DNA from: a virus
Length of the DNA stretch: 64,000 bases
Virus record (IMG/VR): IMGVR_UViG_3300003323_001142
Span: 37,032-101,031 of that record
Direction: 5' to 3' (one strand)
Shown: positions 1 through 64,000 of the stretch, piece by piece
How the letters are laid out: each line of letters opens with the position of its first letter
How positions within the stretch are numbered: the first letter of the stretch is position 1
Made by a program: the position numbers and the translations under genes
Notes under the pieces: generated by a model
What the model saw: the letters and a program-made list of their open reading frames with translations, nothing else
The model's database searches: none
What the model was told of the DNA's origin: nothing

Positions 1-171
1 GAGTCCTGGGGCGGCGCGTTGCGGCCGATCGGCGACGACCGCGGGGATGTCTCGGTTGAGCTCGGCAAGTCCGTAGGCGTTCGCCTGTGCGCGCGGAATG
101 GCTGCGACAAGCCCGCCGAAGACGGCTCGCGGTTCTGCTGCGATAGCTGTTTCATCAAGGAGAATTGGTGA
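1..171 (+). CDS. Partial Cys-rich small protein (C-terminus only)
   Basis: The reading frame is open from the left edge and ends at TGA 169-171, leaving 56 residues; the start lies outside the window. The tail has two clustered cysteine groups, CARNGCDKPAEDGSRFCCDSC, which look like a small zinc-binding knuckle. The stop overlaps the ATG of the next gene by one base (TGATG), which suggests coupled translation. Function is unknown; a nucleic-acid-binding role is only a guess. Confidence 0.6.
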   Translation, partial: ESWGGALRPIGDDRGDVSVELGKSVGVRLCARNGCDKPAEDGSRFCCDSCFIKENW

Positions 172-950
172 TGGGCCCCGTTCTCATTTGCTCCGGCTGC
201 CACGTCCCGAGCTCGATCGCTCGCGCCGGGTCGAAGCACGACGGCTGCCCGAAATCGGGCGTGTTCGCCGTGCCGGGGGGCGAGACGGTGCTGGAGTATG
301 CAGCGCGGCAGAAAGGCGCGGGCAAGACGCTTTTGCCGGCTGCTCGTGACCAAGCCGCGCCTCGCGTCGTACATCAGGAGAAAAGCCCGCCCTGGCCTGA
401 ACGGATCACCGAGTTCACGGGTCTGCGCACAGCGATGATTCTCGCCGAAGGCGACATGTTCGGCGATCAATACCGTGCGCGGTGGGCGCGCAGAGCCGCA
501 GCGTTCGGTGAATACATAAAGGCATCTGGCTATGCGGGCAGCCAGGCCTTGTATCCCGAGCGGTCGCCAGCTCTCCCCGCGCCATACGTCGGCATGCTGG
601 TGCGATACGCCGGATATGGCGACGAGATTGGCCGCGTTACAGCCATTCACGGCGAGTTGCTCTCGATCCATTTCGGGAGTGAGCAATATTTCAATCATTG
701 CACCTACGGCCGCTCCGTTCTGCCGGTGTTACCAGTGCCTGGTATGCCGGTCCGGTACATCGGCGAGACGATGCGCGGCTTGCCGAATGGACAGCTCGCG
801 AAGGTGACGCAAGTCGCGACCGACGGTAGCTTTGGCATCGTTTGGGGCCAACGCGGACTCGATGAGTCTGCGTTCTGGGTTGATGCAGACAAGTTCGGCA
901 TCTTGGTGCTCCCGCTGGAATTCGAGACGCAGGAGGCTTTCCATGCGTGA
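171..950 (+). CDS. Hypothetical protein with two SH3/KOW-like repeats
   Basis: A 259-residue protein. I chose ATG 171 because AAGGAGAA (157-164) lies at good spacing; an in-frame TTG at 165 sits too close. The N-terminus has a CSGCH motif that may bind metal. The C-terminal half holds two similar segments (residues about 137-180 and 187-235) with the pattern GM-VRY-G followed by G-(V/A)-x-V-(T)-x-(I/V). These look like small SH3/KOW-type barrels. The family is not recognised. It opens a run of overlapping early genes. Confidence 0.7.
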   Translation: MGPVLICSGCHVPSSIARAGSKHDGCPKSGVFAVPGGETVLEYAARQKGAGKTLLPAARDQAAPRVVHQEKSPPWPERITEFTGLRTAMILAEGDMFGDQYRARWARRAAAFGEYIKASGYAGSQALYPERSPALPAPYVGMLVRYAGYGDEIGRVTAIHGELLSIHFGSEQYFNHCTYGRSVLPVLPVPGMPVRYIGETMRGLPNGQLAKVTQVATDGSFGIVWGQRGLDESAFWVDADKFGILVLPLEFETQEAFHA

Positions 951-1572
951 GCCGAAGCTCGGGGTTCCCGAGAACATCGCGCGCGCCGCACTCGATCCGC
1001 TTCGTCGACACGCTGCGGCGGAGATCTCTCGCTATGCCGAGCAGATGATCGGCCTCAGCTCATGGCCGCTGATTCACGATCTGTTTCCGAACTTCAAGGA
1101 AGTGACCGAGAGCTTCACGGTGTTTCAGGCGGTCCGCGATCATCTGAGCGACATCAGCCTGCAGGACCCTTCGGTCACGGTGATCGCGGTGGGCGATGGC
1201 TCCACGCCCCGCACCGCCGCGACGTTCGCCACGCGTTCGAAGTGGCGGGCCGTGAGTATCGATCCGCAACTGCGGCGCTTCACGCGCGCGATGCAGAAGA
1301 TTCAACGACTCGCGTGCGACCCTCGCCGAGTCGAGGAGACTCTCACGATCTGCGAGACGGCGATTCTGGTCGCAGTGCACTCGCACGCCAAGTTGCCCGC
1401 ATCGATCGCATCAGTGCGCGCCAAGCGGCTCGCCGTTGTGGCGTTGCCCTGCTGTGTGGATCTGAGCATCCCGGGGCTGGCTCCCGACCTTCAATATGAC
1501 GACTATGGCTGCATATCACCGGATCGGACCGTGAAGATCTGGCGGTCGGTGCCTTGCCTGGAGGCCGCGTGA
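943..1572 (+). CDS. Hypothetical Rossmann-like protein (GDG-TPRTA / SIDP motifs)
   Basis: A 209-residue protein. ATG 943 is preceded by AGGAGG and overlaps the end of the previous gene by 8 bases. The core has a hydrophobic strand leading into VGDGSTPRTAA, then SIDPQ about 20 residues later, and ends with a hydrophobic strand and PCC. This glycine turn, acidic strand end and basic cluster resembles a nucleotide- or SAM-binding Rossmann fold, as in uncharacterised phage and eukaryotic proteins with a similar DG-x-PRTA signature. I cannot name an activity. Family recall is moderate; the fold is an inference. Confidence 0.65.
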   Translation: MREPKLGVPENIARAALDPLRRHAAAEISRYAEQMIGLSSWPLIHDLFPNFKEVTESFTVFQAVRDHLSDISLQDPSVTVIAVGDGSTPRTAATFATRSKWRAVSIDPQLRRFTRAMQKIQRLACDPRRVEETLTICETAILVAVHSHAKLPASIASVRAKRLAVVALPCCVDLSIPGLAPDLQYDDYGCISPDRTVKIWRSVPCLEAA

Positions 1573-1841
1573 TGCATCGCGATCGCGATCTTGCGGTGAT
1601 GCTGGCCATCTGCGTAGCACTTGCACTCGCGGTGCTCGCGTTTCTCTGGCCGGAGCAGAGTTCGGCCGAGCATTTATTTTTGCCGTTCGTCGTGGACCGA
1701 AGTTCAGAGTTCCGCGCCTCGGAGCGTGCCGCAGCACAGGGTGACTCGGGAAGGGCCGGAAGCCAGGCGGTCACAGGTCCGAGCCCAGACGTTCAGGGCT
1801 TTTGCGCGTGGGGACGGATCCCTGGGGAGCGCTGCCGATGA
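1572..1841 (+). CDS. Small single-pass membrane protein
   Basis: An 89-residue product starting at ATG 1572, which shares one base with the previous stop (TGATG). Residues about 7-28 form a clear hydrophobic segment (LAVMLAICVALALAVLAFLW) after a charged N-terminus; the remainder is polar. It is most likely anchored in the inner membrane with its C-terminus outside. No family is recognised. The next gene is also a tiny membrane protein, so the two may act together. Confidence 0.55.
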   Translation: MHRDRDLAVMLAICVALALAVLAFLWPEQSSAEHLFLPFVVDRSSEFRASERAAAQGDSGRAGSQAVTGPSPDVQGFCAWGRIPGERCR

Positions 1842-1996
1842 TCGGCCTGTTGCTTGGCGCAGCCTTGCTGCCGCTCGGCGTCGCGTTCGGATTGCTTTTC
1901 GTGCGCGTCGACGAACGGCTGGCGCGGACGACCGCGCAGATTCGGGAGGACACCGAGGCCGAGGCGCAGCTCATTCGATGGGAGGGCGAGCCTTGA
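1838..1996 (+). CDS. Small membrane protein
   Basis: A 52-residue protein with ATG 1838 in a 4-base ATGA overlap with the preceding stop. The first 22 residues are strongly hydrophobic (IGLLLGAALLPLGVAFGLLF); the charged helical remainder could form a short coiled coil. The family is unknown. The arrangement of two tiny overlapping membrane proteins in tandem can occur in spanin pairs, but the sequence gives no further support for a lysis role. Confidence 0.55.
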   Translation: MIGLLLGAALLPLGVAFGLLFVRVDERLARTTAQIREDTEAEAQLIRWEGEP

Positions 1997-2178
1997 AAGA
2001 TGTCGCCGTTACCCCGTCCAGCGATGAGCCCGTGACGCTCGCGCCCGTGTGCGAGTGCGTCGAGCTGGCCGACGGAGGCCGGATGCTTTGCGAGACGTGC
2101 AAGTCGCTGACTCGAATCCGCGAGCAGCTTCGAAACGACCACGCGATCCGCGTCGACGATGACGACGGAGAGATTTGA
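1993..2178 (+). CDS. Small Cys-rich protein (TTG start)
   Basis: A 61-residue protein whose only fitting start is TTG 1993, overlapping the previous TGA by four bases (TTGA). The same overlap type recurs several times in this genome, which supports the call. It has CEC and CETC motifs 17 residues apart, a likely zinc knuckle, and an acidic tail. Function is unknown. Confidence 0.55.
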   Translation: MKDVAVTPSSDEPVTLAPVCECVELADGGRMLCETCKSLTRIREQLRNDHAIRVDDDDGEI

Positions 2179-2193
2179 TTGAAAGGAATCCAC

Positions 2194-2604
2194 ATGTCCA
2201 AAGATGCCCAACCGCCCACCGAACAAGAAGAGGGTCCGCGTTCATTCTCGGTCGTTCTCGGCAATCTCGACGCTGGCGCCGTCCAGAACGAGCTTTCCGC
2301 GCGTCTCCACACGCTCGTTACGGAACTCGAGCGCCGCGCCTACGACTCCAATCTGCCCGCCAAGGGAAAGCTCGTCTTTTCGCTCGAGGTGAAGGTCGAT
2401 CCGAAGGGCGTCGCCGAGCTCATTCCAACGATCGGAACGAAGCTGCCAGACCCGAAGTGCTCGCGCACCGTGATGTACGTCACCAAGGGTGGGAATCTGG
2501 CGCCCGAAAACGCCCGTCAACAGAAACTTGGCTTCCGCGAAGTTCAGGGTGGCAAACGCGAGACGCGCGAACCCCAACGCAACGCTGACCAGCGCGACGC
2601 CTGA
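2194..2604 (+). CDS. Phage protein partner of DUF2303
   Basis: A 136-residue protein; ATG 2194 follows AAAGGA. The central part is amphipathic, alternating strand and helix, and ends in TVMYVTKGGNLAPENARQ followed by a basic-polar tail. Proteins with this layout commonly sit directly upstream of DUF2303 genes in prophages of proteobacteria, as here. No biochemical role is known. The placement suggests early expression together with the next gene. Confidence 0.7.
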   Translation: MSKDAQPPTEQEEGPRSFSVVLGNLDAGAVQNELSARLHTLVTELERRAYDSNLPAKGKLVFSLEVKVDPKGVAELIPTIGTKLPDPKCSRTVMYVTKGGNLAPENARQQKLGFREVQGGKRETREPQRNADQRDA

Positions 2605-2640
2605 TCCGTATCCCCGAATTCACCATAGGAGACAACGCCC

Positions 2641-3570
2641 ATGACCGAACCCAGAACCGAAGCCGACGCGATTGCGGAAATCATCAGTAAGCAAGCGACG
2701 GCCGAAATCATTCAGCTCAAGAGCCCCTTTCCCGAGGATGCAACGATTCCGGGGAGTATCCCGCTCATCGCGCGGCCGACCACGGGCGGGCAGATCGCGG
2801 TCGAGAGCGCGAAGAAGCTGCTCGAAGAGTACCGCACCGCTCCCGCTCGGCGCACGGGCACCGCCAGATTCGTGGACCTCGATTCGTTCATCCTCCACGT
2901 GAATCGCTTCAAGGACGAGCACTCGCTGGTGTTCGCCAATCCAGATCGATCGAATCCAGCCCTCACCGCCGTGCTCAACTATCACGAGAAGGATGCGACG
3001 GGCGCTCCGCGGTTCGGGGACCATCGGAGCGCGTACGCATTCCCGCTCTCCGACGAGTGGAAATACTGGCAACAGAAGCACGATGAGAAGCTCGATCAGG
3101 AGGACTTCGCGCAGGTCATCGAAGATCGCATCGACGACGTGATCGAGCCGGGCGCCGCGACGAAGACGGCGAAGGAATTCGCGGATGAGTACGGCGTGAC
3201 CTTCGCGACGCGTGCGCGTCTGATCGAGCTCTCCAAGGGGCTGGCCATCAACGTGGGCCGCAAGGTCGTGAACCAGCGTAACGGGCAAACCGGCGAGTTG
3301 CGTCTTCAGTTCGAGGAGACCCACTCGGACGCGGGGGGAGGGGCGCTCAATGTGCCCGACGCGGTCCTGCTTTCGATACCTGTCGTCCGAAATGGCCCGC
3401 TTTACCAGGTGCCAGCAAGGCTTCGGTATCGCGTCAACGGCGGCGTCATCACCTGGTGGTTCAATCTGCATCGCACCGACGTCGTGTTCGAGGACGCATT
3501 CAAAGAGTCATGCGACAAGGTGCTCGACCGCACGCAGCTCAACGTCCTGCTCGGCTCACCGGAGTCCTGA
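2641..3570 (+). CDS. DUF2303 family (YfdQ-like) phage protein
   Basis: A 309-residue product; ATG 2641 follows AGGAGA. The features match the DUF2303/YfdQ family: an N-terminal segment ending in a Pro-rich link, FVDLDSFILHVNRF, the SLVFANPD strand, a central LNYH motif, WKYWQQKH, and a C-terminal beta-rich half. The length is normal for the family. The function of DUF2303 is unknown; genes of this family typically lie in early or recombination modules of temperate phages. The 70-nt gap to the next start holds nothing else. Confidence 0.85.
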   Translation: MTEPRTEADAIAEIISKQATAEIIQLKSPFPEDATIPGSIPLIARPTTGGQIAVESAKKLLEEYRTAPARRTGTARFVDLDSFILHVNRFKDEHSLVFANPDRSNPALTAVLNYHEKDATGAPRFGDHRSAYAFPLSDEWKYWQQKHDEKLDQEDFAQVIEDRIDDVIEPGAATKTAKEFADEYGVTFATRARLIELSKGLAINVGRKVVNQRNGQTGELRLQFEETHSDAGGGALNVPDAVLLSIPVVRNGPLYQVPARLRYRVNGGVITWWFNLHRTDVVFEDAFKESCDKVLDRTQLNVLLGSPES

Positions 3571-3574
3571 CGTC

Positions 3575-4006
3575 GTGACGGATCAATCCCCGACCGAGCC
3601 GGCGCCGTCTCGACTCCCCTCTCCTCCCTGGGAGCACGAGCTGCCCTTCGACCCCGCTCGGGCTCGCGATGGCGGTTTCGCCAAGCTCGAGCTCCACGGA
3701 CGGAGGCGCCATCGATTCGGCTTCGTGCGCACCATGCGCGCCTTCGATCGCATGTGGGTTCAGATCTGGGAACCTATCGTCGATGACGTTGGCGCGCTGA
3801 TCGATTGGGCAACCGAGATCCACGATCCGCAAAAGGTCGCGCGTGTGAAGTCCCTCTCGAAGGCTGCCGTGATGCAGGAATCGGCGAGTCGACGCCCGCT
3901 GCAGCCGGTTGCGGTCGGGGATGATCCCAACAACCAGGAGGACCCCGACGACGGGGACAGCTACGGCCCCCAAATCAAACTTGTCGATACGCAGGTCCAG
4001 CCATGA
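3575..4006 (+). CDS. Hypothetical protein (GTG start)
   Basis: A 143-residue protein; the GTG at 3575 has GGAG about 10 bases upstream and no better start exists. The middle is basic and aromatic (RRRHRFGFVRTMRAFDRMW) and the tail is acidic. It overlaps the next gene by four bases. I do not recognise a family; the context is early phage accessory genes. Confidence 0.6.
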   Translation: MTDQSPTEPAPSRLPSPPWEHELPFDPARARDGGFAKLELHGRRRHRFGFVRTMRAFDRMWVQIWEPIVDDVGALIDWATEIHDPQKVARVKSLSKAAVMQESASRRPLQPVAVGDDPNNQEDPDDGDSYGPQIKLVDTQVQP

Positions 4007-4206
4007 GCGCGGGAACATGCAAATGCGGCTGGGTCGCGCCCGAGATCGAAGTCTCCGTCATTGCTGGGCACGATCCGGCGCTGCCGCCGCCCGATCACAT
4101 CATCGTGCGCTTCGTGATCACGTGTCCGAAGTGCAACGCGAAATTGCCGGGGATGATCGAAAGCCGAGGCCCACGGCCGGTCAAGTCAACGGACGCACCA
4201 TCATGA
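4003..4206 (+). CDS. Small Zn-ribbon protein
   Basis: A 67-residue protein with CKCGW near the start and CPKC about 35 residues later, separated by beta-forming sequence. This is the layout of a four-Cys zinc ribbon. It starts in an ATGA overlap with the previous gene and overlaps the next by four bases. A nucleic-acid-binding or structural role is possible; no closer assignment can be made. Confidence 0.65.
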   Translation: MSAGTCKCGWVAPEIEVSVIAGHDPALPPPDHIIVRFVITCPKCNAKLPGMIESRGPRPVKSTDAPS

Positions 4207-4835
4207 ACGATTTCAAATTCAACCCACCGCACATCGTCTGTCGGCGCATCTGCGAAGCCATCGGGTCGAGCGGTCGCCCAGTGCGAGAGATTCAGGTTTC
4301 GCGAAAGGTCTGGCCGGTTCTTCGTGCTTGTCCGGAGGCCGAGGCCGAATCGGCCGAAAACAAGCCTGATTCGCTCGCGGCGGCATCGGTGCCCCCCCCG
4401 CCGGTACCCGCAGAAGAGGGGCCCATCCCCAGCCTCAATCCGACGCCGGACCTGACCGACCGCCAGGCCGAGATCCTCGCCTTCATCGGCGATCAGATCG
4501 CGAGCGGCATGCCGCCGACCACGCGGGAGATTTGCGAGCAGTTCCGATTCGCGTCCACCAACTCGGTAGCGCTGCATCTCGCGACCCTTGAGAGCAAGGG
4601 CTACATCGTCCGGGCGCTGGGAAGCGCGCGCGGGATTCGCATCCTAAAGGGCCATCCGGCGGCCGCGCTGGCGTTCCACAGTCGCATTGGCGAGGGCAAC
4701 GCAAAGCGGACCACCGAGTATCTGAGACTCATGTTGGCCGAGGTCTGCGAGGCGCTCGAGCTCGTTGAGGCGATCGGCTGGGATCGGGCACGCGAGTACG
4801 CGGCTCAAGCGCGGCGCGCGGGAGGTGCGTCGTGA
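4203..4835 (+). CDS. LexA-type winged-helix protein without a peptidase domain
   Basis: A 210-residue protein. Residues about 80-140 match the LexA DNA-binding domain: LTDRQAEILAFIGDQI, GMPPTTREICEQF, then NSVALHLATLESKGYI and RGIRIL. In LexA this domain is followed by a Ser-Lys autopeptidase; here the remaining 70 residues are a helical tail with no such motif. An N-terminal extension of about 75 residues ends in a Pro-rich linker. It is probably a phage transcription regulator that is not self-cleaving. The start sits in an ATGA-type overlap. Confidence 0.8.
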   Translation: MNDFKFNPPHIVCRRICEAIGSSGRPVREIQVSRKVWPVLRACPEAEAESAENKPDSLAAASVPPPPVPAEEGPIPSLNPTPDLTDRQAEILAFIGDQIASGMPPTTREICEQFRFASTNSVALHLATLESKGYIVRALGSARGIRILKGHPAAALAFHSRIGEGNAKRTTEYLRLMLAEVCEALELVEAIGWDRAREYAAQARRAGGAS

Positions 4836-5398
4836 GCGACGACAAGATCGTCAAGATGCCGACGAAACCGCAGCCGATAAGGCCCGGCGGGACCGCGTCT
4901 CTGGAGCTGATCGTCAATCGGCACGGCAAGTATTGCGACCACCGCCCGGTAGAACTCGACACCGAACGAAGGGGTGTGACGTGCAAAGACTGCGGCGCGT
5001 CGCTCGACCCGTTCGATACTTTGCTCCGTTATGCGCGAGAACACGAACGTGTAGCTCGCGACCTGAAGGACACGTCCACGGACGCGAAGGGAGCTCACGC
5101 GCGGCTGGAACTGCTCGAGCGGCTGGAGCGCAACGCCAAGGGCCGCTTGCGTCGACTCGGTGTACGCCATCTCCCGGAGCATCGACTGGATTGGCTGGTC
5201 GCGCGTGCTCAAGAGCGCATGGGAAAGGTCGGGATCGATCGACGCTATGTCGAATACACGCTTGAGGAACTGAAGCCCGTTGATCGCTTGCGGGCCGCTC
5301 TTGCAATGCTCGACGGTGGCGGGGATGAGGGCACTGCCATGGCGCTCGCGGAGCAGGCCCTGATCGAACTGCGGACCATAACGGAGGAGCGCAAATGA
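4832..5398 (+). CDS. Zn-ribbon and helical phage protein
   Basis: A 188-residue protein beginning at GTG 4832 in a GTGA overlap. The N-terminal part has CDHRPVELD and CKDCGASLDP, with two Cys clusters about 20 residues apart, typical of a zinc ribbon found in many phage early proteins. Residues 65-120 are charged and likely helical. Function is unknown; position between two DNA-binding proteins suggests a nucleic-acid role. Confidence 0.65.
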   Translation: MSDDKIVKMPTKPQPIRPGGTASLELIVNRHGKYCDHRPVELDTERRGVTCKDCGASLDPFDTLLRYAREHERVARDLKDTSTDAKGAHARLELLERLERNAKGRLRRLGVRHLPEHRLDWLVARAQERMGKVGIDRRYVEYTLEELKPVDRLRAALAMLDGGGDEGTAMALAEQALIELRTITEERK

Positions 5399-6294
5399 CC
5401 ACGGCGCGCCAACTGACCCTGGACGAGCTGCTCGTCGAGCGCTCGGAGCCCGCGCAACGGCCATGGACTGCTACCGAGATCGCCTTCCTGCGTGACCACT
5501 ATCTGGTCGATGGGGCCACACGGATTGCGCGCGATCTCGACCGGACCTTCTCGTCGGTTGCCAATCGAGCTCGCAGGCTCGGCTTGCTGCGCAAGCGACG
5601 GTGGACGCGAGGCGACGATCTGAAACTCGAACTGCTTTGGGATACAACGACGCTCCGGGGCCTATCCAAAAAGCTCGGTCGCACCCAGGCCACCATCTAT
5701 GCGCGCGCACAGAAGCTCGGACTCGGCCTCGGATGCCCAAATGGGTTCGAATACCTGACAGCTGCCGCTGAGCGAACGGGGTTCGACACCGGGCAGTTGC
5801 GCGTCGTACTGCGAGCCGCTGGCGTGAAGGTGCGTGTGGCGATGGCCCGTCCGGGACCACGGCAAAGCAAACGAAAGTATCACTATGTGCCTCCGGAAGC
5901 TGTCGACGAAGCGGTGGCGCTCTGGAACCGGTCGGAAACGATCGAATCTGCGGCGCGTCGGCACGGAGTCTGTGGAGACAGTATCCGCCGCTGGCTGGAC
6001 GAAGCGCGCGCTGCGGGGGCCTCGATTCCCGCCGAGCCTACGCAGCGGAAGGCGCGCTGGCGCTTGCCTTCGGATCTGATCGACCGCGTTGTTGCCGAGC
6101 ACGTCCAGCTGATGAGCCTTCGCCAGCACGAGGCGAGGGTCAGAATCTCACGCGACACACTCGCGAGGTGGCTGGCGACAGCTGGTATCAAGCCGCGGTA
6201 CCCGAAGCGCTGGAAGCTACCGGCGTCCGTTGTTGACACTGTGGTGGCCAACGAGTTGGCACGGACTGGATGCAGAGCGAGGAGGCCGGCATGA
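5395..6294 (+). CDS. DNA-binding protein with repeated helix-turn-helix units
   Basis: A 299-residue protein. Residues about 22-62 and 66-105 are two SANT/Myb-like or GcrA-like units (WTATEIAFLRDHY then SVANRARRLGL; WTRGDDLKLELLW then ATIYARAQKLGL). A third HTH (about 165-200) has SAARRHGVCGDSIRRWL, like transposase-type HTHs, and a fourth (about 225-270) has ISRDTLARWLATAGI. No catalytic domain is visible. It is probably a multi-site DNA binder or regulator. It overlaps the methyltransferase gene by four bases. Confidence 0.7.
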   Translation: MTTARQLTLDELLVERSEPAQRPWTATEIAFLRDHYLVDGATRIARDLDRTFSSVANRARRLGLLRKRRWTRGDDLKLELLWDTTTLRGLSKKLGRTQATIYARAQKLGLGLGCPNGFEYLTAAAERTGFDTGQLRVVLRAAGVKVRVAMARPGPRQSKRKYHYVPPEAVDEAVALWNRSETIESAARRHGVCGDSIRRWLDEARAAGASIPAEPTQRKARWRLPSDLIDRVVAEHVQLMSLRQHEARVRISRDTLARWLATAGIKPRYPKRWKLPASVVDTVVANELARTGCRARRPA

Positions 6295-7778
6295 CGCTTC
6301 CCCCCGAGATCGCCGCCGTGCTCGAGAGTCGTGCGCGCTGGGGCGTAGCGCTCGGTGATTGTCTCGATCTCATGAAGCTACTGCCTAACGCGTCCGTCGA
6401 CGCTGTGGTTGGGGATCCGCCATCGGGCATGGGCTTTATGGGCAAGGAATGGGATGACTTCCGACGCTCACGCAACAAGGCCGATGCTGGTCGCGATAGC
6501 GTGTTCGGTCGAATGAGCTCGCGGGCTCCCGAATACGGCCGCGGCGATCGCGGTCGATTTGTCACCTGGCTCGCCGAGCGGCTGGCCGAGTCTCAGCGTG
6601 TTCTGAAACCGGGAGGTTATGCGCTCGTGTGGGGTATTCCGAAGCTGAGCCACTGGACCGCGTGGGCGATCGAGGATGCTGGATTCGAGCTTCAGGACCG
6701 CATCACGCACATCTTCGGATCCGGCAGCGGTGCCGGCGCACTCGATGTTTCCAAAGCCATTGATAAGGAGCTCGGGACCACCGAGCACCGCGAGATCGTG
6801 GGCCGCTATCGCGTCAGCGGCAACGCACTGACACCGACATCGAAGAAAGGGGGCACCTATGGCGTCGGCGTTCCGAACGCGGAGCCCGGCGAGCTCACGC
6901 GCACTACTGGAGGGAGCCCGGAAGCCAAGAGCTTCGACGGCTGGAAGAGCCAGCTCAAGCCCGCGGTGGAGGACTGGTACATCGCGATGAAGCCACTCGA
7001 CGGCACGTATGCCAACAATGCGCTGAAGCACGGGCTCGCCGGCATGAACATCGATGCATGCCGCGTCGGCAACGATTGGGAGCACGAACCCGGCCGGCCG
7101 GAGAGTTGGAGGCGGAGCGGAGTTTCGGCGAAGCCCGACGCGCCCAAGATCGCCGCTCCACCCGGACAGGGGATGATCCTCCATCCGGACGGAAGATACC
7201 CGGCACACCTGGTTCTTTCGCATGACGATGATTGCGTACCAGACGGTCCGTGCGGCGCTGGATGTCCAGTGCGCGCGCTGGACGAGCAGAGCGGTCATCT
7301 GAAAAGTGGGCGCTTTCCAGACGGGGTCACCTACGCTCGAGGCAAATCGAACGTCTATGGGGAGAGCCGAACAGCTTCCGCCACGATTCACGGCGACGAA
7401 GGGGGCGCCTCCCGTTACTTCAACACCTTCTACCCGTTCCACTACGAAAAGAAGGCATCAAGAGCCGAGCGCGATGCCGGCTGCGAGCACATCCCACCGA
7501 AGCAAGACGACGGCCCGCACAATCATCATCCGACGGTCAAGAACCTGGACCTTATGGGCTGGCTGTGCCGTCTCATCACGAGGCCAGGTGGGCTCATTCT
7601 CGATCCGTTCCTCGGTTCCGGATCGACCGGATGCGCCGCGATGCGCGAAGGCTTTCGATTCATCGGCTTCGAAGGGGGCTGCGACGAAAGCGCCGAGTAC
7701 ATCGAGATCGCGCGTGCGCGCATTCAACACTGGCATGAGCAGACGGTGGGACCGCTCTTCACGAGGGTGGCCACATGA
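6291..7778 (+). CDS. Site-specific DNA methyltransferase, beta-type motif order
   Basis: A 495-residue protein; I chose ATG 6291 (AGGAGG upstream, ATGA overlap). The catalytic motif is DAVVGDPPSGM at about residue 38, where the usual DPPY/SPPY has Ser in the last position. The SAM-binding motif LDPFLGSGSTGCAA lies near residue 440 and is followed by FIGFE. The order (motif IV before motif I) is that of beta-class N4-cytosine or N6-adenine methyltransferases. The roughly 400 residues between are long and probably hold target recognition. It probably protects phage DNA; the site is unknown. Confidence 0.88.
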   Translation: MTLPPEIAAVLESRARWGVALGDCLDLMKLLPNASVDAVVGDPPSGMGFMGKEWDDFRRSRNKADAGRDSVFGRMSSRAPEYGRGDRGRFVTWLAERLAESQRVLKPGGYALVWGIPKLSHWTAWAIEDAGFELQDRITHIFGSGSGAGALDVSKAIDKELGTTEHREIVGRYRVSGNALTPTSKKGGTYGVGVPNAEPGELTRTTGGSPEAKSFDGWKSQLKPAVEDWYIAMKPLDGTYANNALKHGLAGMNIDACRVGNDWEHEPGRPESWRRSGVSAKPDAPKIAAPPGQGMILHPDGRYPAHLVLSHDDDCVPDGPCGAGCPVRALDEQSGHLKSGRFPDGVTYARGKSNVYGESRTASATIHGDEGGASRYFNTFYPFHYEKKASRAERDAGCEHIPPKQDDGPHNHHPTVKNLDLMGWLCRLITRPGGLILDPFLGSGSTGCAAMREGFRFIGFEGGCDESAEYIEIARARIQHWHEQTVGPLFTRVAT

Positions 7779-8410
7779 CCGCGCAAGCATCACTTCCCGG
7801 TATCCAGCCCACCGAATGGGGCGGCGAGCTGGACTTCTACGAGACCCCATCGTTCGCCCTCGACGCTCTCCTCCCCTTCATTCCAGCGCGCTTCCGACAG
7901 CCGATGGCCTTCGACCTCATCGAACCATGCGCCGGTCGCGGAGCGATCGTGCGGTGGGCCGTCGAGACGCTTCGGCCGGCGCTCGTCAATGCTGTCGAGA
8001 TTCACCATGGGCGCTTCGATGAGCTTTTCGCGCTGCGGGGCTCGTGCCCGAACGGGTCGGGATTCTTACACGCCGACTTTTTGAAGTTGCCAACCAATAG
8101 CTTTCGAGTGTGGCGGCCGCTCCTGGTGGTTACGAACTCTCCCTACTCCGAACCACGCGAGACGATTGCGCGCGAGATTTGCGAGCACGCCCTCGAGGTC
8201 GTCGGCCCCAGCGGATGCGTCGCGATGCTGCTCCCGCTCGGGTTTGCCGAGGGGGTCGACCGCGCCGAGAGGATCCACGATCACTATCCGAGCTCGGTCT
8301 ACGTGTTCCGCCGGCGGCCGCGATTCGGCGGTGACCAGGGGGGACAGCGGCCCTTCGCTTGGTTTTGCTGGGATCGGCTCGAGCCGAAGAACGAGTGGAG
8401 GAGCATTTGA
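7775..8410 (+). CDS. Second SAM-dependent DNA methyltransferase-like protein
   Basis: A 211-residue protein in a four-base overlap with the previous methyltransferase. EPCAGRGAIVRW (about residue 50) is a SAM-binding motif I, and VVTNSPYSEP (about residue 112) is a motif IV of the (N/D)-x-P-Y type with Ser for the first Pro. A C-terminal strand has FAWFCW. It resembles small phage adenine methyltransferases. The NSPY variant may alter activity or mark a degenerate enzyme. Confidence 0.75.
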   Translation: MTAQASLPGIQPTEWGGELDFYETPSFALDALLPFIPARFRQPMAFDLIEPCAGRGAIVRWAVETLRPALVNAVEIHHGRFDELFALRGSCPNGSGFLHADFLKLPTNSFRVWRPLLVVTNSPYSEPRETIAREICEHALEVVGPSGCVAMLLPLGFAEGVDRAERIHDHYPSSVYVFRRRPRFGGDQGGQRPFAWFCWDRLEPKNEWRSI

Positions 8411-8766
8411 CCGCTCCCGTCTGTCCTACCTGCGGCCCCGACGCTTCGATCGACTGTGGCCCGCCTGACGCCACCGGCTCGTTCGATTGGCGGTGTGCTG
8501 GCTGCGATGTGGCGCGGCGGAGGATTGAGATCGAGGGGGTGGACTTCGATGCGCTGGAGCGGGCACTCGCGGCCCCCGCGGTCGCGGTGGAGTCCAACCT
8601 CGAACCGGCCGCGGCCACAGTCGAGCGCGTTACGAAGCCATCCTGCCCCTGCTGCGGCAGCGCGGACAAGGTGACCTCGGCATCCTGCTCGGTGCCCTCA
8701 TGTCGGCATTGGAGCTGCGGTGCGTGCCGGTCGAGTTTCTATCCGCGAGAGGAGAGCGCGGCGTGA
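8407..8766 (+). CDS. Double Zn-ribbon protein (TTG start)
   Basis: A 119-residue protein starting at TTG 8407, with GGAGGAG just upstream and a TTGA overlap with the methyltransferase stop. It has CPTCG and CAGCD near the N-terminus and CPCCGS, CSVPSC and CGAC near the C-terminus: two or three zinc-binding sites. Function is unknown. It may assist the methyltransferases, but this is only positional inference. Confidence 0.65.
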   Translation: MTAPVCPTCGPDASIDCGPPDATGSFDWRCAGCDVARRRIEIEGVDFDALERALAAPAVAVESNLEPAAATVERVTKPSCPCCGSADKVTSASCSVPSCRHWSCGACRSSFYPREESAA

Positions 8767-8821
8767 GCGGCTGTTACCATATTGGTGTTGGACTATCTGG
8801 AATACTGGAGGGAATGGTGCT

Positions 8822-9496
8822 GTGACTATTGAAACAACAGACAAGACACGGGCATTGATCGACCGGTGGCTCCAGAATCAGTCCGACATGCTCCATCATC
8901 GGCTTTCTGTTTGTGGTTCACCGATTGAGCAGCTACTGATGATGGCAATGGTGACGATCCGGCCACCGTTTGATCGACCCTGGCCAGAGTTCGTACCAGA
9001 TTGGTTTCGAGGCGAATCGAACCAAACATTCTACGGGTGCGCATTCGTCAGCGTCTCTGATTGCGTCCCCGCTTACTGGGGCGATCGCATAGTAGGCGAA
9101 GGGATTTCGGGGCATATGCTCGTCGGTCTTGACGGGCACGAGTTCCAAGATACCGAATACCGAATTGTTGTTGCTCAGCCGCAGCTCACTCTCTCTGGCA
9201 GGCGGATCCGGCCAGACTTTGTCGTGCTCGATCGTGGCGTAAAAGTCGTTGTTGAGTGTGACGGCCACGAGTTCCACGAACGAACAAAGGAGCAGGCCGA
9301 GAATGATAAGAGTAGAGACAGGCTGCTGTCTTCCCGTGGATGGAAGGTGCTCAGGTTTACGGGATCGGAGATATATCGCGATCCGGTCGGATGCGTGAAC
9401 GAGATCGAGGGAATAATCGAGGAGGCTCTATTGCCTGAGCGATTGCGTATTGCATCAAGAAATCGAGGCGTGGTCCCCGAAAAGGGGAGACAGTGA
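8822..9496 (+). CDS. DUF559/Vsr-like PD-(D/E)XK nuclease
   Basis: A 224-residue protein; GTG 8822 has GGAGGG at 8-base spacing. The C-terminal half shows the core of DUF559/Vsr-type nucleases: RPDFVVLD, VVVECDGHEFH, a basic helix (KEQAENDKSRDRLL) and GWKVLRFTGSEIYRDP. The N-terminal 110 residues have no clear match. Base composition and codon use are clearly AT-richer than both neighbours, a sign of recent acquisition. It may be a phage defence, repair or restriction-type nuclease placed next to two methyltransferases; the substrate is unknown. Confidence 0.75.
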   Translation: MTIETTDKTRALIDRWLQNQSDMLHHRLSVCGSPIEQLLMMAMVTIRPPFDRPWPEFVPDWFRGESNQTFYGCAFVSVSDCVPAYWGDRIVGEGISGHMLVGLDGHEFQDTEYRIVVAQPQLTLSGRRIRPDFVVLDRGVKVVVECDGHEFHERTKEQAENDKSRDRLLSSRGWKVLRFTGSEIYRDPVGCVNEIEGIIEEALLPERLRIASRNRGVVPEKGRQ

Positions 9497-10512
9497 TCGA
9501 GTCGCGAGTGAAGATGCCTTCGGTATTCGAAGACGCTGCGGTGCATCACCCCAAGGCCTCTAAAGCGGGCAACGAAGCTGCTGCGTTCTGGCATTGGGCC
9601 ATTATGTGGTCGAACGCCAACGGCACGAACGGCTATTTGGACGAGGCAATACTATTCCGCATCCCCCCGGTTCCGATCCTTCCGAAGAAGGCGAAGCAAC
9701 TCGCCGAGAGGTGTGTCGACGCGTCGATAAAGCCAGGGGGAGCGGGGCTCTTCGAGCGGGCCGATGGCGGTGGCTACTGGATTCACGACTTCGACAAGTA
9801 TTATGCACCGCCCCGCGAGCCGACAGCAGAGGAGCTGGAGCTCGAGGCGAAACGCCGCGCTGACAAGGCCGCCGCTGGTCGCCTCGGCGGCATGAAGTCT
9901 GGTGAGGTGCGGCGCGGTGGACGCGGGAAGCAGGGTGCTTCCAATTCGAAGCATAGTGCTTCTGAAAATGAAGCAGACTGCTTCCCGTACGAAGCAGAAT
10001 CGAAGCAGCCTGCTTCTGCGAACGAAGCAGAGTGCTTGCCCGTTGCTTCCCCGGGTGCTTCCGGGTGCTTCGATGCGTCCGAAGGGGGGATACAGGGGGG
10101 TTCTCTGGGTTTATTTCAGGAAGAGCCAGGAGAAAGAGAGCAATTACGAGGAGAAGGGCGAGAGAAGATCTCTGGATCAAAGCAAGACCTACCGGTGACC
10201 GCGAGGCGCGCGCGCAAACGCCGGGCCGCGTTGCCCGACGGCTGGCGACCTACCGCCGGAAGCTTCGCCGCTGCGGCGAGGGACGCTGGCCTCACCGAGG
10301 CGCAGGCGCTCGGTCAGCTCGCCCAGTTCCGCGACTACCACCTGCGAGAGGGAAGCTTGATGGCGGACTGGGACGCCGCCTTCCGGACCTGGATTCGCAA
10401 CACGCGAAGGTTCGGTCGTGGGGCGATCAATCCGCCCGCTCCCACCGGTGGCGGCTGGACCATCCAGCCCGACGAACCGCTCGACGAGGAGGACGCAGAT
10501 GCTCATGGCTGA
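9493..10512 (+). CDS. Replication initiator/helicase-loading-type phage protein
   Basis: A 339-residue protein (GTG 9493, GTGA overlap, AAAGGGGAGA upstream). Residues about 8-110 resemble the N-terminal winged-helix domain of phage replication proteins (FWHWAIMWSNANGTNGYL). The middle, 145-200, is low complexity and encodes the palindrome array described separately. The C-terminus (about 250-305) has LPDGWRP, LREGSLMADWDAAFRTWIR, a module typical of DnaT/primosome-type phage proteins. It sits directly upstream of a DnaC-like loader, so it probably opens the origin and recruits the helicase. Confidence 0.75.
   Translation: MIESRVKMPSVFEDAAVHHPKASKAGNEAAAFWHWAIMWSNANGTNGYLDEAILFRIPPVPILPKKAKQLAERCVDASIKPGGAGLFERADGGGYWIHDFDKYYAPPREPTAEELELEAKRRADKAAAGRLGGMKSGEVRRGGRGKQGASNSKHSASENEADCFPYEAESKQPASANEAECLPVASPGASGCFDASEGGIQGGSLGLFQEEPGEREQLRGEGREKISGSKQDLPVTARRARKRRAALPDGWRPTAGSFAAAARDAGLTEAQALGQLAQFRDYHLREGSLMADWDAAFRTWIRNTRRFGRGAINPPAPTGGGWTIQPDEPLDEEDADAHG
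9927..10071 (+). repeat. Array of GAAGCA-N3-TGCTTC palindromes (candidate replication origin)
   Basis: Three perfect palindromes GAAGCA-N3-TGCTTC start at 9927, 9948 and 9970, another at 10002, and an imperfect one at 10024 (TGCTTG). Half sites occur at 9991, 10044, 10056 and 10066. Spacing between palindromes is mostly 21-22 bp, about two helical turns, so all face the same side of the DNA. The array lies inside the replication initiator gene, as the iterons of phage lambda lie inside its O gene. This is the best origin candidate in the window. Confidence 0.65.
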
Positions 10513-11275
10513 CCCGCTCGTGACCCGCAATCACCGGCGCGCCAAAGGGGCGCTTGAGCGCCTCGGTCAGCCCGGCCCCGGCGCGCCGCGAGTGTTCCTC
10601 TGCGCCGATTGCCGCGGGCCCGTCGGAGGACCCTACGCGCAATGCCGCGCATGCTTGGAGGCCGAGACCCGCGTGCATCGTCGCGAGCTCGTGCGCGGAG
10701 CACTGGAGAGCATCCCGTCGGTGTTCCGCGACCTGTGGCGCGGCGACGAAGCGGCGCTCACGGCCGGGCCCAGCCCTCGGGTGAAAGAGCCGAAGGCGGT
10801 TGCGGCCGCGCAGCGGGCCCTGGCGAAGCCGATCTCCGCCGTGGTGCTACGTGGGGGCCGCGGCCGCGGAAAGACCAGCTTGGCGGCCTTCCTACTGGGG
10901 CGTGCCATCATGCGCACCGTCGACCCGTCGGTTCGATTCGCGGAATGTCGCAGTGCGGCTGGCATGCTGTTCGTGACCGCGGAGCAGATTGCCACTGCGC
11001 GGTCGGAACATCCGCTCGGCGCCGGGGAGCCCCCCTTATTCGTTCGGGCTCGCTACGCGGGCCTGCTGGTACTCGACGAGCTCAGCGACAAGCTACCGAG
11101 TGCCCGGCTCGCCGACGTGGAGCGGCTCATTCACGAACGCCACTCGGCAGACTGCAAAACGATCGTTACGACGCCGCTTACCGCAGCGCAGATCATTGCG
11201 CACTACGGCGAGACGGCCGGGCGTCGGCTCGGGGATGAGCGGACCGTGCAGGTCAACCTTGGAGGAGTCCCTTGA
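10499..11275 (+). CDS. DnaC/IstB-like helicase loader ATPase
   Basis: A 258-residue protein; ATG 10499 follows CGAGGAGG. The N-terminus has a zinc ribbon (CADCRG, CRAC). Walker A is GGRGRGKTS (about residue 120), Walker B is LLVLDEL (about 185), and IVTTPLT is a sensor I-like strand. The length and order match AAA+ loaders of the DnaC/IstB type. It likely loads the replicative helicase at the phage origin, working with the gene just upstream. No phage helicase is visible here, so it may use the host enzyme. Confidence 0.85.
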   Translation: MLMADPLVTRNHRRAKGALERLGQPGPGAPRVFLCADCRGPVGGPYAQCRACLEAETRVHRRELVRGALESIPSVFRDLWRGDEAALTAGPSPRVKEPKAVAAAQRALAKPISAVVLRGGRGRGKTSLAAFLLGRAIMRTVDPSVRFAECRSAAGMLFVTAEQIATARSEHPLGAGEPPLFVRARYAGLLVLDELSDKLPSARLADVERLIHERHSADCKTIVTTPLTAAQIIAHYGETAGRRLGDERTVQVNLGGVP

Positions 11276-11616
11276 AACAGGAATCAAATTGCGATCGGAT
11301 TCTGCGAAGACTTCGGGCTCGCGGTTTTGGCGAAGCGCTTACGGGAATTGCCACGGCATCCTTCGTTACGGCCGAAGAGATCGTCGGCAATTGTCGCGAA
11401 GCGCATATCGTCGAGGCACGCCACAAGGTCTGGTTCGTGATGCGGCGAGAGGGGCTGAGCTATCCAGCCATCGCTCGGCTAGTCGAGCGAGACCACACGA
11501 CGATCATGTATGCATTGAAGAAAATAGAAGCACAGCACAGAGAGCTTCCGCCAGCAGGACCGCGCGAGCTGCGGCGCGCGAAACGGCTGCCGCCACCGAA
11601 AGCGAGTGCGGCGTGA
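11272..11616 (+). CDS. DnaA domain IV-like DNA-binding protein
   Basis: A 114-residue protein starting at TTG 11272 (GGAGGAG upstream, TTGA overlap). Residues about 43-87 match the C-terminal DNA-binding domain of DnaA: a basic ARHKVWFVMRREG helix, YPAIARLVERDHTT with the DHTT signature, and MYALKKIE. The AAA+ domain of DnaA is absent. It could bind DnaA-box-like sites on the phage or compete with host DnaA. Its position after the helicase loader supports a replication role. Confidence 0.82.
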   Translation: MKQESNCDRILRRLRARGFGEALTGIATASFVTAEEIVGNCREAHIVEARHKVWFVMRREGLSYPAIARLVERDHTTIMYALKKIEAQHRELPPAGPRELRRAKRLPPPKASAA

Positions 11617-12008
11617 GCCCGCAGGTTCCCTCCCCCCACCACCCCACCTCCCAGTCCCTCGAATCCGCCCGGGCCGAGCTCGAGCGAGCCGTGCGCGAAG
11701 CGAAGCCCAAGTCCGTCACGTTCGAGTGTGACGCGGTCCTGTGTGGTCGAGGCCTAGGGCCAGGCATGGGGGCAACCCCAACCTTGCTCGAAGTGTGGCT
11801 GGACACAGCTTTCGGCGAGTCCAGAATCGCCATCAACCCCGCACTCCGCGACGCCGTCTTCGATCTGCCCATGAAGGGCACCCAATACACCGTAACGATC
11901 ATCATCACGCAGAAGGACCCGCCGGCCGACGACGCGGTGGCTGTTGCCTATCGGCGATATGAGGCGGCCCTGCGTGCGCTTCGGGTGGCGGTGGAGGTGA
12001 AGCCATGA
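11613..12008 (+). CDS. Hypothetical protein
   Basis: A 131-residue protein (GTG 11613, GTGA overlap). The start is Pro/Ser-rich, a short charged helix follows, and the rest alternates hydrophobic strands (PTLLEVWLD, YTVTIIITQK). No family is recognised. It lies between a DnaA-like protein and a RusA resolvase, so a DNA-metabolism role is plausible but unsupported. Confidence 0.6.
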   Translation: MSPQVPSPHHPTSQSLESARAELERAVREAKPKSVTFECDAVLCGRGLGPGMGATPTLLEVWLDTAFGESRIAINPALRDAVFDLPMKGTQYTVTIIITQKDPPADDAVAVAYRRYEAALRALRVAVEVKP

Positions 12009-12418
12009 CGCACCGCCTGTTCTTCGTCGTCCCCGGCCCGCCGGTCCCGCTTGCCCGTCCACGAGTCTGGCGAGACGGCAACGGTGAATCGCACGCGAAG
12101 ACGCCGACGCGCTGTCAGCAGTACAAGCGCCACGTGGCCAGCTTCGCCTTACGCGCTCGGCAGATCGAGAACACGGCCATGCACAAGGCCCTCTACGGCG
12201 AAGGCGTCAAGTGGCCGCTCGATGCGCGCTATAAGCTCGACGTTGCGATCTATCGGACAGCGCGACGCGGCGACGCCGACAACTACCTGAAGTCGGTAGC
12301 GGATTCTTTGCAGCGCGTGCTCTACAACGATGACCGGCAAGTCGTCGACAAGCACGTGCGTGTGTTCGAGGACAGGGCGAGGCCGCGGGCTGAGATTACG
12401 ATCGAGGTGGTGTCGTGA
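12005..12418 (+). CDS. rusA: RusA-family Holliday junction resolvase
   Basis: A 137-residue protein, a normal RusA length. The signature is present: a VPGPPVPLARPRVWRDG start, then RGDADNYLKSVADSLQRVLY followed by NDDRQV, with the metal-binding Asp residues of the D-(N)-x-x-K-x-x-x-D-x-L and DD motifs. RusA is a dimeric nuclease that cuts four-way DNA junctions, used by phages to resolve recombination or replication intermediates before packaging. It overlaps the upstream gene by four bases. Confidence 0.9.
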   Translation: MTHRLFFVVPGPPVPLARPRVWRDGNGESHAKTPTRCQQYKRHVASFALRARQIENTAMHKALYGEGVKWPLDARYKLDVAIYRTARRGDADNYLKSVADSLQRVLYNDDRQVVDKHVRVFEDRARPRAEITIEVVS

Positions 12419-12452
12419 AAAGGGAACAGGCTATGGCGAGAAGGAGGACGGG

Positions 12453-12761
12453 ATGAGCGAAGACATGAACGAGATCGAGCAAGCGGCGGTTCGCGCAATG
12501 CGCGGAAGTGGCGGCGATCGGGCAGCCCTCTGGCTGGTATCGATCTTCACCATCATCGCCGCCCCCCCGTTCTTCGCGGCGCTCGGCGGAGCGCTCATCG
12601 GAGCAATGTTCAGCCCACTCGTGGCCTTCGTCGCGTGGATTGCCGGCGCCTCGGACGTGCGAGGAAGCACGCTGTCGTGGTCGGTTGGCATCGCTGTGGC
12701 GTGGGCGCTCGTGCTGCTGATCAAGTCGTATGTGAAGATGGCGGGAGCGTGGCGAAAGTGA
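12453..12761 (+). CDS. Small multi-pass membrane protein
   Basis: A 102-residue protein; ATG 12453 follows AAGGAGG. After a polar N-terminus of about 25 residues come two or three hydrophobic segments (about 26-50, 51-65 and 75-90). There is no holin family signature I can recognise. It overlaps the next start in GTGA. Membrane location is well supported; its role is unknown. Confidence 0.6.
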   Translation: MSEDMNEIEQAAVRAMRGSGGDRAALWLVSIFTIIAAPPFFAALGGALIGAMFSPLVAFVAWIAGASDVRGSTLSWSVGIAVAWALVLLIKSYVKMAGAWRK

Positions 12762-13030
12762 CCCAACTCGACATCGACCGCATCCGCCTCTACGGCCCCC
12801 GCAACTTCGAAGAGGCCGAGGCGGCGCAGGCCGCGTTCTGCTCGATGGTGCAGCGGCTGCTCACCGCAACCAGCCCAGACGAGGATGCGATTGACGTGAC
12901 CGATCGCGAGCGCGAGGCGATGGGCTTCACCTTCCGCGGCTTCCCGTGGGTCACTCGACTCGACGGCGAATGGAACTACGAGGTCGAAGAGGCAGCAGGG
13001 CGATGGCGAATTGGCTCGCGTACGAAGTGA
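12758..13030 (+). CDS. Hypothetical small protein
   Basis: A 90-residue protein. I took GTG 12758, which gives the GTGA overlap used throughout; a GTG at 12749 would add three residues. It is acidic with a conserved-looking middle (FEEAEAAQAAFCSMVQRLL) and ends GRWRIGSRTK. No family is recognised. Its end overlaps the next short gene by 28 bases. Confidence 0.5.
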   Translation: MTQLDIDRIRLYGPRNFEEAEAAQAAFCSMVQRLLTATSPDEDAIDVTDREREAMGFTFRGFPWVTRLDGEWNYEVEEAAGRWRIGSRTK

Positions 13031-13152
13031 TCACGAAGCCGAAGGCGTACGTGCACGGGCACATCCACGACAGCTTCGGCGTGCGGAGCGAGATGGGGAT
13101 CCTGGTATCGAATGCGGCGACGACGATGAATCTGGTCGAGGTGTCCAAGTGA
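13003..13152 (+). CDS. Short protein resembling the C-terminal end of a metallophosphoesterase
   Basis: A 49-residue frame (ATG 13003). YVHGHIHDSFG followed by a strand and SNAATTMNLVEV matches the last metal-binding GHxH motif and closing strands of calcineurin-like phosphoesterases. The upstream catalytic motifs (DxH, GDxxD, GNHE) are missing in any frame nearby. It is probably a remnant or a very reduced protein. It has no strong ribosome binding site. Confidence 0.4.
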   Translation: MANWLAYEVITKPKAYVHGHIHDSFGVRSEMGILVSNAATTMNLVEVSK

Positions 13153-13430
13153 GCGCTCGGGCCGCCCTCCTCCCCCCTCCCGAAGTGCACTTCTTCCTGG
13201 TCGGCATCCCTCTCGGCCAAGCCTCGAACCGGATGGATCGATACGTCCGCGCCGGCGCCAGCCCCGACGAGCCCGACCCGTGGGTCCGCGTACCCGGTCA
13301 GCCGGGCCGGAGCCGGGCTGTGAGGCGTTTTCAGACCCGGGGGGAGGGGGAGGCATGGGCGGAGGCGAGACGGAGGCTCAAAGGGACGCGGTGTCGGGTG
13401 GTGGCTTGTCGTGGGCCGGAGGTCACATGA
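13149..13430 (+). CDS. Hypothetical small basic protein
   Basis: A 93-residue frame starting at GTG 13149 (GTGA overlap, weak GAGGTG upstream). The N-terminus is Pro-rich with HFFLVGIPLG; the C-terminus is Arg-rich. No family is recognised. The main support is tight packing between neighbours: it also overlaps the next start by four bases. Confidence 0.4.
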   Translation: MSARAALLPPPEVHFFLVGIPLGQASNRMDRYVRAGASPDEPDPWVRVPGQPGRSRAVRRFQTRGEGEAWAEARRRLKGTRCRVVACRGPEVT

Positions 13431-14521
13431 TCACTTTCATCGGACTGCTGTCTGTGCCCGTGCTGGTTGCCGTCGGAGCCTTCGTCTTGCTCGATGGCAT
13501 CAGCTGGAAGGAATTCCTCCTGCAGCTCGGAGCAGCCTGCATCGTCGCTGGCACGTGCTCGGCCATCGCGTCCTGCGCGAACACTTCAGATGTTGAGATC
13601 TGGAACGGTCGCGTGACGAGCAAGTCGAGTGAGCACGTAAGCTGCTCGCATTCGTACCAATGCAACTGCCGTGAGAGGTGCTCGGGGTCAGGCAAAGATC
13701 GGTCTTGCTCGACCGTGTGCGATACGTGCTACGAGCATGCTTACGATGTCGATTGGACGGTCCGGCTCAGTACCGGTGACAGCATCGACATCGACCGGGT
13801 GGACAGCCAGGGCATCCTGGAGCCGCCACGGCATGCGGCTGCGAAGGTAGGTGAGCCCGCGGCCGCAGCGCATCACTATGCGAACTACGTCAAAGCGTCA
13901 CCCGACTCGCTGTTTCGGCATCAGGGCATCGCCGAGCGCTATGCGGCCAAGATCCCGCCGTACCCCGGAAAGGTGTTCGACTATTACCGGGTGAACCGAG
14001 TGGTGACGGTCGGGTACGAGCTGTCCGATAAGGCAGCGTGGGAACGTGACCTGTCGGAGCTGAACGCTGACCTTGGCAGCAAGAAGCAGGTCAACGTTGC
14101 TCTGGTCGTCACGGCTGGGTTGCCGACGGAATTCTTCTACGGCCTTGAGCAGGCGTGGGTCGGCGGCAAGAAGAACGACCTGATTGTCGTCATCGGCAGC
14201 AAGGACGCAGGGACCATCGACTGGGTCGACGTGATGGCCTGGGCCACGGATCCGATTGTGAAGGTCAGGCTGCGCGATGACCTACTTTCGGTGGGAGTGC
14301 TGGAACGGGAGAAGGTGGTGGCCGCTATCCGCGACGACGTGGCTCGCTATTACCAGCGAAAGCCAATGGCGGATTTTAAGTATCTGACGGCCAGCATCAC
14401 GCCGACGACGACGGAATGGATCGTGTCGATGTTGATTGAACTCGTGATCGCGGTGGGACTTGTTTGGGTATGCAAGACGAACGACGTGTTCGGAGATGAA
14501 GGAGGACGACGATGTCGATGA
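13427..14521 (+). CDS. Membrane protein with a TPM-like domain
   Basis: A 364-residue protein (ATG 13427). Two hydrophobic segments lie near the N-terminus (about 3-20 and 28-48) and one near the C-terminus (about 332-352). Between them is a Cys-rich stretch (HVSCSHSYQCNC, CSGSGKDRSCSTVCDTC) and a domain with FDYYRVNRVV, DLSELNADLG, VNVALVVT, a GLEQAWVGGKKNDLIVVIGS strand and DWVDVMAW. The latter half fits the TPM (DUF477) fold. Similar proteins occur in other phages next to a LemA-like gene, as here. Possibly a membrane-associated complex altering the host envelope; the function is unknown. Confidence 0.7.
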   Translation: MITFIGLLSVPVLVAVGAFVLLDGISWKEFLLQLGAACIVAGTCSAIASCANTSDVEIWNGRVTSKSSEHVSCSHSYQCNCRERCSGSGKDRSCSTVCDTCYEHAYDVDWTVRLSTGDSIDIDRVDSQGILEPPRHAAAKVGEPAAAAHHYANYVKASPDSLFRHQGIAERYAAKIPPYPGKVFDYYRVNRVVTVGYELSDKAAWERDLSELNADLGSKKQVNVALVVTAGLPTEFFYGLEQAWVGGKKNDLIVVIGSKDAGTIDWVDVMAWATDPIVKVRLRDDLLSVGVLEREKVVAAIRDDVARYYQRKPMADFKYLTASITPTTTEWIVSMLIELVIAVGLVWVCKTNDVFGDEGGRRCR

Positions 14522-15069
14522 CCCTGAAGGTGATCCTGGGAGTTGCTGCGGCGCTGATGCTTTTCGGCGTGCTTGGCGTGGGCTGCGTGATCGGGTTCAA
14601 CAACGACTGCGTGCAGCAGGAGGCTGGGCTGACGGCGCAGTATTCCCAGAACCAGAACAACTATTCGAGCTACTTCAATAAGCTGAAGGAGACGGCGCAG
14701 GTGCCGGGCATGTACGCGGCAGACCTCGAGAAGCTCTACACCGGAGCCATCCAGGGTCGATACGGCGAAGGTGGATCCAAGGCGGTCGTTCAATTCATCC
14801 AGGAACACAACCCGTCGCTCGATGCGAAGATGTACACGCAGATCCAGCAGGTCATCGAGTCCGGCCGCGACGCGTTCGAGGCCGACCAAAAGACCCTACT
14901 CGACAAGAAGCGCGTCTACGAAGTTAAGCTCCACTCGTTCCCAGGCTCGATGCTCGCCAGCATGATGGGATACCCCAGGGTCGACCTGGCCAAGATCGAC
15001 ATCGTGACCAACGACGAGACACAGAAGGCGTTCGATACGAAGAAGGCTGGGCCGATAACGGTTCGGTGA
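14512..15069 (+). CDS. LemA-like membrane-anchored protein
   Basis: A 185-residue protein (ATG 14512, GGAGG upstream; a second ATG follows at 14518). A hydrophobic anchor spans residues about 5-27. The long helical body with NNYSSYFNKLKETAQVPGMY and regular heptad spacing resembles the four-helix LemA family. It overlaps the TPM-like gene by 10 bases. In bacteria LemA and TPM proteins are often neighbours, which supports both assignments. Topology: N-terminal anchor, body outside. Confidence 0.7.
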   Translation: MSMTLKVILGVAAALMLFGVLGVGCVIGFNNDCVQQEAGLTAQYSQNQNNYSSYFNKLKETAQVPGMYAADLEKLYTGAIQGRYGEGGSKAVVQFIQEHNPSLDAKMYTQIQQVIESGRDAFEADQKTLLDKKRVYEVKLHSFPGSMLASMMGYPRVDLAKIDIVTNDETQKAFDTKKAGPITVR

Positions 15070-15086
15070 GCGCGAAAGGACCGGCG

Positions 15087-15323
15087 ATGAGCGATAGGAT
15101 CCGTGGCTTCGTGGTCACGCTGACGGAAGACATCACGCAAGAGCAGGCAGACCGAATCGAGAGCGCGTTGCGGCTGCTTCCGAAAGTCGCAAGCGTCGCG
15201 AAGGCCGAGTCGGACTACGCATCGCAGATGGCGGAAGAACGTGTTCGCCAAGACATCTGGTTGCAATTGCTTCGGCTGGCATTCCCGGTGGTCCATGAAA
15301 AGAAGGCGGCGGACGAGCGATGA
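15087..15323 (+). CDS. Small conserved phage protein
   Basis: A 78-residue protein; I chose ATG 15087 with AAAGGA upstream over a GTG at 15066 that overlaps the previous stop. MSDRIRGFVVTLTEDI followed by a helix and LLPKVASVAKAE, then a C-terminal amphipathic helix, matches small phage proteins I have seen near LemA/TPM-like genes. The function is unknown. It overlaps the next gene by four bases. Confidence 0.65.
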   Translation: MSDRIRGFVVTLTEDITQEQADRIESALRLLPKVASVAKAESDYASQMAEERVRQDIWLQLLRLAFPVVHEKKAADER

Positions 15324-15682
15324 CGATCTGGTCCACTCTCGCAAGCCTGCTCGGGGTCCGTGACGACCAGGTGGACGACGCACTCGCATCCGAGCAGTGC
15401 GCACGTCACACACTGAGCCGAAGGGGGCTCTTGCTCGGCGCGGCGTCGGTGGCGCCTATGCTGGCGACGAGTCGAACGTGGTCCTTGCCGGCGATGTCTC
15501 GCCGCCCGCGGGCTCGGCTCCGCACATACACGGATGCGACCATCTATCTCAGCGGGACCCGCATGTTCGAAAGGCGGGTGTCGTACGAGCCAAGCGTTTC
15601 TCTGGATGGCATTACCTTCGTGAAGCCGACGATGACTTGGCAGCCCATCGAACTAACCCTTGGCGCGGTAGGGCTTAAATGA
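15320..15682 (+). CDS. Protein with a Tat-like internal signal
   Basis: A 120-residue protein. Residues about 34-55 (LSRRGLLLGAASVAPML) form a twin-arginine-like motif followed by a hydrophobic stretch, placed unusually far from the N-terminus. The rest is polar and beta-rich (TYTDATIYLSGTRMF). It may be exported or membrane-inserted; the substrate and role are unknown. It sits in the membrane-protein cluster that starts with the TPM-like gene. Confidence 0.55.
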   Translation: MTIWSTLASLLGVRDDQVDDALASEQCARHTLSRRGLLLGAASVAPMLATSRTWSLPAMSRRPRARLRTYTDATIYLSGTRMFERRVSYEPSVSLDGITFVKPTMTWQPIELTLGAVGLK

Positions 15683-15978
15683 CGTGGTTCCTCAGCCTCA
15701 GTGACGCGGCGCTGGCCCTCGCGATCTGGCTGCTCTGGCTATCGAATAAGCGGCGGCAGGACGCAGCCAACGAGGCGCTCAAGGCGGCAGTCCGCGGAGT
15801 CCTGCGGCTGCAAAGAAAGGATCGTCGGGAACTTCGCAGGCGCCTGGACGCAGCGGTCGGTCTTGGGCTTCACGCGCATCGGCGAATCGACGAGCTGACG
15901 GAGGATGAGGACGAGGAGCCGGAGGTCGTGTGCGAGTGTGTCGCGTGCGCGAAGTGGAAGGTGGAGCGGTGGAACTGA
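15679..15978 (+). CDS. Membrane-anchored coiled-coil protein
   Basis: A 99-residue protein (ATG 15679, four-base overlap). Residues 3-22 are a transmembrane segment (FLSLSDAALALAIWLLWLS). A basic helix follows, then an acidic linker and CECVACAKW. The layout (short N-terminal anchor plus helix) recalls inner spanins but the Cys-rich tail does not fit well. Function is unknown. Confidence 0.55.
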   Translation: MTWFLSLSDAALALAIWLLWLSNKRRQDAANEALKAAVRGVLRLQRKDRRELRRRLDAAVGLGLHAHRRIDELTEDEDEEPEVVCECVACAKWKVERWN

Positions 15979-16016
15979 CGATGGTCTCCGGCACACAGGA
16001 GAGCAACGGGCGATAG

Positions 16017-17903
16017 ATGGGCGCAGCCGTGGCGATCGAACCTCTTCCCGAACAGCCGACCGAGGTGCCGGAGCGGAGACTCTCGCCCGCGGAAGAGGCG
16101 AGGCTTGTTCGGGAGAACCAAGGCCTCGTGCACTTCTTCGCGCGACGCCAGAAAACGACCAGCTACGACGACGCTGTCCAGGCTGGGATGATCGGTCTGC
16201 TGATAGCGATCAGGAAATTTGAGCCAGAGCGCGGCCTCAAGCTGTCGACCTATGCCCAATATTGGATCCGCCAAGCCATCGATCGACAGGGATTCGCCGA
16301 AGACCCGAAGGGAGATACGCCGAATCTGGCGCGCACCCGGTATAAGATTCGCGAAGCGACCAAACAGCTAAAGGCGGAAGGCGTTGAGCGGCCGACCATT
16401 GCGCAGGTAGGCGAACGAGCAAAGATATTCCCGGCGACTGTGGCGGCAGCGCTCGAATGGCGCAGCGCGCACGTCAGTTCCTTGGATGCGCCCATCGGGG
16501 AGGACGACGGCGCGGCGCTTGTGGACATGGTTCCCGACGATGGCGCCGGGCCAGAGTCGGTCGTAGCCGAATCCGAGGCCATGGCTATGTTGCGCAAGCA
16601 GCTGGATTGTTTCTCGCGTATGTTGCCGCCACGAGAGGCGATTGTTCTGAAAGAGCGGCTCCTAGCTGAGCAGCCCTCAGGACAAAGAGAGGTGGGCGAG
16701 CGCATCAAGCGAACCAAGCAGCGCGTTCAGCAGCTTGAGACAACTGTACTCGATAAGCTTCAGAAGTACATGCGAAGAGTGCACAGAGAGGATTTCGACG
16801 TGCGTGCGGCATTGGCTGCTCCGGTTACGAAACTTAGGCCACAGTCGTTCGGCCAGCCAATAGAGGCATTATTGGATAGACCCGAGCCGGCGCCTGTGCG
16901 CTCGGTTCCGGTCGCAGCAAATGCGGTCAGTGTGCCTGCGGCGAAAGCGCGGGGGTATAAGGTCCCAACCTGCGCGAAGTGTGGCGCACCGCTGTCCGTC
17001 CGATCGTTACAGCAAGGATATGACCGCTGTGGCGTATGTCGTCAACGCGGTCCCGAGAAGCACCAGGATCGGGCCATTCCGGATAATCCTGTGAGTGGCT
17101 CGGGTCGGGCTCGGGCGCCAGGTACGGGGAACGTGTGGCACAAGAAGGGGCGCTGGTATGCGAAGGAGCCGGAATCGATCCAGGATGGCAGGCGGTTCGC
17201 GCGATACATCGGCTCGTTTGCGACGGCGGAAGAGGCGCACGCAGCGTGCGATAAGTGGGTCGAAGAGAACGGTGGCCCGAAAGTGGAGCGGGTTCTTCCG
17301 ACGTGCAACGAACCCGGATGTTCAACCTTTCTGAACCAGCGAAGCCTTGAGGCTGGCGATGGGCTGTGCGGAGTACACCGACGGGATCGAAAGAAGATGG
17401 CCGAGCGGGCGAAGGGTGAAGTGGTTGCGGGCGGGCCATCGGCAATCACGGCGTTGGCTGTGGTCGATCGTGGTCCGAGCGGAACCGAAGAGCGAACGGA
17501 GCCGGCGGTAGATACGATTGCTAGCGTCCGCGCGTTTCTCGCAAAGCGCGATGAGCTAAGGGGTAAACTCGAGAGCGAGTTACAGGCGGCCAAGGCTCGT
17601 GTGCGCGAGATCGAGGACCTGCTGGCCGAGTTTGGCGGATCGTCTGCGCGTCCGATTGTGAGGGCCGAGCGGACCACGGCTCCGTCGGCGCGAACTGAAC
17701 GCAGGCAGCTTATCAAGGAGTTCGTAATCAACGCGCTGGGCGATAACCGTGGTCCGATGAAGGGGGCCGAGGTTGTGCACATCGTTCAAAGAATCGACAG
17801 CTCGATCCACCACACGTCGGTCTACCAAGCTCTGTATGCGCTGCACCGAGAGCGGAGAATCTGTGCGGATGACGGGCAGAATCGATACTGGCTGCGGGCA
17901 TGA
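16017..17903 (+). CDS. Sigma-70 family protein fused to Zn-ribbon, AP2-like and winged-helix domains
   Basis: A 628-residue protein (ATG 16017; CAGGAGA upstream). Residues about 28-92 are sigma region 2: NQGLVHFFARR, DDAVQAGMIGLLIAIRKFEP and KLSTYAQYWIRQAI. Regions 3 (about 100-165) and 4 (about 195-260, LPPREAIVLKERLL and RIKRTKQRVQQLE) follow. Then come a four-Cys ribbon (about 319-341), an AP2-like domain (about 371-416, GNVWHKKGRWYAKE and YIGSFATAEEAHAACDKW), a second Cys cluster (429-455), a coiled coil (505-540) and a C-terminal winged helix (560-628). Known sigma factors lack these extras. Likely redirects host RNA polymerase to phage promoters; codon use is somewhat AT-richer than neighbours. 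Confidence 0.85.
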   Translation: MGAAVAIEPLPEQPTEVPERRLSPAEEARLVRENQGLVHFFARRQKTTSYDDAVQAGMIGLLIAIRKFEPERGLKLSTYAQYWIRQAIDRQGFAEDPKGDTPNLARTRYKIREATKQLKAEGVERPTIAQVGERAKIFPATVAAALEWRSAHVSSLDAPIGEDDGAALVDMVPDDGAGPESVVAESEAMAMLRKQLDCFSRMLPPREAIVLKERLLAEQPSGQREVGERIKRTKQRVQQLETTVLDKLQKYMRRVHREDFDVRAALAAPVTKLRPQSFGQPIEALLDRPEPAPVRSVPVAANAVSVPAAKARGYKVPTCAKCGAPLSVRSLQQGYDRCGVCRQRGPEKHQDRAIPDNPVSGSGRARAPGTGNVWHKKGRWYAKEPESIQDGRRFARYIGSFATAEEAHAACDKWVEENGGPKVERVLPTCNEPGCSTFLNQRSLEAGDGLCGVHRRDRKKMAERAKGEVVAGGPSAITALAVVDRGPSGTEERTEPAVDTIASVRAFLAKRDELRGKLESELQAAKARVREIEDLLAEFGGSSARPIVRAERTTAPSARTERRQLIKEFVINALGDNRGPMKGAEVVHIVQRIDSSIHHTSVYQALYALHRERRICADDGQNRYWLRA

Positions 17904-17918
17904 TTGGAGCGAAATCGA

Positions 17919-18608
17919 ATGGGTGATGTAACGAGAAATAAGGCAGAGGACGGGATACTCATGAGAGCCAGCTGGTGCAACGACTTCGATCTCGAGCTCG
18001 CGTCGTATTTCGGCGGCGCCTACGAATCCGCGCTCGGCCTGCATGCCGCCGGCCTGGAGCCGAGCGGGCAAAGCGACCCATCGGGCAAGCTGCCGCCGGC
18101 GACGGCGCGGTCAGCCCACAAGGACATGACTCTTGTGGAGGCCGCGCTCGCTCGTCTCAGCCCCGACACTGTCCGCGTGATTGCGCTTCGGTACGCCCCC
18201 AGGAAGTTCTCCCACTTCGAAGGCCTGTCCGAATTCGGGGAGTTCGCCAGAATCGCTTTGGTGACAAAGACCGCAATCGAGATCGGCGATGAGTGGAGGG
18301 GCAAGGCGCTGGAGGCCGAACTGACTCGATTGCCAGCCGACGACACCGACGGCATCGCCTCAGTCCGGAAGCGATTCGACCGCGCACCGCAGATGGGCGA
18401 GATCCAGGAGGCTCTCCGGTTCCTGCAACGCACCCGCAAATCCGGCACCAACGGTGCTACGATCGACAAGATCGTGACGGAAGCGAAGGAGTTATGGTCG
18501 CTGGCAAAACGCCAATACGCAAAGGCCAGAAGCGGGGCAGCCGGCGCGATCGACGAAGACGAAATGCAGACGGACGTGGAGCGGTTCCGAAGGAGGCTCG
18601 GGCTGTGA
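17919..18608 (+). CDS. Hypothetical phage protein downstream of the sigma fusion
   Basis: A 229-residue protein; ATG 17919 has GGAG about nine bases upstream. Highlights are SWCNDFDLELASYFGGAYE near the start, LSPDTVRVIALRYAP in the middle (reminiscent of region-4-like helices) and a helical, charged C-terminus. I cannot assign a family. Its place after the sigma fusion suggests a regulatory role, possibly in late transcription, but this is inference only. Confidence 0.6.
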   Translation: MGDVTRNKAEDGILMRASWCNDFDLELASYFGGAYESALGLHAAGLEPSGQSDPSGKLPPATARSAHKDMTLVEAALARLSPDTVRVIALRYAPRKFSHFEGLSEFGEFARIALVTKTAIEIGDEWRGKALEAELTRLPADDTDGIASVRKRFDRAPQMGEIQEALRFLQRTRKSGTNGATIDKIVTEAKELWSLAKRQYAKARSGAAGAIDEDEMQTDVERFRRRLGL

Positions 18609-18949
18609 CGCTCGCCATGGTTTCGGACGACGACTTCCTCGTTCGGCTGGAAGCAATCACGCCAGGAGTCGTCGAGCAAGCCCGTAAGGCCAACACGGAA
18701 CGGACGCGCAAGCGGTCGCTGGCTGACCAAGTCCGCGAGGACGTGGCCGAGCTCGCGGAGGCGTCGGAGTCCGTTGTGCTCGCTGACGCCGCATTCGGGC
18801 TGAGACGATACAGCGACGAACCCGCCGAGCGGCTCCCGAGATTCGTCCCCGAGATCGGAAAGAGACTATGCGGTGGATGTGGCCGGATGCTCGCCATCGC
18901 ACGATTCGAAGGCCCGAGCCGACGCTGTCGCGTATGCGGTGACCGATGA
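18605..18949 (+). CDS. Small protein with a C-terminal Zn-ribbon
   Basis: A 114-residue protein from GTG 18605 (GTGA overlap; ATG 18617 is an alternative). The N-terminal 85 residues are helical and charged. The C-terminus has CGGCGRML and CRVCG, a zinc ribbon. It overlaps the next gene by four bases. No family is recognised. Confidence 0.6.
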   Translation: MTLAMVSDDDFLVRLEAITPGVVEQARKANTERTRKRSLADQVREDVAELAEASESVVLADAAFGLRRYSDEPAERLPRFVPEIGKRLCGGCGRMLAIARFEGPSRRCRVCGDR

Positions 18950-19386
18950 GCGGCGAGCGGTACATGACGCCGTTGCAGGCGGCTCGCTCGCTCGGGTGGG
19001 AGGGGTCGAGCCGCGACGCCATGCGCCGATTCAAGGACGCTGTCTTCGCCAAGGAGCGGCAACTTCGGCGACAGATCTTCATCCGCAAGGGCAGCACCGG
19101 CAGGGGTGTGCGATACCTCATTACCAGGCCCCTGATGCGCAAGTGGCTCGCGGAGCTGTTCGATGACACCGACCGGATGCTGGCGAGTGTCCGCAAGGCC
19201 CACGAGGAGATCGACAAGCGGCTGACGCGGTCAACGCTGCGGGAGGACGCTCTGCTCGAGGCCTACCAGCGGCTCGAAGCGAGGGTGCGAGCGCTTGAGG
19301 GCAAGTTGCAAATAGTTCCCAACGGTGATTCGAAACGCACCATTTTTGAGGGGCGGGGTGTCGGCGGCGAAAGCCGAGGCGGCTGA
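18946..19386 (+). CDS. Hypothetical HTH/coiled-coil protein
   Basis: A 146-residue protein. MTPLQAARSLGWEGSSRDAM near the start, then a basic region with YLITRPLMRKWL, looks like a small helix-turn-helix of the excisionase or terminase-small-subunit kind. Residues 75-125 form a probable coiled coil. There is no recombinase nearby, so an excisionase role is not supported. Confidence 0.55.
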   Translation: MSGERYMTPLQAARSLGWEGSSRDAMRRFKDAVFAKERQLRRQIFIRKGSTGRGVRYLITRPLMRKWLAELFDDTDRMLASVRKAHEEIDKRLTRSTLREDALLEAYQRLEARVRALEGKLQIVPNGDSKRTIFEGRGVGGESRGG

Positions 19387-19505
19387 AGTCGTCTCGGGCA
19401 GCGCTGTCCTCCTCGCTACTCTGCTCTCTCTGTCACCACGCACACCCGCGAGGGGAGATAGAGGGGGCCATACAAGTTTCTTGTCAAGATAAATCGACCG
19501 GGTCA
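19387..19505. other. Non-coding gap with an AT-rich palindrome
   Basis: No convincing gene is seen here. An AT-richer patch holds ACAAG-TTT-CTTGT (19472-19484), overlapping CTTGTCAAG. It stands out against the GC-rich surroundings and precedes a new run of overlapping small genes, so it may contain a promoter or operator. No convincing -35/-10 pair could be fixed. Confidence 0.3.
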
Positions 19506-19763
19506 ATGCAAACTGGCGCCGAGCTATCTGGAAAGGACGCTCGCATTCTCAGCCTCTCTCTCCCCGACCCCGCTCCCCGCAAAGACCCCACATTGCCCGT
19601 AGCGACAGCCTGCCTCCCCGCTGGCGCCGGCACCTTCGAGGTCTGCTTCTCTTCGCTCAAAGACCCCGTGGTCATCTGCTCACACGATACCCCCGACGGA
19701 TCGCTGGCCTGTGCCGCGAATCGAGGCCGGGGGGCTTTTCTTCGTTTGAGGCCTGCGGCTTGA
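19506..19763 (+). CDS. Possible small hypothetical protein
   Basis: An 85-residue frame from ATG 19506 without a good ribosome binding site. It is Pro/Ala-rich at the N-terminus; the middle (TFEVCFSSLKDPVVICSHD) has strand-like character. The stop is linked to the next frame by a TTGA overlap, as with many real pairs here, but base composition alone makes long frames likely in this stretch. Treat as tentative. Confidence 0.4.
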   Translation: MQTGAELSGKDARILSLSLPDPAPRKDPTLPVATACLPAGAGTFEVCFSSLKDPVVICSHDTPDGSLACAANRGRGAFLRLRPAA

Positions 19764-20014
19764 AGGCCAGAATTCCCATCCCCGACCCCCGCTCCGGCCT
19801 CGCCCCCTCCCGGCGCAAGCTGCGGCCCGAACTCCCCTCGCAGGACCCCAAGCTCCTCGTGGCCGGCGGGAGCCTGCTGCCGTCGATGCCGCGGCCGCTG
19901 AAGCCGCCGGGGGCGCGGAGCCGGTTCGGCAGCACGGCCGAATTCGCCGCCGCAGCCGAAGCCGACGGGTTCGTGCCGCATGGGGTGCCCAGGGTGCGAA
20001 CGGTGACCCCATGA
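19760..20014 (+). CDS. Possible small basic/Pro-rich protein
   Basis: An 84-residue frame from TTG 19760, overlapping the previous stop (TTGA) and the next ATG (ATGA at 20011). The sequence is low complexity, rich in Pro, Arg and Ala. Support rests on the chain of four-base overlaps. No family. Confidence 0.35.
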   Translation: MKARIPIPDPRSGLAPSRRKLRPELPSQDPKLLVAGGSLLPSMPRPLKPPGARSRFGSTAEFAAAAEADGFVPHGVPRVRTVTP

Positions 20015-20159
20015 CCATCACCGACCAACTCTGCCTGACTGGCTGCCCGAGCTGGAACGCGAGCTAGCTGCCCAAGCGTTCGTCATCACCATCCCCGAGC
20101 TCGGCGGGGCCGCTGTGACCAGTTCGAACCCTCCGGGGAATTCGGAGAGTTGCCAGTAA
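20011..20159 (+). pseudogene. Short gene interrupted by a frameshift
   Basis: ATG 20011 opens MTITDQL and then hits a stop after 18 codons. If the frame moves back one base at 20031, the reading continues as LPDWLPELERELAAQAFVIT and on to a stop at 20157-20159, giving about 49 residues. The helical PELERELAAQ stretch looks like protein. It is either a decayed gene, a real slippage or a sequencing error. Confidence 0.3.
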
Positions 20160-20452
20160 CCGCCACGCTACTTGGACTCAGCCGCTCCCCCGGTGGCCAC
20201 TCTGCCGCTATCTTGGCGGATGGCCGAGTGCTCCACATTCGGTTCCCGTATCACGAACTCGACCAGTGGCGTCAGGCATTGCGGGGTGAATTGCGAGCCG
20301 AGATGAAAGAGCACGCGGTGGAGACGAACGAACGAAATCCTCCCCCGACTTCCCCCGCTACACCGGCCTCCCCGCCCGCTCCACAGTGGCAACGTCCGCA
20401 CCCGCCGCCGAACCGGACTGGGGGCGGTACACGGGGGCGAGGGGGGTGGTGA
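20150..20452 (+). CDS. Small hypothetical protein
   Basis: A 100-residue frame with TTG 20150 as the first start; GGAGAG is immediately adjacent, closer than ideal. The first 60 residues look structured (HSAAILADGRVLHIRFPY, then a helix); the last 40 are Pro/Gly-rich and disordered. It overlaps the next frame by four bases (GTGA). Unknown function. Confidence 0.5.
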   Translation: MPVTATLLGLSRSPGGHSAAILADGRVLHIRFPYHELDQWRQALRGELRAEMKEHAVETNERNPPPTSPATPASPPAPQWQRPHPPPNRTGGGTRGRGGW

Positions 20453-20961
20453 AGCAGACTCGCAGCAGCGCGTGGTCAGCGTTCGTCGATGAACTCAACG
20501 CGGAATACGCCCATCAACTCGACAAGCTGATCGACGAAGCCGAGCTCCGGGGGATACAGCCTCTCAGGTTCCAGCCTTACAGCGGCTTCGCTGGAGGTCT
20601 GGCACTGCCGCGGCCCGAGATGGTCGTCGGCACGAGCTATCGTGCTGGCTCAAACGACTGGAACTTCGGCCAGGGAACCAACAGCTCAATTCGGGAGGAG
20701 ATCGCTCCTGGCGTCTGCTCCCACCCCGCCGCCGAGTCAGCGTGGCGCACCCCCACGCCGGCCGAATGGCAAGAGTGCTTCCGACGGGCAGTCGAGGCGC
20801 TCCGCTCGGTATCCAAGGCCGAACCCGCGGCAACGCCCGACCAAGTCCGGAACACGCTGCTCAGCAATCTCGCCAAGTACGAGTCCGCCGGATACTTGGA
20901 AACGGCCACCGGCGAAGAACTCGACGAGATTGCTCGGGCAAACGGCGCCCCATCACGATGA
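20449..20961 (+). CDS. Hypothetical protein
   Basis: A 170-residue protein. I chose GTG 20449 (GTGA overlap); in-frame GTGs at 20446 and 20386 would lengthen it. It begins with a helix (AFVDELNAEYAHQLDKLIDE), has an aromatic/glycine-rich middle (NDWNFGQGTN) and a helical C-terminus. No family is recognised. Confidence 0.55.
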   Translation: MKQTRSSAWSAFVDELNAEYAHQLDKLIDEAELRGIQPLRFQPYSGFAGGLALPRPEMVVGTSYRAGSNDWNFGQGTNSSIREEIAPGVCSHPAAESAWRTPTPAEWQECFRRAVEALRSVSKAEPAATPDQVRNTLLSNLAKYESAGYLETATGEELDEIARANGAPSR

Positions 20962-21359
20962 CCATCGCCGTCCTCCAGGAGTGCAGCAGCTCGGCCGAAT
21001 CCTACGTCCACCACGTGGTGCTCACGCCGTCAGTCGTGCTGGATCCGGTAAGCGAGCCCGCCCACAACGTCGTCTGCCTCCTATCGCCTAATGTGTTCGA
21101 GGCGTCTGTCTCTGACTCGGACGGCAACGCCTACGAACAGATTCGCTCCGGTTGGACAGTCGAGCCCGAATTCGGCAAGGTCTTCGGCCGCCTCTATCGA
21201 GCCAAGAATGTGGTTGAGTCTTCGAACCCGACCGCAATCGACGCTGAGGCGACCTGCGCGGAAGCGACCAGGGCCAATTACGTGCAGATGTTCGCATTCA
21301 GAATTGAGGCGTCCCCGGATGTCGCCTGGTTCTTCGAGACTGAGGCCGCTGGTCAATGA
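20958..21359 (+). CDS. Beta-sandwich-like protein sharing an N-terminal motif with the tailspike
   Basis: A 133-residue protein (ATG 20958, ATGA overlap). It opens MTIAVLQE, then has VFEASVSDSDGNAYEQI and RLYRAKNV. The spike at 60509 opens MTIALLQE and has ISVSDGTSY at a comparable position. This layout is typical of Ig-like or lectin-like beta domains in phage fibres. Here it stands alone, far from the structural genes. Function is unknown. Confidence 0.55.
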   Translation: MTIAVLQECSSSAESYVHHVVLTPSVVLDPVSEPAHNVVCLLSPNVFEASVSDSDGNAYEQIRSGWTVEPEFGKVFGRLYRAKNVVESSNPTAIDAEATCAEATRANYVQMFAFRIEASPDVAWFFETEAAGQ

Positions 21360-21451
21360 TCCACCTCTTCAACGCCGCCGCATCTGCCCTCAACGCCATC
21401 TCCTCGGCCATCATGTGGGCGCGGAAGCGGCGGGTCGAGCGTAGCCGATGA
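21356..21451 (+). CDS. Tiny protein of 31 residues
   Basis: ATG 21356 overlaps the previous stop (ATGA) and its own stop overlaps the next ATG at 21448. The product has a moderately hydrophobic helix (LFNAAASALNAISSAIMWA) followed by a basic tail (RKRRVERSR), like a small membrane-associated peptide. The double overlap is its main support. Confidence 0.5.
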   Translation: MIHLFNAAASALNAISSAIMWARKRRVERSR

Positions 21452-21687
21452 GCGCGTCCGTTCTTCGAGAGCGAATGAACACGAACGAGCCAGCGAACGA
21501 GCCACCCGACGACGACAAAGCTCCGTCAACCAAACCCGACCCCACCGTCGAAGTCCGCTTCGCCGCCTGGCTCCAAAGCCTGGACCAAGCCGACCGGCTC
21601 GCGGTGCTGCACCGGCTGCCGTTCTGCTTCGGGTGTGGCGCCCAGCCGGGGTCGGGGGAGATTTGTATTTGCCGGGTGGAGGCGTAG
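21448..21687 (+). CDS. Small hypothetical protein with C-terminal Cys motif
   Basis: A 79-residue protein. The first 35 residues are acidic and disordered; then RFAAWLQSLDQADRLAVL forms a helix, and CFGCGAQPGSGEICIC is a compact four-Cys site, probably zinc-binding. Unknown function. Confidence 0.55.
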   Translation: MSASVLRERMNTNEPANEPPDDDKAPSTKPDPTVEVRFAAWLQSLDQADRLAVLHRLPFCFGCGAQPGSGEICICRVEA

Positions 21688-21703
21688 TGCTTATGGGAAG
21701 AGC

Positions 21704-21753
21704 CTCAGCCGGAGACGTATTGGCGCACTTTCTGTCAAAGCGCTCCGGCTGAG
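21704..21753. promoter_or_regulatory. Perfect 11-bp inverted repeat upstream of an RHH gene
   Basis: CTCAGCCGGAG (21704-21714) and CTCCGGCTGAG (21743-21753) are exact reverse complements separated by 28 bases, in the gap between two genes and 13 bases before ATG 21767. It could be an operator with two half sites or an RNA stem shielding the start region. No T-run follows, so it is unlikely to be an intrinsic terminator. Confidence 0.45.
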
Positions 21754-21766
21754 CCTTTCAATCGAG

Positions 21767-21973
21767 ATGCACGCAAAGAAGCGCGTCCCCGTCGAACTCT
21801 CCCCTGGCGCGTATGAGAAGCTGGGCGAGACCCGAGCGCTTGCCGGCGTCTCATCGAACGCCGAGGTGCTCAGGCATGCGCTGCGGCTCTACGAATACCT
21901 GCATCGGCAGAAGGCCGACGGGTGGTCCGTTCACCTAGTGAAGGACGACCGGGCCAAAGAGCTGGTGTTCTAG
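21767..21973 (+). CDS. Ribbon-helix-helix DNA-binding protein
   Basis: A 68-residue protein (ATG 21767). VPVELSPGAYEKLGETRAL then SSNAEVLRHALRLYEYL matches the beta-strand, helix A, turn, helix B layout of CopG/Arc-type regulators. The tail of 20 residues is polar. Such proteins repress their own genes by binding palindromic sites; an inverted repeat lies upstream and two identical AT-rich palindromes lie immediately downstream. Confidence 0.7.
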   Translation: MHAKKRVPVELSPGAYEKLGETRALAGVSSNAEVLRHALRLYEYLHRQKADGWSVHLVKDDRAKELVF

Positions 21974-22028
21974 GTATATATACCTTTGCGCGAATCGCGC
22001 GTTGGCGGTCGCTGGGTATATATACCCA
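21973..22028. promoter_or_regulatory. Two identical TATATATA palindromes (candidate operators/promoter)
   Basis: GGTATATATACC occurs at 21973-21984 and again at 22015-22026, where it extends to TGGGTATATATACCCA (22013-22028). Centres are 42 bp apart, four helical turns. Between them lies GCGCGA-A-TCGCGC (21988-22000). In a GC-rich phage such sites are striking. They separate the RHH gene from the next operon and are good candidates for its binding sites. Confidence 0.6.
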
Positions 22029-22134
22029 GGATCGTTCGCCTCTGCCCTCGGCAGGGAGCCGGCCCTTGTAGCGCTGGCGAGACGGGTCGGCACCGTCTGG
22101 AGGCTCCGCGTTGCTGTAAAGCCCAGGAGGCGCC

Positions 22135-22317
22135 ATGGTCGGACCTGCTGATGACAGGCAACGCCCCCTTTTGTTGAACGAGATGCTCGACGACGCCGAC
22201 GAACTCGACCTGGTCCCCGCCGACTACTGGCCCCGGATGATGGCGCTGCTCGAGCGGGCGCCGGTCGCCGAAGAGGGTGACATCGAGGGGGATGAGGCGG
22301 TGGAGCCGTTGTTGTGA
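22135..22317 (+). CDS. Small acidic protein
   Basis: A 60-residue protein; ATG 22135 has an excellent AGGAGG. It is acidic (DDADELDLVPADYW, EEGDIEGDEAVE). No family. It is the first gene after the palindromic control region, in a leader of about 105 bases. Confidence 0.6.
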   Translation: MVGPADDRQRPLLLNEMLDDADELDLVPADYWPRMMALLERAPVAEEGDIEGDEAVEPLL

Positions 22318-22502
22318 TGCAGACAGTCTGGGAATACATCACCGTGCCTGGTCCCGGCGCCAAGACCACCGAAGACTTCGCGACGTATCTGAACGGGATG
22401 GGCTCGCAGGGATGGGAGCTCGTGCAGGCCTGTGCGGCCAGCACGGCGTTGCCGCCCGTCGTGTTCTTCCTCATGTTCAAGAGACCGAAGCATCAGCCTT
22501 GA
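22317..22502 (+). CDS. DUF4177-like small protein
   Basis: A 61-residue protein; ATG 22317 overlaps the previous stop by one base, with a GTG at 22314 as an alternative. WEYITVPGPG, YLNGMGSQGWELVQA and FLMFKRPK fit the DUF4177 pattern: strand, helix, GWELV strand, KR-containing strand. The function of that family is unknown. Confidence 0.65.
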   Translation: MQTVWEYITVPGPGAKTTEDFATYLNGMGSQGWELVQACAASTALPPVVFFLMFKRPKHQP

Positions 22503-22732
22503 TTCGCCGTCCCGACGCGAAAACCTGGGCCCAGCGGGCAAGAGAACGCCCCGTCCCCACCCCCAAGCCCGCCAACGACGTGCCCGAGGTCATCGACCTT
22601 GCGGCCTGGCGGCAGGCGGTGCGCAGGCAGGAGCGGGAGCAGGTCCGGGAGGAGCGGGAGGACCTGGTCGGCGCGTATGAAGCGGAGGTCGATCGGGGGA
22701 TGGGGCGGAGGATTTTGAGGACGTGGGTGTGA
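22499..22732 (+). CDS. Small charged helical protein (TTG start)
   Basis: A 77-residue frame from TTG 22499 (TTGA overlap). A Pro-rich start is followed by a strongly charged helix (RQEREQVREEREDLVGAY), probably a coiled coil. Unknown. A 14-codon frame (22732-22776) bridges to the next gene by overlaps at both ends and may serve only to couple translation. Confidence 0.5.
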   Translation: MIRRPDAKTWAQRARERPVPTPKPANDVPEVIDLAAWRQAVRRQEREQVREEREDLVGAYEAEVDRGMGRRILRTWV

Positions 22733-22772
22733 TGGGCAAGACGATGCGGCTGGCGAGTGCTATGGATCGGCC

Positions 22773-22964
22773 ATGAGTTGGCCGATGCCAGGGTTCGTTA
22801 TGAGCATCGACGTAACCGCCTCGTCGCGAGCCGACGAGACGGTCGTTGCAGTCACGAATCGGCGCGGGCAGATAGGCATGTACCGGCCGCTGACCAAGAA
22901 GAGATCGGGTCCGAAGAAACTGTCGGCAATCGCCGAGAAGTATTGGCGAGGGCTGGGCCGATGA
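22773..22964 (+). CDS. Small hypothetical protein
   Basis: A 63-residue frame (ATG 22773; ATG 22800 is an alternative). The sequence SIDVTASSRADETVVAVTN then a basic region with KKRSGPKKLSAIAEKYW suggests a small nucleic-acid-binding protein. Ends in an ATGA overlap with the next gene. Confidence 0.45.
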   Translation: MSWPMPGFVMSIDVTASSRADETVVAVTNRRGQIGMYRPLTKKRSGPKKLSAIAEKYWRGLGR

Positions 22965-23794
22965 CCGACCGCATCCCCGACATCGCAAAGTACAACGGTC
23001 TGCCTGCGCGCAAAAACGGCGACAGCGGGACGGGGAAGACCGCCGAGCCGCCGACCTTCCTGGTTAACGAACGGATCATCTTTGCGCCGCCGGGCGAGCC
23101 GGAACTGAAGCTGCGCGTGGCTCACGTCTACGAGCACGGAGCGATCCTGTGCCTCGACGAACACGGCGAGCGCAACACCATCTCATCTGGGTTCGTGCGG
23201 TATTGCCGACGAGACCCGGAACAATCCCGGCCGTGGAGGCCGACTGCGCCGATCGCAATCTCGGGTGCGGGCATCAGCCTCGGCAAGATCGACGGCGGCG
23301 ACCTCCTTGGCGGCAACAGCACCTCGATTGGTCCGTCACGAAGCCATTGGACTGCACCAGCGGATTCGGATCCGATTGCAGACATCAAGCGGGCCTTCGA
23401 GATGGATCGCCAAGCCGCAGCAGCGCCGCGGGTGCCAGTGCTCGCAGACGGGCGGTATCTGCTCGTTCCGATCGGGCGCTTCAGCCATCCTGGTGGTGAG
23501 ATCGAATTCACACGCGAGGATTGCGCGGCGATCGTCGAGAGCTTCTCCGAGTCCGTTATCATCCACAAGGATTTCGTCTCGCAAGAAGACTTCGGCCGCC
23601 GCCTCCCGGCTGGCGTGATCACTGCGCTGCATGTCCAATGGTCGCCGCTCGGGAGAATGCTTTACGCAGTGGGCACGCACCGACACTTGGCGCCGGGCGT
23701 GAAGGACAAAGGCACCAGGGGGCGCTGGGAGTTATTCACTGCGTCGCTGACCAAAGCACCGCTTGCTGGCTGGCCGGAGCTACGGAAGGTCTAG
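22961..23794 (+). CDS. Hypothetical protein
   Basis: A 277-residue protein (ATG 22961). The first half has beta-rich segments (ERIIFAPPGEPELKLRVAHV) and the second half shows VLADGRYLLVPIGRF, EIEFTREDCAAIVESF, then DFVSQEDFG. The last part is reminiscent of head-protease-associated or Mu I-like strands, but no catalytic motif is visible. I do not recognise a family. Confidence 0.55.
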   Translation: MTDRIPDIAKYNGLPARKNGDSGTGKTAEPPTFLVNERIIFAPPGEPELKLRVAHVYEHGAILCLDEHGERNTISSGFVRYCRRDPEQSRPWRPTAPIAISGAGISLGKIDGGDLLGGNSTSIGPSRSHWTAPADSDPIADIKRAFEMDRQAAAAPRVPVLADGRYLLVPIGRFSHPGGEIEFTREDCAAIVESFSESVIIHKDFVSQEDFGRRLPAGVITALHVQWSPLGRMLYAVGTHRHLAPGVKDKGTRGRWELFTASLTKAPLAGWPELRKV

Positions 23795-23805
23795 GGATAG
23801 GAGCG

Positions 23806-24117
23806 ATGGCAATCCGCATCAACGCCTGGCGCGAGCATTGGTCTCGGCAGCAAGAGCAATTCGATAAGTTCTACGAGTGGGTTGGCCCCGACGGGAAGCG
23901 CCCGCGTGAGTGGAAGGAAACGATCGACGGCGTCGAGTACACCTGCAGCGACGTGTCGGCGTTTGATTTGCGGCCGCGACCGAAGACGGCCATTGAGGTC
24001 TATGGCCCGGCTGAGGCTGAGCGTAGACGCGCCGGCTGGCTGCGCATGATCTTTGGATCCGGTCCGGGCGGTGACGAAAGTCACCTCGATCTGCGGCGAC
24101 GCCTCACCGTCGAGTAG
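23806..24117 (+). CDS. Hypothetical protein
   Basis: A 103-residue protein; ATG 23806 follows GGATAGGAG. It is rich in Trp, Glu and Arg and includes EWKETIDGVEYTCSDVSAF. No family. Its 3-prime end converges with a small minus-strand frame, the only such case in the early region. Confidence 0.55.
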   Translation: MAIRINAWREHWSRQQEQFDKFYEWVGPDGKRPREWKETIDGVEYTCSDVSAFDLRPRPKTAIEVYGPAEAERRRAGWLRMIFGSGPGGDESHLDLRRRLTVE

Positions 24118-24292
24118 CCCGAGCAAGCGCGATCAACTCCAGCAGCTTTCCCGCCGGCACCACCACCCCCACGTCCGGCCCTTTCGCCCAGGCCTCCTGA
24201 GCCCAGCGGAAGGCCTCGGTGACATCGGGGGTCGAGCCACGCGGGGCGGCGATGGCTTCGGATCGGGCTTTGGCGAGGGATGTGACGGCCAT
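24104..24292 (-). CDS. Possible small minus-strand protein
   Basis: A 62-residue frame reading MAVTSLAKARSEAIAAP, then EAFRWAQEAWAKGPDVGVVV and a helical end. The amino-acid mix looks natural and no plus-strand gene fills 24118-24350. A ribosome binding site is not evident. It overlaps the end of the plus-strand neighbour by 14 bases. Tentative. Confidence 0.4.
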   Translation of the reverse strand: MAVTSLAKARSEAIAAPRGSTPDVTEAFRWAQEAWAKGPDVGVVVPAGKLLELIALARATRR

Positions 24293-24350
24293 CGGGGGAA
24301 TGTGACGCGAGGGGGCGGATGGGGCAACGGGGCGAAGGAAAGAGGTCGCA

Positions 24351-24605
24351 ATGGAAGGCATAGAGCAAAAGATTCGCGCGGCGGCAGAGCGACTGGCGAA
24401 AGCCAGCGACGCGAGACATCGCGCAGAGGTGGCGGTGCGCGAGGCGACAATCGCGCTGAACAACGCACTTCGAGCAGAGAGCGAGGCGCGAGAGGCCCTC
24501 CTTACGGCCACAGCCGATTGCGTGGACCAATACCGCGAAGTCCCCGCGTCGACGTTCGTGCTGATCCCCCCGATCGCGGGCCATGCGACGGCCGCGCCCA
24601 GCTGA
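24351..24605 (+). CDS. Small coiled-coil protein
   Basis: An 84-residue protein (ATG 24351, GGAAAGAGG upstream). Residues 3-60 form a long Ala/Glu/Arg-rich amphipathic helix, likely a coiled coil; the tail is hydrophobic and Pro-containing. It lies just before the terminase genes. Unknown. Confidence 0.55.
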   Translation: MEGIEQKIRAAAERLAKASDARHRAEVAVREATIALNNALRAESEAREALLTATADCVDQYREVPASTFVLIPPIAGHATAAPS

Positions 24606-24626
24606 CCGAACGAACCGAGCATCACC

Positions 24627-25184
24627 ATGCACTCCGAGCCGCCGCGGGCGGCCCCTCCCAAGCGTGGCCCCAAGCGGGTCGTTCCGAAGTTCGTCCAGCG
24701 GGAACTGGACATCGCCTACGCCGGCCTGGACGCCGACGAGCGGATCCGCTTTATGCGGATGGCCAAGGGCGAGATCCGCCGCGGTTTCCGTCGCGTTCGC
24801 TGGGCCAATGAGGCCGCAGAGCGGATAGCGAACAAGAAGTCCACCTACGAGCAGGAGCCGCTCCTCGAAAGCACGCGAACGGTCGCCGAAGCTGTCGAGA
24901 AGCTGGTGAACAGCTACGACAAGCTCGACGGCATGTGCCACCGCGCTTACCAGCGCGTCGAGCCGTTCGTGAAGATGGCGGCGAAGCTCACCGAGGAGCA
25001 GCGACCGACTGTCCAGATCGTGCAGATCGGGCAGACCGGCACCGATCCGGCCATCCGAGCTCTGTTCGGCGCTCCAACGCCGCGCGAAATCATCGATGCC
25101 ACCGAAGAAGCCAGCGAAGAGCGAGCGGCCGATGGTGCCGCCGAAGCTCCTGACGCCGTACCAGAAGGAGATCGTCGGGGCTGA
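24627..25184 (+). CDS. Probable terminase small subunit
   Basis: A 185-residue protein immediately upstream of, and overlapping by 89 bases, the large terminase gene. It begins with a basic region (KRGPKRVVPKFVQREL), is helical through the middle and ends acidic. Small subunits are poorly conserved, so the call is mainly positional. It would bind the packaging site and direct the large subunit. DUF3486/gp27-like is possible. Confidence 0.55.
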   Translation: MHSEPPRAAPPKRGPKRVVPKFVQRELDIAYAGLDADERIRFMRMAKGEIRRGFRRVRWANEAAERIANKKSTYEQEPLLESTRTVAEAVEKLVNSYDKLDGMCHRAYQRVEPFVKMAAKLTEEQRPTVQIVQIGQTGTDPAIRALFGAPTPREIIDATEEASEERAADGAAEAPDAVPEGDRRG

Positions 25185-26559
25185 GTGGTTCGACCCGAGG
25201 ACGGGGCTCGCGCGCGTCCACACACTCGAAAAGGCGCGGCGCATCGGGGGGTCGACCGCTGGCGCCTACTGGGCCGCGTTCCTGGCCCTTGGGAAGCAGC
25301 CGCGGCGCGGCGGAGAGCTCTTCGACCAGCACGATCCGATGGACGTCTGGATCGTGTCCAAGGACTTCCTTGGCGCGAAGAACCTCCTTCGGGAGGTCGT
25401 CGACGCGTGCGCCAGCATGGCGCCGCTCAACCCCGATTTCGAAGTCACCCCCACCGCGACCACCGTCACCTTCCGGAGCGGCAAGCGCGTCGTTGCGATG
25501 CCGTGCCGCGCGGAGACCATCCGCAGCTGCACGGGCGCTGTGGTGCTCGACGAGGTCGCCTTCTGGCGGACTCCCGAGGAAATCTGGGGCGCCGCGAAGG
25601 TTGTCGCCGGAGCGAACCTCAAGGTAGGCGCTCGCGGCTATCCCATCCTCGCGATCACGACCCCTTGGGACGCTGGCTCGCTCGCGCACCGCATCTTTAC
25701 GGATGACGAGTTCCCGTTCATCCGGCACCGCGTCGACGTGTATCGGGCGGCCCGTGAGGGCTTCCCGATCGACATCGAGAAGACCCGGACCGAACTCGGC
25801 ATCCCGGAGCTATTCGCCAGCGAGTTTGAGCTCTCGTGGAATCGGGCGGGAGCCTCGTTCTTCCCCCTCGACAAGCTCCGCGACTGCCAAGAAGACGAAC
25901 TCCCCGACGATTGGCAAAGCCTCCCGGCCTACTTCGGCATCGACGTAGGCGGCGGCAAAGGCCGCGACAACACCGCCTGTGTCCAATGGCGCCCCTCCGG
26001 CAACGACTGCTGGATGGTCGGCGTTAAGGCCTTCAGCGATCTCGATCACGTCGAGCAATGCGACACCGTCGAAGGCTGGATCGTGCAGGACACGACCGAG
26101 TCGACCCACGTCACCATCGCGATCGACGCCGGCATCATGGGTGGCCCGATGATCACGGAGCTCCGGCACCGGTTCAAACGCCGGAAGCGCGTGCGGATCG
26201 TGGGCCTCGGCATGGGCGTCCCGCAGCAAGAGAAGTACGCCACGGCGACCCGGCGCGCGCTTGAGCACGGGCGGATCAAGCTTTACACGGGCACCGAAGC
26301 GGGCGGCGACGAGCACGGTGCGCGGGCACTGATGCTCGAGCTCTCGACGCTCAAGACACGGCCCGGGGTCGGCGGCCGGCTCACGTTCGTGACGCCGCGC
26401 GACCCGAGCAAGGGACACTGCGATCGGGCTTGGGCGGCGATGTTTGGGCTGTCGAAGATCGAGGGGGTCGATTCGATCGCGGGCGTCAGCGCTACCGGTA
26501 CCACGTTCGCCAGCATCGGCGTCTCTCACCATGAAACGGAAGCCATCGGATTCGGCTGA
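25096..26559 (+). CDS. Terminase large subunit, Mu gp28-like
   Basis: A 487-residue protein. ATG 25096 is used; ATG 25132 is an alternative that reduces overlap. The Walker A-like motif is KARRIGGST (about 46-53), Walker B is AVVLDEVAF (about 148), and ITTPWD is the coupling motif. The nuclease half has FGIDVGGGKGRDN (about 280), IAIDAGIMG (about 341) and HCDRAWA (about 441), supplying the acidic metal ligands of an RNase H fold. It packages DNA into the prohead. The order of following genes is that of Mu. Confidence 0.88.
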   Translation: MPPKKPAKSERPMVPPKLLTPYQKEIVGAEWFDPRTGLARVHTLEKARRIGGSTAGAYWAAFLALGKQPRRGGELFDQHDPMDVWIVSKDFLGAKNLLREVVDACASMAPLNPDFEVTPTATTVTFRSGKRVVAMPCRAETIRSCTGAVVLDEVAFWRTPEEIWGAAKVVAGANLKVGARGYPILAITTPWDAGSLAHRIFTDDEFPFIRHRVDVYRAAREGFPIDIEKTRTELGIPELFASEFELSWNRAGASFFPLDKLRDCQEDELPDDWQSLPAYFGIDVGGGKGRDNTACVQWRPSGNDCWMVGVKAFSDLDHVEQCDTVEGWIVQDTTESTHVTIAIDAGIMGGPMITELRHRFKRRKRVRIVGLGMGVPQQEKYATATRRALEHGRIKLYTGTEAGGDEHGARALMLELSTLKTRPGVGGRLTFVTPRDPSKGHCDRAWAAMFGLSKIEGVDSIAGVSATGTTFASIGVSHHETEAIGFG

Positions 26560-26593
26560 CTCGCGCTGAGCGGGGCGCCGTGCCTCGCCACCC

Positions 26594-28198
26594 ATGCAGC
26601 TACCCGGATTCCTTCAATGGCTTGCGCCGAAGCGGCAACAGCCTGACGAACTACCGACGGCGTCGATCGATCCCCGGGTCGATCCGGAGGCGCAAGCAGC
26701 TGTAGCCGAACGCCAGGCCCTGCCGGAGCCGACTCCGGACAAGGCGCCGCTCGCGCCCTATCCATCCGTGGATAGGTACCCAACCATCTTGGGCAGTGCG
26801 GTCACGCTCGCGTACATCTCGAGCGTCTTCCGCCTCGCGCTCACCGGCTACCGCCGCGAATTCGTCGATGTGCTCGACGAGCTGCTCGAGCGCGACCCGC
26901 ACATGTACGCGGTCGTTGCCCAGCGGGTGCACGCGGTCGCCGGCGGCCGCATCCAGGTCATCCCGGCCGAGACCGAGCAGGGCAGCGGCGACGAAGTACG
27001 CGCCCAAGAACTCGCCGACCTGGTGAAGCGCCGGATTGGCGCCATCCCCGATTTTCAACAGTCGGTCGCCCAACTGCAATGGGGCGGGCTGTTCTACGGC
27101 GTGGGCGCCTCTGAGATCAGCTGGCGTCAGGACGAAGACGGCTGGTATCCGGCGCGACTGCACTGGATCCACAGCCGGCGGCTCGCGTACCCCGACGCCA
27201 CGAGCTGGTCGGTCCGCATCTGGGACCAGGGCATGGTCTCCTCGTGGGGCTATCTCGAGGACCCCACCGGCCGGCTCTTCGGAATCAAGTGCGACGACTT
27301 CCCCGGGAAGTTCCTCGTTCACACGCCGAGCGTGCGGGGGAACTACCCGACCCGGGACGGCCTCGGGCGCGAGATGGCCTACTGGTCCGCGTTGAAGCTC
27401 ATGGGGGCCCGCGGGGCTTCCCAATACGTCGAGCGGTTCGGTAAGCCGTGGACCGCGGGTTACTACACGACGGGAGACGACGGGCATCCACGGGCGGCGA
27501 ACGAAGAGGACATCAAGGCGCTTGAGGCGGCCGGCCGAGCGCTCGGCATTGGAAGCCTTGCCCACGCCACACTCCCTGACTCCACGAAGCTCGACATCTT
27601 CGGCCCGGCCGCCTTCGCCCCCGGATCGAATCTCATCCACGCGGCCTTCGTTGCCATGTGCAATGCCGAGATCAGCAAAGCGGGACTCGGGCAGACGGAC
27701 ACCGTCGAGGCTGGCCCGAACGGCTCGCGGGCCGCGACCGAGGTCCGAAAGAGCGGCACCTACGAGCTCTACCGGTACGACGCCGCGTGCATGTCGGAGA
27801 CGCTCCACTACCTCGCGCGGTGGATCGTTCGGCTGAACGCCCCCGAAGACGAGCGGCTCACCCCGAAGGTGATTCTCCACGCTGCGGAAGCGCCCGATCC
27901 GGACGCGCTCGTGAAACGCGCCGCGACCTTGGCCGACGCCGGGGCGCCCGTGGACGCTGACGAACTTGGCGAGCTCACCGGCGTGCCGATGCTGCCCGCG
28001 ACGAAGCCCGGCGAGAACCCGCAGGGGCGGCGCCTCTACAAGATGGCGCCCCTCAAGCCGTACGAAGTCCAAAGCCTCCGCCGTCTCGATGCGGGCGAAA
28101 CGCTCGAGACGCCAGCCAAGCCCATTCAGCCGAGTGCTGAGGTCAATCCCGCCGAAGCGGGGACGGCCGCAGCCGGCGCAACCGAAAGCGACTCCTAA
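26594..28198 (+). CDS. Portal protein, DUF935 (Mu gp29-like)
   Basis: A 534-residue protein. Matches to the DUF935 portal family include LDELLERDPHMYAVVAQRV, QWGGLFYGVGASEISW, the LVHTPSVRGNYP motif with GLGREMAYWSALK, and ERFGKPWTAGYY. The portal forms the dodecameric ring through which DNA passes. The N-terminal 60 residues and the Ala/Pro-rich C-terminus are variable. No Mu F (gp30)-like gene follows, unlike Mu. Confidence 0.88.
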   Translation: MQLPGFLQWLAPKRQQPDELPTASIDPRVDPEAQAAVAERQALPEPTPDKAPLAPYPSVDRYPTILGSAVTLAYISSVFRLALTGYRREFVDVLDELLERDPHMYAVVAQRVHAVAGGRIQVIPAETEQGSGDEVRAQELADLVKRRIGAIPDFQQSVAQLQWGGLFYGVGASEISWRQDEDGWYPARLHWIHSRRLAYPDATSWSVRIWDQGMVSSWGYLEDPTGRLFGIKCDDFPGKFLVHTPSVRGNYPTRDGLGREMAYWSALKLMGARGASQYVERFGKPWTAGYYTTGDDGHPRAANEEDIKALEAAGRALGIGSLAHATLPDSTKLDIFGPAAFAPGSNLIHAAFVAMCNAEISKAGLGQTDTVEAGPNGSRAATEVRKSGTYELYRYDAACMSETLHYLARWIVRLNAPEDERLTPKVILHAAEAPDPDALVKRAATLADAGAPVDADELGELTGVPMLPATKPGENPQGRRLYKMAPLKPYEVQSLRRLDAGETLETPAKPIQPSAEVNPAEAGTAAAGATESDS

Positions 28199-28207
28199 GG
28201 AGCCACC

Positions 28208-28702
28208 ATGCCCGCACCGACTTCTATCATCGTTCCCGACATCCAGGCCGTTGCCAACTACCCGTTCGCGCTCGGCTCCGCTCTCGTCGAAGTCGCTTCC
28301 ACCCGAGCCTTCCATCTGAAGCTCGCCATCGCCTTCGGCACGGCCGACGCCGCGACGCTCTACACGATCCCGACCGGCCTCAAGGCCGAGATCGAGCGGG
28401 CTTACTGGGAGGTCACGACCTCGTTCACCGGTGGCTCGTCAAGCGCCATTGGCGTCTCGTCCTCGAATACCTCGTACGCCACGAAGGGGGACATCCTTGG
28501 GGGCGCATCCGGTGACGTGGCGGCGACGCTCGTGTCGACTGGCCTTACCTATAAGGGCGGGACGATCGGCGCGAAGTTCGGGTCGAACGGGATGGTCGTG
28601 TTGGTCGGAGGCGATACCATTCGCTTCGACCGCATCACCTCCGCCTTCACCGCCGGCGCCGGGTTCGTGCATCTCACCGGCACGCTCATCGAGACGCCGT
28701 AA
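28208..28702 (+). CDS. Hypothetical structural protein (head region)
   Basis: A 164-residue protein (ATG 28208, AAGGAG upstream). It is beta-rich with low charge, and its polar Ser/Thr/Gly mix and strands such as KAEIERAYWEVTTSF and GFVHLTGTLIETP suggest a virion component, perhaps a fibre or decoration protein. It takes the place where Mu encodes gp30. No family is recognised. Confidence 0.55.
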   Translation: MPAPTSIIVPDIQAVANYPFALGSALVEVASTRAFHLKLAIAFGTADAATLYTIPTGLKAEIERAYWEVTTSFTGGSSSAIGVSSSNTSYATKGDILGGASGDVAATLVSTGLTYKGGTIGAKFGSNGMVVLVGGDTIRFDRITSAFTAGAGFVHLTGTLIETP

Positions 28703-28707
28703 CGATC

Positions 28708-30867
28708 GTGGCTGAGGACTGCACCAGCGTCCCGAATTTCGGGATGGCGGTTCCGCGCGGCGGATCGTCGTGTGCGAAGTGCCGCTACCTCGAAACGCGA
28801 GAAGGCCGGCCGTTCTGTCGCAACGACGACTTCATCCGGTTTCTCGGCGTGAGGCCCGAAAGCACAAGCGCCGTCCACATCCCCGCGCCCGATGATGATC
28901 CGGGACGCTATTGCTGCAATGCGTTCTCGCCGTCCGCCGACTTCATGCTCGCGAGCGCCAAAGGCAGCAAAGACGGCAGTGGCAACGCAGCGCCCGCAGC
29001 CGTGACGCTCGACCTGGGCATGGACGACGTGCACATCCCGAGCGTGCCCACGAAAGCGCCAAGGACGAGGACCATGTCCAAGCTCACCACGCGACAGCGC
29101 AAGGCCATTCCGAAAGGCCAATTCGCCGATCCGGAGAATAAGGCGTACCCGATCCACAATGCCGCTCACGTTCGGAATGCGGCGGCGCGCCTCGAGCAGC
29201 AGAAGGGCTCGATGGCGCCCGAGAAGTACCGATCGATCCGGCGGAACATCGCCCGCGCCGCTCGCAAGTTTGGCATCAAGTCGGAATACAACACGAAGAC
29301 CGCACGGATGCGCGGTCGCGGTATGAGACTGTCGCTGGACCACCCGCAGCATGGCCGGCTGGAAGTGCGGACGATGTCCGCTGGCCCCGGGGGCGTCTTC
29401 TATCTGGCGCCACTGTCCGCCGCCATCGACCCCGAGTCGGCGCCGGGGCAGACCGCCGTAGCGCTCGACGATGCCGGTGGCTCGCCCAAGCGATTGGTCT
29501 GGAACCAGCTCGCTGAAGTCGGCCAATTCAAGGGCCACCCCGCTGGCCCGTTCGAACTCACCCCGCGGGTGTTTGCCGAGATCGTCTCGAACTTCGAACG
29601 CGAGCACATTCCGATCCCCATCGACGCCGAGCACGCCTCGGAGGCTCCCGGGACACAGGGCTCGGTGCCAGTGGTGGGAGCCCCCGCAATGGGCTGGATC
29701 CACCAGCTGGACAACCGCGGAGACGGAGGTCTTTGGGGTCTCGTCGAGTGGCTGGAGCCAGCGCGGTCCTACATCAAGGAAGGCCGCTATCGGTTCATCT
29801 CCCCGGCCGTGCGCTTCAACTCGCGCGACCCGAAGACCGGTTCGCCGATCGGGGCCCGGCTGAGCAGCGCCGGGATCACGAACACCCCGTTCCTGAAATC
29901 GATGCAGCAACTCGCTGCAAAGGACAACGCCATGACGACTCAAGCGACCGAATCGGTCGTGCTCAGCAGCCGGTATGTCCACGCCGCTGCTGACTACATG
30001 CCCCGTATCCGTGCAGCGCTCAAGCTCCCGGATATCGCGACAGCCAAGATGTGTTCGGACCACCTGGGGATGCTGCGCGACCATTTCGAGTCCGCCGGCA
30101 ATGACCCCAACGCCGTTCACGAAGGCGTCCGGCTATCCGATTACATGGGGGCGCTACGCGACGGGCTCGGCGTCCCGATGGGCATGACATACGAGGAGAT
30201 GCTCGACCTCGTCGAAGACATGATCGAAGCGGCCATGGACGAGCACGTGGCCGAATACCACAGCCCCGAAGAGGTCGGCGCGAGCTACTCCGACGCGGCC
30301 CCTCAGGAGACGACGATGACCGACAAGGAACTCACCACGCAACTGACCGAGGCGAAGGCCCAGGTCATCACCCTTACCGATAAGGTCACCTCGGCCGAAT
30401 CGGCGACCGCCAAGCTGAGCCTTCAGCTGAAGGACTCGGACGCCAAGATCGGCGAATTGACCGCCCGGATCGCGGCGCTCGAGACGGAAAACAAGAACCT
30501 GAAGGAAGAGCAGGCGAAGCAGACCGACAAGCTCCTTTCGGACAAGGTCGAGACCGCGTTCGTGACGTACAAGGACGCAAAGAAGCTCACCGACGACGAC
30601 AAGCGAGCGATGCTCATCACGCTGAAGAGCGACGCCGCGCTGTTCGATAAGCTCTATCCGGCGGTCGCTCCGCAGCGGCAGCACCTGCTCCGCGATCTCG
30701 CGAATACCCGCCCCGGCAATGCCGAGTCGACGGTCCCGAACACCGCAGCGGTGCCGGACATGAAGACCTTGACCGACAAGTTCGTAAAAGAGGGCAAGTC
30801 GATCGAGGAAGCGGTTTCGCTCGCGTACAAGACCATCAACGAACAACTCTCGCAGCCTGTTGCCTGA
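28708..30867 (+). CDS. Head maturation protease-scaffold fusion (Mu I-like) with extra N-terminal domains
   Basis: A 719-residue protein from GTG 28708. Residues 20-70 hold a Cys cluster (CAKCRYLETREGRPFC, CCNAF) resembling a small iron-sulfur-type or zinc site. Residues about 124-190 (LTTRQRKAIPKGQF, then YPIHNAAHVRNAAARL) match DUF6582. The protease (about 262-405) shows GQFKGHPAGPFELTP, IPIDAEHASE, APAMGWI and RYRFISPAV. A scaffold region with coiled coil follows (540-620) and a polar C-terminus. Mu makes I protease and Z scaffold from one gene in a similar way; the first two domains are additional. Confidence 0.85.
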   Translation: MAEDCTSVPNFGMAVPRGGSSCAKCRYLETREGRPFCRNDDFIRFLGVRPESTSAVHIPAPDDDPGRYCCNAFSPSADFMLASAKGSKDGSGNAAPAAVTLDLGMDDVHIPSVPTKAPRTRTMSKLTTRQRKAIPKGQFADPENKAYPIHNAAHVRNAAARLEQQKGSMAPEKYRSIRRNIARAARKFGIKSEYNTKTARMRGRGMRLSLDHPQHGRLEVRTMSAGPGGVFYLAPLSAAIDPESAPGQTAVALDDAGGSPKRLVWNQLAEVGQFKGHPAGPFELTPRVFAEIVSNFEREHIPIPIDAEHASEAPGTQGSVPVVGAPAMGWIHQLDNRGDGGLWGLVEWLEPARSYIKEGRYRFISPAVRFNSRDPKTGSPIGARLSSAGITNTPFLKSMQQLAAKDNAMTTQATESVVLSSRYVHAAADYMPRIRAALKLPDIATAKMCSDHLGMLRDHFESAGNDPNAVHEGVRLSDYMGALRDGLGVPMGMTYEEMLDLVEDMIEAAMDEHVAEYHSPEEVGASYSDAAPQETTMTDKELTTQLTEAKAQVITLTDKVTSAESATAKLSLQLKDSDAKIGELTARIAALETENKNLKEEQAKQTDKLLSDKVETAFVTYKDAKKLTDDDKRAMLITLKSDAALFDKLYPAVAPQRQHLLRDLANTRPGNAESTVPNTAAVPDMKTLTDKFVKEGKSIEEAVSLAYKTINEQLSQPVA
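30316..30867 (+). CDS. Nested in-frame scaffold protein (Mu Z-like)
   Basis: ATG 30316 lies in frame within the protease gene and has a strong AGGAGA five bases upstream. It would make a 183-residue product beginning MTDKELTTQLTEAKAQVITL, a coiled-coil scaffold equal to the C-terminus of the fusion. Another internal ATG at 29932 follows AAAGGA. Separate scaffold production from an internal start is known in lambda and Mu. Its use here is inferred. Confidence 0.6.
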   Translation: MTDKELTTQLTEAKAQVITLTDKVTSAESATAKLSLQLKDSDAKIGELTARIAALETENKNLKEEQAKQTDKLLSDKVETAFVTYKDAKKLTDDDKRAMLITLKSDAALFDKLYPAVAPQRQHLLRDLANTRPGNAESTVPNTAAVPDMKTLTDKFVKEGKSIEEAVSLAYKTINEQLSQPVA

Positions 30868-30929
30868 GCCCATCCGCTCAGTGAAACAACAAGGCAAACG
30901 CATTCCCAAAACCTGACGCGCAGCGAATA

Positions 30930-30968
30930 GCCGCGCCCTTTCGGCTGCTCTCGAGAATCGAGCGCGGC
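30930..30968. promoter_or_regulatory. Hairpin in the gap before the decoration gene
   Basis: GCCGCGC (30930-30936) pairs with GCGCGGC (30962-30968), with an inner stem CTCGA/TCGAG (30950-30954/30958-30962). It lies in the 118-base gap between scaffold and decoration genes. There is no T-run, so it may be an mRNA stabiliser or processing signal for capsid mRNA. The GC-rich background lowers confidence. Confidence 0.35.
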
Positions 30969-30985
30969 CACGGAGATGTGTATCC

Positions 30986-31393
30986 ATGGCTCAGATCAAT
31001 CAATTGGGCGGCATTGCCGTCGCCGGCGGCGATATCCCGGTCAAGAACTACGGCGGGTCGGACATCGCCGACGGGCTCGCGGTCAAATACGACACGAGCA
31101 ATCCCCCGGGGACGAACACGCCCGCTGGCGTGGTCATCACTTCGAGCGATGCAAACCCGATCGGGTTCGCGCTCGGCACGATTCCCGCTGGCAAGATGGG
31201 ACTCGTTCGCCGCCTCGGTCGCGCGGTGGGCACTGCCTCCGCGACCATCCACGTCGGCGATGTGCTCATGACGGACAGCGCCGGCAAGGTGCTGCCGCAA
31301 ACTGCTGGCAAATACCAGATCGGCATTGCCGCTAGCGAAGCCGTGAACGCCGACAAGGTCGCGGTCGATATCAGCATTGCGAAGGACGCCTAA
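30986..31393 (+). CDS. Head decoration/cement protein (DUF2190-like)
   Basis: A 135-residue protein (ATG 30986, GGAGATG upstream). The Gly-rich opening (GGIAVAGGDIPVKNYGG), PIGFALGTIPAGKMGLVRRLG, the TIHVGDVLMTDSAGKVLP turn and GIAASEAV fit small capsid cement proteins that follow the protease-scaffold gene. It would stabilise the capsid surface. The family match is by pattern only. Confidence 0.65.
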   Translation: MAQINQLGGIAVAGGDIPVKNYGGSDIADGLAVKYDTSNPPGTNTPAGVVITSSDANPIGFALGTIPAGKMGLVRRLGRAVGTASATIHVGDVLMTDSAGKVLPQTAGKYQIGIAASEAVNADKVAVDISIAKDA

Positions 31394-31433
31394 GAGCGCG
31401 TTTCCGCACACCTCCGAAAGGATCCGAACAACT

Positions 31434-32543
31434 ATGCACCCCCAGATCGTCAAAGTGCGAGACGCGGAAAATCCGTCTGTCTTCTGGTCCGTGGATCTCT
31501 ACAACAACACCCGGACGATGACCGACGCCAACGGGCGCCTGGTCACCATGGACCTCGGCCAGGCAGACGTGCACATCGACAGCGCGCTGTCCAACTACGC
31601 GGCCGGCTACCGGCAGTGGGAAGGCATCGCCGACGAAGTCGCGCCGATCGTGCCGTCGCCCAAGGCAAGCGACAAATACTTCACTTGGGACAAGGACGAC
31701 ATCTTCCAGGACGCGGAAGACCTAATCGTCGGCCCTGGCGCTGCGGTCAAAGAGATCTCGCCCCGCCTGTCGAGCGCGTCCTATTCGACCATCGGATACG
31801 GCGTCGGGAGCTTCGTTCCCTCCGAGGTCGCGGCCAACGCCGACGCTCCGCTCAAGGTCGAGATGGCTGCAACCCGGCGATGCCTCTCGGCGATCAACCT
31901 CGGCCGTGAGCGCCGCGTTGCCACGCTCGTGACCACGTCCGGCAACTGGACCGGCGGCTACACGACCACGCTCGGCGCGACCGCGAAATGGAACGGCGGC
32001 GCGAGCTCGAACCCGGTACAGGACATCTACACCGCGATCGAGAACTCGCTGACGCCGGTGGCTGCTATCGCGATGAGCGAGCAGGTGTGGCACGACTTCG
32101 TGCAGAACGCCGCAGTCCAGAAGTACGTCGCGTCAAAGATCGATGCGCCACCGCTGCCGCAGTCGAGTGCCGGCGACTTCAACCGCATCACGGGTGAGAA
32201 GTTCTCGGCTCTGCTCGGCCTGCCGCCGTTCCTCATCGGCCGCATGAAGGGCAAGACCTCTAGCGGTTATGGCTACGTGTGGGGCAACAACGTTGCGCTG
32301 CTCTACAACCTTCCTGGCGTTCCGTCGGACGGACAGAGCATCTCGACCGCGAAGACCTTCCGCTGGACCGGCGCCGATTCAGGCGCTGCCGACGGCACGA
32401 TGCAAGGCGGGTTCCTCGTCCGATCGTACTTCGACCCGAAGCGCGGCGCGCGCGGTGGCCGGATGGTCGTCGTGACCCACAACGACGCCGAGATCATGAC
32501 CTCCGTCTTCGCGGGTGGCCTCGTGATCAACGCGCACCAGTAA
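31434..32543 (+). CDS. Major capsid protein
   Basis: A 369-residue protein (ATG 31434, GAAAGGA upstream). It follows the scaffold and decoration genes, as expected. Features typical of HK97-fold capsids are the N-terminal arm with SALSNYAAGYRQWEGIADEVAPIV, a KASDKYFTWDKDD stretch, a central domain with long helix (QDIYTAIENSL), VWHDFVQN and a C-terminal YGYVWGNN strand followed by SYFDPKRGARGG. No sequence shows a cleaved delta domain; the protein may assemble on separate scaffold. Confidence 0.82.
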   Translation: MHPQIVKVRDAENPSVFWSVDLYNNTRTMTDANGRLVTMDLGQADVHIDSALSNYAAGYRQWEGIADEVAPIVPSPKASDKYFTWDKDDIFQDAEDLIVGPGAAVKEISPRLSSASYSTIGYGVGSFVPSEVAANADAPLKVEMAATRRCLSAINLGRERRVATLVTTSGNWTGGYTTTLGATAKWNGGASSNPVQDIYTAIENSLTPVAAIAMSEQVWHDFVQNAAVQKYVASKIDAPPLPQSSAGDFNRITGEKFSALLGLPPFLIGRMKGKTSSGYGYVWGNNVALLYNLPGVPSDGQSISTAKTFRWTGADSGAADGTMQGGFLVRSYFDPKRGARGGRMVVVTHNDAEIMTSVFAGGLVINAHQ

Positions 32544-32562
32544 GAGAGAGGGAAGGCTAATC

Positions 32563-32799
32563 ATGGCACTTCACGAAGTTATCGGGCATTCGGTCACCGT
32601 GCAGGCGCGCGGCTTCGATCACAATGGCGACGCGGCCGAAGGGCGTCACTGGCTCAAGGGCGCGATTATCGACATCGACGGCGCAGACGCACGCTCGTTG
32701 GTTGCGGCGAAAGCCGTGGCTCCGGGCGCGTCGAAGCCTGCAAGCGCGGAGCCAGCGGCCGAGCCCGCGAAGGAGCCGGCGAAGAAAGACGGCAAGTAG
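32563..32799 (+). CDS. Small capsid-region protein
   Basis: A 78-residue protein. The first 50 residues are structured (HSVTVQARGFDHNGDAAEG, IIDIDGADA) and the rest is Ala/Pro/Glu/Lys-rich. It lies between the capsid and DUF1320 genes, where Mu-like phages often have short head-tail joining or accessory proteins. The role is unknown. Confidence 0.6.
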   Translation: MALHEVIGHSVTVQARGFDHNGDAAEGRHWLKGAIIDIDGADARSLVAAKAVAPGASKPASAEPAAEPAKEPAKKDGK

Positions 32800-32806
32800 G
32801 TAGTCC

Positions 32807-33307
32807 GTGGCCGATCCCGCCGGCAAGTACATCACCGCCGCCGATCTTATCAATCGGCTGACGCCACAGGTGTACTTGGCGATGTTCGACGACGACAACA
32901 CGGGCGACCTTTCGCTCGTGAACACCGATGCGGTGCAGCTCGTCATCGACGAGGCCGAAGGCGAGGTCGATTCGTACCTCATCACCGAGAACCCGATGCC
33001 GCTTGCGAGTCTCGCGGGCGGCAAGATCGATCGCCTCGTCAAGACGGGCGTTCTCGACTTCGCGCAATCGCTTTCGTTTCGGCACCCCGAATACGTCAAG
33101 CGGTACGGCGAAGACCCGCGCGCGGATGGACTCTGGGGCCGGGCCACGGATCGCATGAAGCGCATTCGGTCCGCGATCCAGCAGCTCCCCGACATCAAGC
33201 AACAGACGGGACAGCCGCCGGCCAACGTCGGCGGCATCGTTACCGACGACGGCCCACGCACAATCATCACCTCCGCCGACGGCACGAACAACTCAGGCGA
33301 TTTTTGA
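32807..33307 (+). CDS. DUF1320/gp36-like head-tail connector protein
   Basis: A 166-residue protein from GTG 32807. YITAADLINRLTPQ, VQLVIDEAEGEVDSYL and LDFAQSLSFRHPEY match the helical DUF1320 family (Mu gp36). Members form the adaptor ring under the portal. The C-terminal 40 residues are polar and variable. The TGA overlaps the next ATG by one base. Confidence 0.82.
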   Translation: MADPAGKYITAADLINRLTPQVYLAMFDDDNTGDLSLVNTDAVQLVIDEAEGEVDSYLITENPMPLASLAGGKIDRLVKTGVLDFAQSLSFRHPEYVKRYGEDPRADGLWGRATDRMKRIRSAIQQLPDIKQQTGQPPANVGGIVTDDGPRTIITSADGTNNSGDF

Positions 33308-33849
33308 TGCCCGCCCTCACCCTCGAAATCGAGAACGAGACGGAGTTCCGGCATGCCTGGACTCAGGCGACCGAGTTCGTCACGCGCGGCATGCAAACGG
33401 GCGTCGAGCGGGGCGTGAAGGAGGGCGCCGAAGAGGCTCTCCGCGTCCGGACCTGGAAAGACCGCACGGGCGATACCAGACGGGCCATTCGCGGCTTTCT
33501 GGAGCGAAAACCCACCGACACTGTGGACGGCATCCTCGAGTGCGCGGTGGCCCACGCCTCGTTCCTCGACGAGGGCACCGAGGCTCACGAGATCCGGCCG
33601 AAGGAAGGCCGGGGCTTCGTCGGCCCGCTGCAGCCCGGCCAGAGCCGGCGAAAGCCGGGCGATGTCGGGACTCATCGGGTGGCGCTCCGCTGGTACGACG
33701 GCGGGGTCGTTCACTTCGCCAAGGTCGTGCACCACCCCGGCACCAAAGGCGACGGGTTCATGGCCAAGGCTGCCCAGAAGGTCGAGCGCGTCATGATCCG
33801 CGAGATCGAAGTCGGAGTCGTGAACGCGCAAGCGCTCTTCGACGACTGA
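33307..33849 (+). CDS. Neck/tail-completion protein (HK97 gp10-like)
   Basis: A 180-residue protein (ATG 33307). A long N-terminal helix (FVTRGMQTGVERGVKEGAEE), the RTGDTRRAIRGFL segment, FLDEGTEAHEIRPK with the EGT-x-xH motif and the KVVHHPGTK strand are typical of HK97 gp10-like minor head/tail proteins. It probably sits at the head-tail junction. Mu gp37 is the positional equivalent. Confidence 0.75.
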   Translation: MPALTLEIENETEFRHAWTQATEFVTRGMQTGVERGVKEGAEEALRVRTWKDRTGDTRRAIRGFLERKPTDTVDGILECAVAHASFLDEGTEAHEIRPKEGRGFVGPLQPGQSRRKPGDVGTHRVALRWYDGGVVHFAKVVHHPGTKGDGFMAKAAQKVERVMIREIEVGVVNAQALFDD

Positions 33850-33851
33850 AC

Positions 33852-34571
33852 ATGCCCGACACTTTCGGCGCGGCACCGCTCCCGTTCGATCCGCCGAATG
33901 GCGATGCAGCGGGTCCGGACGAGTCCGTCTCCGATCCCCTGATCGACACGACCCTCGCGTTCTTTCAGGCCGTCATCAACGACGCGGGCGCAGCAGCCTG
34001 GCAAAAGGTCTCCCCTGGCGCGGCGCTGGTTGCAAACGTCCGAACCAACGACCCCGAGGAGATCGTCTTCAACGAGAAGGATCTCCCGTGTCTCTACCTC
34101 TGCCGGACCGGGGGCGACGGCCCGGAATGGCTCGCGGAGGACTACCTCGTAAGCCATGACACGCTGCGGCTCTTCTGGGTCTTCCCTCCCGCGCGCCAAT
34201 CGTTCCAGGCCTTCCGGTCTCAGATCCTGAATGGCATCACTAAGGCGCTCGCCGCGGCGGTGCACCTGAACCGGCACCCCGCCTGGGTTGATCCGGGCGA
34301 CACGGACCCGCAGGCGAAGACGTACGGCTCGGTGTTCTCCGATAGGGCCGGCTGGATCGACTTCGAGCTCGGCAAGTGGTCGAGCAAGGCCATCCGCATC
34401 GACATGGCGAACGGCCCCGCGCGCACGTACCCCGCGCTGCAAATGGAGATGCGCGTGACTGAATGGTTCCGACAGGACCTGGCCAAGTTCGCGCTGCTCG
34501 CAGGCGCCGACACCAAGACGACGACGAGCGACGGCGAGATCGTCAACGCTCACACGATCATCACTTCCTGA
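33852..34571 (+). CDS. Tail terminator/neck-type protein
   Basis: A 239-residue protein (ATG 33852). PLIDTTLAFFQAVINDAGAA near the start, LYLCRTGGDG, DTLRLFWVFPPARQSFQAF and MEMRVTEWF are in keeping with a tail-terminator or connector protein. The position between gp10-like and sheath genes supports this. The exact family is not certain. Confidence 0.6.
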   Translation: MPDTFGAAPLPFDPPNGDAAGPDESVSDPLIDTTLAFFQAVINDAGAAAWQKVSPGAALVANVRTNDPEEIVFNEKDLPCLYLCRTGGDGPEWLAEDYLVSHDTLRLFWVFPPARQSFQAFRSQILNGITKALAAAVHLNRHPAWVDPGDTDPQAKTYGSVFSDRAGWIDFELGKWSSKAIRIDMANGPARTYPALQMEMRVTEWFRQDLAKFALLAGADTKTTTSDGEIVNAHTIITS

Positions 34572-34586
34572 CACCAAAGGACAGCA

Positions 34587-35072
34587 ATGCTAACAGCAAT
34601 GCTCATGGTGTTGCCAAACCCTTGGCACACCGTCGACCATTTCGGGCGACCCGCGGGAGCCTTTCCCCGGGAGCGCCACGCGAACACGCTCGGGCACCAG
34701 GGCTATGTGGGCGCCGTTGCGGTGACCACGACGCCGGAGCCGCGCGCGGCGGGCGACTTGCGTTCGCCGGAGCAGGATACGTGCTGGCAGTTCTCGAAAG
34801 AGCCGGTTTCCGTACCCGATAACAAATACTACCGCGACGCGCTCCGCAGCGGCGAGCTCCTGCCAGGTGATCTGAAGTCCGCGAGAGCTGCCGGACTCGA
34901 GCACCGCGAATACGCAAGCCTGATCGCCGCCGCAAAGATCGCAGCGGAGGCCAAGTGGCGAGCAGCGTTCGGCGAGTCGCTTCCGGCGGTCGACCCGTTC
35001 GCTAAGCCGACACCCGGGGTTCTGCCGCCAGAGTCCCCCGCGGCCCCCGCCTCGTTCGCGGAAAAGGAGTAA
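34587..35072 (+). CDS. Hypothetical tail-region protein
   Basis: A 161-residue protein (ATG 34587; AAAGGA upstream). An N-terminal hydrophobic-aromatic stretch (MLMVLPNPWHTVDHFGRPAGAF) resembles DUF2635-like small tail proteins found just before the sheath in Mu-like phages; the middle is polar and the C-terminus Pro-rich. The function is unknown. Confidence 0.55.
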   Translation: MLTAMLMVLPNPWHTVDHFGRPAGAFPRERHANTLGHQGYVGAVAVTTTPEPRAAGDLRSPEQDTCWQFSKEPVSVPDNKYYRDALRSGELLPGDLKSARAAGLEHREYASLIAAAKIAAEAKWRAAFGESLPAVDPFAKPTPGVLPPESPAAPASFAEKE

Positions 35073-35075
35073 GCG

Positions 35076-36623
35076 ATGTCGAGCATCGTCATTCCGGGTC
35101 TGTCAAATACGACCAAGACCCCCAAGTTCTATGGCGAGGTCAAGTACACGGCCGGCGCCATCACGGCATCGTCGATTCCTCTTCGCGTCCTGCTCGTTGG
35201 CAACAAGCTCAGCACGGGTGCGATGACCGCGGACGGTTCGCCGGTCCAAGTCGGGTCCGCTGACGAGGTGGACACGCAGGCAGGAGCCGGCTCCGAGCTC
35301 GCCATGATGGCCTACGGCATGGATGGCAACGGCGGCGCGCTCCAATTCGGCAGCGACGGCATCGAGCTATGGCTTGGCGCCGTTGCAGAGTCGGCAGGCG
35401 CGAAGGCTGCCGCCACGGTCGCCATCTCCGGCACGTGGACCGGCAGCGGAACCGTGACCTACATCATCGACGGCTTCCCGATCCAGATCGCGATCAACCC
35501 GAGCGACGTGACGACCGACGTGGCCACACGCCTTCGCGACGCCGTCAACGCGATTGCTCGCTTCCCGATGACGAGCACGGTGGCATCGTCGACCACGACG
35601 ATCACCGTCCGAAACAAGGGCCCGCGCGGCAACTGGCACTCAATCTTCCAGGACACCACGAGCGCCCCGGCTGGCTTCGTCTCGACGCTCGGCGGTGGCG
35701 GCGCATCGATGACAGGCGGCGGCCTGCACTTCGCTGGCGGTACCACGGCCGACGACCCCACGAATTTTATCAACGCGATCGCCTCGACCGAGTTCGACCG
35801 AATCGGTCTGGCCTGTGGCGACAACACGAGCGACGCGACCAACCTCGCGAAGTGGAAGACCGGCGTCAACAACGCTGCGGCGCCGAGCGTCGGCATCTTC
35901 GACTTCGTGGTGGTGATGTCCAACGACACGCTCACGAACGCCGCATCGCTGACCGTCACCACGCTGAACCATGCGCAGTTCGAGCTCCTATGGCAGCTCA
36001 ATGCCCAGACGCACCCGTCGGTCTGGGCTGCGGTACACGCCGCGCAGCGTTCGGTGGCGGAGCAGGTCGATCCGGACGCGTCTTACGACAGCGTGACCGT
36101 CCCCGGATGCGTGCCCTCGCAGCAAACGGCGGACTACCCGGCGTCGTACGAGACGGCGCTCGGCGAAGGCGTCACCCCGATCCAGCTCAACACCGACGGC
36201 AGCGGGTCGATCGTCCGCGCGATCACCACGTATTCGCGCAACGGGAGCAATCCCGACTACCGCGTACTCGACACGAGCCAGGCCGTGGTGCCGGTGCACA
36301 TCCTCACGCGGCTCAATCTGCTTTGGACCACGGTGTTCAAGCCGAACAACCCGCGCGTGGAAGACGACCCGCCGGATTCGGTGGTCGAGCCGCCCGAGGG
36401 CGTAGCGACGCCATCGACGTGGCGCTCGGCGATCATCGCGGATCTCAAGACGGCCGAGAAGGGCACCGGTTATCCCGCTCCGATCATCTCGGACGTGGAT
36501 GGCAACCTGCCGATCGTTCAATTCAACAGCGTCGGGAAGTTCCTGGTCGCCGCCGTGCCGGTGGTCCCCGCGCCCAACAATCACCTCGTCGGCGTCTCTG
36601 TACGCAACGTGACGAGCGCGTAA
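35076..36623 (+). CDS. Tail sheath protein (Mu gpL-like)
   Basis: A 515-residue protein. It precedes the tube gene, as in all contractile-tail phages. It has an N-terminal beta region (SSIPLRVLLVGNKL), a middle domain with repeated strands (GTWTGSGTVTYIIDGFPIQI), and a C-terminal domain with ILTRLNLLWTTVFKPN, DLKTAEKGTGYPAP and a final strand. This matches the architecture of Mu-type sheaths. Contraction drives the tube through the host envelope. Confidence 0.85.
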   Translation: MSSIVIPGLSNTTKTPKFYGEVKYTAGAITASSIPLRVLLVGNKLSTGAMTADGSPVQVGSADEVDTQAGAGSELAMMAYGMDGNGGALQFGSDGIELWLGAVAESAGAKAAATVAISGTWTGSGTVTYIIDGFPIQIAINPSDVTTDVATRLRDAVNAIARFPMTSTVASSTTTITVRNKGPRGNWHSIFQDTTSAPAGFVSTLGGGGASMTGGGLHFAGGTTADDPTNFINAIASTEFDRIGLACGDNTSDATNLAKWKTGVNNAAAPSVGIFDFVVVMSNDTLTNAASLTVTTLNHAQFELLWQLNAQTHPSVWAAVHAAQRSVAEQVDPDASYDSVTVPGCVPSQQTADYPASYETALGEGVTPIQLNTDGSGSIVRAITTYSRNGSNPDYRVLDTSQAVVPVHILTRLNLLWTTVFKPNNPRVEDDPPDSVVEPPEGVATPSTWRSAIIADLKTAEKGTGYPAPIISDVDGNLPIVQFNSVGKFLVAAVPVVPAPNNHLVGVSVRNVTSA

Positions 36624-36633
36624 GGAGGCCATC

Positions 36634-37011
36634 GTGGGGCAATCGAGATTCCGGCACTACCCCTGCTACATCGGCTCCCGTAAGGTCGCTGAGTTCAACG
36701 CCGTCGCCTACGATATGGAGAGCGGAGACGAGTTGCAGTTCGGCTCCGAGGGCATCCTCGGTGTGTCGGACGGCATCGTTACGCTCAAGCTCGAAGGTGA
36801 CGCCGTCATCCCGGTCCCGGGAACCAACATCGACTTCACGTCGATCTTTCTCGGCAAGCGATACGTGTCCGTCATGATCCGCGTGAACGGCCGGCGCCAT
36901 ACCTGGACCGGTCGGCTCACCGCCATGAACTTCAATTCGTCGAGCCGCAATGGTGAGGCGAAAGGGAAATTCACGTTCCTCGGAACGGAAGATCCCAACG
37001 TGAACGCGTAA
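36634..37011 (+). CDS. Tail tube protein
   Basis: A 125-residue protein from GTG 36634 with AAGGAGG upstream. Short and beta-rich (RFRHYPCYIGSRKVAEFNA, SVMIRVNGRRHTWTGRLTAM, GEAKGKFTFLG), it fits the tube family of Mu-like phages by size and position after the sheath. Its TAA overlaps the next ATG by one base. Confidence 0.78.
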   Translation: MGQSRFRHYPCYIGSRKVAEFNAVAYDMESGDELQFGSEGILGVSDGIVTLKLEGDAVIPVPGTNIDFTSIFLGKRYVSVMIRVNGRRHTWTGRLTAMNFNSSSRNGEAKGKFTFLGTEDPNVNA

Positions 37012-37628
37012 TGGCCAAGTTCAGCTCTATCATCAAAGGCACGCGGGCGACCAGGCAGCAAGAGCTGCCTCAGCCGATTGGCGCCTCGGAGAACGCAGAG
37101 CCCATCAAGGCCCTCGTCCGCGCGCTGAACGGCGTCGAGGAGGCTGCGGCGCTCACCAGTGCCCGCGCCGACGCGGTGCGCGCGAAGGTCGAGAAGCCGG
37201 GGCCAGGCGAGCCGGAATACGACCTCGCGCTCATGGTCCACACCATCGCGCTTGCGTACATGGATCCGGACGACGACGAGACGCCGATCTTCGACGGCGG
37301 GCCGGACCAGGTGCGCGAGCACTATGGCCGCGAGGCCATCGCGTATCTCTACGAGGTCCAGCAAGCCTGGCAGGACGACTGCGCGCCGACCGTGGCCAAG
37401 CTCGACCCGGTGAGTTGGATCACGGCTGTCACCGTTCTCGGCGGTCCGGACGAAGCGGAGGCCCGAAGTTTTTTCTCGAAGTCTCGTCCCGGTTTGCAGT
37501 GGAGCTTCGTGCGTTCTTTGGCGCTCCTGCATGTGAGCTCAGCTACGCCCAGCTCTCCCTCTGGCTCGAGCTCCGCCGACGGTGGGGCGAGCGAGAAGAA
37601 GAGCACCGAGCCGCAACCCGCAAACTGA
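37011..37628 (+). CDS. Tail assembly chaperone (zero-frame product)
   Basis: A 205-residue protein lying between tube and tape measure, the classical chaperone site. The N-terminal domain has a charged start (FSSIIKGTRATRQQELP), EYDLALMVHTIALAYMDP and REAIAYLYEVQQAW. At codon 153-155 the frame meets T TTT TTC; after it the zero frame encodes a Ser/Pro-rich low-complexity tail. The structured alternative tail is in the -1 frame (next entry). Confidence 0.75.
   Translation: MAKFSSIIKGTRATRQQELPQPIGASENAEPIKALVRALNGVEEAAALTSARADAVRAKVEKPGPGEPEYDLALMVHTIALAYMDPDDDETPIFDGGPDQVREHYGREAIAYLYEVQQAWQDDCAPTVAKLDPVSWITAVTVLGGPDEAEARSFFSKSRPGLQWSFVRSLALLHVSSATPSSPSGSSSADGGASEKKSTEPQPAN
37469..37475 (+). 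promoter_or_regulatory. T TTT TTC slippery site for -1 frameshifting
   Basis: The heptamer sits in the right phase (X XXY YYZ) in the zero frame of the chaperone gene. A -1 slip continues at CTC 37475 and reads to TGA 37649-37651. Programmed frameshifting at this place is conserved across long-tailed phages (lambda G/GT, Mu, HK97). Confidence 0.75.
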
Positions 37629-37651
37629 ACGCCCCACCGAGCGACGAGTGA
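37475..37651 (+). CDS. -1 frame extension of the tail assembly chaperone (T part)
   Basis: After the slip, 58 residues follow: LEVSSRFAVELRAFFG, then CELSYAQLSLWLELRRRWGE and a charged helical end. This sequence is structured, unlike the zero-frame tail. Its TGA overlaps the GTG of the next gene (37648), a sign that ribosomes do arrive in this frame. The joined product would be about 213 residues. It should bind the tape measure protein. Confidence 0.7.
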   Translation, partial: LEVSSRFAVELRAFFGAPACELSYAQLSLWLELRRRWGEREEEHRAATRKLNAPPSDE

Positions 37652-38205
37652 GCGGATTTTCTCAGGCCATCCAGGCGAACACCCGGAAGCCCCCCGGCTT
37701 CGTGCTGCTCGAGCCATCGGCCTTTGCCGACGACTGGCAGGACAAGCCGCGCGCTGCGGTGGCCATCGGCGTGACACCGCTGTCGGAAACGCAGACGCAA
37801 ATCGTCAAAGCGAGCGCGGCGAAGATCGCACGCGAGCTCTATCCGGAATCCGAACAGGACGACGACGATATCGTTCACGCGTACGAGGACAAGCTCATGA
37901 CGTTGGCGGTCGCGCGGGCGACCACCGATGCCAACGACGCGAGCCGCGCCTACTTCGCGTGCCCAGACGACGACGTGCCAGCGGCGCTCACGAGCGGAGC
38001 CATTCGACGACTCTGGGATGAGCTAGAGCGGGTGACCATCGCGACGAATCCGAACATGCCGGAGGCGGACGAGGACGACCTGGCGGAGCTGCCCGAGTTG
38101 CTCGGCCATGTCGACGGGCTCACGCGTGCTCGCGGGATCCGGCTGCGCAAGCTCCTCCGGTTCTGCGTCGATGAGTTGCGCGCGGTGAAGGAAGCGATCG
38201 GATGA
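37648..38205 (+). CDS. Hypothetical tail-region protein
   Basis: A 185-residue protein (GTG 37648, GTGA overlap with the -1 frame stop). The N-terminal half (FVLLEPSAFADDWQDKPRAA, DDIVHAYEDKLMTLAVARAT) and the helical C-terminus (LLGHVDGLTRARGI) resemble proteins in tail chaperone neighbourhoods. It may be a further assembly factor or correspond to gp41/gp42 neighbours in Mu-like phages. Confidence 0.55.
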   Translation: MSGFSQAIQANTRKPPGFVLLEPSAFADDWQDKPRAAVAIGVTPLSETQTQIVKASAAKIARELYPESEQDDDDIVHAYEDKLMTLAVARATTDANDASRAYFACPDDDVPAALTSGAIRRLWDELERVTIATNPNMPEADEDDLAELPELLGHVDGLTRARGIRLRKLLRFCVDELRAVKEAIG

Positions 38206-38330
38206 GCGAGGTTCTTCGGGTTGCGCGTGAGATCGCTGCGGAAAGGCCTGTCACCGTTGCGGATGTGAAGGCGTTCGCGTTGGCTATGGCCAAAGCGGCG
38301 ACGGAGATGCGACTGTGCAAATCCGTATAA
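38202..38330 (+). CDS. Small 42-residue protein
   Basis: ATG 38202 forms an ATGA overlap with the preceding stop, and the frame ends inside the start of the tape measure gene (15-base overlap). It is an amphipathic helix (LRVAREIAAERPVTVADVKA). Probably a translated small protein, or a coupling frame for the tape measure. Confidence 0.45.
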   Translation: MSEVLRVAREIAAERPVTVADVKAFALAMAKAATEMRLCKSV

Positions 38331-40606
38331 GGGTCGGCGCTGCTCGCGACAGCTCTTTCGACCAAGTCTTCAAGTCGATCGTCTCCGCCTCCAAAGAGGC
38401 CAACGCCCGCGTCACCGCCGACGAGCGCAAAAACATCACTCTTCAAGAGAAGATGATGCTGGAGAAGTGGTCCCAGCAGAAGATGATCCTCGCGGAGGAG
38501 ATCCGTGAGACCAGCAAGGTCCACGACCACCAGCGCCGCCTGGAGACGATGGCGGCAAAGACGAAGCTCCAGCTCCGTGAGCTCGCGGCCAAACAGTCGG
38601 CCGACCGAGAACTCGCCATTGCCACGGAGTCGGCCAAAGCGAAGACCGCGATCGAAGTCGCGCAGGCCAAGGAAGCGTTCCGCAAGACCCGGGAAATCGA
38701 GGTCGCCTCAGCGAAGGCGGCCATGCGCGCGCAAGCTGGTGGGCCTGGCAGCGGTGGCCCCGGCGGCCGTGGGCGCGACTTCGCCTATCGGATGGGCTAT
38801 TGGGCGAGCCGCAATCTTTCGCCAGTGACGCCGATGCTCGCCTTCGGGCAGCGGATGGCCTCCGACATCGTCCGCGGCGCCGGCGTTGACTTCAACTTCG
38901 GCAACCTGATTTCGAACCGCGTCCAGGCGGAGAAACAGGCCGTGGCGCTCTCCAATGCCGCGTTCATGCCCGGAGCAGAGGGCGCGGCGGGACAGCGGCA
39001 GGACCCGCGTACACTGATGCGCGAGGTCAAGGCTGCAGCGGACGCGACCGGGTTCGGCCGCAACGAAGGGCTCGACGCGCTCCAGAAGTTCGTAGGGGTG
39101 TCCGGGGATCTCGAGACCGGTCGAGCGGTCCTCAAGGACATGGCCACGCTCGCTCGAGCGACCGACTCGTCGCTTGACGACATGGTCGAAGCCGCGGGCA
39201 ACGCGGCGAACCAACTCGGCGACACCAAGGACAAGGGCGCGCAGCTTCACGCCATCATGGCGGCCGTTGCCGGCCAGGGGAAGATCGGCGCCGTCGAGAT
39301 CAAAGATATGGCCCGGCAGATGGCCGCCCTAGCAGCTCAGGCGCCTATGTTCGGCGGGAACCCGGCCGACAACATCATGATGATGGGCGTGCTTGCGCAG
39401 GAGGCTCGCCAGCGCGGCGGTGCGAAGAGCGCGGCGCAAGCGACGACGGCCGTCACGTCCTTCGTCAACACGCTCACGAAGGGCGCTCGGCTCAAGGAGA
39501 TGATGGCCGCTGGCGTCATCTCGAGCCCGGAGGAGATCCGCACGCTCGGTCCGCAAGAGCTCATCATGCGGATGCTCCAGAAGACACAGGGCAAAGAGCT
39601 GCCCATGAACAAGCTCGTGATGGACGTACAGGCCAAGCGCGCCATCCGAGGCTTTCAGATTCTGTACAACCAGGCCGGCGGCGGCGAAGCCGGCATCAAG
39701 GCCGTCGCTGCGGAGTTCGATCGCCTGAAGAAGGCGACGATGGGGAATGCTGAGATCCAGGACAGCTTCAAGGCTGCCATGGATACGACGACCACCAAGG
39801 CCCAGCTCTTCCAAAACAAGCTTCAGGACGTGGCCGATTCGATGGCCGAAAAGGCGTTGCCGGCGCTCGATCGCTTGGCGCCGGTGGCTCTCTCGGTGGT
39901 GGGAGCATTGGGCAGCCTGGTCGGTACGCTGGCAGACAACCCGCTCACCGTCATCCCGGTGGCACTCGGCGCGGCGATTGCGAAATCGGGCGCCGAGCAG
40001 GCGGTCCGCGTCGGTATCGAGAACATCTTCCGCAACTTCACGACCGGTGGCCCTGTTGGCTTAGCTGGCAACGCTGCGGCCGCCCTCACGATCGCGGCTA
40101 CCGCAGTCACCATTGCCGAAGTCGGCATGCTCTACATCGACAAGGTGATGGACGATGAGAGCAAGAAGCAGAGAAAGGCCATCGGCGAGCAGATCACCGC
40201 GGTCAACGCGGAATCCGATTACCGGGCAGCACTTCGCGAGTACAACAAAGAGGTGGCCGCTGGCGCGCCGACTCCGGAAGCGGCAAAGCGGCTCGAGGAA
40301 ACGAAGAACAAGCTCCGCAGCGCCGCAGAGGGCCTCAAGCCCGAAGAGGGCCCTGGATTTCTGAAGTCACTCATGGAAGCCCTCCTCAACACGTCCGGCG
40401 GACCCATGAACTCGGCCGAGGCCGGATTCGTGAAACCCAACACGGGAACGAATCCAGAAGTCGAGGCAGAGCAAAAGCGCCGTCATCAAGAGTCGATCGC
40501 CGTGCAGAAGGAGTCGGCTCGGTTGCTCGCGCTGATTGCTGGCAGTAACGGACCACTCGCGCCCATCGACGGCGGCAATCGCACTGGCGTCATGTCCTCG
40601 CCGTAA
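38315..40606 (+). CDS. Tail tape measure protein
   Basis: A 763-residue protein from GTG 38315, the longest in the tail block before the fibre genes. Residues 1-135 are a charged coiled coil; then Gly-rich linker and a helical region with DALQKFVGVSGDLETGRAVL and DMARQMAALAAQAP. Residues about 520-620 have hydrophobic helical stretches (LSVVGALGSLVGTL, AAAALTIAATAVTIAEVGML) typical for the membrane-interacting part. It sets tail length and helps deliver DNA. The length would predict a tail of roughly 100 nm or slightly more. Confidence 0.85.
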   Translation: MQIRIRVGAARDSSFDQVFKSIVSASKEANARVTADERKNITLQEKMMLEKWSQQKMILAEEIRETSKVHDHQRRLETMAAKTKLQLRELAAKQSADRELAIATESAKAKTAIEVAQAKEAFRKTREIEVASAKAAMRAQAGGPGSGGPGGRGRDFAYRMGYWASRNLSPVTPMLAFGQRMASDIVRGAGVDFNFGNLISNRVQAEKQAVALSNAAFMPGAEGAAGQRQDPRTLMREVKAAADATGFGRNEGLDALQKFVGVSGDLETGRAVLKDMATLARATDSSLDDMVEAAGNAANQLGDTKDKGAQLHAIMAAVAGQGKIGAVEIKDMARQMAALAAQAPMFGGNPADNIMMMGVLAQEARQRGGAKSAAQATTAVTSFVNTLTKGARLKEMMAAGVISSPEEIRTLGPQELIMRMLQKTQGKELPMNKLVMDVQAKRAIRGFQILYNQAGGGEAGIKAVAAEFDRLKKATMGNAEIQDSFKAAMDTTTTKAQLFQNKLQDVADSMAEKALPALDRLAPVALSVVGALGSLVGTLADNPLTVIPVALGAAIAKSGAEQAVRVGIENIFRNFTTGGPVGLAGNAAAALTIAATAVTIAEVGMLYIDKVMDDESKKQRKAIGEQITAVNAESDYRAALREYNKEVAAGAPTPEAAKRLEETKNKLRSAAEGLKPEEGPGFLKSLMEALLNTSGGPMNSAEAGFVKPNTGTNPEVEAEQKRRHQESIAVQKESARLLALIAGSNGPLAPIDGGNRTGVMSSP

Positions 40607-40615
40607 CGAAGTCCC

Positions 40616-41548
40616 ATGCCCGCCTTCGACAGCCTCAAGCGCGCGTCGTTCGACGGCATCGAGTTCCCTGTGCGTCGGATGACCGTACACGGCTCGCTCC
40701 GCTTCCACGTGCACGAGTATCCGCACACGGCCGGCGGTCAGATCGAGACGCTCGGCCGCAAGCTGTACGAAATCAAGATGTCGGTCCCGATGCACGCCAC
40801 CTTCCCCGGCTATCCGGATTTGTGGCCGGTGGGGCTCAAGCGATTGCGGACGCTCTTCGAAAACGAGGAGACCGCAAAGCTCTATATCCCCACGATCGGC
40901 GAGATCTTGGCGGTGTGCACCGACTGGCCGGTGACGATGGATGCCAAAGCGCGGTCGGGCGAGGACGCTGAGTTCACGTTCCTCGAAGACCAAAGCTCGG
41001 TCTTCCTGGTCCAAGGCCTCATCAAAACGCAGGCGGCCAACATCGGCAACGCCAACGACCAGCTCACGGCCGTGATGGTTGACGTGCAGACCAATGATCC
41101 GGATACGTTCGCGGCCATCCAAGATGACCTGAGTGCCGCCGGTACGCCAACCGACATCTTCAGCGCCATCCAGGACGTGGCCAACAGCATCTTTGCTGTT
41201 CGCGACCAGATCGACGACTTCGGCCTTGCACTCGAGTCGAAGATCCTGAGCCTTGAATCGCTCATTGAGCAGGCCGACGCGGTTCTCAGCGATCCCACGC
41301 TCTTCCGGATCCACCGAGCGCTGATGGATCTGTGGGCATCCGCAGACCAGCTGCTCCAGGACCTCCACCAGAAGAACGGCGAGCTCCAGAGCTACCGCGT
41401 CCCGCGCACGATGGCGGTCAGCGACATCTCGATCGCGATCTACGGCGACAACAGCCACGGCGTGGAACTGCTCCAGCTCAACGACATCGACGACGCATTC
41501 GCCGTGAAGCCGGGGTCGGTTGTCCGCTACTACCCGGCCGCAGCCTGA
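40616..41548 (+). CDS. DNA circularisation-type protein (Mu gpN-like)
   Basis: A 310-residue protein. The N-terminal domain (ASFDGIEFPVRRMTVHGSLR, HEYPHTAGGQIETLGRKLYE, LWPVGLKRLRTLFEN) matches the DNA circulation/gpN family (phage baseplate-tail hub component). The rest is helical (IFSAIQDVANSIFAV) ending in a LysM-like VPRTMAVSDISIAIY strand and YYPAAA. In Mu gpN is required for tail and baseplate assembly; the circularisation name is historical. Confidence 0.8.
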   Translation: MPAFDSLKRASFDGIEFPVRRMTVHGSLRFHVHEYPHTAGGQIETLGRKLYEIKMSVPMHATFPGYPDLWPVGLKRLRTLFENEETAKLYIPTIGEILAVCTDWPVTMDAKARSGEDAEFTFLEDQSSVFLVQGLIKTQAANIGNANDQLTAVMVDVQTNDPDTFAAIQDDLSAAGTPTDIFSAIQDVANSIFAVRDQIDDFGLALESKILSLESLIEQADAVLSDPTLFRIHRALMDLWASADQLLQDLHQKNGELQSYRVPRTMAVSDISIAIYGDNSHGVELLQLNDIDDAFAVKPGSVVRYYPAAA

Positions 41549-41551
41549 TCG

Positions 41552-42718
41552 ATGCTATTCGAGCAGGGAGACCGCGTTCGACTTGTTGTCGACGGGCAGG
41601 AGATTGCTGTCGCCGAGTCGTACGAGGTCACCGCTTCGATCCTCACGCAGCCGGCCGCGTTCTCGATGCGGCTCGGCCACGGCGGAGTTGCTCGTCAGAT
41701 ACTGAAGCGGTTTCGCCCAAACCTTCCCTTCCAGCTCTACATCGGCGAGCACATCCAGCAATCGGGTCGGCTCGAGGACCCAGGTGCGGAGAGCTCGGTC
41801 GGCGCCACCGAGGTCACGCTCAAGGGGCGGGATCTCCTCGCGGTGCTTCATGACGACGAGTTCAATGCCGACACCGCGTTTCAGGATCAGACCTACGAGT
41901 CGCTCGTCCGCAAGCAGCTCGACGCGGTGGGGCTGAGCGAGCACAAGCTCGTTACGACGAACGACGCCAACCGCCGAATCCTCACCGGCGAGAAGCAGCC
42001 GAAGACCATCAAGGCTCCGGTCATCGTCAACAAGCCGCTGACCGACACCGGCGAGAAGGATCTGCCGCACCAGACGATCCAGGCACGGCTCGGCGAGAAG
42101 CGCTACCAGTTCCTGCGCCGCTATCTCGACATGGCGAGTCTATTTCTTTGGACTGCGGCCGACGCGTCGTTCGTGCTCTCCGCGCCAAACGGCAATCAGC
42201 CGCCCATGGCGCGGCTGTCGAAAGCGCGCGGCGAGACGAGAAACCTCGTCAACATTCTGCGCTCTTCCTACAGCAACGGGACGGCGCACCGGCATCAGCT
42301 CTACGAAGTCTATGGCCGCACCGGCGGGCGAAAGGGCGGCCGAGCGAAGATCAAAGGTGTCTTCGTCGATCAGGAGATGAAGGACTTCGGGTTCGTCAAA
42401 ACCCGAGCCATTCGGTCGAAGTCGGCTCGCACCGTCGAGCAAGCGGTCGCCATCGCGCGCCGCAAGTGCGCGGAGGAGCGCCGGCAAGACTGGCGGCTTT
42501 CGTACACCGTCGCGGGACACACGACGCCGAGCCTGCTCGGCGGCACCGCAGTGTGGGCGCCAGACACGGTCGTCGACGTGCAGGACGACGAGTTCGGTAT
42601 CTCGGGCCCGCACTACGTCGAGACGGTCACGTTTCGGCGCGGACCGGAGACGACGACCGAACTCCAATTGATGCGGATCGAGGACCTCGTCTTCGGTTCC
42701 GGGCAGGACGACGACTGA
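41552..42718 (+). CDS. Baseplate hub protein (Mu gpP-like)
   Basis: A 388-residue protein. DRVRLVVDGQEIAVAESYEV and SMRLGHGGVARQIL open a beta-rich domain; LKGRDLLAVLHDDEF and LGEKRYQFLRRYLDMASLFL then EVYGRTG lead to TYTVAGHTTPSLLGG and VVDVQDDEFGI. This order fits the gpP/gpD-type hub that forms the centre of the baseplate. It overlaps the next gene by one base. Confidence 0.82.
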   Translation: MLFEQGDRVRLVVDGQEIAVAESYEVTASILTQPAAFSMRLGHGGVARQILKRFRPNLPFQLYIGEHIQQSGRLEDPGAESSVGATEVTLKGRDLLAVLHDDEFNADTAFQDQTYESLVRKQLDAVGLSEHKLVTTNDANRRILTGEKQPKTIKAPVIVNKPLTDTGEKDLPHQTIQARLGEKRYQFLRRYLDMASLFLWTAADASFVLSAPNGNQPPMARLSKARGETRNLVNILRSSYSNGTAHRHQLYEVYGRTGGRKGGRAKIKGVFVDQEMKDFGFVKTRAIRSKSARTVEQAVAIARRKCAEERRQDWRLSYTVAGHTTPSLLGGTAVWAPDTVVDVQDDEFGISGPHYVETVTFRRGPETTTELQLMRIEDLVFGSGQDDD

Positions 42719-43566
42719 TGGGGTTCGATTCCGTTCTGCACTGGGACCTGTACGGCCTCGCGTTCTCCGAGATGGACCCGGATGGGTTCCTCATCGGGCA
42801 GCCGGACCACTATGGCGAGAAGGCTGGCGGCGGCCCGGGGGGCGAGATTCACCAGCCGTTCGGCTTCTGGAGCAACCCCCCCGATCCGGAAGTCGACCCG
42901 GACGGCAACATCGGCCGTCGATGCAACGTCTTCGTTGCGTGGGAAGGCGGACAACCGCACCTCATTGCTGGCTCGGACCCTCGGTTCATTCCGCTCTTGC
43001 CTAATCGGGTGAAGGGGGAGAGCGGGATCTACGGCTCGAAAGGTAACTTCGTCCGCTGTCAGGTTGACGGCGGGGTCACGATGTACACCACCGCGGACGG
43101 TACGCCGACCGGACAGGTCGTGTATCGGCGAGCGGCTCCGGACAACTTTGCCGACGTGGCCCCCTGGGGCCGCGAGACCTTCGACGCGAACGGCAAGCGA
43201 ATCGTCACGGCCTCCGGCGCGCGGTTCGTGATGGGCGGGATCGCTGGCCTGCCCGACCCCGTAAGCGTCATCGGCAGCTACATCAAGCTTTCGGCGGGGA
43301 CCGTACGACTTGAGGGGACCGTTATCACGATCGGTCCGGCCACGGGGATCTCGGACGCGATTGCGAAAGCGACGCCCGTCACCGCGGTCTTCTCAGCGCT
43401 CGGCAGTGTGGTCGCGATTCTGGCGAAGCCGGGGTCGCTCAACGCCCCGCCATCCGGTGGCGCCGTCGTGCTGTCCCCGGATCTCCTCGACGCTCTCAGC
43501 GCACTCGGCACCGCGATCACTTCGGCAATCTCCGCCACGCCTTCCAGCAGCGCCACGGTCGTCTGA
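42718..43566 (+). CDS. Baseplate spike/assembly protein (Mu gp45-like)
   Basis: A 282-residue protein (ATG 42718, TGATG overlap). The N-terminal half holds an OB-fold-like region with PLLPNRVKGESGIYGSKGNF and VTMYTTADGTP; the C-terminal half has beta repeats (SYIKLSAGTVRLEGTVITIG) like the triple beta-helix of spike proteins, and a Ser/Ala-rich end. Mu gp45 is the central membrane-piercing spike. No HxH iron-binding tip is obvious. Confidence 0.72.
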   Translation: MGFDSVLHWDLYGLAFSEMDPDGFLIGQPDHYGEKAGGGPGGEIHQPFGFWSNPPDPEVDPDGNIGRRCNVFVAWEGGQPHLIAGSDPRFIPLLPNRVKGESGIYGSKGNFVRCQVDGGVTMYTTADGTPTGQVVYRRAAPDNFADVAPWGRETFDANGKRIVTASGARFVMGGIAGLPDPVSVIGSYIKLSAGTVRLEGTVITIGPATGISDAIAKATPVTAVFSALGSVVAILAKPGSLNAPPSGGAVVLSPDLLDALSALGTAITSAISATPSSSATVV

Positions 43567-43847
43567 TGCCTTGCATCCCGATTCCTAAGACACCCCAGCC
43601 GCCGTTCCCGTTCCCGTACACGGTCCCGCCGTTGTCGTTCCCGCCAATCCCAACGGAGCCCGACCTGTGCTGCCAGCTCCCGGACTTCATTGCGATGATC
43701 GCGGAGCACGTTCCGCCGATCCCGCTTCCGCCTGGGACCATCAACCCGGCAACCGCGCAGGAGATCGCGGCAGCGATTCAGCTCGCGGTCGACACGATCG
43801 ATTCGTACTTGGACCAACTCCAGCCCGAATGCCCTAGGCAAGAGTGA
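43566..43847 (+). CDS. Pro-rich small baseplate-region protein
   Basis: A 93-residue protein with a Pro-rich start (IPIPKTPQPPFPFP), a CC pair and a helical C-terminus. Starts with ATG 43566, overlapping the previous stop by one base, and overlaps the next by four. It resembles no known baseplate protein; it might be a PAAR-like or adaptor accessory. Confidence 0.5.
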   Translation: MPCIPIPKTPQPPFPFPYTVPPLSFPPIPTEPDLCCQLPDFIAMIAEHVPPIPLPPGTINPATAQEIAAAIQLAVDTIDSYLDQLQPECPRQE

Positions 43848-44290
43848 CCCAAGCCATCTTCCCTCCCGCTGGCACCGGCCCGGGCGGCTTTTCGCCGATC
43901 GCGCCCGCCTCGCCCAAGCGCACCTCGATCCCGCCGCGCGCACTGCGGTACAACCCTCAGACTCGCGACTTCACCACGACCGAGGGGCTCTTCGACGCGG
44001 TGCATCCGGTCGACCAAGCGGTCGTCTTGGCGCTCACGATTGAGCAAGGGTCGATCAAGTCGGTCCCCACGCTCGGCATCCCGCTATCGACAATCCGACG
44101 CGCGGGCGGCCCCACGCTCGACACGCTAGTTCGGGATTGCGTGAACGCCGCGCTGAAAGACCTGCTCGACGCGAAGAAGGTCGAAGTGATCCGCCTCGAT
44201 ACGGACACCGTCATTCGCGGGCAAATCAAGATCGCCGTCACGTACCGAAATCTCGTCAGTCGCCGCATCGGCACCGTCCAAACCGGCTAA
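43844..44290 (+). CDS. Baseplate wedge protein (Mu gp46/gp25-like)
   Basis: A 148-residue protein (GTG 43844). After a Pro-rich leader, EGLFDAVHPVDQAVVLALTI and LGIPLSTIR then a strand with VTYRNLVSRRI correspond to gp25/gpW-like baseplate wedge proteins. Positioned between spike and gpJ-like genes, exactly as in Mu (gp46). Confidence 0.72.
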   Translation: MTQAIFPPAGTGPGGFSPIAPASPKRTSIPPRALRYNPQTRDFTTTEGLFDAVHPVDQAVVLALTIEQGSIKSVPTLGIPLSTIRRAGGPTLDTLVRDCVNAALKDLLDAKKVEVIRLDTDTVIRGQIKIAVTYRNLVSRRIGTVQTG

Positions 44291-44293
44291 CGC

Positions 44294-45778
44294 ATGCCCG
44301 CAACGCTCGACGATCTGCCCGGCGCGCTCGACGTTCCGACGCGCGACGCGGAGCGCGACCGGTGGCTGCAAGACTACCAGTTTCGCGATCCTGGTACCGA
44401 CACGTCGGCAGGGACCGAGCCGTACGTCCGCGGGAGCGTGTTTGCCGACATGGTGATGCCGCTCTACGCGAACAGCGTTACCAGCGCGAACGCGACCGAC
44501 CCAAGCAAGGTGTCGGGTCCGGAACTCGACGTGCGCGCCGGCGCCGTCATCGGGCCGAGGCTACCGCAGCGGCCCGGATCGGGTTCGGTCACCATTACCG
44601 CATCGGTCGGAGGCACGACGATCTTCGTCGGCGACGAGCTCACCGCCAACGGGCTGCGGTTCAAGTGCAACGCGACCGCGCTCTACAATGACGGCGACCA
44701 AGTGCCCGTCATCGGTATCGACGCGGGCCCGGCCACGAACCTCGCCCCCGGGACCATCCTCACCTGGTCGAATCCGAGACCCGGGTGTGGCCCGAACGCC
44801 ACCGTCTTCCAGAACGTCGACGGTACCGGCTTCACCGGTGGCCGCAACGAAGAGACCGACGAGGAGTACCGAAAGCGCTGGACCCACGCGCTCCAGTCGC
44901 CCGCGGCAAGCGGCAACGATGCCGAGATCCAGGCGCTCGCGGAAGCCACCTTCGGCGTTCCGGTCGAGAAAGCGTTCACCTACCCGGCGATCCTCGGCCC
45001 CGGTACGTCGGGGCTTGTGTTCACGATCCGTGTGGACGCCCCGGGGCAGAGTCGGATCCCGGACGGGACGCAGATTGCGCTCGTGGCCGGCAACGTCTCG
45101 AGCGCGATGCCGGCCGACGAGGCGATCATCGCCTGCTCGCTCGGCTCGGTTCCGATCGACGTAACGCTATCCATCACCTGGGACGACGGCGCTCCGGGCT
45201 GGCAAGACGCGACGACCTGGCCCCCGTACTACTCGGCCGGAGGGGCCATCAAGGTCACGGCCGCGACGAGTCCCACGAGCTTCACGGTGAACGGGACAAC
45301 CACGGTGCAGCCGCAGGTCGGACAGCACATCGCCGTCTACTCTCGGCCGACGGGGCTCTTTTTTCGGAAGACGATCCTGTCGTTCACCGGAACCGGCCCG
45401 TGGGTCATCACCTGCGACGCCACGAACAACGCGAGCGACCTTTCGTACACCCCAGTCGTTGGCCAGCGGGTATGCCCCTGGTCGGACTCGCTCCAGGACA
45501 TCGTTTCGCCGATGTTCAACTACTTCAAGACGCTTGGGCCCGGCGAGCAGCTCGCGGTGTTCTTCGATACGGGCACGCGCCAGCGCAGGCAGCCCCAGAG
45601 CCCCCATTCGTGGCCGAGCGTGATTAGCAACAAGGGGATCGCGACTGCCATCGAGATCAGCTCGATCTTTGACGCTGCGGTGCTTGAGCCCACGGTGCCG
45701 CTGGCGACGACGATCGGGAGCCAAGGCGTGATCAGCAACCTGATGGAAATGAACTTTCTGGCGGCGTTCCCGCAATAG
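44294..45778 (+). CDS. Baseplate J-like protein (Mu gp47-like)
   Basis: A 494-residue protein. SVFADMVMPLYANSVTSAN near the start, GSGSVTITASVGGTTIFVGD with FKCNATALYNDGDQVP, and the FTGGRNEETDEEYRKRW motif followed by GNDAEIQALAEATF are hallmarks of the Baseplate_J family (gpJ/gp47). The C-terminal third is longer than in Mu and beta-rich (SFTVNGTTTVQPQVGQHIAV). It forms the outer wedge of the baseplate. Confidence 0.85.
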   Translation: MPATLDDLPGALDVPTRDAERDRWLQDYQFRDPGTDTSAGTEPYVRGSVFADMVMPLYANSVTSANATDPSKVSGPELDVRAGAVIGPRLPQRPGSGSVTITASVGGTTIFVGDELTANGLRFKCNATALYNDGDQVPVIGIDAGPATNLAPGTILTWSNPRPGCGPNATVFQNVDGTGFTGGRNEETDEEYRKRWTHALQSPAASGNDAEIQALAEATFGVPVEKAFTYPAILGPGTSGLVFTIRVDAPGQSRIPDGTQIALVAGNVSSAMPADEAIIACSLGSVPIDVTLSITWDDGAPGWQDATTWPPYYSAGGAIKVTAATSPTSFTVNGTTTVQPQVGQHIAVYSRPTGLFFRKTILSFTGTGPWVITCDATNNASDLSYTPVVGQRVCPWSDSLQDIVSPMFNYFKTLGPGEQLAVFFDTGTRQRRQPQSPHSWPSVISNKGIATAIEISSIFDAAVLEPTVPLATTIGSQGVISNLMEMNFLAAFPQ

Positions 45779-45781
45779 CCA

Positions 45782-46273
45782 ATGCCGGTCCCTATCTACA
45801 ACACCTTCAACGGCGACCCCGGCAACTCCGTTGCCCCGCGCCGCCCGTCGCTGAATGACATGGGCGGCGCGACCAAGGTGAACGCCGTCAATCCGCCGGA
45901 CCCTGTGCGGATGCCGACTGCGCCCGAGGACAACCAAAAGCAGATGCAGGCGGTGTCCGTCGGCAAGGTTGTTCCGGTTTGCGTGGTCTCGGTCCACTTC
46001 TCGGGCGGCACGCCATCGGCGGCGCAATTCACCGCGGCGGGCGACAACATCACGATCCCGACGTTCACGGTGACCGACAACGGCGTGGGCGACACGACGA
46101 TCTCGTGGCCGGCCAACACGTTTCCGCCGCCGGTGGTCGACCACGACGCCGCGGTGACCGGGGCCACGGGTGGATTCGCCGCAGCGCAGACGCTCACCAA
46201 TTCGGTCCGCGTCCGCACCTTCGGCACTGGCGGCAGCGCGGCCGACCTCAGCTTCAACGTCCGGATCTACTGA
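45782..46273 (+). CDS. Hypothetical baseplate-region protein
   Basis: A 163-residue protein (ATG 45782) that is beta-rich in its second half (GDNITIPTFTVTDNGVGDTT). It lies between gp47- and gp48-like genes, a position with no Mu counterpart. It may be a fibre-attachment or decoration protein. Confidence 0.5.
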   Translation: MPVPIYNTFNGDPGNSVAPRRPSLNDMGGATKVNAVNPPDPVRMPTAPEDNQKQMQAVSVGKVVPVCVVSVHFSGGTPSAAQFTAAGDNITIPTFTVTDNGVGDTTISWPANTFPPPVVDHDAAVTGATGGFAAAQTLTNSVRVRTFGTGGSAADLSFNVRIY

Positions 46274-46274
46274 C

Positions 46275-47243
46275 GTGCCGCTCTACTCCGCCTTCACACC
46301 GTTTGGGCTCCTGGACTACTCATCCGACCCATCGCCCGCCGAAAACATCTACAACGCCGGCGCCAAGCTCCTCGGGGCCCCGGAGAACTTCTCCCTTGAG
46401 CCTGGCTCGCACGCCGAGGCGATGCTCTACGCCGATGCGATGGGCCTGGCCCGCGTCTTCCAGACCGATCGGAAGATGCGTAACCAGCTCGACCCGCTCA
46501 AGGCGACGGACATGCTGCCCGTGTACGAGGCAGCCTATGGCCTCATCCCAAAGCCGACGGACACGATCCCGCAGCGTCAAGCGGCCCTCGCCTCCGCCAT
46601 GCGAGCTCCGGAAGGGGCAACGGTCGCAGCGGTCACGGCGGCGCTTCAGGCGGCACTCGGAAGCGACTTCGTCTCGTACCGGCTCACGCCGGTCAGCGAG
46701 ATCGTGAACTTCCCCGCGAGCCCGGGCGACGCGAACAGCCCGAGCAAGTGGACCGACAAGGGCGTGAGCCCGCAAGTCGTCCGGTTGACCGGCGCGGTGG
46801 TATCGCTCGGGGTGCCGGTGGCGGTTCCCTACGAGACGATTGTGGATGCGGGAGAGCCGCGGATCTTGGTGGGGGAGCAGATTGTTGTGTCGGTCAATAA
46901 CATTGGACTGGCAGAGCGCGTCAACATCACAGCGATCGGCGCTGGGACGTTCACGGCCACGTTCACCAAGGTGCACGAGGTCGGGGACATCGCGACGACC
47001 GCCTACTTTCCGTTCTGGCGGACTACCAAGAAGCACTCGCTGGTCGTCCTCACCAGAGCGGCGACGCTGGATCCGGAGAAGCGCCGTACCGTCAACGAGA
47101 TCATGAAACGGATGGTCACCGGGTGGAGCACCTGGGCGATCTCGCCGAAGATCGACGGTACGCACGCGGGCGGATTCATCGTGGATGACGCCACGCGCGG
47201 CCGCGTCGACTTCAACAACATCGACACGTTCACCTACCCGTAA
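46275..47243 (+). CDS. Baseplate/tail-fibre connector (Mu gp48/DUF2313-like)
   Basis: A 322-residue protein from GTG 46275. The first 130 residues have the helical pattern with LDPLKATDMLPVYEAAYGLIP and ROQ-like turns typical of gpI/YmfQ-type proteins. The second half is beta-rich with WAISPKIDGTHAGGFIVDD at the end. By position it would link fibres to the wedge. Family assignment is tentative. Confidence 0.62.
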   Translation: MPLYSAFTPFGLLDYSSDPSPAENIYNAGAKLLGAPENFSLEPGSHAEAMLYADAMGLARVFQTDRKMRNQLDPLKATDMLPVYEAAYGLIPKPTDTIPQRQAALASAMRAPEGATVAAVTAALQAALGSDFVSYRLTPVSEIVNFPASPGDANSPSKWTDKGVSPQVVRLTGAVVSLGVPVAVPYETIVDAGEPRILVGEQIVVSVNNIGLAERVNITAIGAGTFTATFTKVHEVGDIATTAYFPFWRTTKKHSLVVLTRAATLDPEKRRTVNEIMKRMVTGWSTWAISPKIDGTHAGGFIVDDATRGRVDFNNIDTFTYP

Positions 47244-47253
47244 AGCATAGCAG

Positions 47254-48105
47254 ATGGCGCATAACGACTTCGTATTGGGTGGGTCCGGATCCGGAGCGTG
47301 GACAGGCACGCCAGTCGTCCACGCGATGATGGAGAAGTTCGATCAGCGCCAGTTCGAAGCCATCAACGGGGACCTCGGGGGCACGTGGGCCCCGTCGTCG
47401 ATCATCACGATCGGAGGGAGCGGCATCGCTCTCGCTGGCACGAACCATCAGGTCACAGGGACGCTTACCGTCAACAGTGGCGCGACGCTTCAGCTCGCAT
47501 CCGGCTCGCTTGTCAACAGCCCGGGCGCGTCGCTGACCGGGACGTACACCTTCGGGCAGAACGCTGGCCCCGGCACGAATGCGACGGTCACGGTGAATAC
47601 CGGCTCCTCGCTGGTGCTGCACTCGTCGGTGTCAGTCGACAATTCGACCTGGTCGATGGTGGGGACCATCGTCAACATGACGAACGGCGGCGAGTTCAAC
47701 ATCAACGGCACCGTTGGCGGCGCACAAATCAACGCGACAAGCTGCGCAGTCGGGTTCACAAATTCGACGATCACCTATACGAATACTCTGATCAAGGGCG
47801 GTCGAGCCGACTATCAAGACATTGCAGCCAATCCCACATGGGACGCGAACCGAACTTTTACTGTATCGGACGGTCGGATTATCGACGCGACCGCGATTAC
47901 CGCGCCACACACGTGGATTTTATCAACCACTGGAGCCCTGAAGGGGGACAGGATCACGTTCGTGAATCGAGGAAACACGAACATCGTGACTCTGCACGTG
48001 GGGGCAGCCACATATTCGGTCTACGTCAATGCAGGCAACAGTTACGAGGTTGAGTTCGTGTTCAGCGGCACGGCGTGGGTTCAGATCGGAGCGGCTGGCG
48101 GGTAA
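47254..48105 (+). CDS. Tail fibre protein
   Basis: A 283-residue protein (ATG 47254). After a start with VVHAMMEKFDQRQFEAING comes a run of Ser/Thr/Gly/Asn-rich beta segments (ALAGTNHQVTGTLTVNSGAT, SLVNSPGASLTGTY) like a solenoid or trimeric fibre, and a C-terminal strand with YEVEFVFSGTAWVQIGA, common at ends of fibre proteins. It follows the gp48-like gene directly. Confidence 0.65.
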   Translation: MAHNDFVLGGSGSGAWTGTPVVHAMMEKFDQRQFEAINGDLGGTWAPSSIITIGGSGIALAGTNHQVTGTLTVNSGATLQLASGSLVNSPGASLTGTYTFGQNAGPGTNATVTVNTGSSLVLHSSVSVDNSTWSMVGTIVNMTNGGEFNINGTVGGAQINATSCAVGFTNSTITYTNTLIKGGRADYQDIAANPTWDANRTFTVSDGRIIDATAITAPHTWILSTTGALKGDRITFVNRGNTNIVTLHVGAATYSVYVNAGNSYEVEFVFSGTAWVQIGAAGG

Positions 48106-48107
48106 GC

Positions 48108-48689
48108 TCAGAAGCTGAAGCCATCTGGCTTCTGGGCGTCGCACCCGAGCAAAAAGTTGACAGGGTCGATCGTGGTTGTTCGGGAGCACGTCGTGGTGTC
48201 AGCAATGACAACGCATTCGTCCGGAACCGAAATTGTGGCGGTAGCGGCGGCGTGACAATCGTAGAGCCACTTCGTGCCAGCGGAGCCGGAAACCTCGCAG
48301 CCCATCCCGTGACCCCACGAGCACGAGGCGCCAGATGGCTGGACACTGCCGGCATCGCCGCCAACGTTGCCGCCAGATGAAGAGCCCCCGACCGTGTTCC
48401 CGGCTGAGCCTGTGCCACCGCTTGACGAATTGGCAGATCCCGTAGCCCCGGCAACGCCAGTAGTCCCCGTCGATCCAGTCCCGCCGCCGCAATCGCACAT
48501 TCCCCAGACCCCGGACGAGCTGCATACCTGAGCTCCCGGCGTGGCCGTCCCTGGGCAGGCGCATGCTTCGGTCTTCCCCTCTGTGCATGTTGGCGAGACG
48601 CCGGGGTTCACGTCCCCATTGCCGTCTGACCCAGAACACCCCGCCAAAGCTAGAGCAAGTACCGCCGAAAGTTTCGTCCACGTTGCCAT
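48108..48689 (-). CDS. Cys-rich lipoprotein of myxobacterial type (cargo gene)
   Basis: A 193-residue protein on the minus strand, tail-to-tail with the fibre gene (2 bases apart). The signal peptide ends with the lipobox LALAGC at about residue 18. Then follows a Cys module (CTEGKTEACACPGTATPGAQ, VCSSSGVWGMCDCGG) and a long Gly/Ser/Thr linker, as in many Polyangia lipoproteins, and a C-terminal domain with three further Cys. It is likely cargo that changes the host surface, or a captured host gene. Confidence 0.75.
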   Translation of the reverse strand: MATWTKLSAVLALALAGCSGSDGNGDVNPGVSPTCTEGKTEACACPGTATPGAQVCSSSGVWGMCDCGGGTGSTGTTGVAGATGSANSSSGGTGSAGNTVGGSSSGGNVGGDAGSVQPSGASCSWGHGMGCEVSGSAGTKWLYDCHAAATATISVPDECVVIADTTTCSRTTTIDPVNFLLGCDAQKPDGFSF

Positions 48690-48792
48690 CTATCCACGGT
48701 AACGTAGCGCCACGGCACTGCAAGGGGTCGCGGGTGTTCAGTAGCAGTCCCAACAGACCGCGCTGTAGCCTGATCGGTTGGAGGGACCAGCA

Positions 48793-49332
48793 ATGTGGTT
48801 CGTTTCAGCCGGTGGACAGCCAATAGGGCCGCTTGATGATCACGGCGTGATAGAGGCGATTCGCGGCGGCCTGCGGGCAACGCGGGTCACTCCTGCCGAC
48901 CGCGCCGCTTGGGTACCGATCAACCAGCATCCGGTTTTCGGCTCGATTAGGCCGTCGGCGCCCGATCAGCCCGAGGCGGTTGCCACAGTGGCGCTGGCCG
49001 TGCCGCTCCTCACGGCGCTCGCGTTCTGGTTCATCCCGATCGGAGGGATCGGAGTCTCGTTCATCAGCGCGGTGCTCGTCTCCGCCTGTCTGGTCGGAGC
49101 CGACGCTGCCGTGCTTGGCGCTGGCAGCCCCGACGAAAAAGGCAACGCCCGCACGGGCCCAGTCGCGTGGCTGTTATTCGCCGTGCTCCTGTGGCTCATT
49201 GCCCTGCCGATATGGATGTTCAATCGCGCCAGCTACGATGCGAAGGGGCGCGGCATCGAGGCGGTTCTCGTCGTGATCCTCTTTATGGGGAGCTGGGTCG
49301 CCGTGGTCGCTCACCTGGCCGGATTGCTATAG
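48793..49332 (+). CDS. GYF_2-domain multi-pass membrane protein (cargo gene)
   Basis: A 179-residue protein; ATG 48793 follows TTGGAGGG. Residues 2-50 match the GYF_2 domain (WFVSAGGQPIGPLDDHGVIE, then WVPINQHPVF). Four hydrophobic segments follow (about 67-82, 85-105, 120-140, 155-178). Such GYF_2-plus-membrane proteins are common in deltaproteobacteria and rare in phages. It diverges from the lipoprotein gene and may form a cargo unit with it; possible superinfection exclusion is an inference. Confidence 0.68.
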   Translation: MWFVSAGGQPIGPLDDHGVIEAIRGGLRATRVTPADRAAWVPINQHPVFGSIRPSAPDQPEAVATVALAVPLLTALAFWFIPIGGIGVSFISAVLVSACLVGADAAVLGAGSPDEKGNARTGPVAWLLFAVLLWLIALPIWMFNRASYDAKGRGIEAVLVVILFMGSWVAVVAHLAGLL

Positions 49333-49361
49333 CGGAGAGCAGCGCGCGGGCGGAGAAGGCA

Positions 49362-49577
49362 TCACTTCCCCAGATCCGGACGCTCCTTCACGGCTTTTTC
49401 GAGGATGACGCGGACCAAGTCTGAGCGACTCATCTTCGGCCAGGCGCGCTTCTCGTTCTCTTCGGCCAGCCACGCATCGAGCTGGCGAAGAAGCCCGACG
49501 GGCATCCGCACATTCATCGGAGCGTGCTCGGGCTCGGGCGCTGGCTTCCTGCTCATGGGCTGGGGTGTGTGAAGCAT
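49362..49577 (-). CDS. Ribbon-helix-helix repressor-like protein
   Basis: A 71-residue minus-strand protein (start at 49577; 49556 and an upstream ATG at 49628 are alternatives). APMNVRMPVGLLRQLDAWL and SRSDLVRVILEKAVKERP form the strand, helix and helix of an RHH protein of the Arc/Mnt/CopG type. It is divergent from the antirepressor operon. A 6-bp inverted repeat covers its own start region, suggesting self-regulation. Confidence 0.68.
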   Translation of the reverse strand: MLHTPQPMSRKPAPEPEHAPMNVRMPVGLLRQLDAWLAEENEKRAWPKMSRSDLVRVILEKAVKERPDLGK

Positions 49578-49650
49578 ATCACACCGCTGTAACCACGAAA
49601 GGTACCTCTGCAACCGGGCGCTTGACACAAGCGACTACCGGTGTAAAACG
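49564..49650. promoter_or_regulatory. Divergent control region with operator-like repeats and a TTGACA promoter
   Basis: GGTGTG (49564-49569) pairs with CACACC (49580-49585) across the RHH start. The related sequences CCGCTGTAACCACG (49584) and CCGGTGTAAAACGG (49638) are direct repeats. TTGACA (49622-49627) with TAAAAC 16 bases later (49644-49649) forms a sigma-70-like promoter pointing right, towards 49721. The second repeat overlaps the -10 element, so a repressor bound there would block the promoter. Confidence 0.55.
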
Positions 49651-49663
49651 GGAGTAAACATAG

Positions 49664-49705
49664 GCGAGCCCGCCGCCAACTTTCCACGGGAGACGGCGGG
49701 CTCGC
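49664..49705 (+). promoter_or_regulatory. 12-bp inverted repeat in the leader, just before the ribosome site
   Basis: GCGAGCCCGCCG (49664-49675) pairs perfectly with CGGCGGGCTCGC (49694-49705), loop 18 bases. AGGAGGG (49706-49712) starts directly after the stem and ATG follows at 49721. The stem is strong and could hold back or stabilise the mRNA or act as an operator. No T-run follows. Confidence 0.55.
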
Positions 49706-49720
49706 AGGAGGGTCACTCCC

Positions 49721-50134
49721 ATGCCCACGGTATCCCACCCCCGCGAGCCCAGCAAGCTCGCGACCATCCACATTTTCCCCGCTCTCGCTCGGGCGCCCGA
49801 GCCGCCCCGAGCTAGCCGCCGGTCGGATGCGATCCTCAGCGAGGCCACCCGCTACGGCGAATCGCTCCGCGTCCGCTGGCTGTCCAACGAGCCGCTGACG
49901 CGCCGGGAGTTCGTCCGGGCCGACCGGCTGATCCAGCGGGCCTACCGGGCGCTCTGCACGGAGTACGCGGCCAGCGGGCTCACTGCGGCCGACCGCCACT
50001 GGTTCATGGGCGCATGCACGGGGCTCGGGATGACCGACAGCTTCGTGTCCGACTGGCTGCGGGACTCGGAGCCGGGGAAGGTCGTGGATTTGGGGAGGGC
50101 GCGGAGGGCGAGACGGAAGGGGGCGGGGCGATGA
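49721..50134 (+). CDS. Hypothetical protein upstream of antirepressor
   Basis: A 137-residue protein with AGGAGGG and ATG 49721, driven by the TTGACA promoter. It begins Pro/Ala-rich and has a helical centre (EPLTRREFVRADRLIQRAY) and WFMGACTGLGMTDSFVSDWL, ending in a basic tail. The family is unknown. It overlaps the antirepressor gene by four bases. Confidence 0.6.
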   Translation: MPTVSHPREPSKLATIHIFPALARAPEPPRASRRSDAILSEATRYGESLRVRWLSNEPLTRREFVRADRLIQRAYRALCTEYAASGLTAADRHWFMGACTGLGMTDSFVSDWLRDSEPGKVVDLGRARRARRKGAGR

Positions 50135-50952
50135 AGGGGCGGAAAGAGGGAAGCGAGGGATCGATGCAGCAGTTGGAAAAGTACGAGTTTGACGGCGACC
50201 AACTCGACCTGCTCAGGCAGGAGACGCGAGTTGCGGTGGTCGTGCGCCGCGTTTGCGAAGCGCTCGGGATTAGCGAGGAACCGCAACGCCGTAAGCTTCG
50301 AGAGTGCGCATGGGCGCGCGCCACCATAATGGTGGCACACGACGCAAGCGGCCGAGAACAGGAGCTATTCTGCCTCGACCTCGACTCGCTACCGATGTGG
50401 TTGGCAACGATCAATCCGGGCAAGGTCCGGGAAGAACTCCGCCCCAAGCTCATCCGATATCAGCGGGAGTGCGCTCAAGTCCTACGAGATCATTTCTTGA
50501 AGGCGCCTAGCAAGCCGGCCGCTATCGATAGAGAGGAGCTCCTGGCGATACTGTCCGGCATGCTGGGCCCGAGCCTTGGTCAGATGCTCGACCGTCAAAT
50601 CGCAGCCCGGCTCGACCCGGTCATCGCCAGGATCGAGTCTGCCTTCGGCACGGTCCAGCAGCACCCAGAGGGCCTACTCCCGCGCGCGGAGCTCAAAGAT
50701 CACCCGACGGAGCTCGCGCAGTGCCGGAGTCTCATTACGCAGACGGCGAGAGCACTGGGCGTCAGTTGGAACAAGGTGCAGGGCGAGCTCCTGAAGAAAT
50801 ACCAGGTCCGTTCTTACCGCCGCCTTCCCTTCATGGTCTGGGATGCGGCGCGCGACCTCTTGATTGCAATGATGGCCGCTGCGCCCGTGCCCAAGAAAAA
50901 CGCTCGCGGCTACCAGAGATCCCTGTTCGATTTCGCGCCGAAGCCGAACTAG
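50131..50952 (+). CDS. Phage antirepressor (P22_AR_N domain)
   Basis: A 273-residue protein (ATG 50131, ATGA overlap; ATG 50164 after GAGGGA is an alternative). Residues about 35-130 match the P22 antirepressor N-terminal domain: RRVCEALGISEEPQRRKL, ELFCLDLDSLPMWLATINPG and LIRYQRECAQVLRDHF. The C-terminus has a helical link and a basic domain with RSLITQTARALGVSWNKVQG. Antirepressors inactivate phage repressors and favour lysis. Here it is paired with an RHH protein like P22 ant with mnt/arc. Confidence 0.85.
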   Translation: MKGRKEGSEGSMQQLEKYEFDGDQLDLLRQETRVAVVVRRVCEALGISEEPQRRKLRECAWARATIMVAHDASGREQELFCLDLDSLPMWLATINPGKVREELRPKLIRYQRECAQVLRDHFLKAPSKPAAIDREELLAILSGMLGPSLGQMLDRQIAARLDPVIARIESAFGTVQQHPEGLLPRAELKDHPTELAQCRSLITQTARALGVSWNKVQGELLKKYQVRSYRRLPFMVWDAARDLLIAMMAAAPVPKKNARGYQRSLFDFAPKPN

Positions 50953-51053
50953 CGATTATCGCCAATCCCTCTCTCCAAAGCGCCCTGCCGGCCAGCAACA
51001 GCCCGCGGGGCGCTCCTGCATCTGCCTCCTGACGAGACGCCAAACCCACCCGA

Positions 51054-52331
51054 ATGCCCGCCCCCGCCTTCGCCCGCGTCCTCGTCTCGCTGAACGGCGG
51101 GCCCCAGCAGACCGGCGACGTGGTCGCGCTCAACGGGGACGTGGTCCAGCTCTCTGCGCAGAGCGTCGCGGGATTCGACAAGTACCGCTGGGAAGTCTAC
51201 AGCTACCCATCCGGGTGGAGTACCCCGGCCGGCTGGAATCTCGATAGCAGCACCGGCATCGTCTTCTCGACCGCGCTGTCGCCGCCTTCGTTCACGCTTC
51301 CAGCGCTCCCGCTATGGGGTAAGTGGCTCACGCGGCTCCTTATCAACGAGGCGCTCAGCAACGACGAGGCGCGCGATCCGTCGCTGGGGCTGAACGACGA
51401 GTCCACGATCGTCAACGTCCTGTCTCCGAACAACCTGCGCGACACCGCAGGTCAGGAGACGACGCAGGCGGATGCCTTCCGAGGCTTCGTCGGAGACATT
51501 GCCCGCAACTGGCGGGTCATCGACGCGGCTCTCAGCGGCTTCAGCCCGATCGGTACGCTGACGCCGGGCCCGGGCAATACGCTTTTCGTCAACAACCCGG
51601 CCGGCAGCGCGGTCATCAATGCGCTGCTCGTCGACGCGAACGTCTCCGCGATCGCGGCCATCGCCGGGACCAAGATCTCTCCCAACTTCGGCCCCCAGGC
51701 CGTCGCCACCACCGGCACCCTCTCCGCCGGCAGCACCACCGTCTCCGCCCTCACCGTCGGCTCCCTCTCCGGCATCCTCCACGCCGCATCCGGCGTCATC
51801 TCCGCGAGCCCGGTCAGCCTCACCGCGGACGTTTCTGGGATTCTTCCGCCTCCCAACGGCGGCACCGGACTCAGCGCCGTAGTGACCGGTCTCCTCGTCG
51901 GCAACGGTTCAACGTACTCAGGCGTCACCGCCCCCGACACCCGCATCCCCTTCTGGTCCAGCAACACCCTCAGCTCGAGCTCCGGCCTCACGTTCGCCAG
52001 TAGCACCCTCTCGGTCACCAACGTCACGATCGCGACGGCGCTGACCCTCTCCGCGCTCGCAGCAACGAATGGCCCGCTCTACATCACCGGCGGCGTCGTC
52101 GGCGTCGGCCCAGGGGGCGCCGATGCCGCGACCAACATCAACGTCGCCGACCGGACCGCGCTCGCCAATCGCGACACCGCGAACCTACTCGACGGCTCCC
52201 TCGCCATCGTGCGTTCGCCAGTGTCGGAATACCAACTCGTCAAAACCAGCACGACGACGCCGGACGGCTTCAGCTTCATTGCGGCCAAGAACGGCGGCGG
52301 AACGCTCGGTAACTGGATCCTGACCGACTGA
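51054..52331 (+). CDS. Tail fibre protein
   Basis: A 425-residue protein (ATG 51054). The first domain (FARVLVSLNGGPQQTGDVVA, DKYRWEVYSYPSGW) is Ig-like; from residue 165 the sequence is repetitive and poor in charge (TLSAGSTTVSALTVGSLSG), with the LPPPNGGTGLSAVVTGLLVG motif found in many phage and bacterial fibre repeats. The C-terminus is SFIAAKNGGGTLGNWILTD. It probably extends from the baseplate. Confidence 0.75.
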   Translation: MPAPAFARVLVSLNGGPQQTGDVVALNGDVVQLSAQSVAGFDKYRWEVYSYPSGWSTPAGWNLDSSTGIVFSTALSPPSFTLPALPLWGKWLTRLLINEALSNDEARDPSLGLNDESTIVNVLSPNNLRDTAGQETTQADAFRGFVGDIARNWRVIDAALSGFSPIGTLTPGPGNTLFVNNPAGSAVINALLVDANVSAIAAIAGTKISPNFGPQAVATTGTLSAGSTTVSALTVGSLSGILHAASGVISASPVSLTADVSGILPPPNGGTGLSAVVTGLLVGNGSTYSGVTAPDTRIPFWSSNTLSSSSGLTFASSTLSVTNVTIATALTLSALAATNGPLYITGGVVGVGPGGADAATNINVADRTALANRDTANLLDGSLAIVRSPVSEYQLVKTSTTTPDGFSFIAAKNGGGTLGNWILTD

Positions 52332-52531
52332 TGGCATCGCCCCCGACGACTTCTACCCCCTGCCACGGCTGCGGGAGGACGGCCGCGGACTGCCCGCCGG
52401 ACGAGCGCGAGATGTGGTTTCCGATCACGGACGCGAAGGGCAATCTCCGCTGGTATTGCCACCACCACAACGTCTCGCCCGAGATGCAGGCGAGGCAGAA
52501 GATCGCGCTGAGGTACCACGATGGGGCTTAG
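52331..52531 (+). CDS. Small Zn-binding protein in the fibre cluster
   Basis: A 66-residue protein with CHGCGRTAADCPPDE, a WFPITDAKGNLRWYC strand and HHHNVSPEMQ: Cys and His residues spaced for a zinc site. The ATG (52331) overlaps the previous stop. Function is unknown; it may be a fibre-assembly helper. Confidence 0.55.
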   Translation: MASPPTTSTPCHGCGRTAADCPPDEREMWFPITDAKGNLRWYCHHHNVSPEMQARQKIALRYHDGA

Positions 52532-53798
52532 CCGTTATTACATGCGGCAACCCAAGTGGTACATGGACCCGCAGAACGCGACCACGTTTGCCAATAACTC
52601 GAACAGCGGTGTCGATGCAGCGCATCCGATTCGAGACGACGACGAGCGTGTCCGTCGTATGGGCATCGGACCCTACTGGAACGCAGGCGCCTACGACATC
52701 TATTACCTGTCGGACGTTCCCGCCAACCAAGAAGTGCGCTTCGATGGTGACCGCGCATCCAATTCTTCGATCCGCATCCACGGCTCCGCCACGGCAGGTC
52801 AGGGCCAATCGACCATCTACAGCGGCACGATCAACACATTAACCCCGCTGAACCGGGCCACGAACCAGCCGTACGAGATCGTGTCGAACGGGCTCGCCAC
52901 GACGTGGTCTGCAGCGGGTGCGTTGAACCACCGGATCCGGATGACGAGCGGTGTCGCCGGCGCCAAGGCGTGGCCGATCAAGGATCTTGGCTCAAAACGC
53001 GCCCGGATCTCCCAGTTCACCCAAGCGAACAACTACGTCGTCCCATTCGCGTCGTCGACCACGTCCGCGATCCCGTCTGCCTCCAATACCTTCGTCGTGG
53101 AGAAGCTCACAGCGATCCCGAACTTCCACTGGAGCATCACCGCGAGCGATGACTTCAGTGTGAACTTCGGCACGAGCTACGAGCCGAATGTGATCGAGAG
53201 CCTCGACATCGGTGCTGGGAACCTGACGCTGACCGGCTCCGATTGGATCACGTTCGACGGGTGCGAAGTCCGGATGTATTCGGACAACCCGACGCACGCG
53301 ATGAGCCTCAAGTTCGTGGGGTGTGGATTCCGACAAGAGATCTTTTTCGCCGCCACGTTGAATAGCCCAATAGCGGTCTACGGTGGATATGGGCAGGGCC
53401 AGTTCCTCTTCATCGAAGACTCGGGCGGTACCCCCATCTTCGATACCGATTTCATGATGCAGGGCGGCTACATCTTGTCCCATTCGCCGCGTGGCTGCGT
53501 GCTCGCCAACGTCGCAGTATTCGATAGCCCCTCCCACGGGATCCAAGTGCACCGTTACGGCCGCGTGTCGACCACGGGCACCGCCGATGCGAACAGCAGT
53601 GGCGCGAACTGGTGGGGCTCTGGCAATGCGCAATACGGTCTCTCGATCGGCTCGGAGGCCCGCATTGGTGGCGGGCCGACTGCTGGCACCATCACCGGCG
53701 CTGCTGGCGATGTAGTGATTGGCACCATCCCGAAGGTCTGGGCCCAGTCGCAATTTCGCGAGCTCACTGGCGGCGGCATGAGCGCATTCCGAGAATAG
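52521..53798 (+). CDS. Beta-helix tailspike-like protein
   Basis: A 425-residue protein (ATG 52521, overlapping the previous gene by 11 bases). The N-terminal MGLSRYYMRQPKWYMDPQNA looks like an adaptor. The body has regular strand-turn repeats with VRFDGDRASNSSIRIHGSAT, LTGSDWITFDGCEV, FVGCGFRQEIFFAAT and CVLANVAVFDSPSHGIQVHR, typical for right-handed beta-helix (pectin lyase-like) folds. Such spikes often bind or cut surface polysaccharide; no catalytic residues can be named. Confidence 0.7.
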   Translation: MGLSRYYMRQPKWYMDPQNATTFANNSNSGVDAAHPIRDDDERVRRMGIGPYWNAGAYDIYYLSDVPANQEVRFDGDRASNSSIRIHGSATAGQGQSTIYSGTINTLTPLNRATNQPYEIVSNGLATTWSAAGALNHRIRMTSGVAGAKAWPIKDLGSKRARISQFTQANNYVVPFASSTTSAIPSASNTFVVEKLTAIPNFHWSITASDDFSVNFGTSYEPNVIESLDIGAGNLTLTGSDWITFDGCEVRMYSDNPTHAMSLKFVGCGFRQEIFFAATLNSPIAVYGGYGQGQFLFIEDSGGTPIFDTDFMMQGGYILSHSPRGCVLANVAVFDSPSHGIQVHRYGRVSTTGTADANSSGANWWGSGNAQYGLSIGSEARIGGGPTAGTITGAAGDVVIGTIPKVWAQSQFRELTGGGMSAFRE

Positions 53799-53799
53799 C

Positions 53800-55698
53800 A
53801 TGGCGTTCGTGCTAGGCTTTGCCAACAACGAGACCGATCGGGTCGTCTTCGCGGACGGCACCGGTCTATCGTTCAAGCTCGGCAAGATCGTCGGCGCGAC
53901 GATCACGAACCTGTTCACGTTCGCGGACAGCGGCGTGCTCACGGTCGCGAGCGGTATCACGATCTCGGCCTTCTCGGTCGCGGGTGTCGTCCACAACACC
54001 TCGGCTGGGGTCCTCACGACCGGCCAGGTGGTCGCGGCAGAGATCGCTTCGGTCAACTGGAGCGTCGTCCTCGGCACCCCGACCACGCTCTCCGGATATG
54101 GCATCACGGATGCCGTCAGCGCAAGCCGGACCGTCGTCGGCGGCGCAGGACTCACCGCGAGCGGCGGTCCGCTCGGGTCCAGCAACGTCACCCTGAATGT
54201 TGTCGCCAACGCGGACGGCTCGATTGTCGTCAACGCGGATGACATCCAGGTAGGCGTGCTCGCCACCGATGCCCAGCACGGCAACCGCGGGGGCGGCGCG
54301 CTGCACGTGGCGGTGTCCAATGCGGTAGCTGGATTCGCGCCTGCGATCTCGGGCTCGAACCGCATCCACGCCAGCACCAACGGCACGTCGTCGACCTGGA
54401 CCCAGGTCGTGGATGCCATGGTGTCGGATGTCAGTTTTGCGAAGGTCACCGGCCGACCGACGACGCTGAGCGGTTACGGGATCACCGATGCGGTCCCGAA
54501 TACGCGGACGCTGACCGGGACGGCTCCGATCACGATCGCCGGCGACAACGCGGCGCACGATCTTTCGGTGAACCGCACGATCGCGGTGTCCAATGCGGAC
54601 ACCAGCAACGTCGGCGTGCTCCGGCTGGCCAATGACTTCGCGGGTACGGCCACGGCGCCTACCGTGGTGCAGCTCACGGGGGCGGCAGGTACGGTCGCGG
54701 TCCTGGCGTCGAACTTCCTCTGGGGCGCGAACGTATCGTCGCCATCGATCAAGCAGACGCAATCCACGTTCGGGGCCGGGTTTGCGTTCCAGATCTACGC
54801 CCAGCAAGGCCACGCCGGAAGTCGCGGCGGCACGCTGCAACTGGGCGGCGGCCCTGGCGGCACGAGCGGCACCAATCTCGCGGGCGACGTGCAATTCGAT
54901 CTCGGCGTTTCGGTCTCGAATGCCTCTGCCCATCTGACCGCGTTCTCCGACAGCTTCACGGTGCTCGACGTAGCGCGGACCGCGCTCAACACCGTCACGG
55001 TCGACACGAACTCGCTGGCCACGTTCCTATTCAACAAGCCGATCGGTATTTTTGCCGATGCTGGTTCGGGTGGCGGCCCCAACAGCGGCGAGTATTCGCT
55101 GGCCGTGGGGAACAGTTCCCTGTCCGGCAAGGACAAGGTGTTCATGGCCGTCGGCGGGGGCCAGCCGGTTAGCGATTCGACGCCGCGATACTACTTCACG
55201 GTCGCGCCAGGCACGAACGACGTTACCAGCAATACGCCAGTCTCGGCGCTGGCGACAGTGCACATCGGGCAGCAAACGTTCCACTCGATTACGGACGCCA
55301 CGCGGAGCGTCTCCGGACCGCTCGCGACGCTGCTCATCGACGATGCGCCGTCTCTTACCGGTGCTTTCTGGGCCGGCGGACAAGCGACGTATGCGCTCTA
55401 TGTGGCGTCTGGGGTCGCACACTTCGGGGGCGGCGTCGAGTTTGCGTCCAACTCGTTCTTGGTTGGAGCGGTCGGGTCCGCGCCGCTCTTCATCGATTCA
55501 CTCGGCCAAGTGTTTCTCGGCGACGGGACCAACGAGGTCCGGATCAACGGGGGCGGGGGGATCACCATCAGCCCGGCCACGACGACAACGTCCGCGAGCA
55601 GCGGGACGGCGTTCGCCCTGCCCGGCAACCCGCACGGCTACCTGAAGCTCCGCGTCGGCAGCCTGGACGTGGTGTTCCCGTTCTGGCTGCCGCCGTAA
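53800..55698 (+). CDS. Long tail fibre protein
   Basis: A 632-residue protein, low in charge and rich in Ser, Thr, Gly and Val. The module TTLSGYGITDAV occurs twice (from nt about 54080 and 54460), a repeat known from phage fibres. The middle has RGGTLQLGGGPGGTSGTNL, and the C-terminus is GNPHGYLKLRVGSLDVVFPF, probably a trimer-forming tip. No chaperone-type peptidase is evident. Confidence 0.75.
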   Translation: MAFVLGFANNETDRVVFADGTGLSFKLGKIVGATITNLFTFADSGVLTVASGITISAFSVAGVVHNTSAGVLTTGQVVAAEIASVNWSVVLGTPTTLSGYGITDAVSASRTVVGGAGLTASGGPLGSSNVTLNVVANADGSIVVNADDIQVGVLATDAQHGNRGGGALHVAVSNAVAGFAPAISGSNRIHASTNGTSSTWTQVVDAMVSDVSFAKVTGRPTTLSGYGITDAVPNTRTLTGTAPITIAGDNAAHDLSVNRTIAVSNADTSNVGVLRLANDFAGTATAPTVVQLTGAAGTVAVLASNFLWGANVSSPSIKQTQSTFGAGFAFQIYAQQGHAGSRGGTLQLGGGPGGTSGTNLAGDVQFDLGVSVSNASAHLTAFSDSFTVLDVARTALNTVTVDTNSLATFLFNKPIGIFADAGSGGGPNSGEYSLAVGNSSLSGKDKVFMAVGGGQPVSDSTPRYYFTVAPGTNDVTSNTPVSALATVHIGQQTFHSITDATRSVSGPLATLLIDDAPSLTGAFWAGGQATYALYVASGVAHFGGGVEFASNSFLVGAVGSAPLFIDSLGQVFLGDGTNEVRINGGGGITISPATTTTSASSGTAFALPGNPHGYLKLRVGSLDVVFPFWLPP

Positions 55699-55737
55699 AA
55701 CCACAGAACTTCGGGGGCGGAACAAAGGAGGAAGGCA

Positions 55738-56100
55738 ATGGGGACAACGATTCGCAAGGTGCCGGCTACGGCGCTCGTCATCAACACGCCCGAGGGGTCC
55801 GTCGAGTGGACGTTCCAGCGGTGCGTCGAGTACGTCATCAGCACGAGCAAGCGGTTTCAAACGGCCGCTGGCATCCGACGGAGCTTCCGAGTGATGTCCG
55901 CGCTCGACGACAAGAACGAGGGCGACGACTTCGACTGGAAGGATGAGGATCTCGCTGAGGTCGCGATTGCGTTCGAAGAGGCCGAAAGGCTACTCCCGGA
56001 GCTAACGATCGAGGTAGACGGCAAGAAGACGCCCGCTCCGGTAGACCCGCGGCGGTTCATTCCGTACCTGGACGCTGTCCAGCCGCTCCAAGTCGGATAG
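55738..56100 (+). CDS. Hypothetical protein in the fibre region
   Basis: A 120-residue protein (ATG 55738, GGAGGAAGG upstream). The N-terminal beta region (IRKVPATALVINTPEGSVEW) leads into a helical acidic middle (DFDWKDEDLAEVAIAFEEAE). It has features of small virion or assembly proteins but no clear family. Confidence 0.55.
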   Translation: MGTTIRKVPATALVINTPEGSVEWTFQRCVEYVISTSKRFQTAAGIRRSFRVMSALDDKNEGDDFDWKDEDLAEVAIAFEEAERLLPELTIEVDGKKTPAPVDPRRFIPYLDAVQPLQVG

Positions 56101-56103
56101 CTC

Positions 56104-56628
56104 ATGCCCTTCGACGAACGTCGGGGGATGAAAGAAATCGTCGAACGCGCGGGCTCCGTGCGCCACCCGAACCGCGAGCCATCCGATCCGCCTGGCTCGT
56201 TCCCGCCGCCCACGGTGCCCGGGGCCGGATCTCGCTCGCCCACGATCGACCGCATGCGTATCGAGCCACGCTCGCTGATGGACAAGATCGGGCTCGGCAA
56301 AGCCCTGTGGGGGATCGGCGTCGCAGTGGTCACGTGGGTCGGCGCCCGCATCTCGACGCTGCGAGAGGACATCCGTAGCGACATGGCTACCGTGGCCGCA
56401 TCCGCTGCAGCCAGCGCAGCGGCGGACGCGATCGCTCACCGGTTCGACGACCATCCGCTGGACGCATACGGTCAACCGCAAGAATCGCTGAGCGACAAGC
56501 TCAAGGGCACCGCGCGGATCGTCCAATGGGCTGGCACGCAGGCCGATGCCCAGGTACGCACCGACCGCGAGATCGTGGAACTGAAAACACGCGTGGGGGA
56601 GCTCGAAGCGAAGAGGAAACCAAAGTGA
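56104..56628 (+). CDS. Membrane protein with coiled coil
   Basis: A 174-residue protein (ATG 56104). A Pro-rich polar leader of 50 residues is followed by a hydrophobic helix (about 60-80, LGKALWGIGVAVVTWVGARI), an Ala-rich stretch and a C-terminal coiled coil. The layout fits a membrane-anchored or holin-associated protein, but no lysis family was recognised. It overlaps the next gene by four bases. Confidence 0.55.
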   Translation: MPFDERRGMKEIVERAGSVRHPNREPSDPPGSFPPPTVPGAGSRSPTIDRMRIEPRSLMDKIGLGKALWGIGVAVVTWVGARISTLREDIRSDMATVAASAAASAAADAIAHRFDDHPLDAYGQPQESLSDKLKGTARIVQWAGTQADAQVRTDREIVELKTRVGELEAKRKPK

Positions 56629-57059
56629 CCGACGAAGCCGGCTCCAGCCGCGACACAATGCCCGCGCCGCCGCCCGACCGACCCACGCAGCCGACCACGA
56701 ACGAGCATCTCACTCCGGGGGAGCAGTGGCTCTTCGAGCAGCTTTCGCTCCGGTTTGCGGGGCTCGAAGAGAAGGTTTTGGCCGCGCTCACGCAAGTCCA
56801 CAAGACGCAGACGAACATCGCCGTGATGAAGGTGGACGTCGAGGAGATTGCCAATCGCGTCGAGTCGCTCCACCGAATCGCCAAGGCTGCTGCCGACGAG
56901 GCAACGGTAGGGAACACGGCCCGCGCTCAGGACCGCAAGCGGCTCGAAGCTCTGGAGCACAAAGTCGCTCTCTTGGCCCATCGCATGGGTGCGAATGGCG
57001 ACACGCCGCCGCCAGAGATGCCACCGGACTCGGATCCGGATCCCGCTTCAGGACATTGA
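56625..57059 (+). CDS. Coiled-coil protein
   Basis: A 144-residue protein (GTG 56625, GAAGAGG upstream). The central 75 residues form heptad repeats (FAGLEEKVLAALTQVHKTQT, EEIANRVESLHRIAKAAADE), with disordered Pro-rich ends. It could be a stalk or an assembly factor. Unknown. Confidence 0.55.
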   Translation: MTDEAGSSRDTMPAPPPDRPTQPTTNEHLTPGEQWLFEQLSLRFAGLEEKVLAALTQVHKTQTNIAVMKVDVEEIANRVESLHRIAKAAADEATVGNTARAQDRKRLEALEHKVALLAHRMGANGDTPPPEMPPDSDPDPASGH

Positions 57060-57061
57060 TC

Positions 57062-57721
57062 ATGCACATCGACATCCAATCTGCGCTCAACGTGGTCTTC
57101 GGCGTGCTCACGGTTTCCGCGGCCGTGGTCAAGCTCCTCGGCAAGGAGAACACCCGCTGGGGCCAATTCATCTTGAAGGTCGGCAACGACTTCTTGCCGC
57201 ATCGATCCCCGCCCAATGCTGGAGACAGCGGTCCGCCGACGCAGCGATCGGGGAACCACGGGCAGCCGTCGAGCGGGCTGATGCTCGCTGGAGCGGCCGC
57301 GATCGCGATGGCCTGCTTCGGCTGCGGTGGCGGCCTCCAGCAGACGCTGAAGAGCGCGGAGACCGTGGCGACGATCGTGCAAACGATCCTCACCGGGATC
57401 CGGGCGACGGTCGACTCCTACTACACGCTCCACCCCGCACCCGCCGCGCAGGCCCACCTCGACGACCTGATCGCCGACGTGGCGACCGCCGACGAAGCGG
57501 TGCAGCGCCTGGCAACGGGCAAGGATGCCGTTCCTGGAGGCGAAATCGCGGTGGCGGTGGCCAAGCTCCAGGACGCCTATGGAAAGCTCCTCCTGGCCCT
57601 GCGAGACGCGGGCGTCGTGGCTCCTGCGATGGGCGCTGGCGCGAGCGGGTACCGGTATCTCGTGGGGGTGCATGCAGGGGCTCCCGTACCCGAACTCCCT
57701 GCGGTGAGGGGCGCGTCGTGA
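57062..57721 (+). CDS. Membrane protein with two hydrophobic segments
   Basis: A 219-residue protein (ATG 57062). Residues about 7-26 (ALNVVFGVLTVSAAVVKLLG) and 73-88 (LMLAGAAAIAMACFGCG) are hydrophobic; the second includes a lipobox-like AMAC. The C-terminal 120 residues are helical and Ala-rich. Could be a holin-type or lipid-anchored protein. It overlaps the next gene by four bases. Confidence 0.5.
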   Translation: MHIDIQSALNVVFGVLTVSAAVVKLLGKENTRWGQFILKVGNDFLPHRSPPNAGDSGPPTQRSGNHGQPSSGLMLAGAAAIAMACFGCGGGLQQTLKSAETVATIVQTILTGIRATVDSYYTLHPAPAAQAHLDDLIADVATADEAVQRLATGKDAVPGGEIAVAVAKLQDAYGKLLLALRDAGVVAPAMGAGASGYRYLVGVHAGAPVPELPAVRGAS

Positions 57722-57993
57722 GGCGCCCGGTTCACGCGCTGGTCGCGTTTGCGGTGGCCACGTTCGGATGCACGGCGAGCGCGCCGCCGACGGGAACGGG
57801 AACCGATTTTCCATGCGGCACCCATGGCCGCTCATGTGGCAACCATCGGTGCTGCGACCAGGACGAGATTTGCGGCCGTGCCGATAGCCCATGCCCCGAG
57901 GGGCAGTGTTGCTGGAACGGCCAGGGCGGCGGGGAAGCGCAACCGCTTTGGCGAACGAAGAAACCGCACCCGCAGACGGAGCCGAGTCGATGA
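57718..57993 (+). CDS. Small Cys-rich lipoprotein (possible cargo)
   Basis: A 91-residue protein from GTG 57718 (GTGA overlap). Residues 1-18 are a lipoprotein signal (HALVAFAVATFGC). Then ten Cys within about 40 residues (CGTHGRSCGNHRCCDQDEIC and CPEGQCCW) suggest a disulfide-rich knot outside the cell. The tail is basic. Such small Cys-rich lipoproteins are frequent in myxobacteria. Outer spanins are also short lipoproteins, but do not carry such Cys knots. Confidence 0.6.
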   Translation: MRRPVHALVAFAVATFGCTASAPPTGTGTDFPCGTHGRSCGNHRCCDQDEICGRADSPCPEGQCCWNGQGGGEAQPLWRTKKPHPQTEPSR

Positions 57994-58190
57994 GCGCCGC
58001 TCTGATGATTGCCTCGTGCGCGCAAAACCTCCGCAAAATCCGTGACGACTACGAGAACACAGGAGACTGGTGGGGCTGCCTCGACAACGCCATCGCTTAC
58101 CTAGATTCCTGTCTCGCCGCTGCTCCGCCCGGGATGATGGGCGGCTGTCACGCCGATGAGAGGCCGAAGTATTTGAAGGGCAAGCCATGA
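57990..58190 (+). CDS. Small hypothetical protein
   Basis: A 66-residue protein (ATG 57990, ATGA overlap). A helical sequence with NLRKIRDDYENTGDWWGCLD, four Cys in total, and a short basic tail. No family; likely co-translated with its neighbours on both sides. Confidence 0.5.
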   Translation: MSAALMIASCAQNLRKIRDDYENTGDWWGCLDNAIAYLDSCLAAAPPGMMGGCHADERPKYLKGKP

Positions 58191-58477
58191 ACGAGACCGA
58201 AGCACTTTCGAAGGCGATGCAGATCTTGGACGAACTCGACGCGGATGCCCGCGAGCGGGTGATGGCGTATCTGCAAAGCCGCTACGGAAAGAAGCAGGCG
58301 GCGCAACCGGTCGCGCCAGCGCCGCAACTCATCCCGATGCCGTATCCCGTCCCGGCTCCGATGCCGATACCGGACACGCATCCGCCGATCTGGCCGACGC
58401 CGTCGCCGTATCTGCCTCATCCGGATCTGGGGCCACGCATCTGGTGGATGGGCTGCGGTGGCGGAACGTTCCAATGA
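58187..58477 (+). CDS. Small helix plus Pro-rich tail protein
   Basis: A 96-residue protein (ATG 58187, ATGA overlap). An N-terminal helix (ALSKAMQILDELDADARERV then YLQSRYG) is followed by a Pro-rich half (PMPYPVPAPMPIP) and WWMGCGGGTFQ. Unknown. Confidence 0.5.
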   Translation: MNETEALSKAMQILDELDADARERVMAYLQSRYGKKQAAQPVAPAPQLIPMPYPVPAPMPIPDTHPPIWPTPSPYLPHPDLGPRIWWMGCGGGTFQ

Positions 58478-59250
58478 ACGACACCCAGCTCCGCCCCGAC
58501 ACCCTCGTCACCGTCGGCGTCGTGAATCGTTCGACGTTGCTCTCCGCCGCCAATTGGGCCCCCATGGCCGGCCTCGTGAACGTCCAGCTCGCCAACGATT
58601 TCGGTCCAGCGTGGGGCATCTGGTGGGCGCTCGCCGAGGCGACCGAGGATGCAATCGCGAGCTACCGCGTGCAGATCGTGATCGTCGACGAGCTCCCCGA
58701 GGCGCCCGCGGGCGTCCTGGGCTTCCACAACGAAACCGCCGCCGGCGGCATCCGCGGCTACGTCGCCGTTAAGCCCGTGCTCGACGCGGGCGGCGTCCCG
58801 CTGCTCGATCCCGAGCGACCGCAGCGCCCGACCGTGCTTTCGGTGCTCTCGCATGAGGTCCTCGAGGCCGCGGTGGATCCCTTTTGCGCCGATTGGTCGC
58901 TGGGGCCGGAACGGAACGAGGGGGCGCTTTACGCGAAGGAGATCGGGGACCCGGTCGAAAGCCTCCAATACACCGTTGCGCTCCCTAGTGGTGAGCGTGG
59001 CGCAGTGTCGGACTTTTGCCTTCCGGCCTTCTTCGACCCTCGTGCCGCGCCCGGCACCAAAGTCGACTTCATTGGCCAGTGCCCCGGCCCGTTCCAGCTC
59101 ACCACCGGCGGCTACATGAGCGTGATGTCGGCAGGGTACCAGCTCGCGCAGATTTACGCCGACAACCGCCGTCCCTGGAAGCACGAAGGCAAAGCCACAA
59201 GCCTCCGCTCGCGCCACCGTGCCGCGCACGTCGCGCGCCTCTGCAAATAA
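58474..59250 (+). CDS. Zincin-like putative metallopeptidase
   Basis: A 258-residue protein (ATG 58474, ATGA overlap). SVLSHEVLEAAVDPFCADW has an HExxE core and about 35 residues on is YAKEIGDPVE, matching the SHE(L/V)xEAxxDP...EIGD signature of a family of zinc-dependent peptidase-like proteins. The classic HExxH second His is replaced by Glu, so ligands must be completed elsewhere. A role in cleaving host surface or virion protein is possible; activity is unproven. Confidence 0.6.
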   Translation: MNDTQLRPDTLVTVGVVNRSTLLSAANWAPMAGLVNVQLANDFGPAWGIWWALAEATEDAIASYRVQIVIVDELPEAPAGVLGFHNETAAGGIRGYVAVKPVLDAGGVPLLDPERPQRPTVLSVLSHEVLEAAVDPFCADWSLGPERNEGALYAKEIGDPVESLQYTVALPSGERGAVSDFCLPAFFDPRAAPGTKVDFIGQCPGPFQLTTGGYMSVMSAGYQLAQIYADNRRPWKHEGKATSLRSRHRAAHVARLCK

Positions 59251-59324
59251 ACGTCTACGCCGGCCCGGGCGCTTGAGCGCGGCCGCCCACCTTCCCCACC
59301 GCGATCGCGTCCGGGCCCGGCGTG

Positions 59325-59348
59325 GGCCTAATCGGTAACGGTTAGGCC
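59325..59348. other. Short hairpin in a 182-base gap
   Basis: GGCCTAA (59325-59331) and TTAGGCC (59342-59348) are exact inverted repeats with a 10-base loop. The gap (59251-59432) has no gene. No T-run follows, so termination is doubtful; it may be an operator or mRNA stem. Confidence 0.35.
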
Positions 59349-59432
59349 GTCATAGGTATTGCCAATAGCAAGAGCCGACCCGCGAGGGGCGGCTGGAGTC
59401 GTTTTGTCACCGCAAACAGGAGAACCGAGAAC

Positions 59433-59678
59433 ATGAAATGTCTCATTTCGGGAGAAGAGATCGACAACAATAAGCAGTTTCTGCCGGAGGATCCGAAAAA
59501 CCCGATCTCCGTTGCGGCGGCTGCCTATGCCGAACAGAAGCACGGCGAGCAACTCGCCAAGTGGCCCTTTGTGACCGTCTCCGTGACGGCCAATGGAGGC
59601 CAGAACGTGCTCTTCGCTGGTCACGTCAGTCCGAGCGTCAATCTCAATGACCTCGCCCTCACCGTCAAAGGAAAGTAA
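59433..59678 (+). CDS. Small hypothetical protein
   Basis: An 81-residue protein (ATG 59433, CAGGAGA upstream). Starts MKCLISGEEIDNNKQFLPED; helix YAEQKHGEQLAKWPFVTVSV and a final strand. A small, probably soluble protein of unknown role, expressed after a fresh leader. Confidence 0.55.
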   Translation: MKCLISGEEIDNNKQFLPEDPKNPISVAAAAYAEQKHGEQLAKWPFVTVSVTANGGQNVLFAGHVSPSVNLNDLALTVKGK

Positions 59679-59681
59679 TCC

Positions 59682-60125
59682 ATGAGCACCTACGTCATCG
59701 TTGGGACGCAGACCTCTGCGTCCAAAACTGCACTGACGGCGATCACCGCTACCACGATCCAGCCGCGCATTCTGCAGTTCACCATTTCCAACATCGGCAC
59801 CGTGTCGGTCGACTCGGGCGCGCAGATCCAGCTGAAGAAGTTTACCGCTGCGGGTACCACAACTGCCGTGACCCCGGCAGCGACCGACGGCTCTCCCGCC
59901 GCGACCTTCACCGCGGGATCGAACGCTACCGTCGAGCCGACCTACACCGCGAATACCACCGTATTCGATCGCTCCGTCAACCCGCGGTCGACCTACACGG
60001 CGAACGCGTACGACTTCCGAGCGGAGTGGGTATTCAACTCGACCGCAGCGAACGGCTACGGTTGGTTCGTCAACGCGCTCGGCGGCTTCACTACGGTGAA
60101 CGTCGAGGCGCTCATCCAGCAGTAA
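59682..60125 (+). CDS. Beta-rich putative virion protein
   Basis: A 147-residue protein (ATG 59682). Almost all strands and turns, Thr/Ala/Ser-rich (SASKTALTAITATTIQPRIL, AGSNATVEPTYTANTTVFDR). It resembles small structural proteins or fibre tips, and lies directly before the spike gene cluster. No family assigned. Confidence 0.55.
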   Translation: MSTYVIVGTQTSASKTALTAITATTIQPRILQFTISNIGTVSVDSGAQIQLKKFTAAGTTTAVTPAATDGSPAATFTAGSNATVEPTYTANTTVFDRSVNPRSTYTANAYDFRAEWVFNSTAANGYGWFVNALGGFTTVNVEALIQQ

Positions 60126-60129
60126 GCCC

Positions 60130-60411
60130 ATGGTCAGCATCCGCGTGCGGCAAAGGCACAACTGCCGCGTGATCATCGAAGAGACGAACCCGGACGTGAA
60201 CAACGGACGGCCCGTGCAACGGGACGGGTTCGCGTGCTCTCACTGCCAGAGGCTCGTCGTCGAGGCCGAGGGCGACGAGGGCGGTTTCTGTCGGCAATGC
60301 ATGGCCCCGGTCTGCATCGTCTGCGGTCGCCAGGAGCGTTGCGATCCGTTCGAGGAAAAACTCGCACGAGAGTTTGCTCGCCAGCGGATGCTGTCGTCAA
60401 TGGGTATCTGA
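60130..60411 (+). CDS. Zn-finger protein
   Basis: A 93-residue protein (ATG 60130). Middle: CSHCQRLVVEAEGDEGGFC, then CMAPVCIVCG and CDPF, seven Cys arranged as two zinc-binding knuckles, with a helical tail. Similar small zinc proteins occur near fibre genes in phages. Function unknown. Confidence 0.6.
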   Translation: MVSIRVRQRHNCRVIIEETNPDVNNGRPVQRDGFACSHCQRLVVEAEGDEGGFCRQCMAPVCIVCGRQERCDPFEEKLAREFARQRMLSSMGI

Positions 60412-60439
60412 AAACAATCGTCTCTTGAGAACGAGCGTA

Positions 60440-60491
60440 GGCGTCGGCTGGGACACGTGTGTCGTGGTTCCGGCCGACGCCTTTCGTGTTT
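60440..60491 (+). terminator. Probable intrinsic terminator
   Basis: GGCGTCGGC (60440-60448) pairs with GCCGACGCC (60473-60481), and TTTCGTGTTT follows. The loop also contains GACACGTGTGTC. It lies in the 97-base gap between the Zn-finger and spike genes. The T-run is interrupted, so termination may be partial. Confidence 0.5.
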
Positions 60492-60508
60492 GGGCGCGCG
60501 AGATCTAA

Positions 60509-63500
60509 ATGACCATTGCTCTCCTGCAAGAGGTAAGCGCCGAGAATGTCAATATCTCGGCTACTACCATCGCCGTCACGATCACCGGCGTGACCGCAGG
60601 GAGCACTCTTGTTGCCACGGTCACCGTTGACGACACGGGCAGCAACGCGACGATCTCGGTGTCGGATGGTACGTCGTACACGCCCGTCGATCAGGACCGA
60701 GAGACCACCGACGTTCAGTTCACAAAGAACTTCTATCTTCCGAACGCTGGCGCTGGATCCCATACGGTCACAGCCACATACGACTCATCTCGGCTCGCGC
60801 GAGGGATCGTCGTCGCGGAGATTGGTGGGGCAGCAACAACCAGCCCGCTCAATGCCCATAACGTAGGCGAGCAACCGACGCCAGGAACAGGCACCGACGG
60901 TGTCACGATCTCGACGACCAACACGGTCCAGCCGGTTGGCATTTACGGCGTCAGCTTCCGAGTCCCTGGCGGAGCCGCGCCCGCGGCCGGTACCGGATTC
61001 ACGGGACCTGGCGGCGGTGCAACGAATACGTTCTGGAACTTCACGACCGCGGCCCAGGCGCGGTCGGAGTTCAAGCGCGTAACGACGATCGGGACGCAGT
61101 CGGCCACCTGGACCGCTGCCGGCAACACCGAGCACTCGTCCTTTATCCTTGTTTTCGCGGAGTCCGGCGCGACCGGCGGGAATGCCGCTTGGGGCTATGA
61201 GCAGCCGCAGCAGCCGAGCCAGCGTGTCGTCCGCGCCTACTCGATCCCGAAAGCGGTCGAAGGATTCGGGCCGCTCCCTGGGCTGCCCGCCACCGCGCTG
61301 ACCGCTTGGCAGAACGATCAGCAGCAATGGCCGGTCAAGCCTTCGCGCGGCGACCAAACGGTCAACCCGTCGCCGGTCGTCTTCACGCCGACCACGCCGG
61401 TTGATTTCGGCAATGACACGCCTGCTCCCCAGCCGAAACCGTCGAGAGGAGACCAACGGGTCAACCCGGCTCCCACGGTCTTCGCTCAAGCAACCCCTGT
61501 AGGCTTCGGAAACGACACTCCCGCGCCGCAGCCCAAGCCGTCTCGTGGCGATCAGTCGCTCAATCCCGCGCCGGCCCCGTTCCCTGGAACGACGCCGGTC
61601 GACTGGACGAACGAGCCACAAGCGCCGCAGGTCAAGCGAAGCCTTGGCGAGCGCAGGCAATACGCCGACAGCTTCCCGACGCCACCGGCTGTCGTTATCG
61701 GTCCGTCCGGGTTCGAACCGCCAGCACCACGCGTCAATCCGTTCCGCGCCGAACGGCGACTGCCGAACGGAGAGCCTCTCCCCGCGCCGAAGCTTCTGTG
61801 GCCGCTCTCGATTCATTCGAGCGGCCGCTATCTGGTCGATGCTTCCGGGGCTCCGTTCTTCCACTACGGGATCTCGGCTTGGTCGATCTTCACCGAGCCC
61901 GATGATTACCGCCCGCTCGTCGACGATGCCGCCGCGCTCGGCATCAACATGTTGCTTGTCCGCTTTATCGACAAGACAACGCACAACGCGCCAAACCTTC
62001 GCGACGGTACGGCCCCGTTCAACACCCCCGGCGACTTCACTACCCTCAACAACGCGTACGCAATCCGGTTCCGGGATTTCATCCGCTACTGCGCGGCGCG
62101 AGGAATCTTCGTCTGGGTCGCCTTCGCCTACGATGGTTTCGCGGGCGCATCGACTGATGGTTGGCGACCGGAGAAGGTGTCGAATGGCACGACCGGCTGC
62201 AACACGCTCGGTCTCTCGATCGGCACTGTCCTCAAAGATGAGCTGAATGTCGGGGCGATTCCCGGTGGCGACTTCACTCCGCCCGGGACTGACCATCTCG
62301 ACCAAAATCTGATCGCGGGCCTCCAGACGAATGCGCCGCAGATCACGTTGGTGATGGCGCATCCGGATCAGTCCACGCGCTCGCCGCAGTGGACTGTGTC
62401 CGACGACTACCCGAACGTCACGTCGACAGTCCGCGGCTGCTACTCGTGGTTCGGCGACACCGGCGGCAACAACCGCACAATCTACACCGTAGGCCGATCG
62501 CAATACAACGCGAGCCCGACGAGGCCAGTCGTCTACCTCGAGGCCGAGTATCGAGAGAACACGCTCAATACACAGCTCGGGACCGACTTCACGACGCGCT
62601 TTCAGGCAATCGCGTTCTGGCTCGAGTCGGTCAACGGGTTCGGGCCGGGCGTCGGCGCCGAAGGCTTTTGGCCAGCCCTTCTCTCCGGCGAGCCGCACGG
62701 CACGATCCCTCCGCAAGCGCAGGGAAAAGACTGGTCGGTATCGATTGCGCTCCCGTGCTTCACGCAATTGCAGAACGTGAAGGCGTTCGCCACCTCCCGA
62801 TCGTGGTGGAAGCTCGTTCCCGACCAGGGGAGCACGCTGGTCACTGCCGGCCGCGGTACATACGGCACCGACAGCTATCGCAACGCGGCCCTCGCGTCCG
62901 ATGGCTCGTTCGGCCTGGTGTACCTGCCAACCGGTAGCACCGGCGGCACGGTCACCGTCGACATGACCAAGTTCTACGGGCCGGTCTTGGCCCGCTGGTG
63001 GTCCCCGACAACCAATAGCTACACGTCCATCAACAGCGGCGTTCCGTTTCAGCCGACGGGCACGCAGACGTTTACCGCCCCGAGCACAAGCGACTTCATC
63101 CTCGCACTCGACGCGAGCCCTGTCTTCTCCCCGACGATCCAGCCGCAAGAGCCGCAGAAGCCAAGGCAGGAGCGATCCCTCCTAGTTTCGGCATCTCCGG
63201 ATCCGATCCCGGCGCTCGCATCCGCAGCGATCACGGCGTACGGCTGGGAGGCCATCGCGGCCCGCGTCTTCGGTGCGCCGCTCTCTCGCCGCTCTTTCGG
63301 TGGCGACATTCTGGCCGCGCTTCCGCTTGCTGTCGGCTGGGGATTCGATCCCGTCCCGTTCGTTCCTAAGCCGAGCGCTGGAGTCCGACCGCTGCCGCCC
63401 GACTTGCTACCCCCGGTGACGCTGGCCGTCACTTGGGGCTGGGACCCCATGGGTCCGCCCGGGCATCCGACGCCCGCAAAGAGATCGGGGCCCTCCGACT

Positions 63501-64000
63501 TCATCCCGACCCCGTCGCTGCTCGCGGTCACCTGGGGGTGGGATCCGGCTGGACCGCCGTCGCATCCCGGCAAAGCCTCGCTCTCCGCCGGCGGAGACGT
63601 TCCCCCGCCCGTGATGCTCGCCGTGGACTGGGGTTGGGAGCCCATGGGCCCTGTTCCTCGGTTCGTGCGACCGACGCTGTCCTGGGGCGGTGAGCCGCTC
63701 CCGCCGCCACCGCTTGCCGTGGCGTGGGGCTGGGACTGGCCCGGACCGACCCATCGGCAGTTCACAGCCGCGAACCGCCATCCGATTGGTGACCCCTGGC
63801 CGGCCCTGGCCATCGTGACGCTTCCGCCGTGGGGCTTCGAGCCGCCCACGCCGCGATCGCGGCTTGGTGCGGCGGACAGGCGCCTCACCTACGAGCCGCC
63901 GTTTCCTGCGGTGGCGAACGTTACCCTGCCGCCATGGGGGTTCGAGCCGCCGACTCCGGCCGGCAAGGCGTCTCGGCCGAACCGCCAGCCGTTCGCGGAG
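60509..64000 (+). CDS. Tailspike with DUF4038 (apiosidase-like) glycoside hydrolase domain, incomplete
   Basis: An open frame of 1164 codons from ATG 60509, running off the right edge. Residues 1-150 form a beta domain starting MTIALLQE. Residues about 275-430 hold 33-residue repeats (KPSRGDQ-x-x-NP) at nt 61337, 61436 and 61535. The catalytic domain (430-760) has LVDASGAPFFHYGISAWSIF, ALGINMLLVRF, ARGIFVWVAFAYDG and VVYLEAEYREN, as in DUF4038. LVYLPTGSTGGTVTVDM and ARWWSPTT mark Collagen_bind_2 (about 770-860). The end has seven WG(W/F)(D/E) repeats. Probably degrades host surface polysaccharide. Confidence 0.8.
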   Translation, partial: MTIALLQEVSAENVNISATTIAVTITGVTAGSTLVATVTVDDTGSNATISVSDGTSYTPVDQDRETTDVQFTKNFYLPNAGAGSHTVTATYDSSRLARGIVVAEIGGAATTSPLNAHNVGEQPTPGTGTDGVTISTTNTVQPVGIYGVSFRVPGGAAPAAGTGFTGPGGGATNTFWNFTTAAQARSEFKRVTTIGTQSATWTAAGNTEHSSFILVFAESGATGGNAAWGYEQPQQPSQRVVRAYSIPKAVEGFGPLPGLPATALTAWQNDQQQWPVKPSRGDQTVNPSPVVFTPTTPVDFGNDTPAPQPKPSRGDQRVNPAPTVFAQATPVGFGNDTPAPQPKPSRGDQSLNPAPAPFPGTTPVDWTNEPQAPQVKRSLGERRQYADSFPTPPAVVIGPSGFEPPAPRVNPFRAERRLPNGEPLPAPKLLWPLSIHSSGRYLVDASGAPFFHYGISAWSIFTEPDDYRPLVDDAAALGINMLLVRFIDKTTHNAPNLRDGTAPFNTPGDFTTLNNAYAIRFRDFIRYCAARGIFVWVAFAYDGFAGASTDGWRPEKVSNGTTGCNTLGLSIGTVLKDELNVGAIPGGDFTPPGTDHLDQNLIAGLQTNAPQITLVMAHPDQSTRSPQWTVSDDYPNVTSTVRGCYSWFGDTGGNNRTIYTVGRSQYNASPTRPVVYLEAEYRENTLNTQLGTDFTTRFQAIAFWLESVNGFGPGVGAEGFWPALLSGEPHGTIPPQAQGKDWSVSIALPCFTQLQNVKAFATSRSWWKLVPDQGSTLVTAGRGTYGTDSYRNAALASDGSFGLVYLPTGSTGGTVTVDMTKFYGPVLARWWSPTTNSYTSINSGVPFQPTGTQTFTAPSTSDFILALDASPVFSPTIQPQEPQKPRQERSLLVSASPDPIPALASAAITAYGWEAIAARVFGAPLSRRSFGGDILAALPLAVGWGFDPVPFVPKPSAGVRPLPPDLLPPVTLAVTWGWDPMGPPGHPTPAKRSGPSDFIPTPSLLAVTWGWDPAGPPSHPGKASLSAGGDVPPPVMLAVDWGWEPMGPVPRFVRPTLSWGGEPLPPPPLAVAWGWDWPGPTHRQFTAANRHPIGDPWPALAIVTLPPWGFEPPTPRSRLGAADRRLTYEPPFPAVANVTLPPWGFEPPTPAGKASRPNRQPFAE

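Follow-up and report, generated by a model that had tools for sequence, protein, structure and literature searches.

The closest described counterpart of the locus reported here is the immI region of phage P22, which lies within the late operon, in DNA that differs greatly from one P22-like phage to the next (PMC8022706), and in which Mnt and Arc act on ant while Ant acts on C2 (PMC11016777). Antirepressor genes are likewise found outside the immunity region in Gifsy phages, where they act on non-cleaved repressors (PMC3121763); these genes (gfoA, gfhA and gftA) encode small proteins under LexA control and, unlike the locus examined here, not a P22_AR_N protein beside a ribbon-helix-helix (RHH) gene. 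The DNA analyzed, termed the window, is a stretch of 64,000 nucleotides (positions 37032-101031 in a virus record of 101 kb) for which a first-pass annotation had proposed a parallel to immI. Like P22 immI, the locus was found to have a divergent RHH-type gene and a promoter directed toward an operon that ends in a P22_AR_N antirepressor gene, and to lie among late/tail genes, well away from the main immunity pair, at a site whose content differs from relative to relative. Unlike P22 immI, it has only one RHH gene, which is not of the Arc/Mnt family (PF03869), an orphan gene for a predicted helical protein in place of arc between promoter and antirepressor, and an antirepressor without a P22_AR_C domain. 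In a simple consensus scan of 46000-53000, no minus-strand promoter-like site was seen that could serve a sar-like antisense RNA on ant. The phage is contractile and integrase-carrying and probably has a host of a different phylum. Thus, the proposed parallel stood for the divergent gene, promoter, antirepressor operon and tail region but not for the Arc/Mnt family, arc and P22_AR_C, and because these last three are missing we class the cassette as a variant with immI-like logic and not as a member. We give a probability of roughly 55% to the reading that the cassette is an RHH-silenced antirepressor unit with immI-like logic that was assembled separately, its operator binding, repression and target being presumed.

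The cassette and its place among the tail genes

The features of the locus and its flanks are as follows (window coordinates).

47254-48105, plus strand: tail-fibre-like gene of the MAHN... type, bordering the slot on the left; position after baseplate genes as in loci L185, L187 and L195-L201
48108-48689, minus strand: cargo, a myxobacterial-type lipoprotein rich in Cys with lipobox LAGC; matched in 32 of the 379 Myxococcota genomes
48778-49332, plus strand: small membrane protein, cargo; hydrophobic stretches in the sequence and a weak N-terminal GYF_2 match
49362-49577, minus strand: probable CopG-type RHH repressor; sub-threshold RHH_5 and RHH_1 matches, frame open to GTG 49628
49583-49646, no strand: candidate operators, a weak lead; ACCGCTGTAA (49583-49592) and ACCGGTGTAA (49637-49646)
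49622-49649, plus strand: promoter of the orphan gene-antirepressor operon, TTGACA-16-TAAAAC; 10/12 consensus matches
49664-49705, plus strand: leader hairpin with a 12-bp perfect stem; arms 49664-49675 and 49694-49705, 18-nt loop
49721-50134, plus strand: 137-aa orphan protein, occupying the place of arc; Shine-Dalgarno AGGAGGG 8 nt before the ATG
50131-50952, plus strand: antirepressor with N-terminal P22_AR_N domain and a C-terminal part of its own; PF10547, phrog_524
51054-52331, plus strand: tail gene, right flank of the slot; 39% identity over 158 residues to L201:15466-16257

Five genes occupy the 2.95 kb between the two tail genes and read minus (lipoprotein), plus (membrane protein), minus (RHH-like), plus (137-aa orphan) and plus (antirepressor). 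The two flanking genes bear out the earlier placement of the locus inside the tail/fibre region. In the nearest relative, L201, three fibre genes of the MAHN/MTH type, one of them related to 47254-48105 (L201:13079-14134, 41% identical over the N-terminal 104 residues), are followed after 23 bp by the relative of 51054-52331. The matching two tail genes were found to be about 12 bp apart or less in two Myxococcota prophages (L185 and L187) and three viral contigs (L196, L198 and L200). A single minus-strand lipoprotein-like gene fills the gap in L195, lipoprotein-like minus-strand genes lie directly beyond the fibre gene in L199 and L206, more than 3 kb of other, unrelated cargo occupies the slot in L205, and a 1-kb gap of ambiguous content is present in L203. 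These are neighbour comparisons at 30-50% identity, with fibre-gene orthology assigned partly by position. The comparison with related prophages that had been suggested at the outset thus returned a slot that is near-empty in several and holds lipoprotein-like or unrelated cargo in others. Since the tail genes of relatives nearly touch or have other cargo between them, the five-gene cassette is, as judged from these comparisons, cargo in a variable tail-gene slot. No relatives of the antirepressor, RHH or orphan protein were detectable in 60 related baseplate loci. All cassette frames are open, and the GC3 of the cassette did not differ significantly from that of the late genes (p 0.08). The small membrane protein, with its N-terminal match to GYF_2 (PF14237, E 0.0021, below cut-off), is a possible exclusion protein.

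Terminase, portal, head protease, major head protein, contractile sheath and baseplate genes were all found in the phage. The record also encodes a tyrosine integrase, and it gave no match to the Mu transposase C-domain (PF09299), in a search that gave only weak matches in its control genomes and on a record that is possibly incomplete. With this integrase and no Mu transposase C-domain match, the earlier description of the phage as Mu-like is wrong as regards transposition. Its assignment to a myxobacterial host fared better: a myxobacterium is probably the host, because the lipoprotein has matches in Myxococcota (32 of the 379 genomes) and contractile prophages there share the same baseplate gene order. 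Elsewhere in the record, a 628-aa protein with sigma-70 regions 2, 3 and 4 (window 16017-17903, plus strand) is a phage-encoded sigma factor, perhaps for late genes; a LexA DNA-binding domain (E 5e-16) is present in a 126-aa protein encoded on the plus strand at record 35040-35420 (L003:16040-16420); another RHH_1-type gene (E 6.7e-5) lies on the minus strand at record 2844-3089; and an inverted repeat, GGTATATATACC, with 12-bp arms 30 nt apart, was observed at window 21973-22026.

The RHH-like gene, its intergenic region and the operon

The small minus-strand protein was searched against 24,736 Pfam families, and at E values up to 10 its sole matches were RHH_5 (E 0.061) and RHH_1 (E 0.11), both below cut-off. 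Its PHROG matches were two families of transcriptional repressors (E 0.027 and 0.058). We consider it very probably an RHH protein because both Pfam matches are to RHH families and both PHROG matches are to transcriptional repressors. The original RHH call is thereby retained as regards a divergent minus-strand gene with RHH families as its only Pfam matches, but every one of these RHH matches is below cut-off. A single-sequence monomer AlphaFold model displayed an extended stretch followed by two helices at moderate confidence (pLDDT 70), and Foldseek with this model returned no significant match. Arc/Mnt family PF03869 matched neither this protein nor anything else in the record, nothing significant was found for it in 379 Myxococcota genomes, phages and plasmids, and no close relatives were detected in viral contigs. 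A start at ATG 49577 or 49556 is likelier than one at GTG 49628, which would overlap the -35 box.

The divergent intergenic region (49578-49720, 143 bp) contains a promoter that reads toward the orphan gene and antirepressor, with TTGACA at 49622-49627, 16-nt spacing and TAAAAC at 49644-49649. Of Markov copies of this region, 0.1% contained a match as good (10/12), which bears out the TTGACA promoter as sequence; a stricter scanner, which requires a T at the final -10 position, did not report it. The intergenic region showed no promoter on the minus strand. Operator repeats were not above chance: the region holds one 9/10 pair, ACCGCTGTAA and ACCGGTGTAA, the latter of which overlaps the -10 of the promoter, and such a pair was present in 29% of shuffled copies.

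Between the promoter and the orphan gene, the leader hairpin ends one base before the Shine-Dalgarno AGGAGGG (49706-49712). It has a z of -4.75, pairs with a probability of 0.98 or more in almost every version of the transcript, and its stem is tied for the longest perfect stem in the 101-kb record. Because the maxima of simulated records also reach stems of 11-12 bp, the strength of the hairpin is its position and not its stem length. No Rfam match was obtained, and a DNA pattern for the hairpin matched 120 stretches and was uninformative. Two candidate roles were rejected: a plus-strand terminator, as no T run lies 3' of the hairpin, and a read-through RNA that hides the orphan-gene Shine-Dalgarno by an outer helix (GGGAGU/ACUCCC), as the Shine-Dalgarno was more open in longer transcripts.

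The orphan 137-aa protein had no match in Pfam, PHROG or NCBIfam, including none to RHH families, and is predicted to be mostly helical (low-confidence model); close relatives of this protein, as of the portal, were not found in the viral contigs. Its frame overlaps that of the antirepressor, whose listed open reading frame start (50014) is too early. The antirepressor likely starts either at ATG 50131, in an ATGA overlap with the stop codon of the preceding gene, or at ATG 50164, which fits the N-termini of homologues better. The call of a P22_AR_N antirepressor survived profile search, with matches to PF10547 at E 3.7e-31 (108.1 bits against a curated cut-off of 30.7) and to phrog_524, 'anti-repressor Ant', at E 1.5e-31. 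P22_AR_C was absent, the only other Pfam match at E up to 1 being one chance match.

Related antirepressor loci and the main immunity pair

Close relatives of the antirepressor were found neither in the viral contigs nor in the genome contigs searched, and no other locus with the RHH-orphan-antirepressor trio was found in either set. More distant antirepressors were reached by a seed alignment that included made-up family-consensus rows, used as a search pattern only, and the matches were verified against the window's own P22_AR_N domain. The closest P22_AR_N domains (L140, L141 and L143; 48% identity over the wider domain and up to 59% in the best stretch) belong to genes in the tail regions of phages, where no RHH gene was recognised; that of L140 comes after a baseplate/DNA-circularisation gene and that of L141 precedes a 1660-aa tape-measure-like gene. 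Pasteurella phage Pmp1 and Salmonella phage Arash also carry a P22_AR_N gene among structural genes. Because the domain recurs in tail regions where an RHH gene is not recognisable, domain and place are not diagnostic of immI.

The best full-length relative is an actinophage antirepressor encoded beside cro. The antirepressors of Gordonia phage Lton, Mycobacterium prophage prophi68-1 and Rhodococcus phage Mbo4 share the P22_AR_N domain, and for Lton (tblastn alignment over residues 42-242) and prophi68-1 the similarity extends into the C-terminal part. Unlike the cassette, all three have a cro-like gene as neighbour, within the main immunity region, and no RHH gene.

RHH neighbours were observed at P22-type loci (L130 and L131, and the prophages L150, L151 and L153), where the RHH genes score 1e-5 to 8e-31 on PF03869, several above the Arc cut-off. 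Few Myxococcota carry P22_AR_N: it was found in 5 of the 379 genomes sampled, above cut-off in four. Like the cassette, two of these genomes, both of Polyangiales (Polyangium fumosum, L134; and L162/L176) and so of the likely host phylum, have an RHH-like gene, here also below the Pfam cut-off, abutting a P22_AR_N gene; unlike in the cassette, it lies directly upstream on the same strand and is not divergent, and its product is not alignable end to end with the cassette RHH protein. A truncated P22_AR_N gene adjoins recombinase and lipoprotein-like genes in L144. We also observed nine P22_AR_N matches, several above cut-off, in one 176-kb virus record (G008; L146 and L180) and at least two in a 172-kb record (L149).

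A separate main immunity pair was supported by a minus-strand and a plus-strand HTH protein that diverge at record 30134-31087, arranged as CI and Cro are; the cassette starts about 54 kb away and would therefore be a second, distant regulatory region. On the opposite strand, the Cro-like frame is covered by a long open frame that has no family match and that we take to be spurious. The CI-like protein has no recognisable self-cleaving S24 domain; none was found in the record by a search that matched in 10 of 14 control genomes.

Proposed function and competing explanations

Supported directly are the gene content, the promoter sequence, the insertion in an otherwise empty slot and the separate immunity pair. 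In the RHH-silenced unit that we favour, the divergent gene would supply a lysogen of this temperate phage with RHH protein, which would bind 49578-49720 and keep the TTGACA promoter shut. Were the RHH protein missing or relieved, upon infection of a naive cell or some signal, the orphan protein and antirepressor would be made, and the antirepressor would then bind and disable an HTH repressor, which may be the CI-like protein of this phage or a repressor from another prophage. Counted against this reading are the sub-threshold RHH matches, the lack of RHH relatives and of significant operator repeats, the nearest P22_AR_N relatives without an RHH gene, and the failure to find the same trio elsewhere.

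In a competing explanation, the antirepressor would stand alone as an extra gene of the sort that recurs in tail regions, and the RHH protein would be an unrelated local regulator of, e.g., itself or the neighbouring membrane/lipoprotein genes. The nearest N-domain relatives agree with this, and the unrelated cargo held by the slot in relatives means that neighbours may be accidental; but the promoter in the shared divergent region reads into the antirepressor operon, and the pairing of RHH and P22_AR_N recurs in the two Polyangiales genomes and the P22-type loci, such that we regard a free-standing antirepressor as unlikely, if the most serious competitor. That the cassette is decaying cargo without present function, as the truncated gene of L144 might suggest, is improbable given its open frames, good Shine-Dalgarno and promoter.

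RHH proteins commonly serve as antitoxins, and the RHH protein could in principle be the antitoxin to a toxin encoded by the orphan gene, which is small and without family match, with the antirepressor as a passenger. Antitoxin and toxin normally share one operon, whereas the RHH and orphan genes are divergent; the orphan gene is moreover coupled to the antirepressor, and the missing family match speaks against a toxin as well, which makes this arrangement very improbable. Descent from a true P22 immI that lost arc and diverged would account for the same place by tail genes, the same divergent layout and the same antirepressor N-domain. The RHH protein is, however, not of the Arc/Mnt type, P22_AR_C and arc are missing, and the best full-length relative is the actinophage protein beside cro; to such descent we assign the slimmest chance.

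The separately assembled RHH-silenced unit thus remains the preferred reading. Its wider form, offered tentatively and as doubtful in its full extent, is an independently assembled immI-type module, carried in a tail-fibre slot otherwise filled by lipoproteins, in which the antirepressor would be controlled by one RHH repressor of the CopG type together with a structured leader and a helical orphan co-regulator; second immunity regions would then have arisen more than once as cargo of tail slots, in phages from different phyla. If the reading is true, immI-style bipartite immunity would not be peculiar to P22-like enterobacterial phages but a design arrived at a second time, from other parts, in the phages of myxobacteria, in which the control of lysogeny has received little study. 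Induction of a phage without a recognisable self-cleaving repressor domain would thereby be explained, and the tail-fibre gene junction would be marked as a place to search for both immunity cargo and surface (lipoprotein) cargo.

Follow-up and report, generated by a model that had tools for sequence, protein, structure and literature searches.

What does an apiosidase-like hydrolase domain do inside a long, repeat-rich protein of a tailed phage, and which glycan would it act on? The question is raised by an open reading frame (ORF) at the end of a 64,000-nucleotide stretch of viral DNA (the window; positions 37,032 to 101,031 of IMG/VR record IMGVR_UViG_3300003323_001142). Our preferred answer, held with a probability of about 0.72, is that the gene encodes a long tail fibre or spike in which a GH140-type hydrolase, set among repeats, would cut an exopolysaccharide or capsule glycan of the host at adsorption.

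Gene layout and the record junction

The ORF and its parts, together with two genes of the upstream tail module, are as follows.

44294..45778, + strand: baseplate J-like gene, contractile-tail module upstream of the spike (tail-module annotation)
53800..55698, + strand: tail-fibre-like gene upstream, in the same tail module (phrog_7389, 2.7e-7)
60509..64000, + strand: spike/fibre ORF with an ATG start, covering codons 1-1164 of 1328 and open at the window end
60509..61186, + strand: N-terminal region, residues 1-226, low-confidence prediction (pLDDT 46) of largely beta structure
61190..61804, + strand: imperfect repeats on the N-terminal side of the enzyme, residues 228-432
61820..62812, + strand: apiosidase-like/GH140-type catalytic domain, residues 438-768 (Pfam, AlphaFold2 model, structure matches)
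62270..62272, + strand: Asp588, equivalent to BT_1012 Asp187, putative catalytic residue (alignment)
62540..62542, + strand: Glu678, equivalent to BT_1012 Glu284, putative catalytic residue (alignment)
62873..63109, + strand: Collagen_bind_2 / GH-associated C-terminal beta-sandwich, residues 789-867 (Pfam, marginal; predicted model)
63242..64000, + strand: C-side proline-rich W-G-[WYF]-[DE]-P repeats, residues 912-1164

The initial annotation placed the gene at 60509-64000, which is right within the window; the last 164 codons lie outside it. The window ends where the 101,031-base virus record ends, and these codons together with the stop were found at bases 1-495 of the same record in an unbroken frame, giving a joined protein of 1328 amino acids with its repeat spacing intact across the junction. 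The record is a circle cut open inside the spike gene, and the frame and the ~33-residue repeats resume at its first base. The W-G-[WYF]-[DE]-P repeats, with a period of ~33 residues, extend past the junction to about residue 1311; on the other side of the enzyme, clear repeats begin at residue 300 and are spaced 33-34 residues apart. No signal peptide was seen by eye at the start of the ORF.

The tail module upstream contains sheath, baseplate hub, baseplate J and Gp48-like genes, and the gene that follows the spike bears two Gp77 fibre-tail adaptor domains. The window genome is that of a Mu-like contractile-tailed phage. Since the enzyme sits inside proline-rich repeats in the tail module of such a phage, the gene is best read as that of a 'spike' or 'fibre', and the phage spike setting proposed from the sequence at the outset is upheld by the tail module and the adjoining adaptor gene. 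A similar order occurs in Burkholderia phage BcepMigl, where gp58, a pectin lyase-like beta-helix tailspike, is encoded directly upstream of a Gp77-like gene (one of nine Gp77-like regions viewed). The catalytic fold of such tailspikes is other than that of the window enzyme, and the window protein gave no right-handed beta-helix profile match in Pfam or PHROGs, its repeats and N-terminal region being without a reliable model.

Predicted fold and putative catalytic pair of the enzyme

The initial annotation had named DUF4038 and Collagen_bind_2 as a domain pair, and both were detected above their Pfam cut-offs, the second just above. PF13204 (Apiosidase/DUF4038) matched residues 438-768 with 77 bits (cut-off 26.5, E 2.6e-21) over positions 3-320 of a 320-position profile; the match of PF12904 (Collagen_bind_2) to residues 789-867 is marginal (23.9 bits, cut-off 22, E 3.7e-5). 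PHROGs and NCBIfam gave no match to the ORF. The window domain is diverged, scoring 81 bits in a search in which the top five bacterial copies reach 233-265, and it lacks the Trp commonly found in the N-I-I-W strand.

An AlphaFold2 model of the enzyme region (pTM 0.80, pLDDT 70.6) had the GH140 apiosidase 8t9w as its best Foldseek match (E 1.5e-25), with a VIA Z of 36.9 and an rmsd of 2.7 over 398 residues; the alignment reaches model residue 447, corresponding to residue 870 of the protein. Other top matches gave VIA Z values of 33.7 (5msy), 33.1 (3kzs) and 32.8 (4qfu), and those beyond them 22.7 (4n0r) and 21.8 (GH5 mannanase 1rh9, the best of the GH5 fold). The predicted fold of the window enzyme is a (beta/alpha)8 barrel followed by a C-terminal beta-sandwich, in agreement with the TIM-barrel hydrolase suggested initially. 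GH140/PF13204 apiosidases (BT_1012, structures 3kzs and 5msy; 8t9w), matched at Z 33-37, share this architecture and a catalytic Asp and Glu; identity in the structural alignments is 18-21%, a level at which specificity is not readable. Unlike them, the window enzyme is embedded in a 1328-residue repeat-rich phage protein.

Both acidic residues that the initial annotation proposed to look for are present. Asp588 and Glu678 align with Asp187 and Glu284 of BT_1012, for which catalytic roles are described in PMC4032388, and they are invariant in 11/11 aligned sequences; the cleft positions Trp458 and Tyr681 are kept in all ten sequences aligned there. The Glu-Glu pair of GH5 enzymes (PMC4032388, PMC9544554) is absent, the first position being Asp588. 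Such conservation argues against the strongest of the alternatives, in which a non-catalytic, glycan-binding fibre retains the GH140 fold solely as a lectin-like module for binding the receptor. In favour of that alternative are the divergence of the domain (77 bits) and the quality of the model, in which the active-site loops are of moderate confidence (block pLDDT of 57-58 around Asp588 and Glu678) and residues 196-232, in model numbering, of very low confidence. We regard a purely binding fibre as improbable, though more credible than the alternatives considered below.

Bacterial and phage relatives of the domain

The DUF4038 proteins recovered in the genome scan are bacterial. Those of rhizobia (L002, L005 and L006) carry the same domain and the same acids as the window protein, are stand-alone proteins of about 445-530 amino acids, and share about 27% identity with the window domain; polysaccharide-synthesis genes lie beside the domain in all three rhizobial loci tested. 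L008, an acidobacterial locus, is not of the exopolysaccharide type. In a small tree, the phage and rhizobial domains were grouped together with support of 98/98, apart from two gut polysaccharide-locus (pectin-type) sequences. This grouping is biased because the bacterial genome relatives were fetched with short peptide patterns that derive from the query itself, and the tree excludes a phage copy found later (L036) and four diverged bacterial copies (L022-L025). A WWKLVPD block, present in the window and in the pattern-found rhizobial copies, was not seen in the second copy of L006; 8t9w and 3kzs read ...RVPDQ there. We rejected the block as a mark of a subgroup, since it had itself served as a search pattern and is not independent evidence; alone it proves nothing.

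With the phage domains grouping with relatives from rhizobial polysaccharide-synthesis loci and not with gut pectin-type enzymes, bacterial exopolysaccharide appears, from sequence comparison, a likelier substrate than plant apiosides. An enzyme for plant or algal apiose glycans (RG-II-like debris), working as BT_1012 does and carried on the virion or released at lysis as an auxiliary, is accordingly a slim prospect: the nearest solved structures are indeed GH140 apiosidases, and BT1012 is described as cleaving the Api-GalA linkage (PMC7939467), but the tree grouping, for all its bias, the spike-like architecture and the adaptor gene point elsewhere, and another pectin enzyme was found in none of the 16 window proteins scanned with Pfam.

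Three further phage contigs with the domain (L009, L010 and L036) were identified. Profile queries of the viral contigs returned L009 and L010, and a later profile query L036; single-sequence queries with the window domain, the N-terminal part, the C-side repeats and the upstream fibre found no relatives among the viral contigs, and queries with the L010 and L009 proteins only those two again. Counting the window, the domain is fused to a repeat-rich protein in two of the four contigs and in the other two immediately precedes a long ORF rich in repeats, the repeats of L009, L010 and L036 being judged by eye. A Gp77 match was found in none of these three records, which are fragments. The number of phage carriers is a floor because the scans rest on short peptide patterns. 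Neither the window domain nor the whole protein matched any of 50,697 deposited phage records; the L010 and L009 queries matched two and four records, respectively (four distinct), including two fecal 'Bacteriophage sp.' and two 3.9-kb Listeria phage records. We take the fecal pair as bacterial contigs and not as phage carriers, because ten scanned ORFs gave matches to SusD, TonB receptor, rhamnosidase, GH2, GH95, sugar-transporter, histidine kinase and AraC-type families without any phage family.

A single origin of the phage domains was not upheld: its support of 78/90 with all three sequences is unstable on removal, the window and L009 pairing at 97/95 without L010, and L009 and L010 at only 38/21 without the window. 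Long branches lead to the window and L010 domains, and these may attract each other in the tree.

Comparison of the window N-terminal region with those of L009, L010, L036 and two Microcystis phages yielded no significant relative. Against L009, BLAST gave E 0.007 over 28 residues and hhalign a score of 19.6 (maximum of 16.8 in 20 shuffles); when the other five were combined in a profile, the window region scored 15.6 and its shuffles reached 20.9. In the same profile test the scores of L009, L036 and Mwe-JY26 exceeded those of the 10 shuffles of each (E 0.006 to 0.1), unlike the scores of Mae-JY04 and L010. Also set aside was an R-x-[FL]-x-V motif at the C-terminus, common to the window protein and the protein upstream of the Gp77 gene in Microcystis phage Mae-JY04; among the proteins that precede Gp77-like genes in four other phages, one has it.

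That the gene is instead a bacterial secreted hydrolase at a prophage edge or in a chimeric contig, as the bacterial DUF4038 proteins and its place at the record end might suggest, is very unlikely, given that the frame and repeats pick up again at base 1 of the record and lead into a phage adaptor gene, that three other phage contigs have the domain, and that a signal peptide is apparently lacking.

Proposed action at the host surface

We infer that the gene product is a virion protein of the Mu-like phage, a long tail fibre or spike in which the proline-rich array of ~33-residue repeats would hold the hydrolase and beta-sandwich away from the virion. At adsorption, the enzyme would most likely bind and cut a host exopolysaccharide or capsule glycan, probably of bacterial origin, by means of Asp588 and Glu678, and so clear a path to the cell surface.

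Depolymerase spikes are an established phage strategy; among phage enzymes, a GH140 type is out of the ordinary. Most known depolymerases of phages have the beta-helix fold. A recognised minority are GH5-like barrels (PMC9544554), among them gp095 of Schitoviridae phage S6, which, like the window enzyme, is a phage-borne GH-A-type glycosidase; it acts on a biofilm polysaccharide and breaks down a model substrate for cellulose, the first receptor of that phage (PMC9544554). The window enzyme differs from it in its Asp-Glu pair. In open-licence papers, we found none joining DUF4038 to a phage and, judging by title and opening of the abstract, none on apiosidase phage spikes.

A GH140-type spike, if real, would add a catalytic fold to the phage depolymerase repertoire, yield a reagent with which bacterial exopolysaccharides could be cut, and tie the little-studied hydrolases of rhizobial polysaccharide loci to a function in phage attack; the four contigs offer several constructs to pick from for testing. 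More speculatively, and with doubt outweighing belief, the phage domains could form a depolymerase lineage split from the pectin apiosidases and akin to exopolysaccharide-processing enzymes of Rhizobiaceae and others, a module moving between unrelated tailed phages, fused to or beside long repeat fibres, that cuts bacterial exopolysaccharides with apiose-like or other branched pentofuranose linkages.

The results contain no pointer to the myxobacterial host suggested in the initial annotation. The terminase matched six phage records, the hosts of which are all proteobacterial, and the portal 173 records with mostly proteobacterial hosts, Nodularia, Meiothermus and Faecalibacterium also being among them.

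Extent and layout of the predicted spike protein

The ORF at 60509-64000 on the + strand runs in frame to the right end of the window. The record is 101,031 bases long and the window covers its bases 37032-101031; the spike ORF thus breaks off at the edge of the record. Bases 1-495 of the record (L011:1-495) hold an open frame that runs from the edge, in register with the last codon of the window, to a stop, and joining the two pieces gave a protein of 1328 residues. The C-side W-G-[WYF]-[DE]-P repeats keep a spacing of 31-35 residues, unbroken over the junction (...1108, 1143, 1174, 1206, 1239, 1273). A check for overlaps of 10 to 300 bases between the record ends gave none. Since both frame and repeats continue from the last base to the first without end overlap, the most plausible reading of the 101,031-base record is a circle opened within the spike gene. 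The + strand frame of the initial annotation holds to the end of the window, but the gene is longer, extending 495 bases past the record junction. Of the three codon positions in the spike gene, the third is richest in G+C, and the same holds for the portal, sheath, tape-measure and fibre genes; in a long antisense ORF (60785-63148) it is the first.

Pfam analysis of the spike ORF assigned residues 438-768 to PF13204 (Apiosidase-like, formerly DUF4038; 77 bits, cut-off 26.5) and residues 789-867 to PF12904 (Collagen_bind_2; 23.9 bits, cut-off 22), recovering the domain pair that had been proposed from the sequence alone. The ORF matched nothing in PHROGs or NCBIfam. The protein, encoded on the + strand, is laid out as follows.

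Residues 1-226: N-terminal region, beta-rich, matching no known family; low-confidence model
Residues 228-432: upstream repeat region of imperfect repeats
Residues 433-870: enzyme and beta-sandwich
From residue 944: C-side repeats, eleven W-G-[WYF]-[DE] units (regular expression), preceded by one degenerate unit

Residues 871-1312 are 21% proline. With repeats on both sides of it, the enzyme sits inside a repeat array.

Fold and putative active site

An AF2 model of residues 424-870, built from 10 sequences, had a mean pLDDT of 70.6 and a pTM of 0.80; model residues 196-232 are unreliable. The best Foldseek match was the GH140 apiosidase 8t9w (E 1.5e-25), followed by BT_1012 (5msy, 3kzs) and BVU_2644 (4qfu). 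VIA-align gave Z scores of 36.9 for 8t9w, 33.7 for 5msy, 33.1 for 3kzs and 32.8 for 4qfu, dropping to 22.7 for 4n0r, which itself matches the profile weakly (E 2.4e-7), and to 21.8 for a GH5 mannanase. The anticipated TIM-barrel hydrolase match was therefore obtained, the predicted model being closest to GH140 apiosidases.

The putative catalytic pair of BT_1012 is Asp187 and Glu284, and Trp63 and Tyr287 are among its conserved aromatics (PMC4032388). Counted along the phmmer alignment, Asp588 and Glu678 of the spike align to chain positions 167 and 264 of BT_1012, matching Asp187 and Glu284 with a numbering offset of 20 that we infer because it fits both acids. Both are invariant in 11/11 aligned sequences, in line with the expectation that acidic catalytic residues would be retained; near them the model is no more than moderately confident (block means 57 and 58). 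The aromatic positions are filled by Trp458 and Tyr681, invariant in 10/10 sequences, and the Trp149 position by a Tyr. BT1012 is a beta-apiosidase that cleaves the Api-GalA link (PMC7939467); with the spike's identity at 18-21%, this specificity is not transferable.

Phage setting and novelty

Upstream of the spike lie genes for the terminase large subunit, portal, a Mu-like protease, tail sheath, baseplate hub proteins and baseplate J; matches to tape-measure and Mu Gp48 are weaker. This structural set marks a contractile-tailed, Mu-like phage. A P22_AR-type antirepressor gene (50014-50952) sits between the baseplate genes and a fibre-like gene, and all seven terminator-like sites in 58000-61000, some overlapping, are on the minus strand (shuffle mean 2.5).

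The gene after the spike, beyond the record junction, encodes two Gp77 'fibre-tail adaptor' domains, both above cut-off; the adaptor role is taken from the Pfam family name. Among nine regions around Gp77-like genes in deposited phages, those of the Gordonia, Rhodococcus and Mycobacterium phages have minor tail protein genes close by. In one of the nine, BcepMigl, the gene (recognised as Gp77-like by tblastn) comes immediately after a pectin lyase-like gene, with tail fibre genes beyond it, resembling the place of the Gp77 gene next to the spike here. Given this neighbour and these settings, spike or fibre is the natural reading of the window gene. In Rhodococcus phage REQ1 a Gp77-like stretch (JN116825.1 25168-25428) lies under a primase/polymerase annotation, possibly a misannotation.

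IMG/VR profile scans yielded three further contigs with the enzyme, L009, L010 and L036 (PF13204 at 193, 127 and 133 bits); PF12904 passed its cut-off in L009 and L036 but not in L010. In L010 the enzyme is part of an 870-aa protein, which also has an N-terminal region and a repeat-rich tail; an integrase, a VanY-type peptidase and tail proteins are encoded around it. In L036, a 466-aa stand-alone enzyme is followed by a 1218-aa repeat-rich protein, near a lambda-type portal, an S49 protease and capsid protein E; L009, a 5.3-kb piece, carries a virion-protein-like ORF and a 438-aa enzyme, with a repeat-rich ORF next after the enzyme. Enzyme and long repeat-rich protein thus occur together in all four contigs, fused (window, L010) or with the enzyme directly upstream (L009, L036), the repeats of the three further contigs being identified by eye. 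None of these three records, all possibly fragments, has a Gp77 match, so the adaptor argument applies to the window's phage alone.

The window protein matched 0 of 50,697 deposited phage records, and the open-licence papers searched included none on DUF4038 or apiosidase together with phage. In BFVD, 17 viral proteins showed a weaker resemblance at E up to 0.001, led by A0A6J5R1U1 (E 1e-12, TMq 0.62); some of them may belong to the same group. Depolymerase spikes are already known; a GH140-type domain in one appears, from these searches, to be new.

Proposed role and bacterial relatives

Most likely, the repeats would hold the hydrolase out from the tail, the enzyme would bind and cut host exopolysaccharide via the putative Asp588/Glu678 pair, and the beta-sandwich would pack on the barrel as in BT_1012. 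We infer the spike's presence in the virion, its hydrolytic activity and its substrate. The closest working precedent seen for a phage-borne glycoside hydrolase in such a role is the GH5 protein gp095 of phage S6, which degrades a cellulose model substrate, cellulose being the first receptor of S6 (PMC9544554).

One scan of genome contigs gave seven relatives (L002 to L008) at 26-28% identity, and neighbours were examined at four (L002, L005, L006, L008). The rhizobial loci L002, L005 and L006 have glycosyltransferase, polysaccharide pyruvyl transferase or polysaccharide flippase-type genes; at the acidobacterial L008 the neighbours are instead an S15 peptidase and an outer-membrane beta-barrel protein. 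L006, a Rhizobium polysaccharide-synthesis locus, holds two DUF4038 genes (3122-4537, 7324-8916), which suggests that their products process polysaccharide made by the cell itself.

In a tree of 14 rows the three phage domains (window, L009, L010) shared one side with the rhizobial domains and the second copy found in the L008 genome; opposite them stood L007, L008 and two sequences from gut polysaccharide loci. Support for the split was 98/98 (96/98 and 100/98 with one long branch removed), in a sample biased toward look-alikes because relatives were retrieved by the query's own peptide patterns, including WWKLVPDQ. In the Omnitrophota bin L007, a 2401-residue open frame (91-7293) ends in a DUF4038-type enzyme. 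MT835628.1 and MT835684.1, both deposited as 'Bacteriophage sp.', contain TonB receptor/SusD, rhamnosidase or GH95 genes and look, by gene content, like bacterial polysaccharide-utilisation loci.
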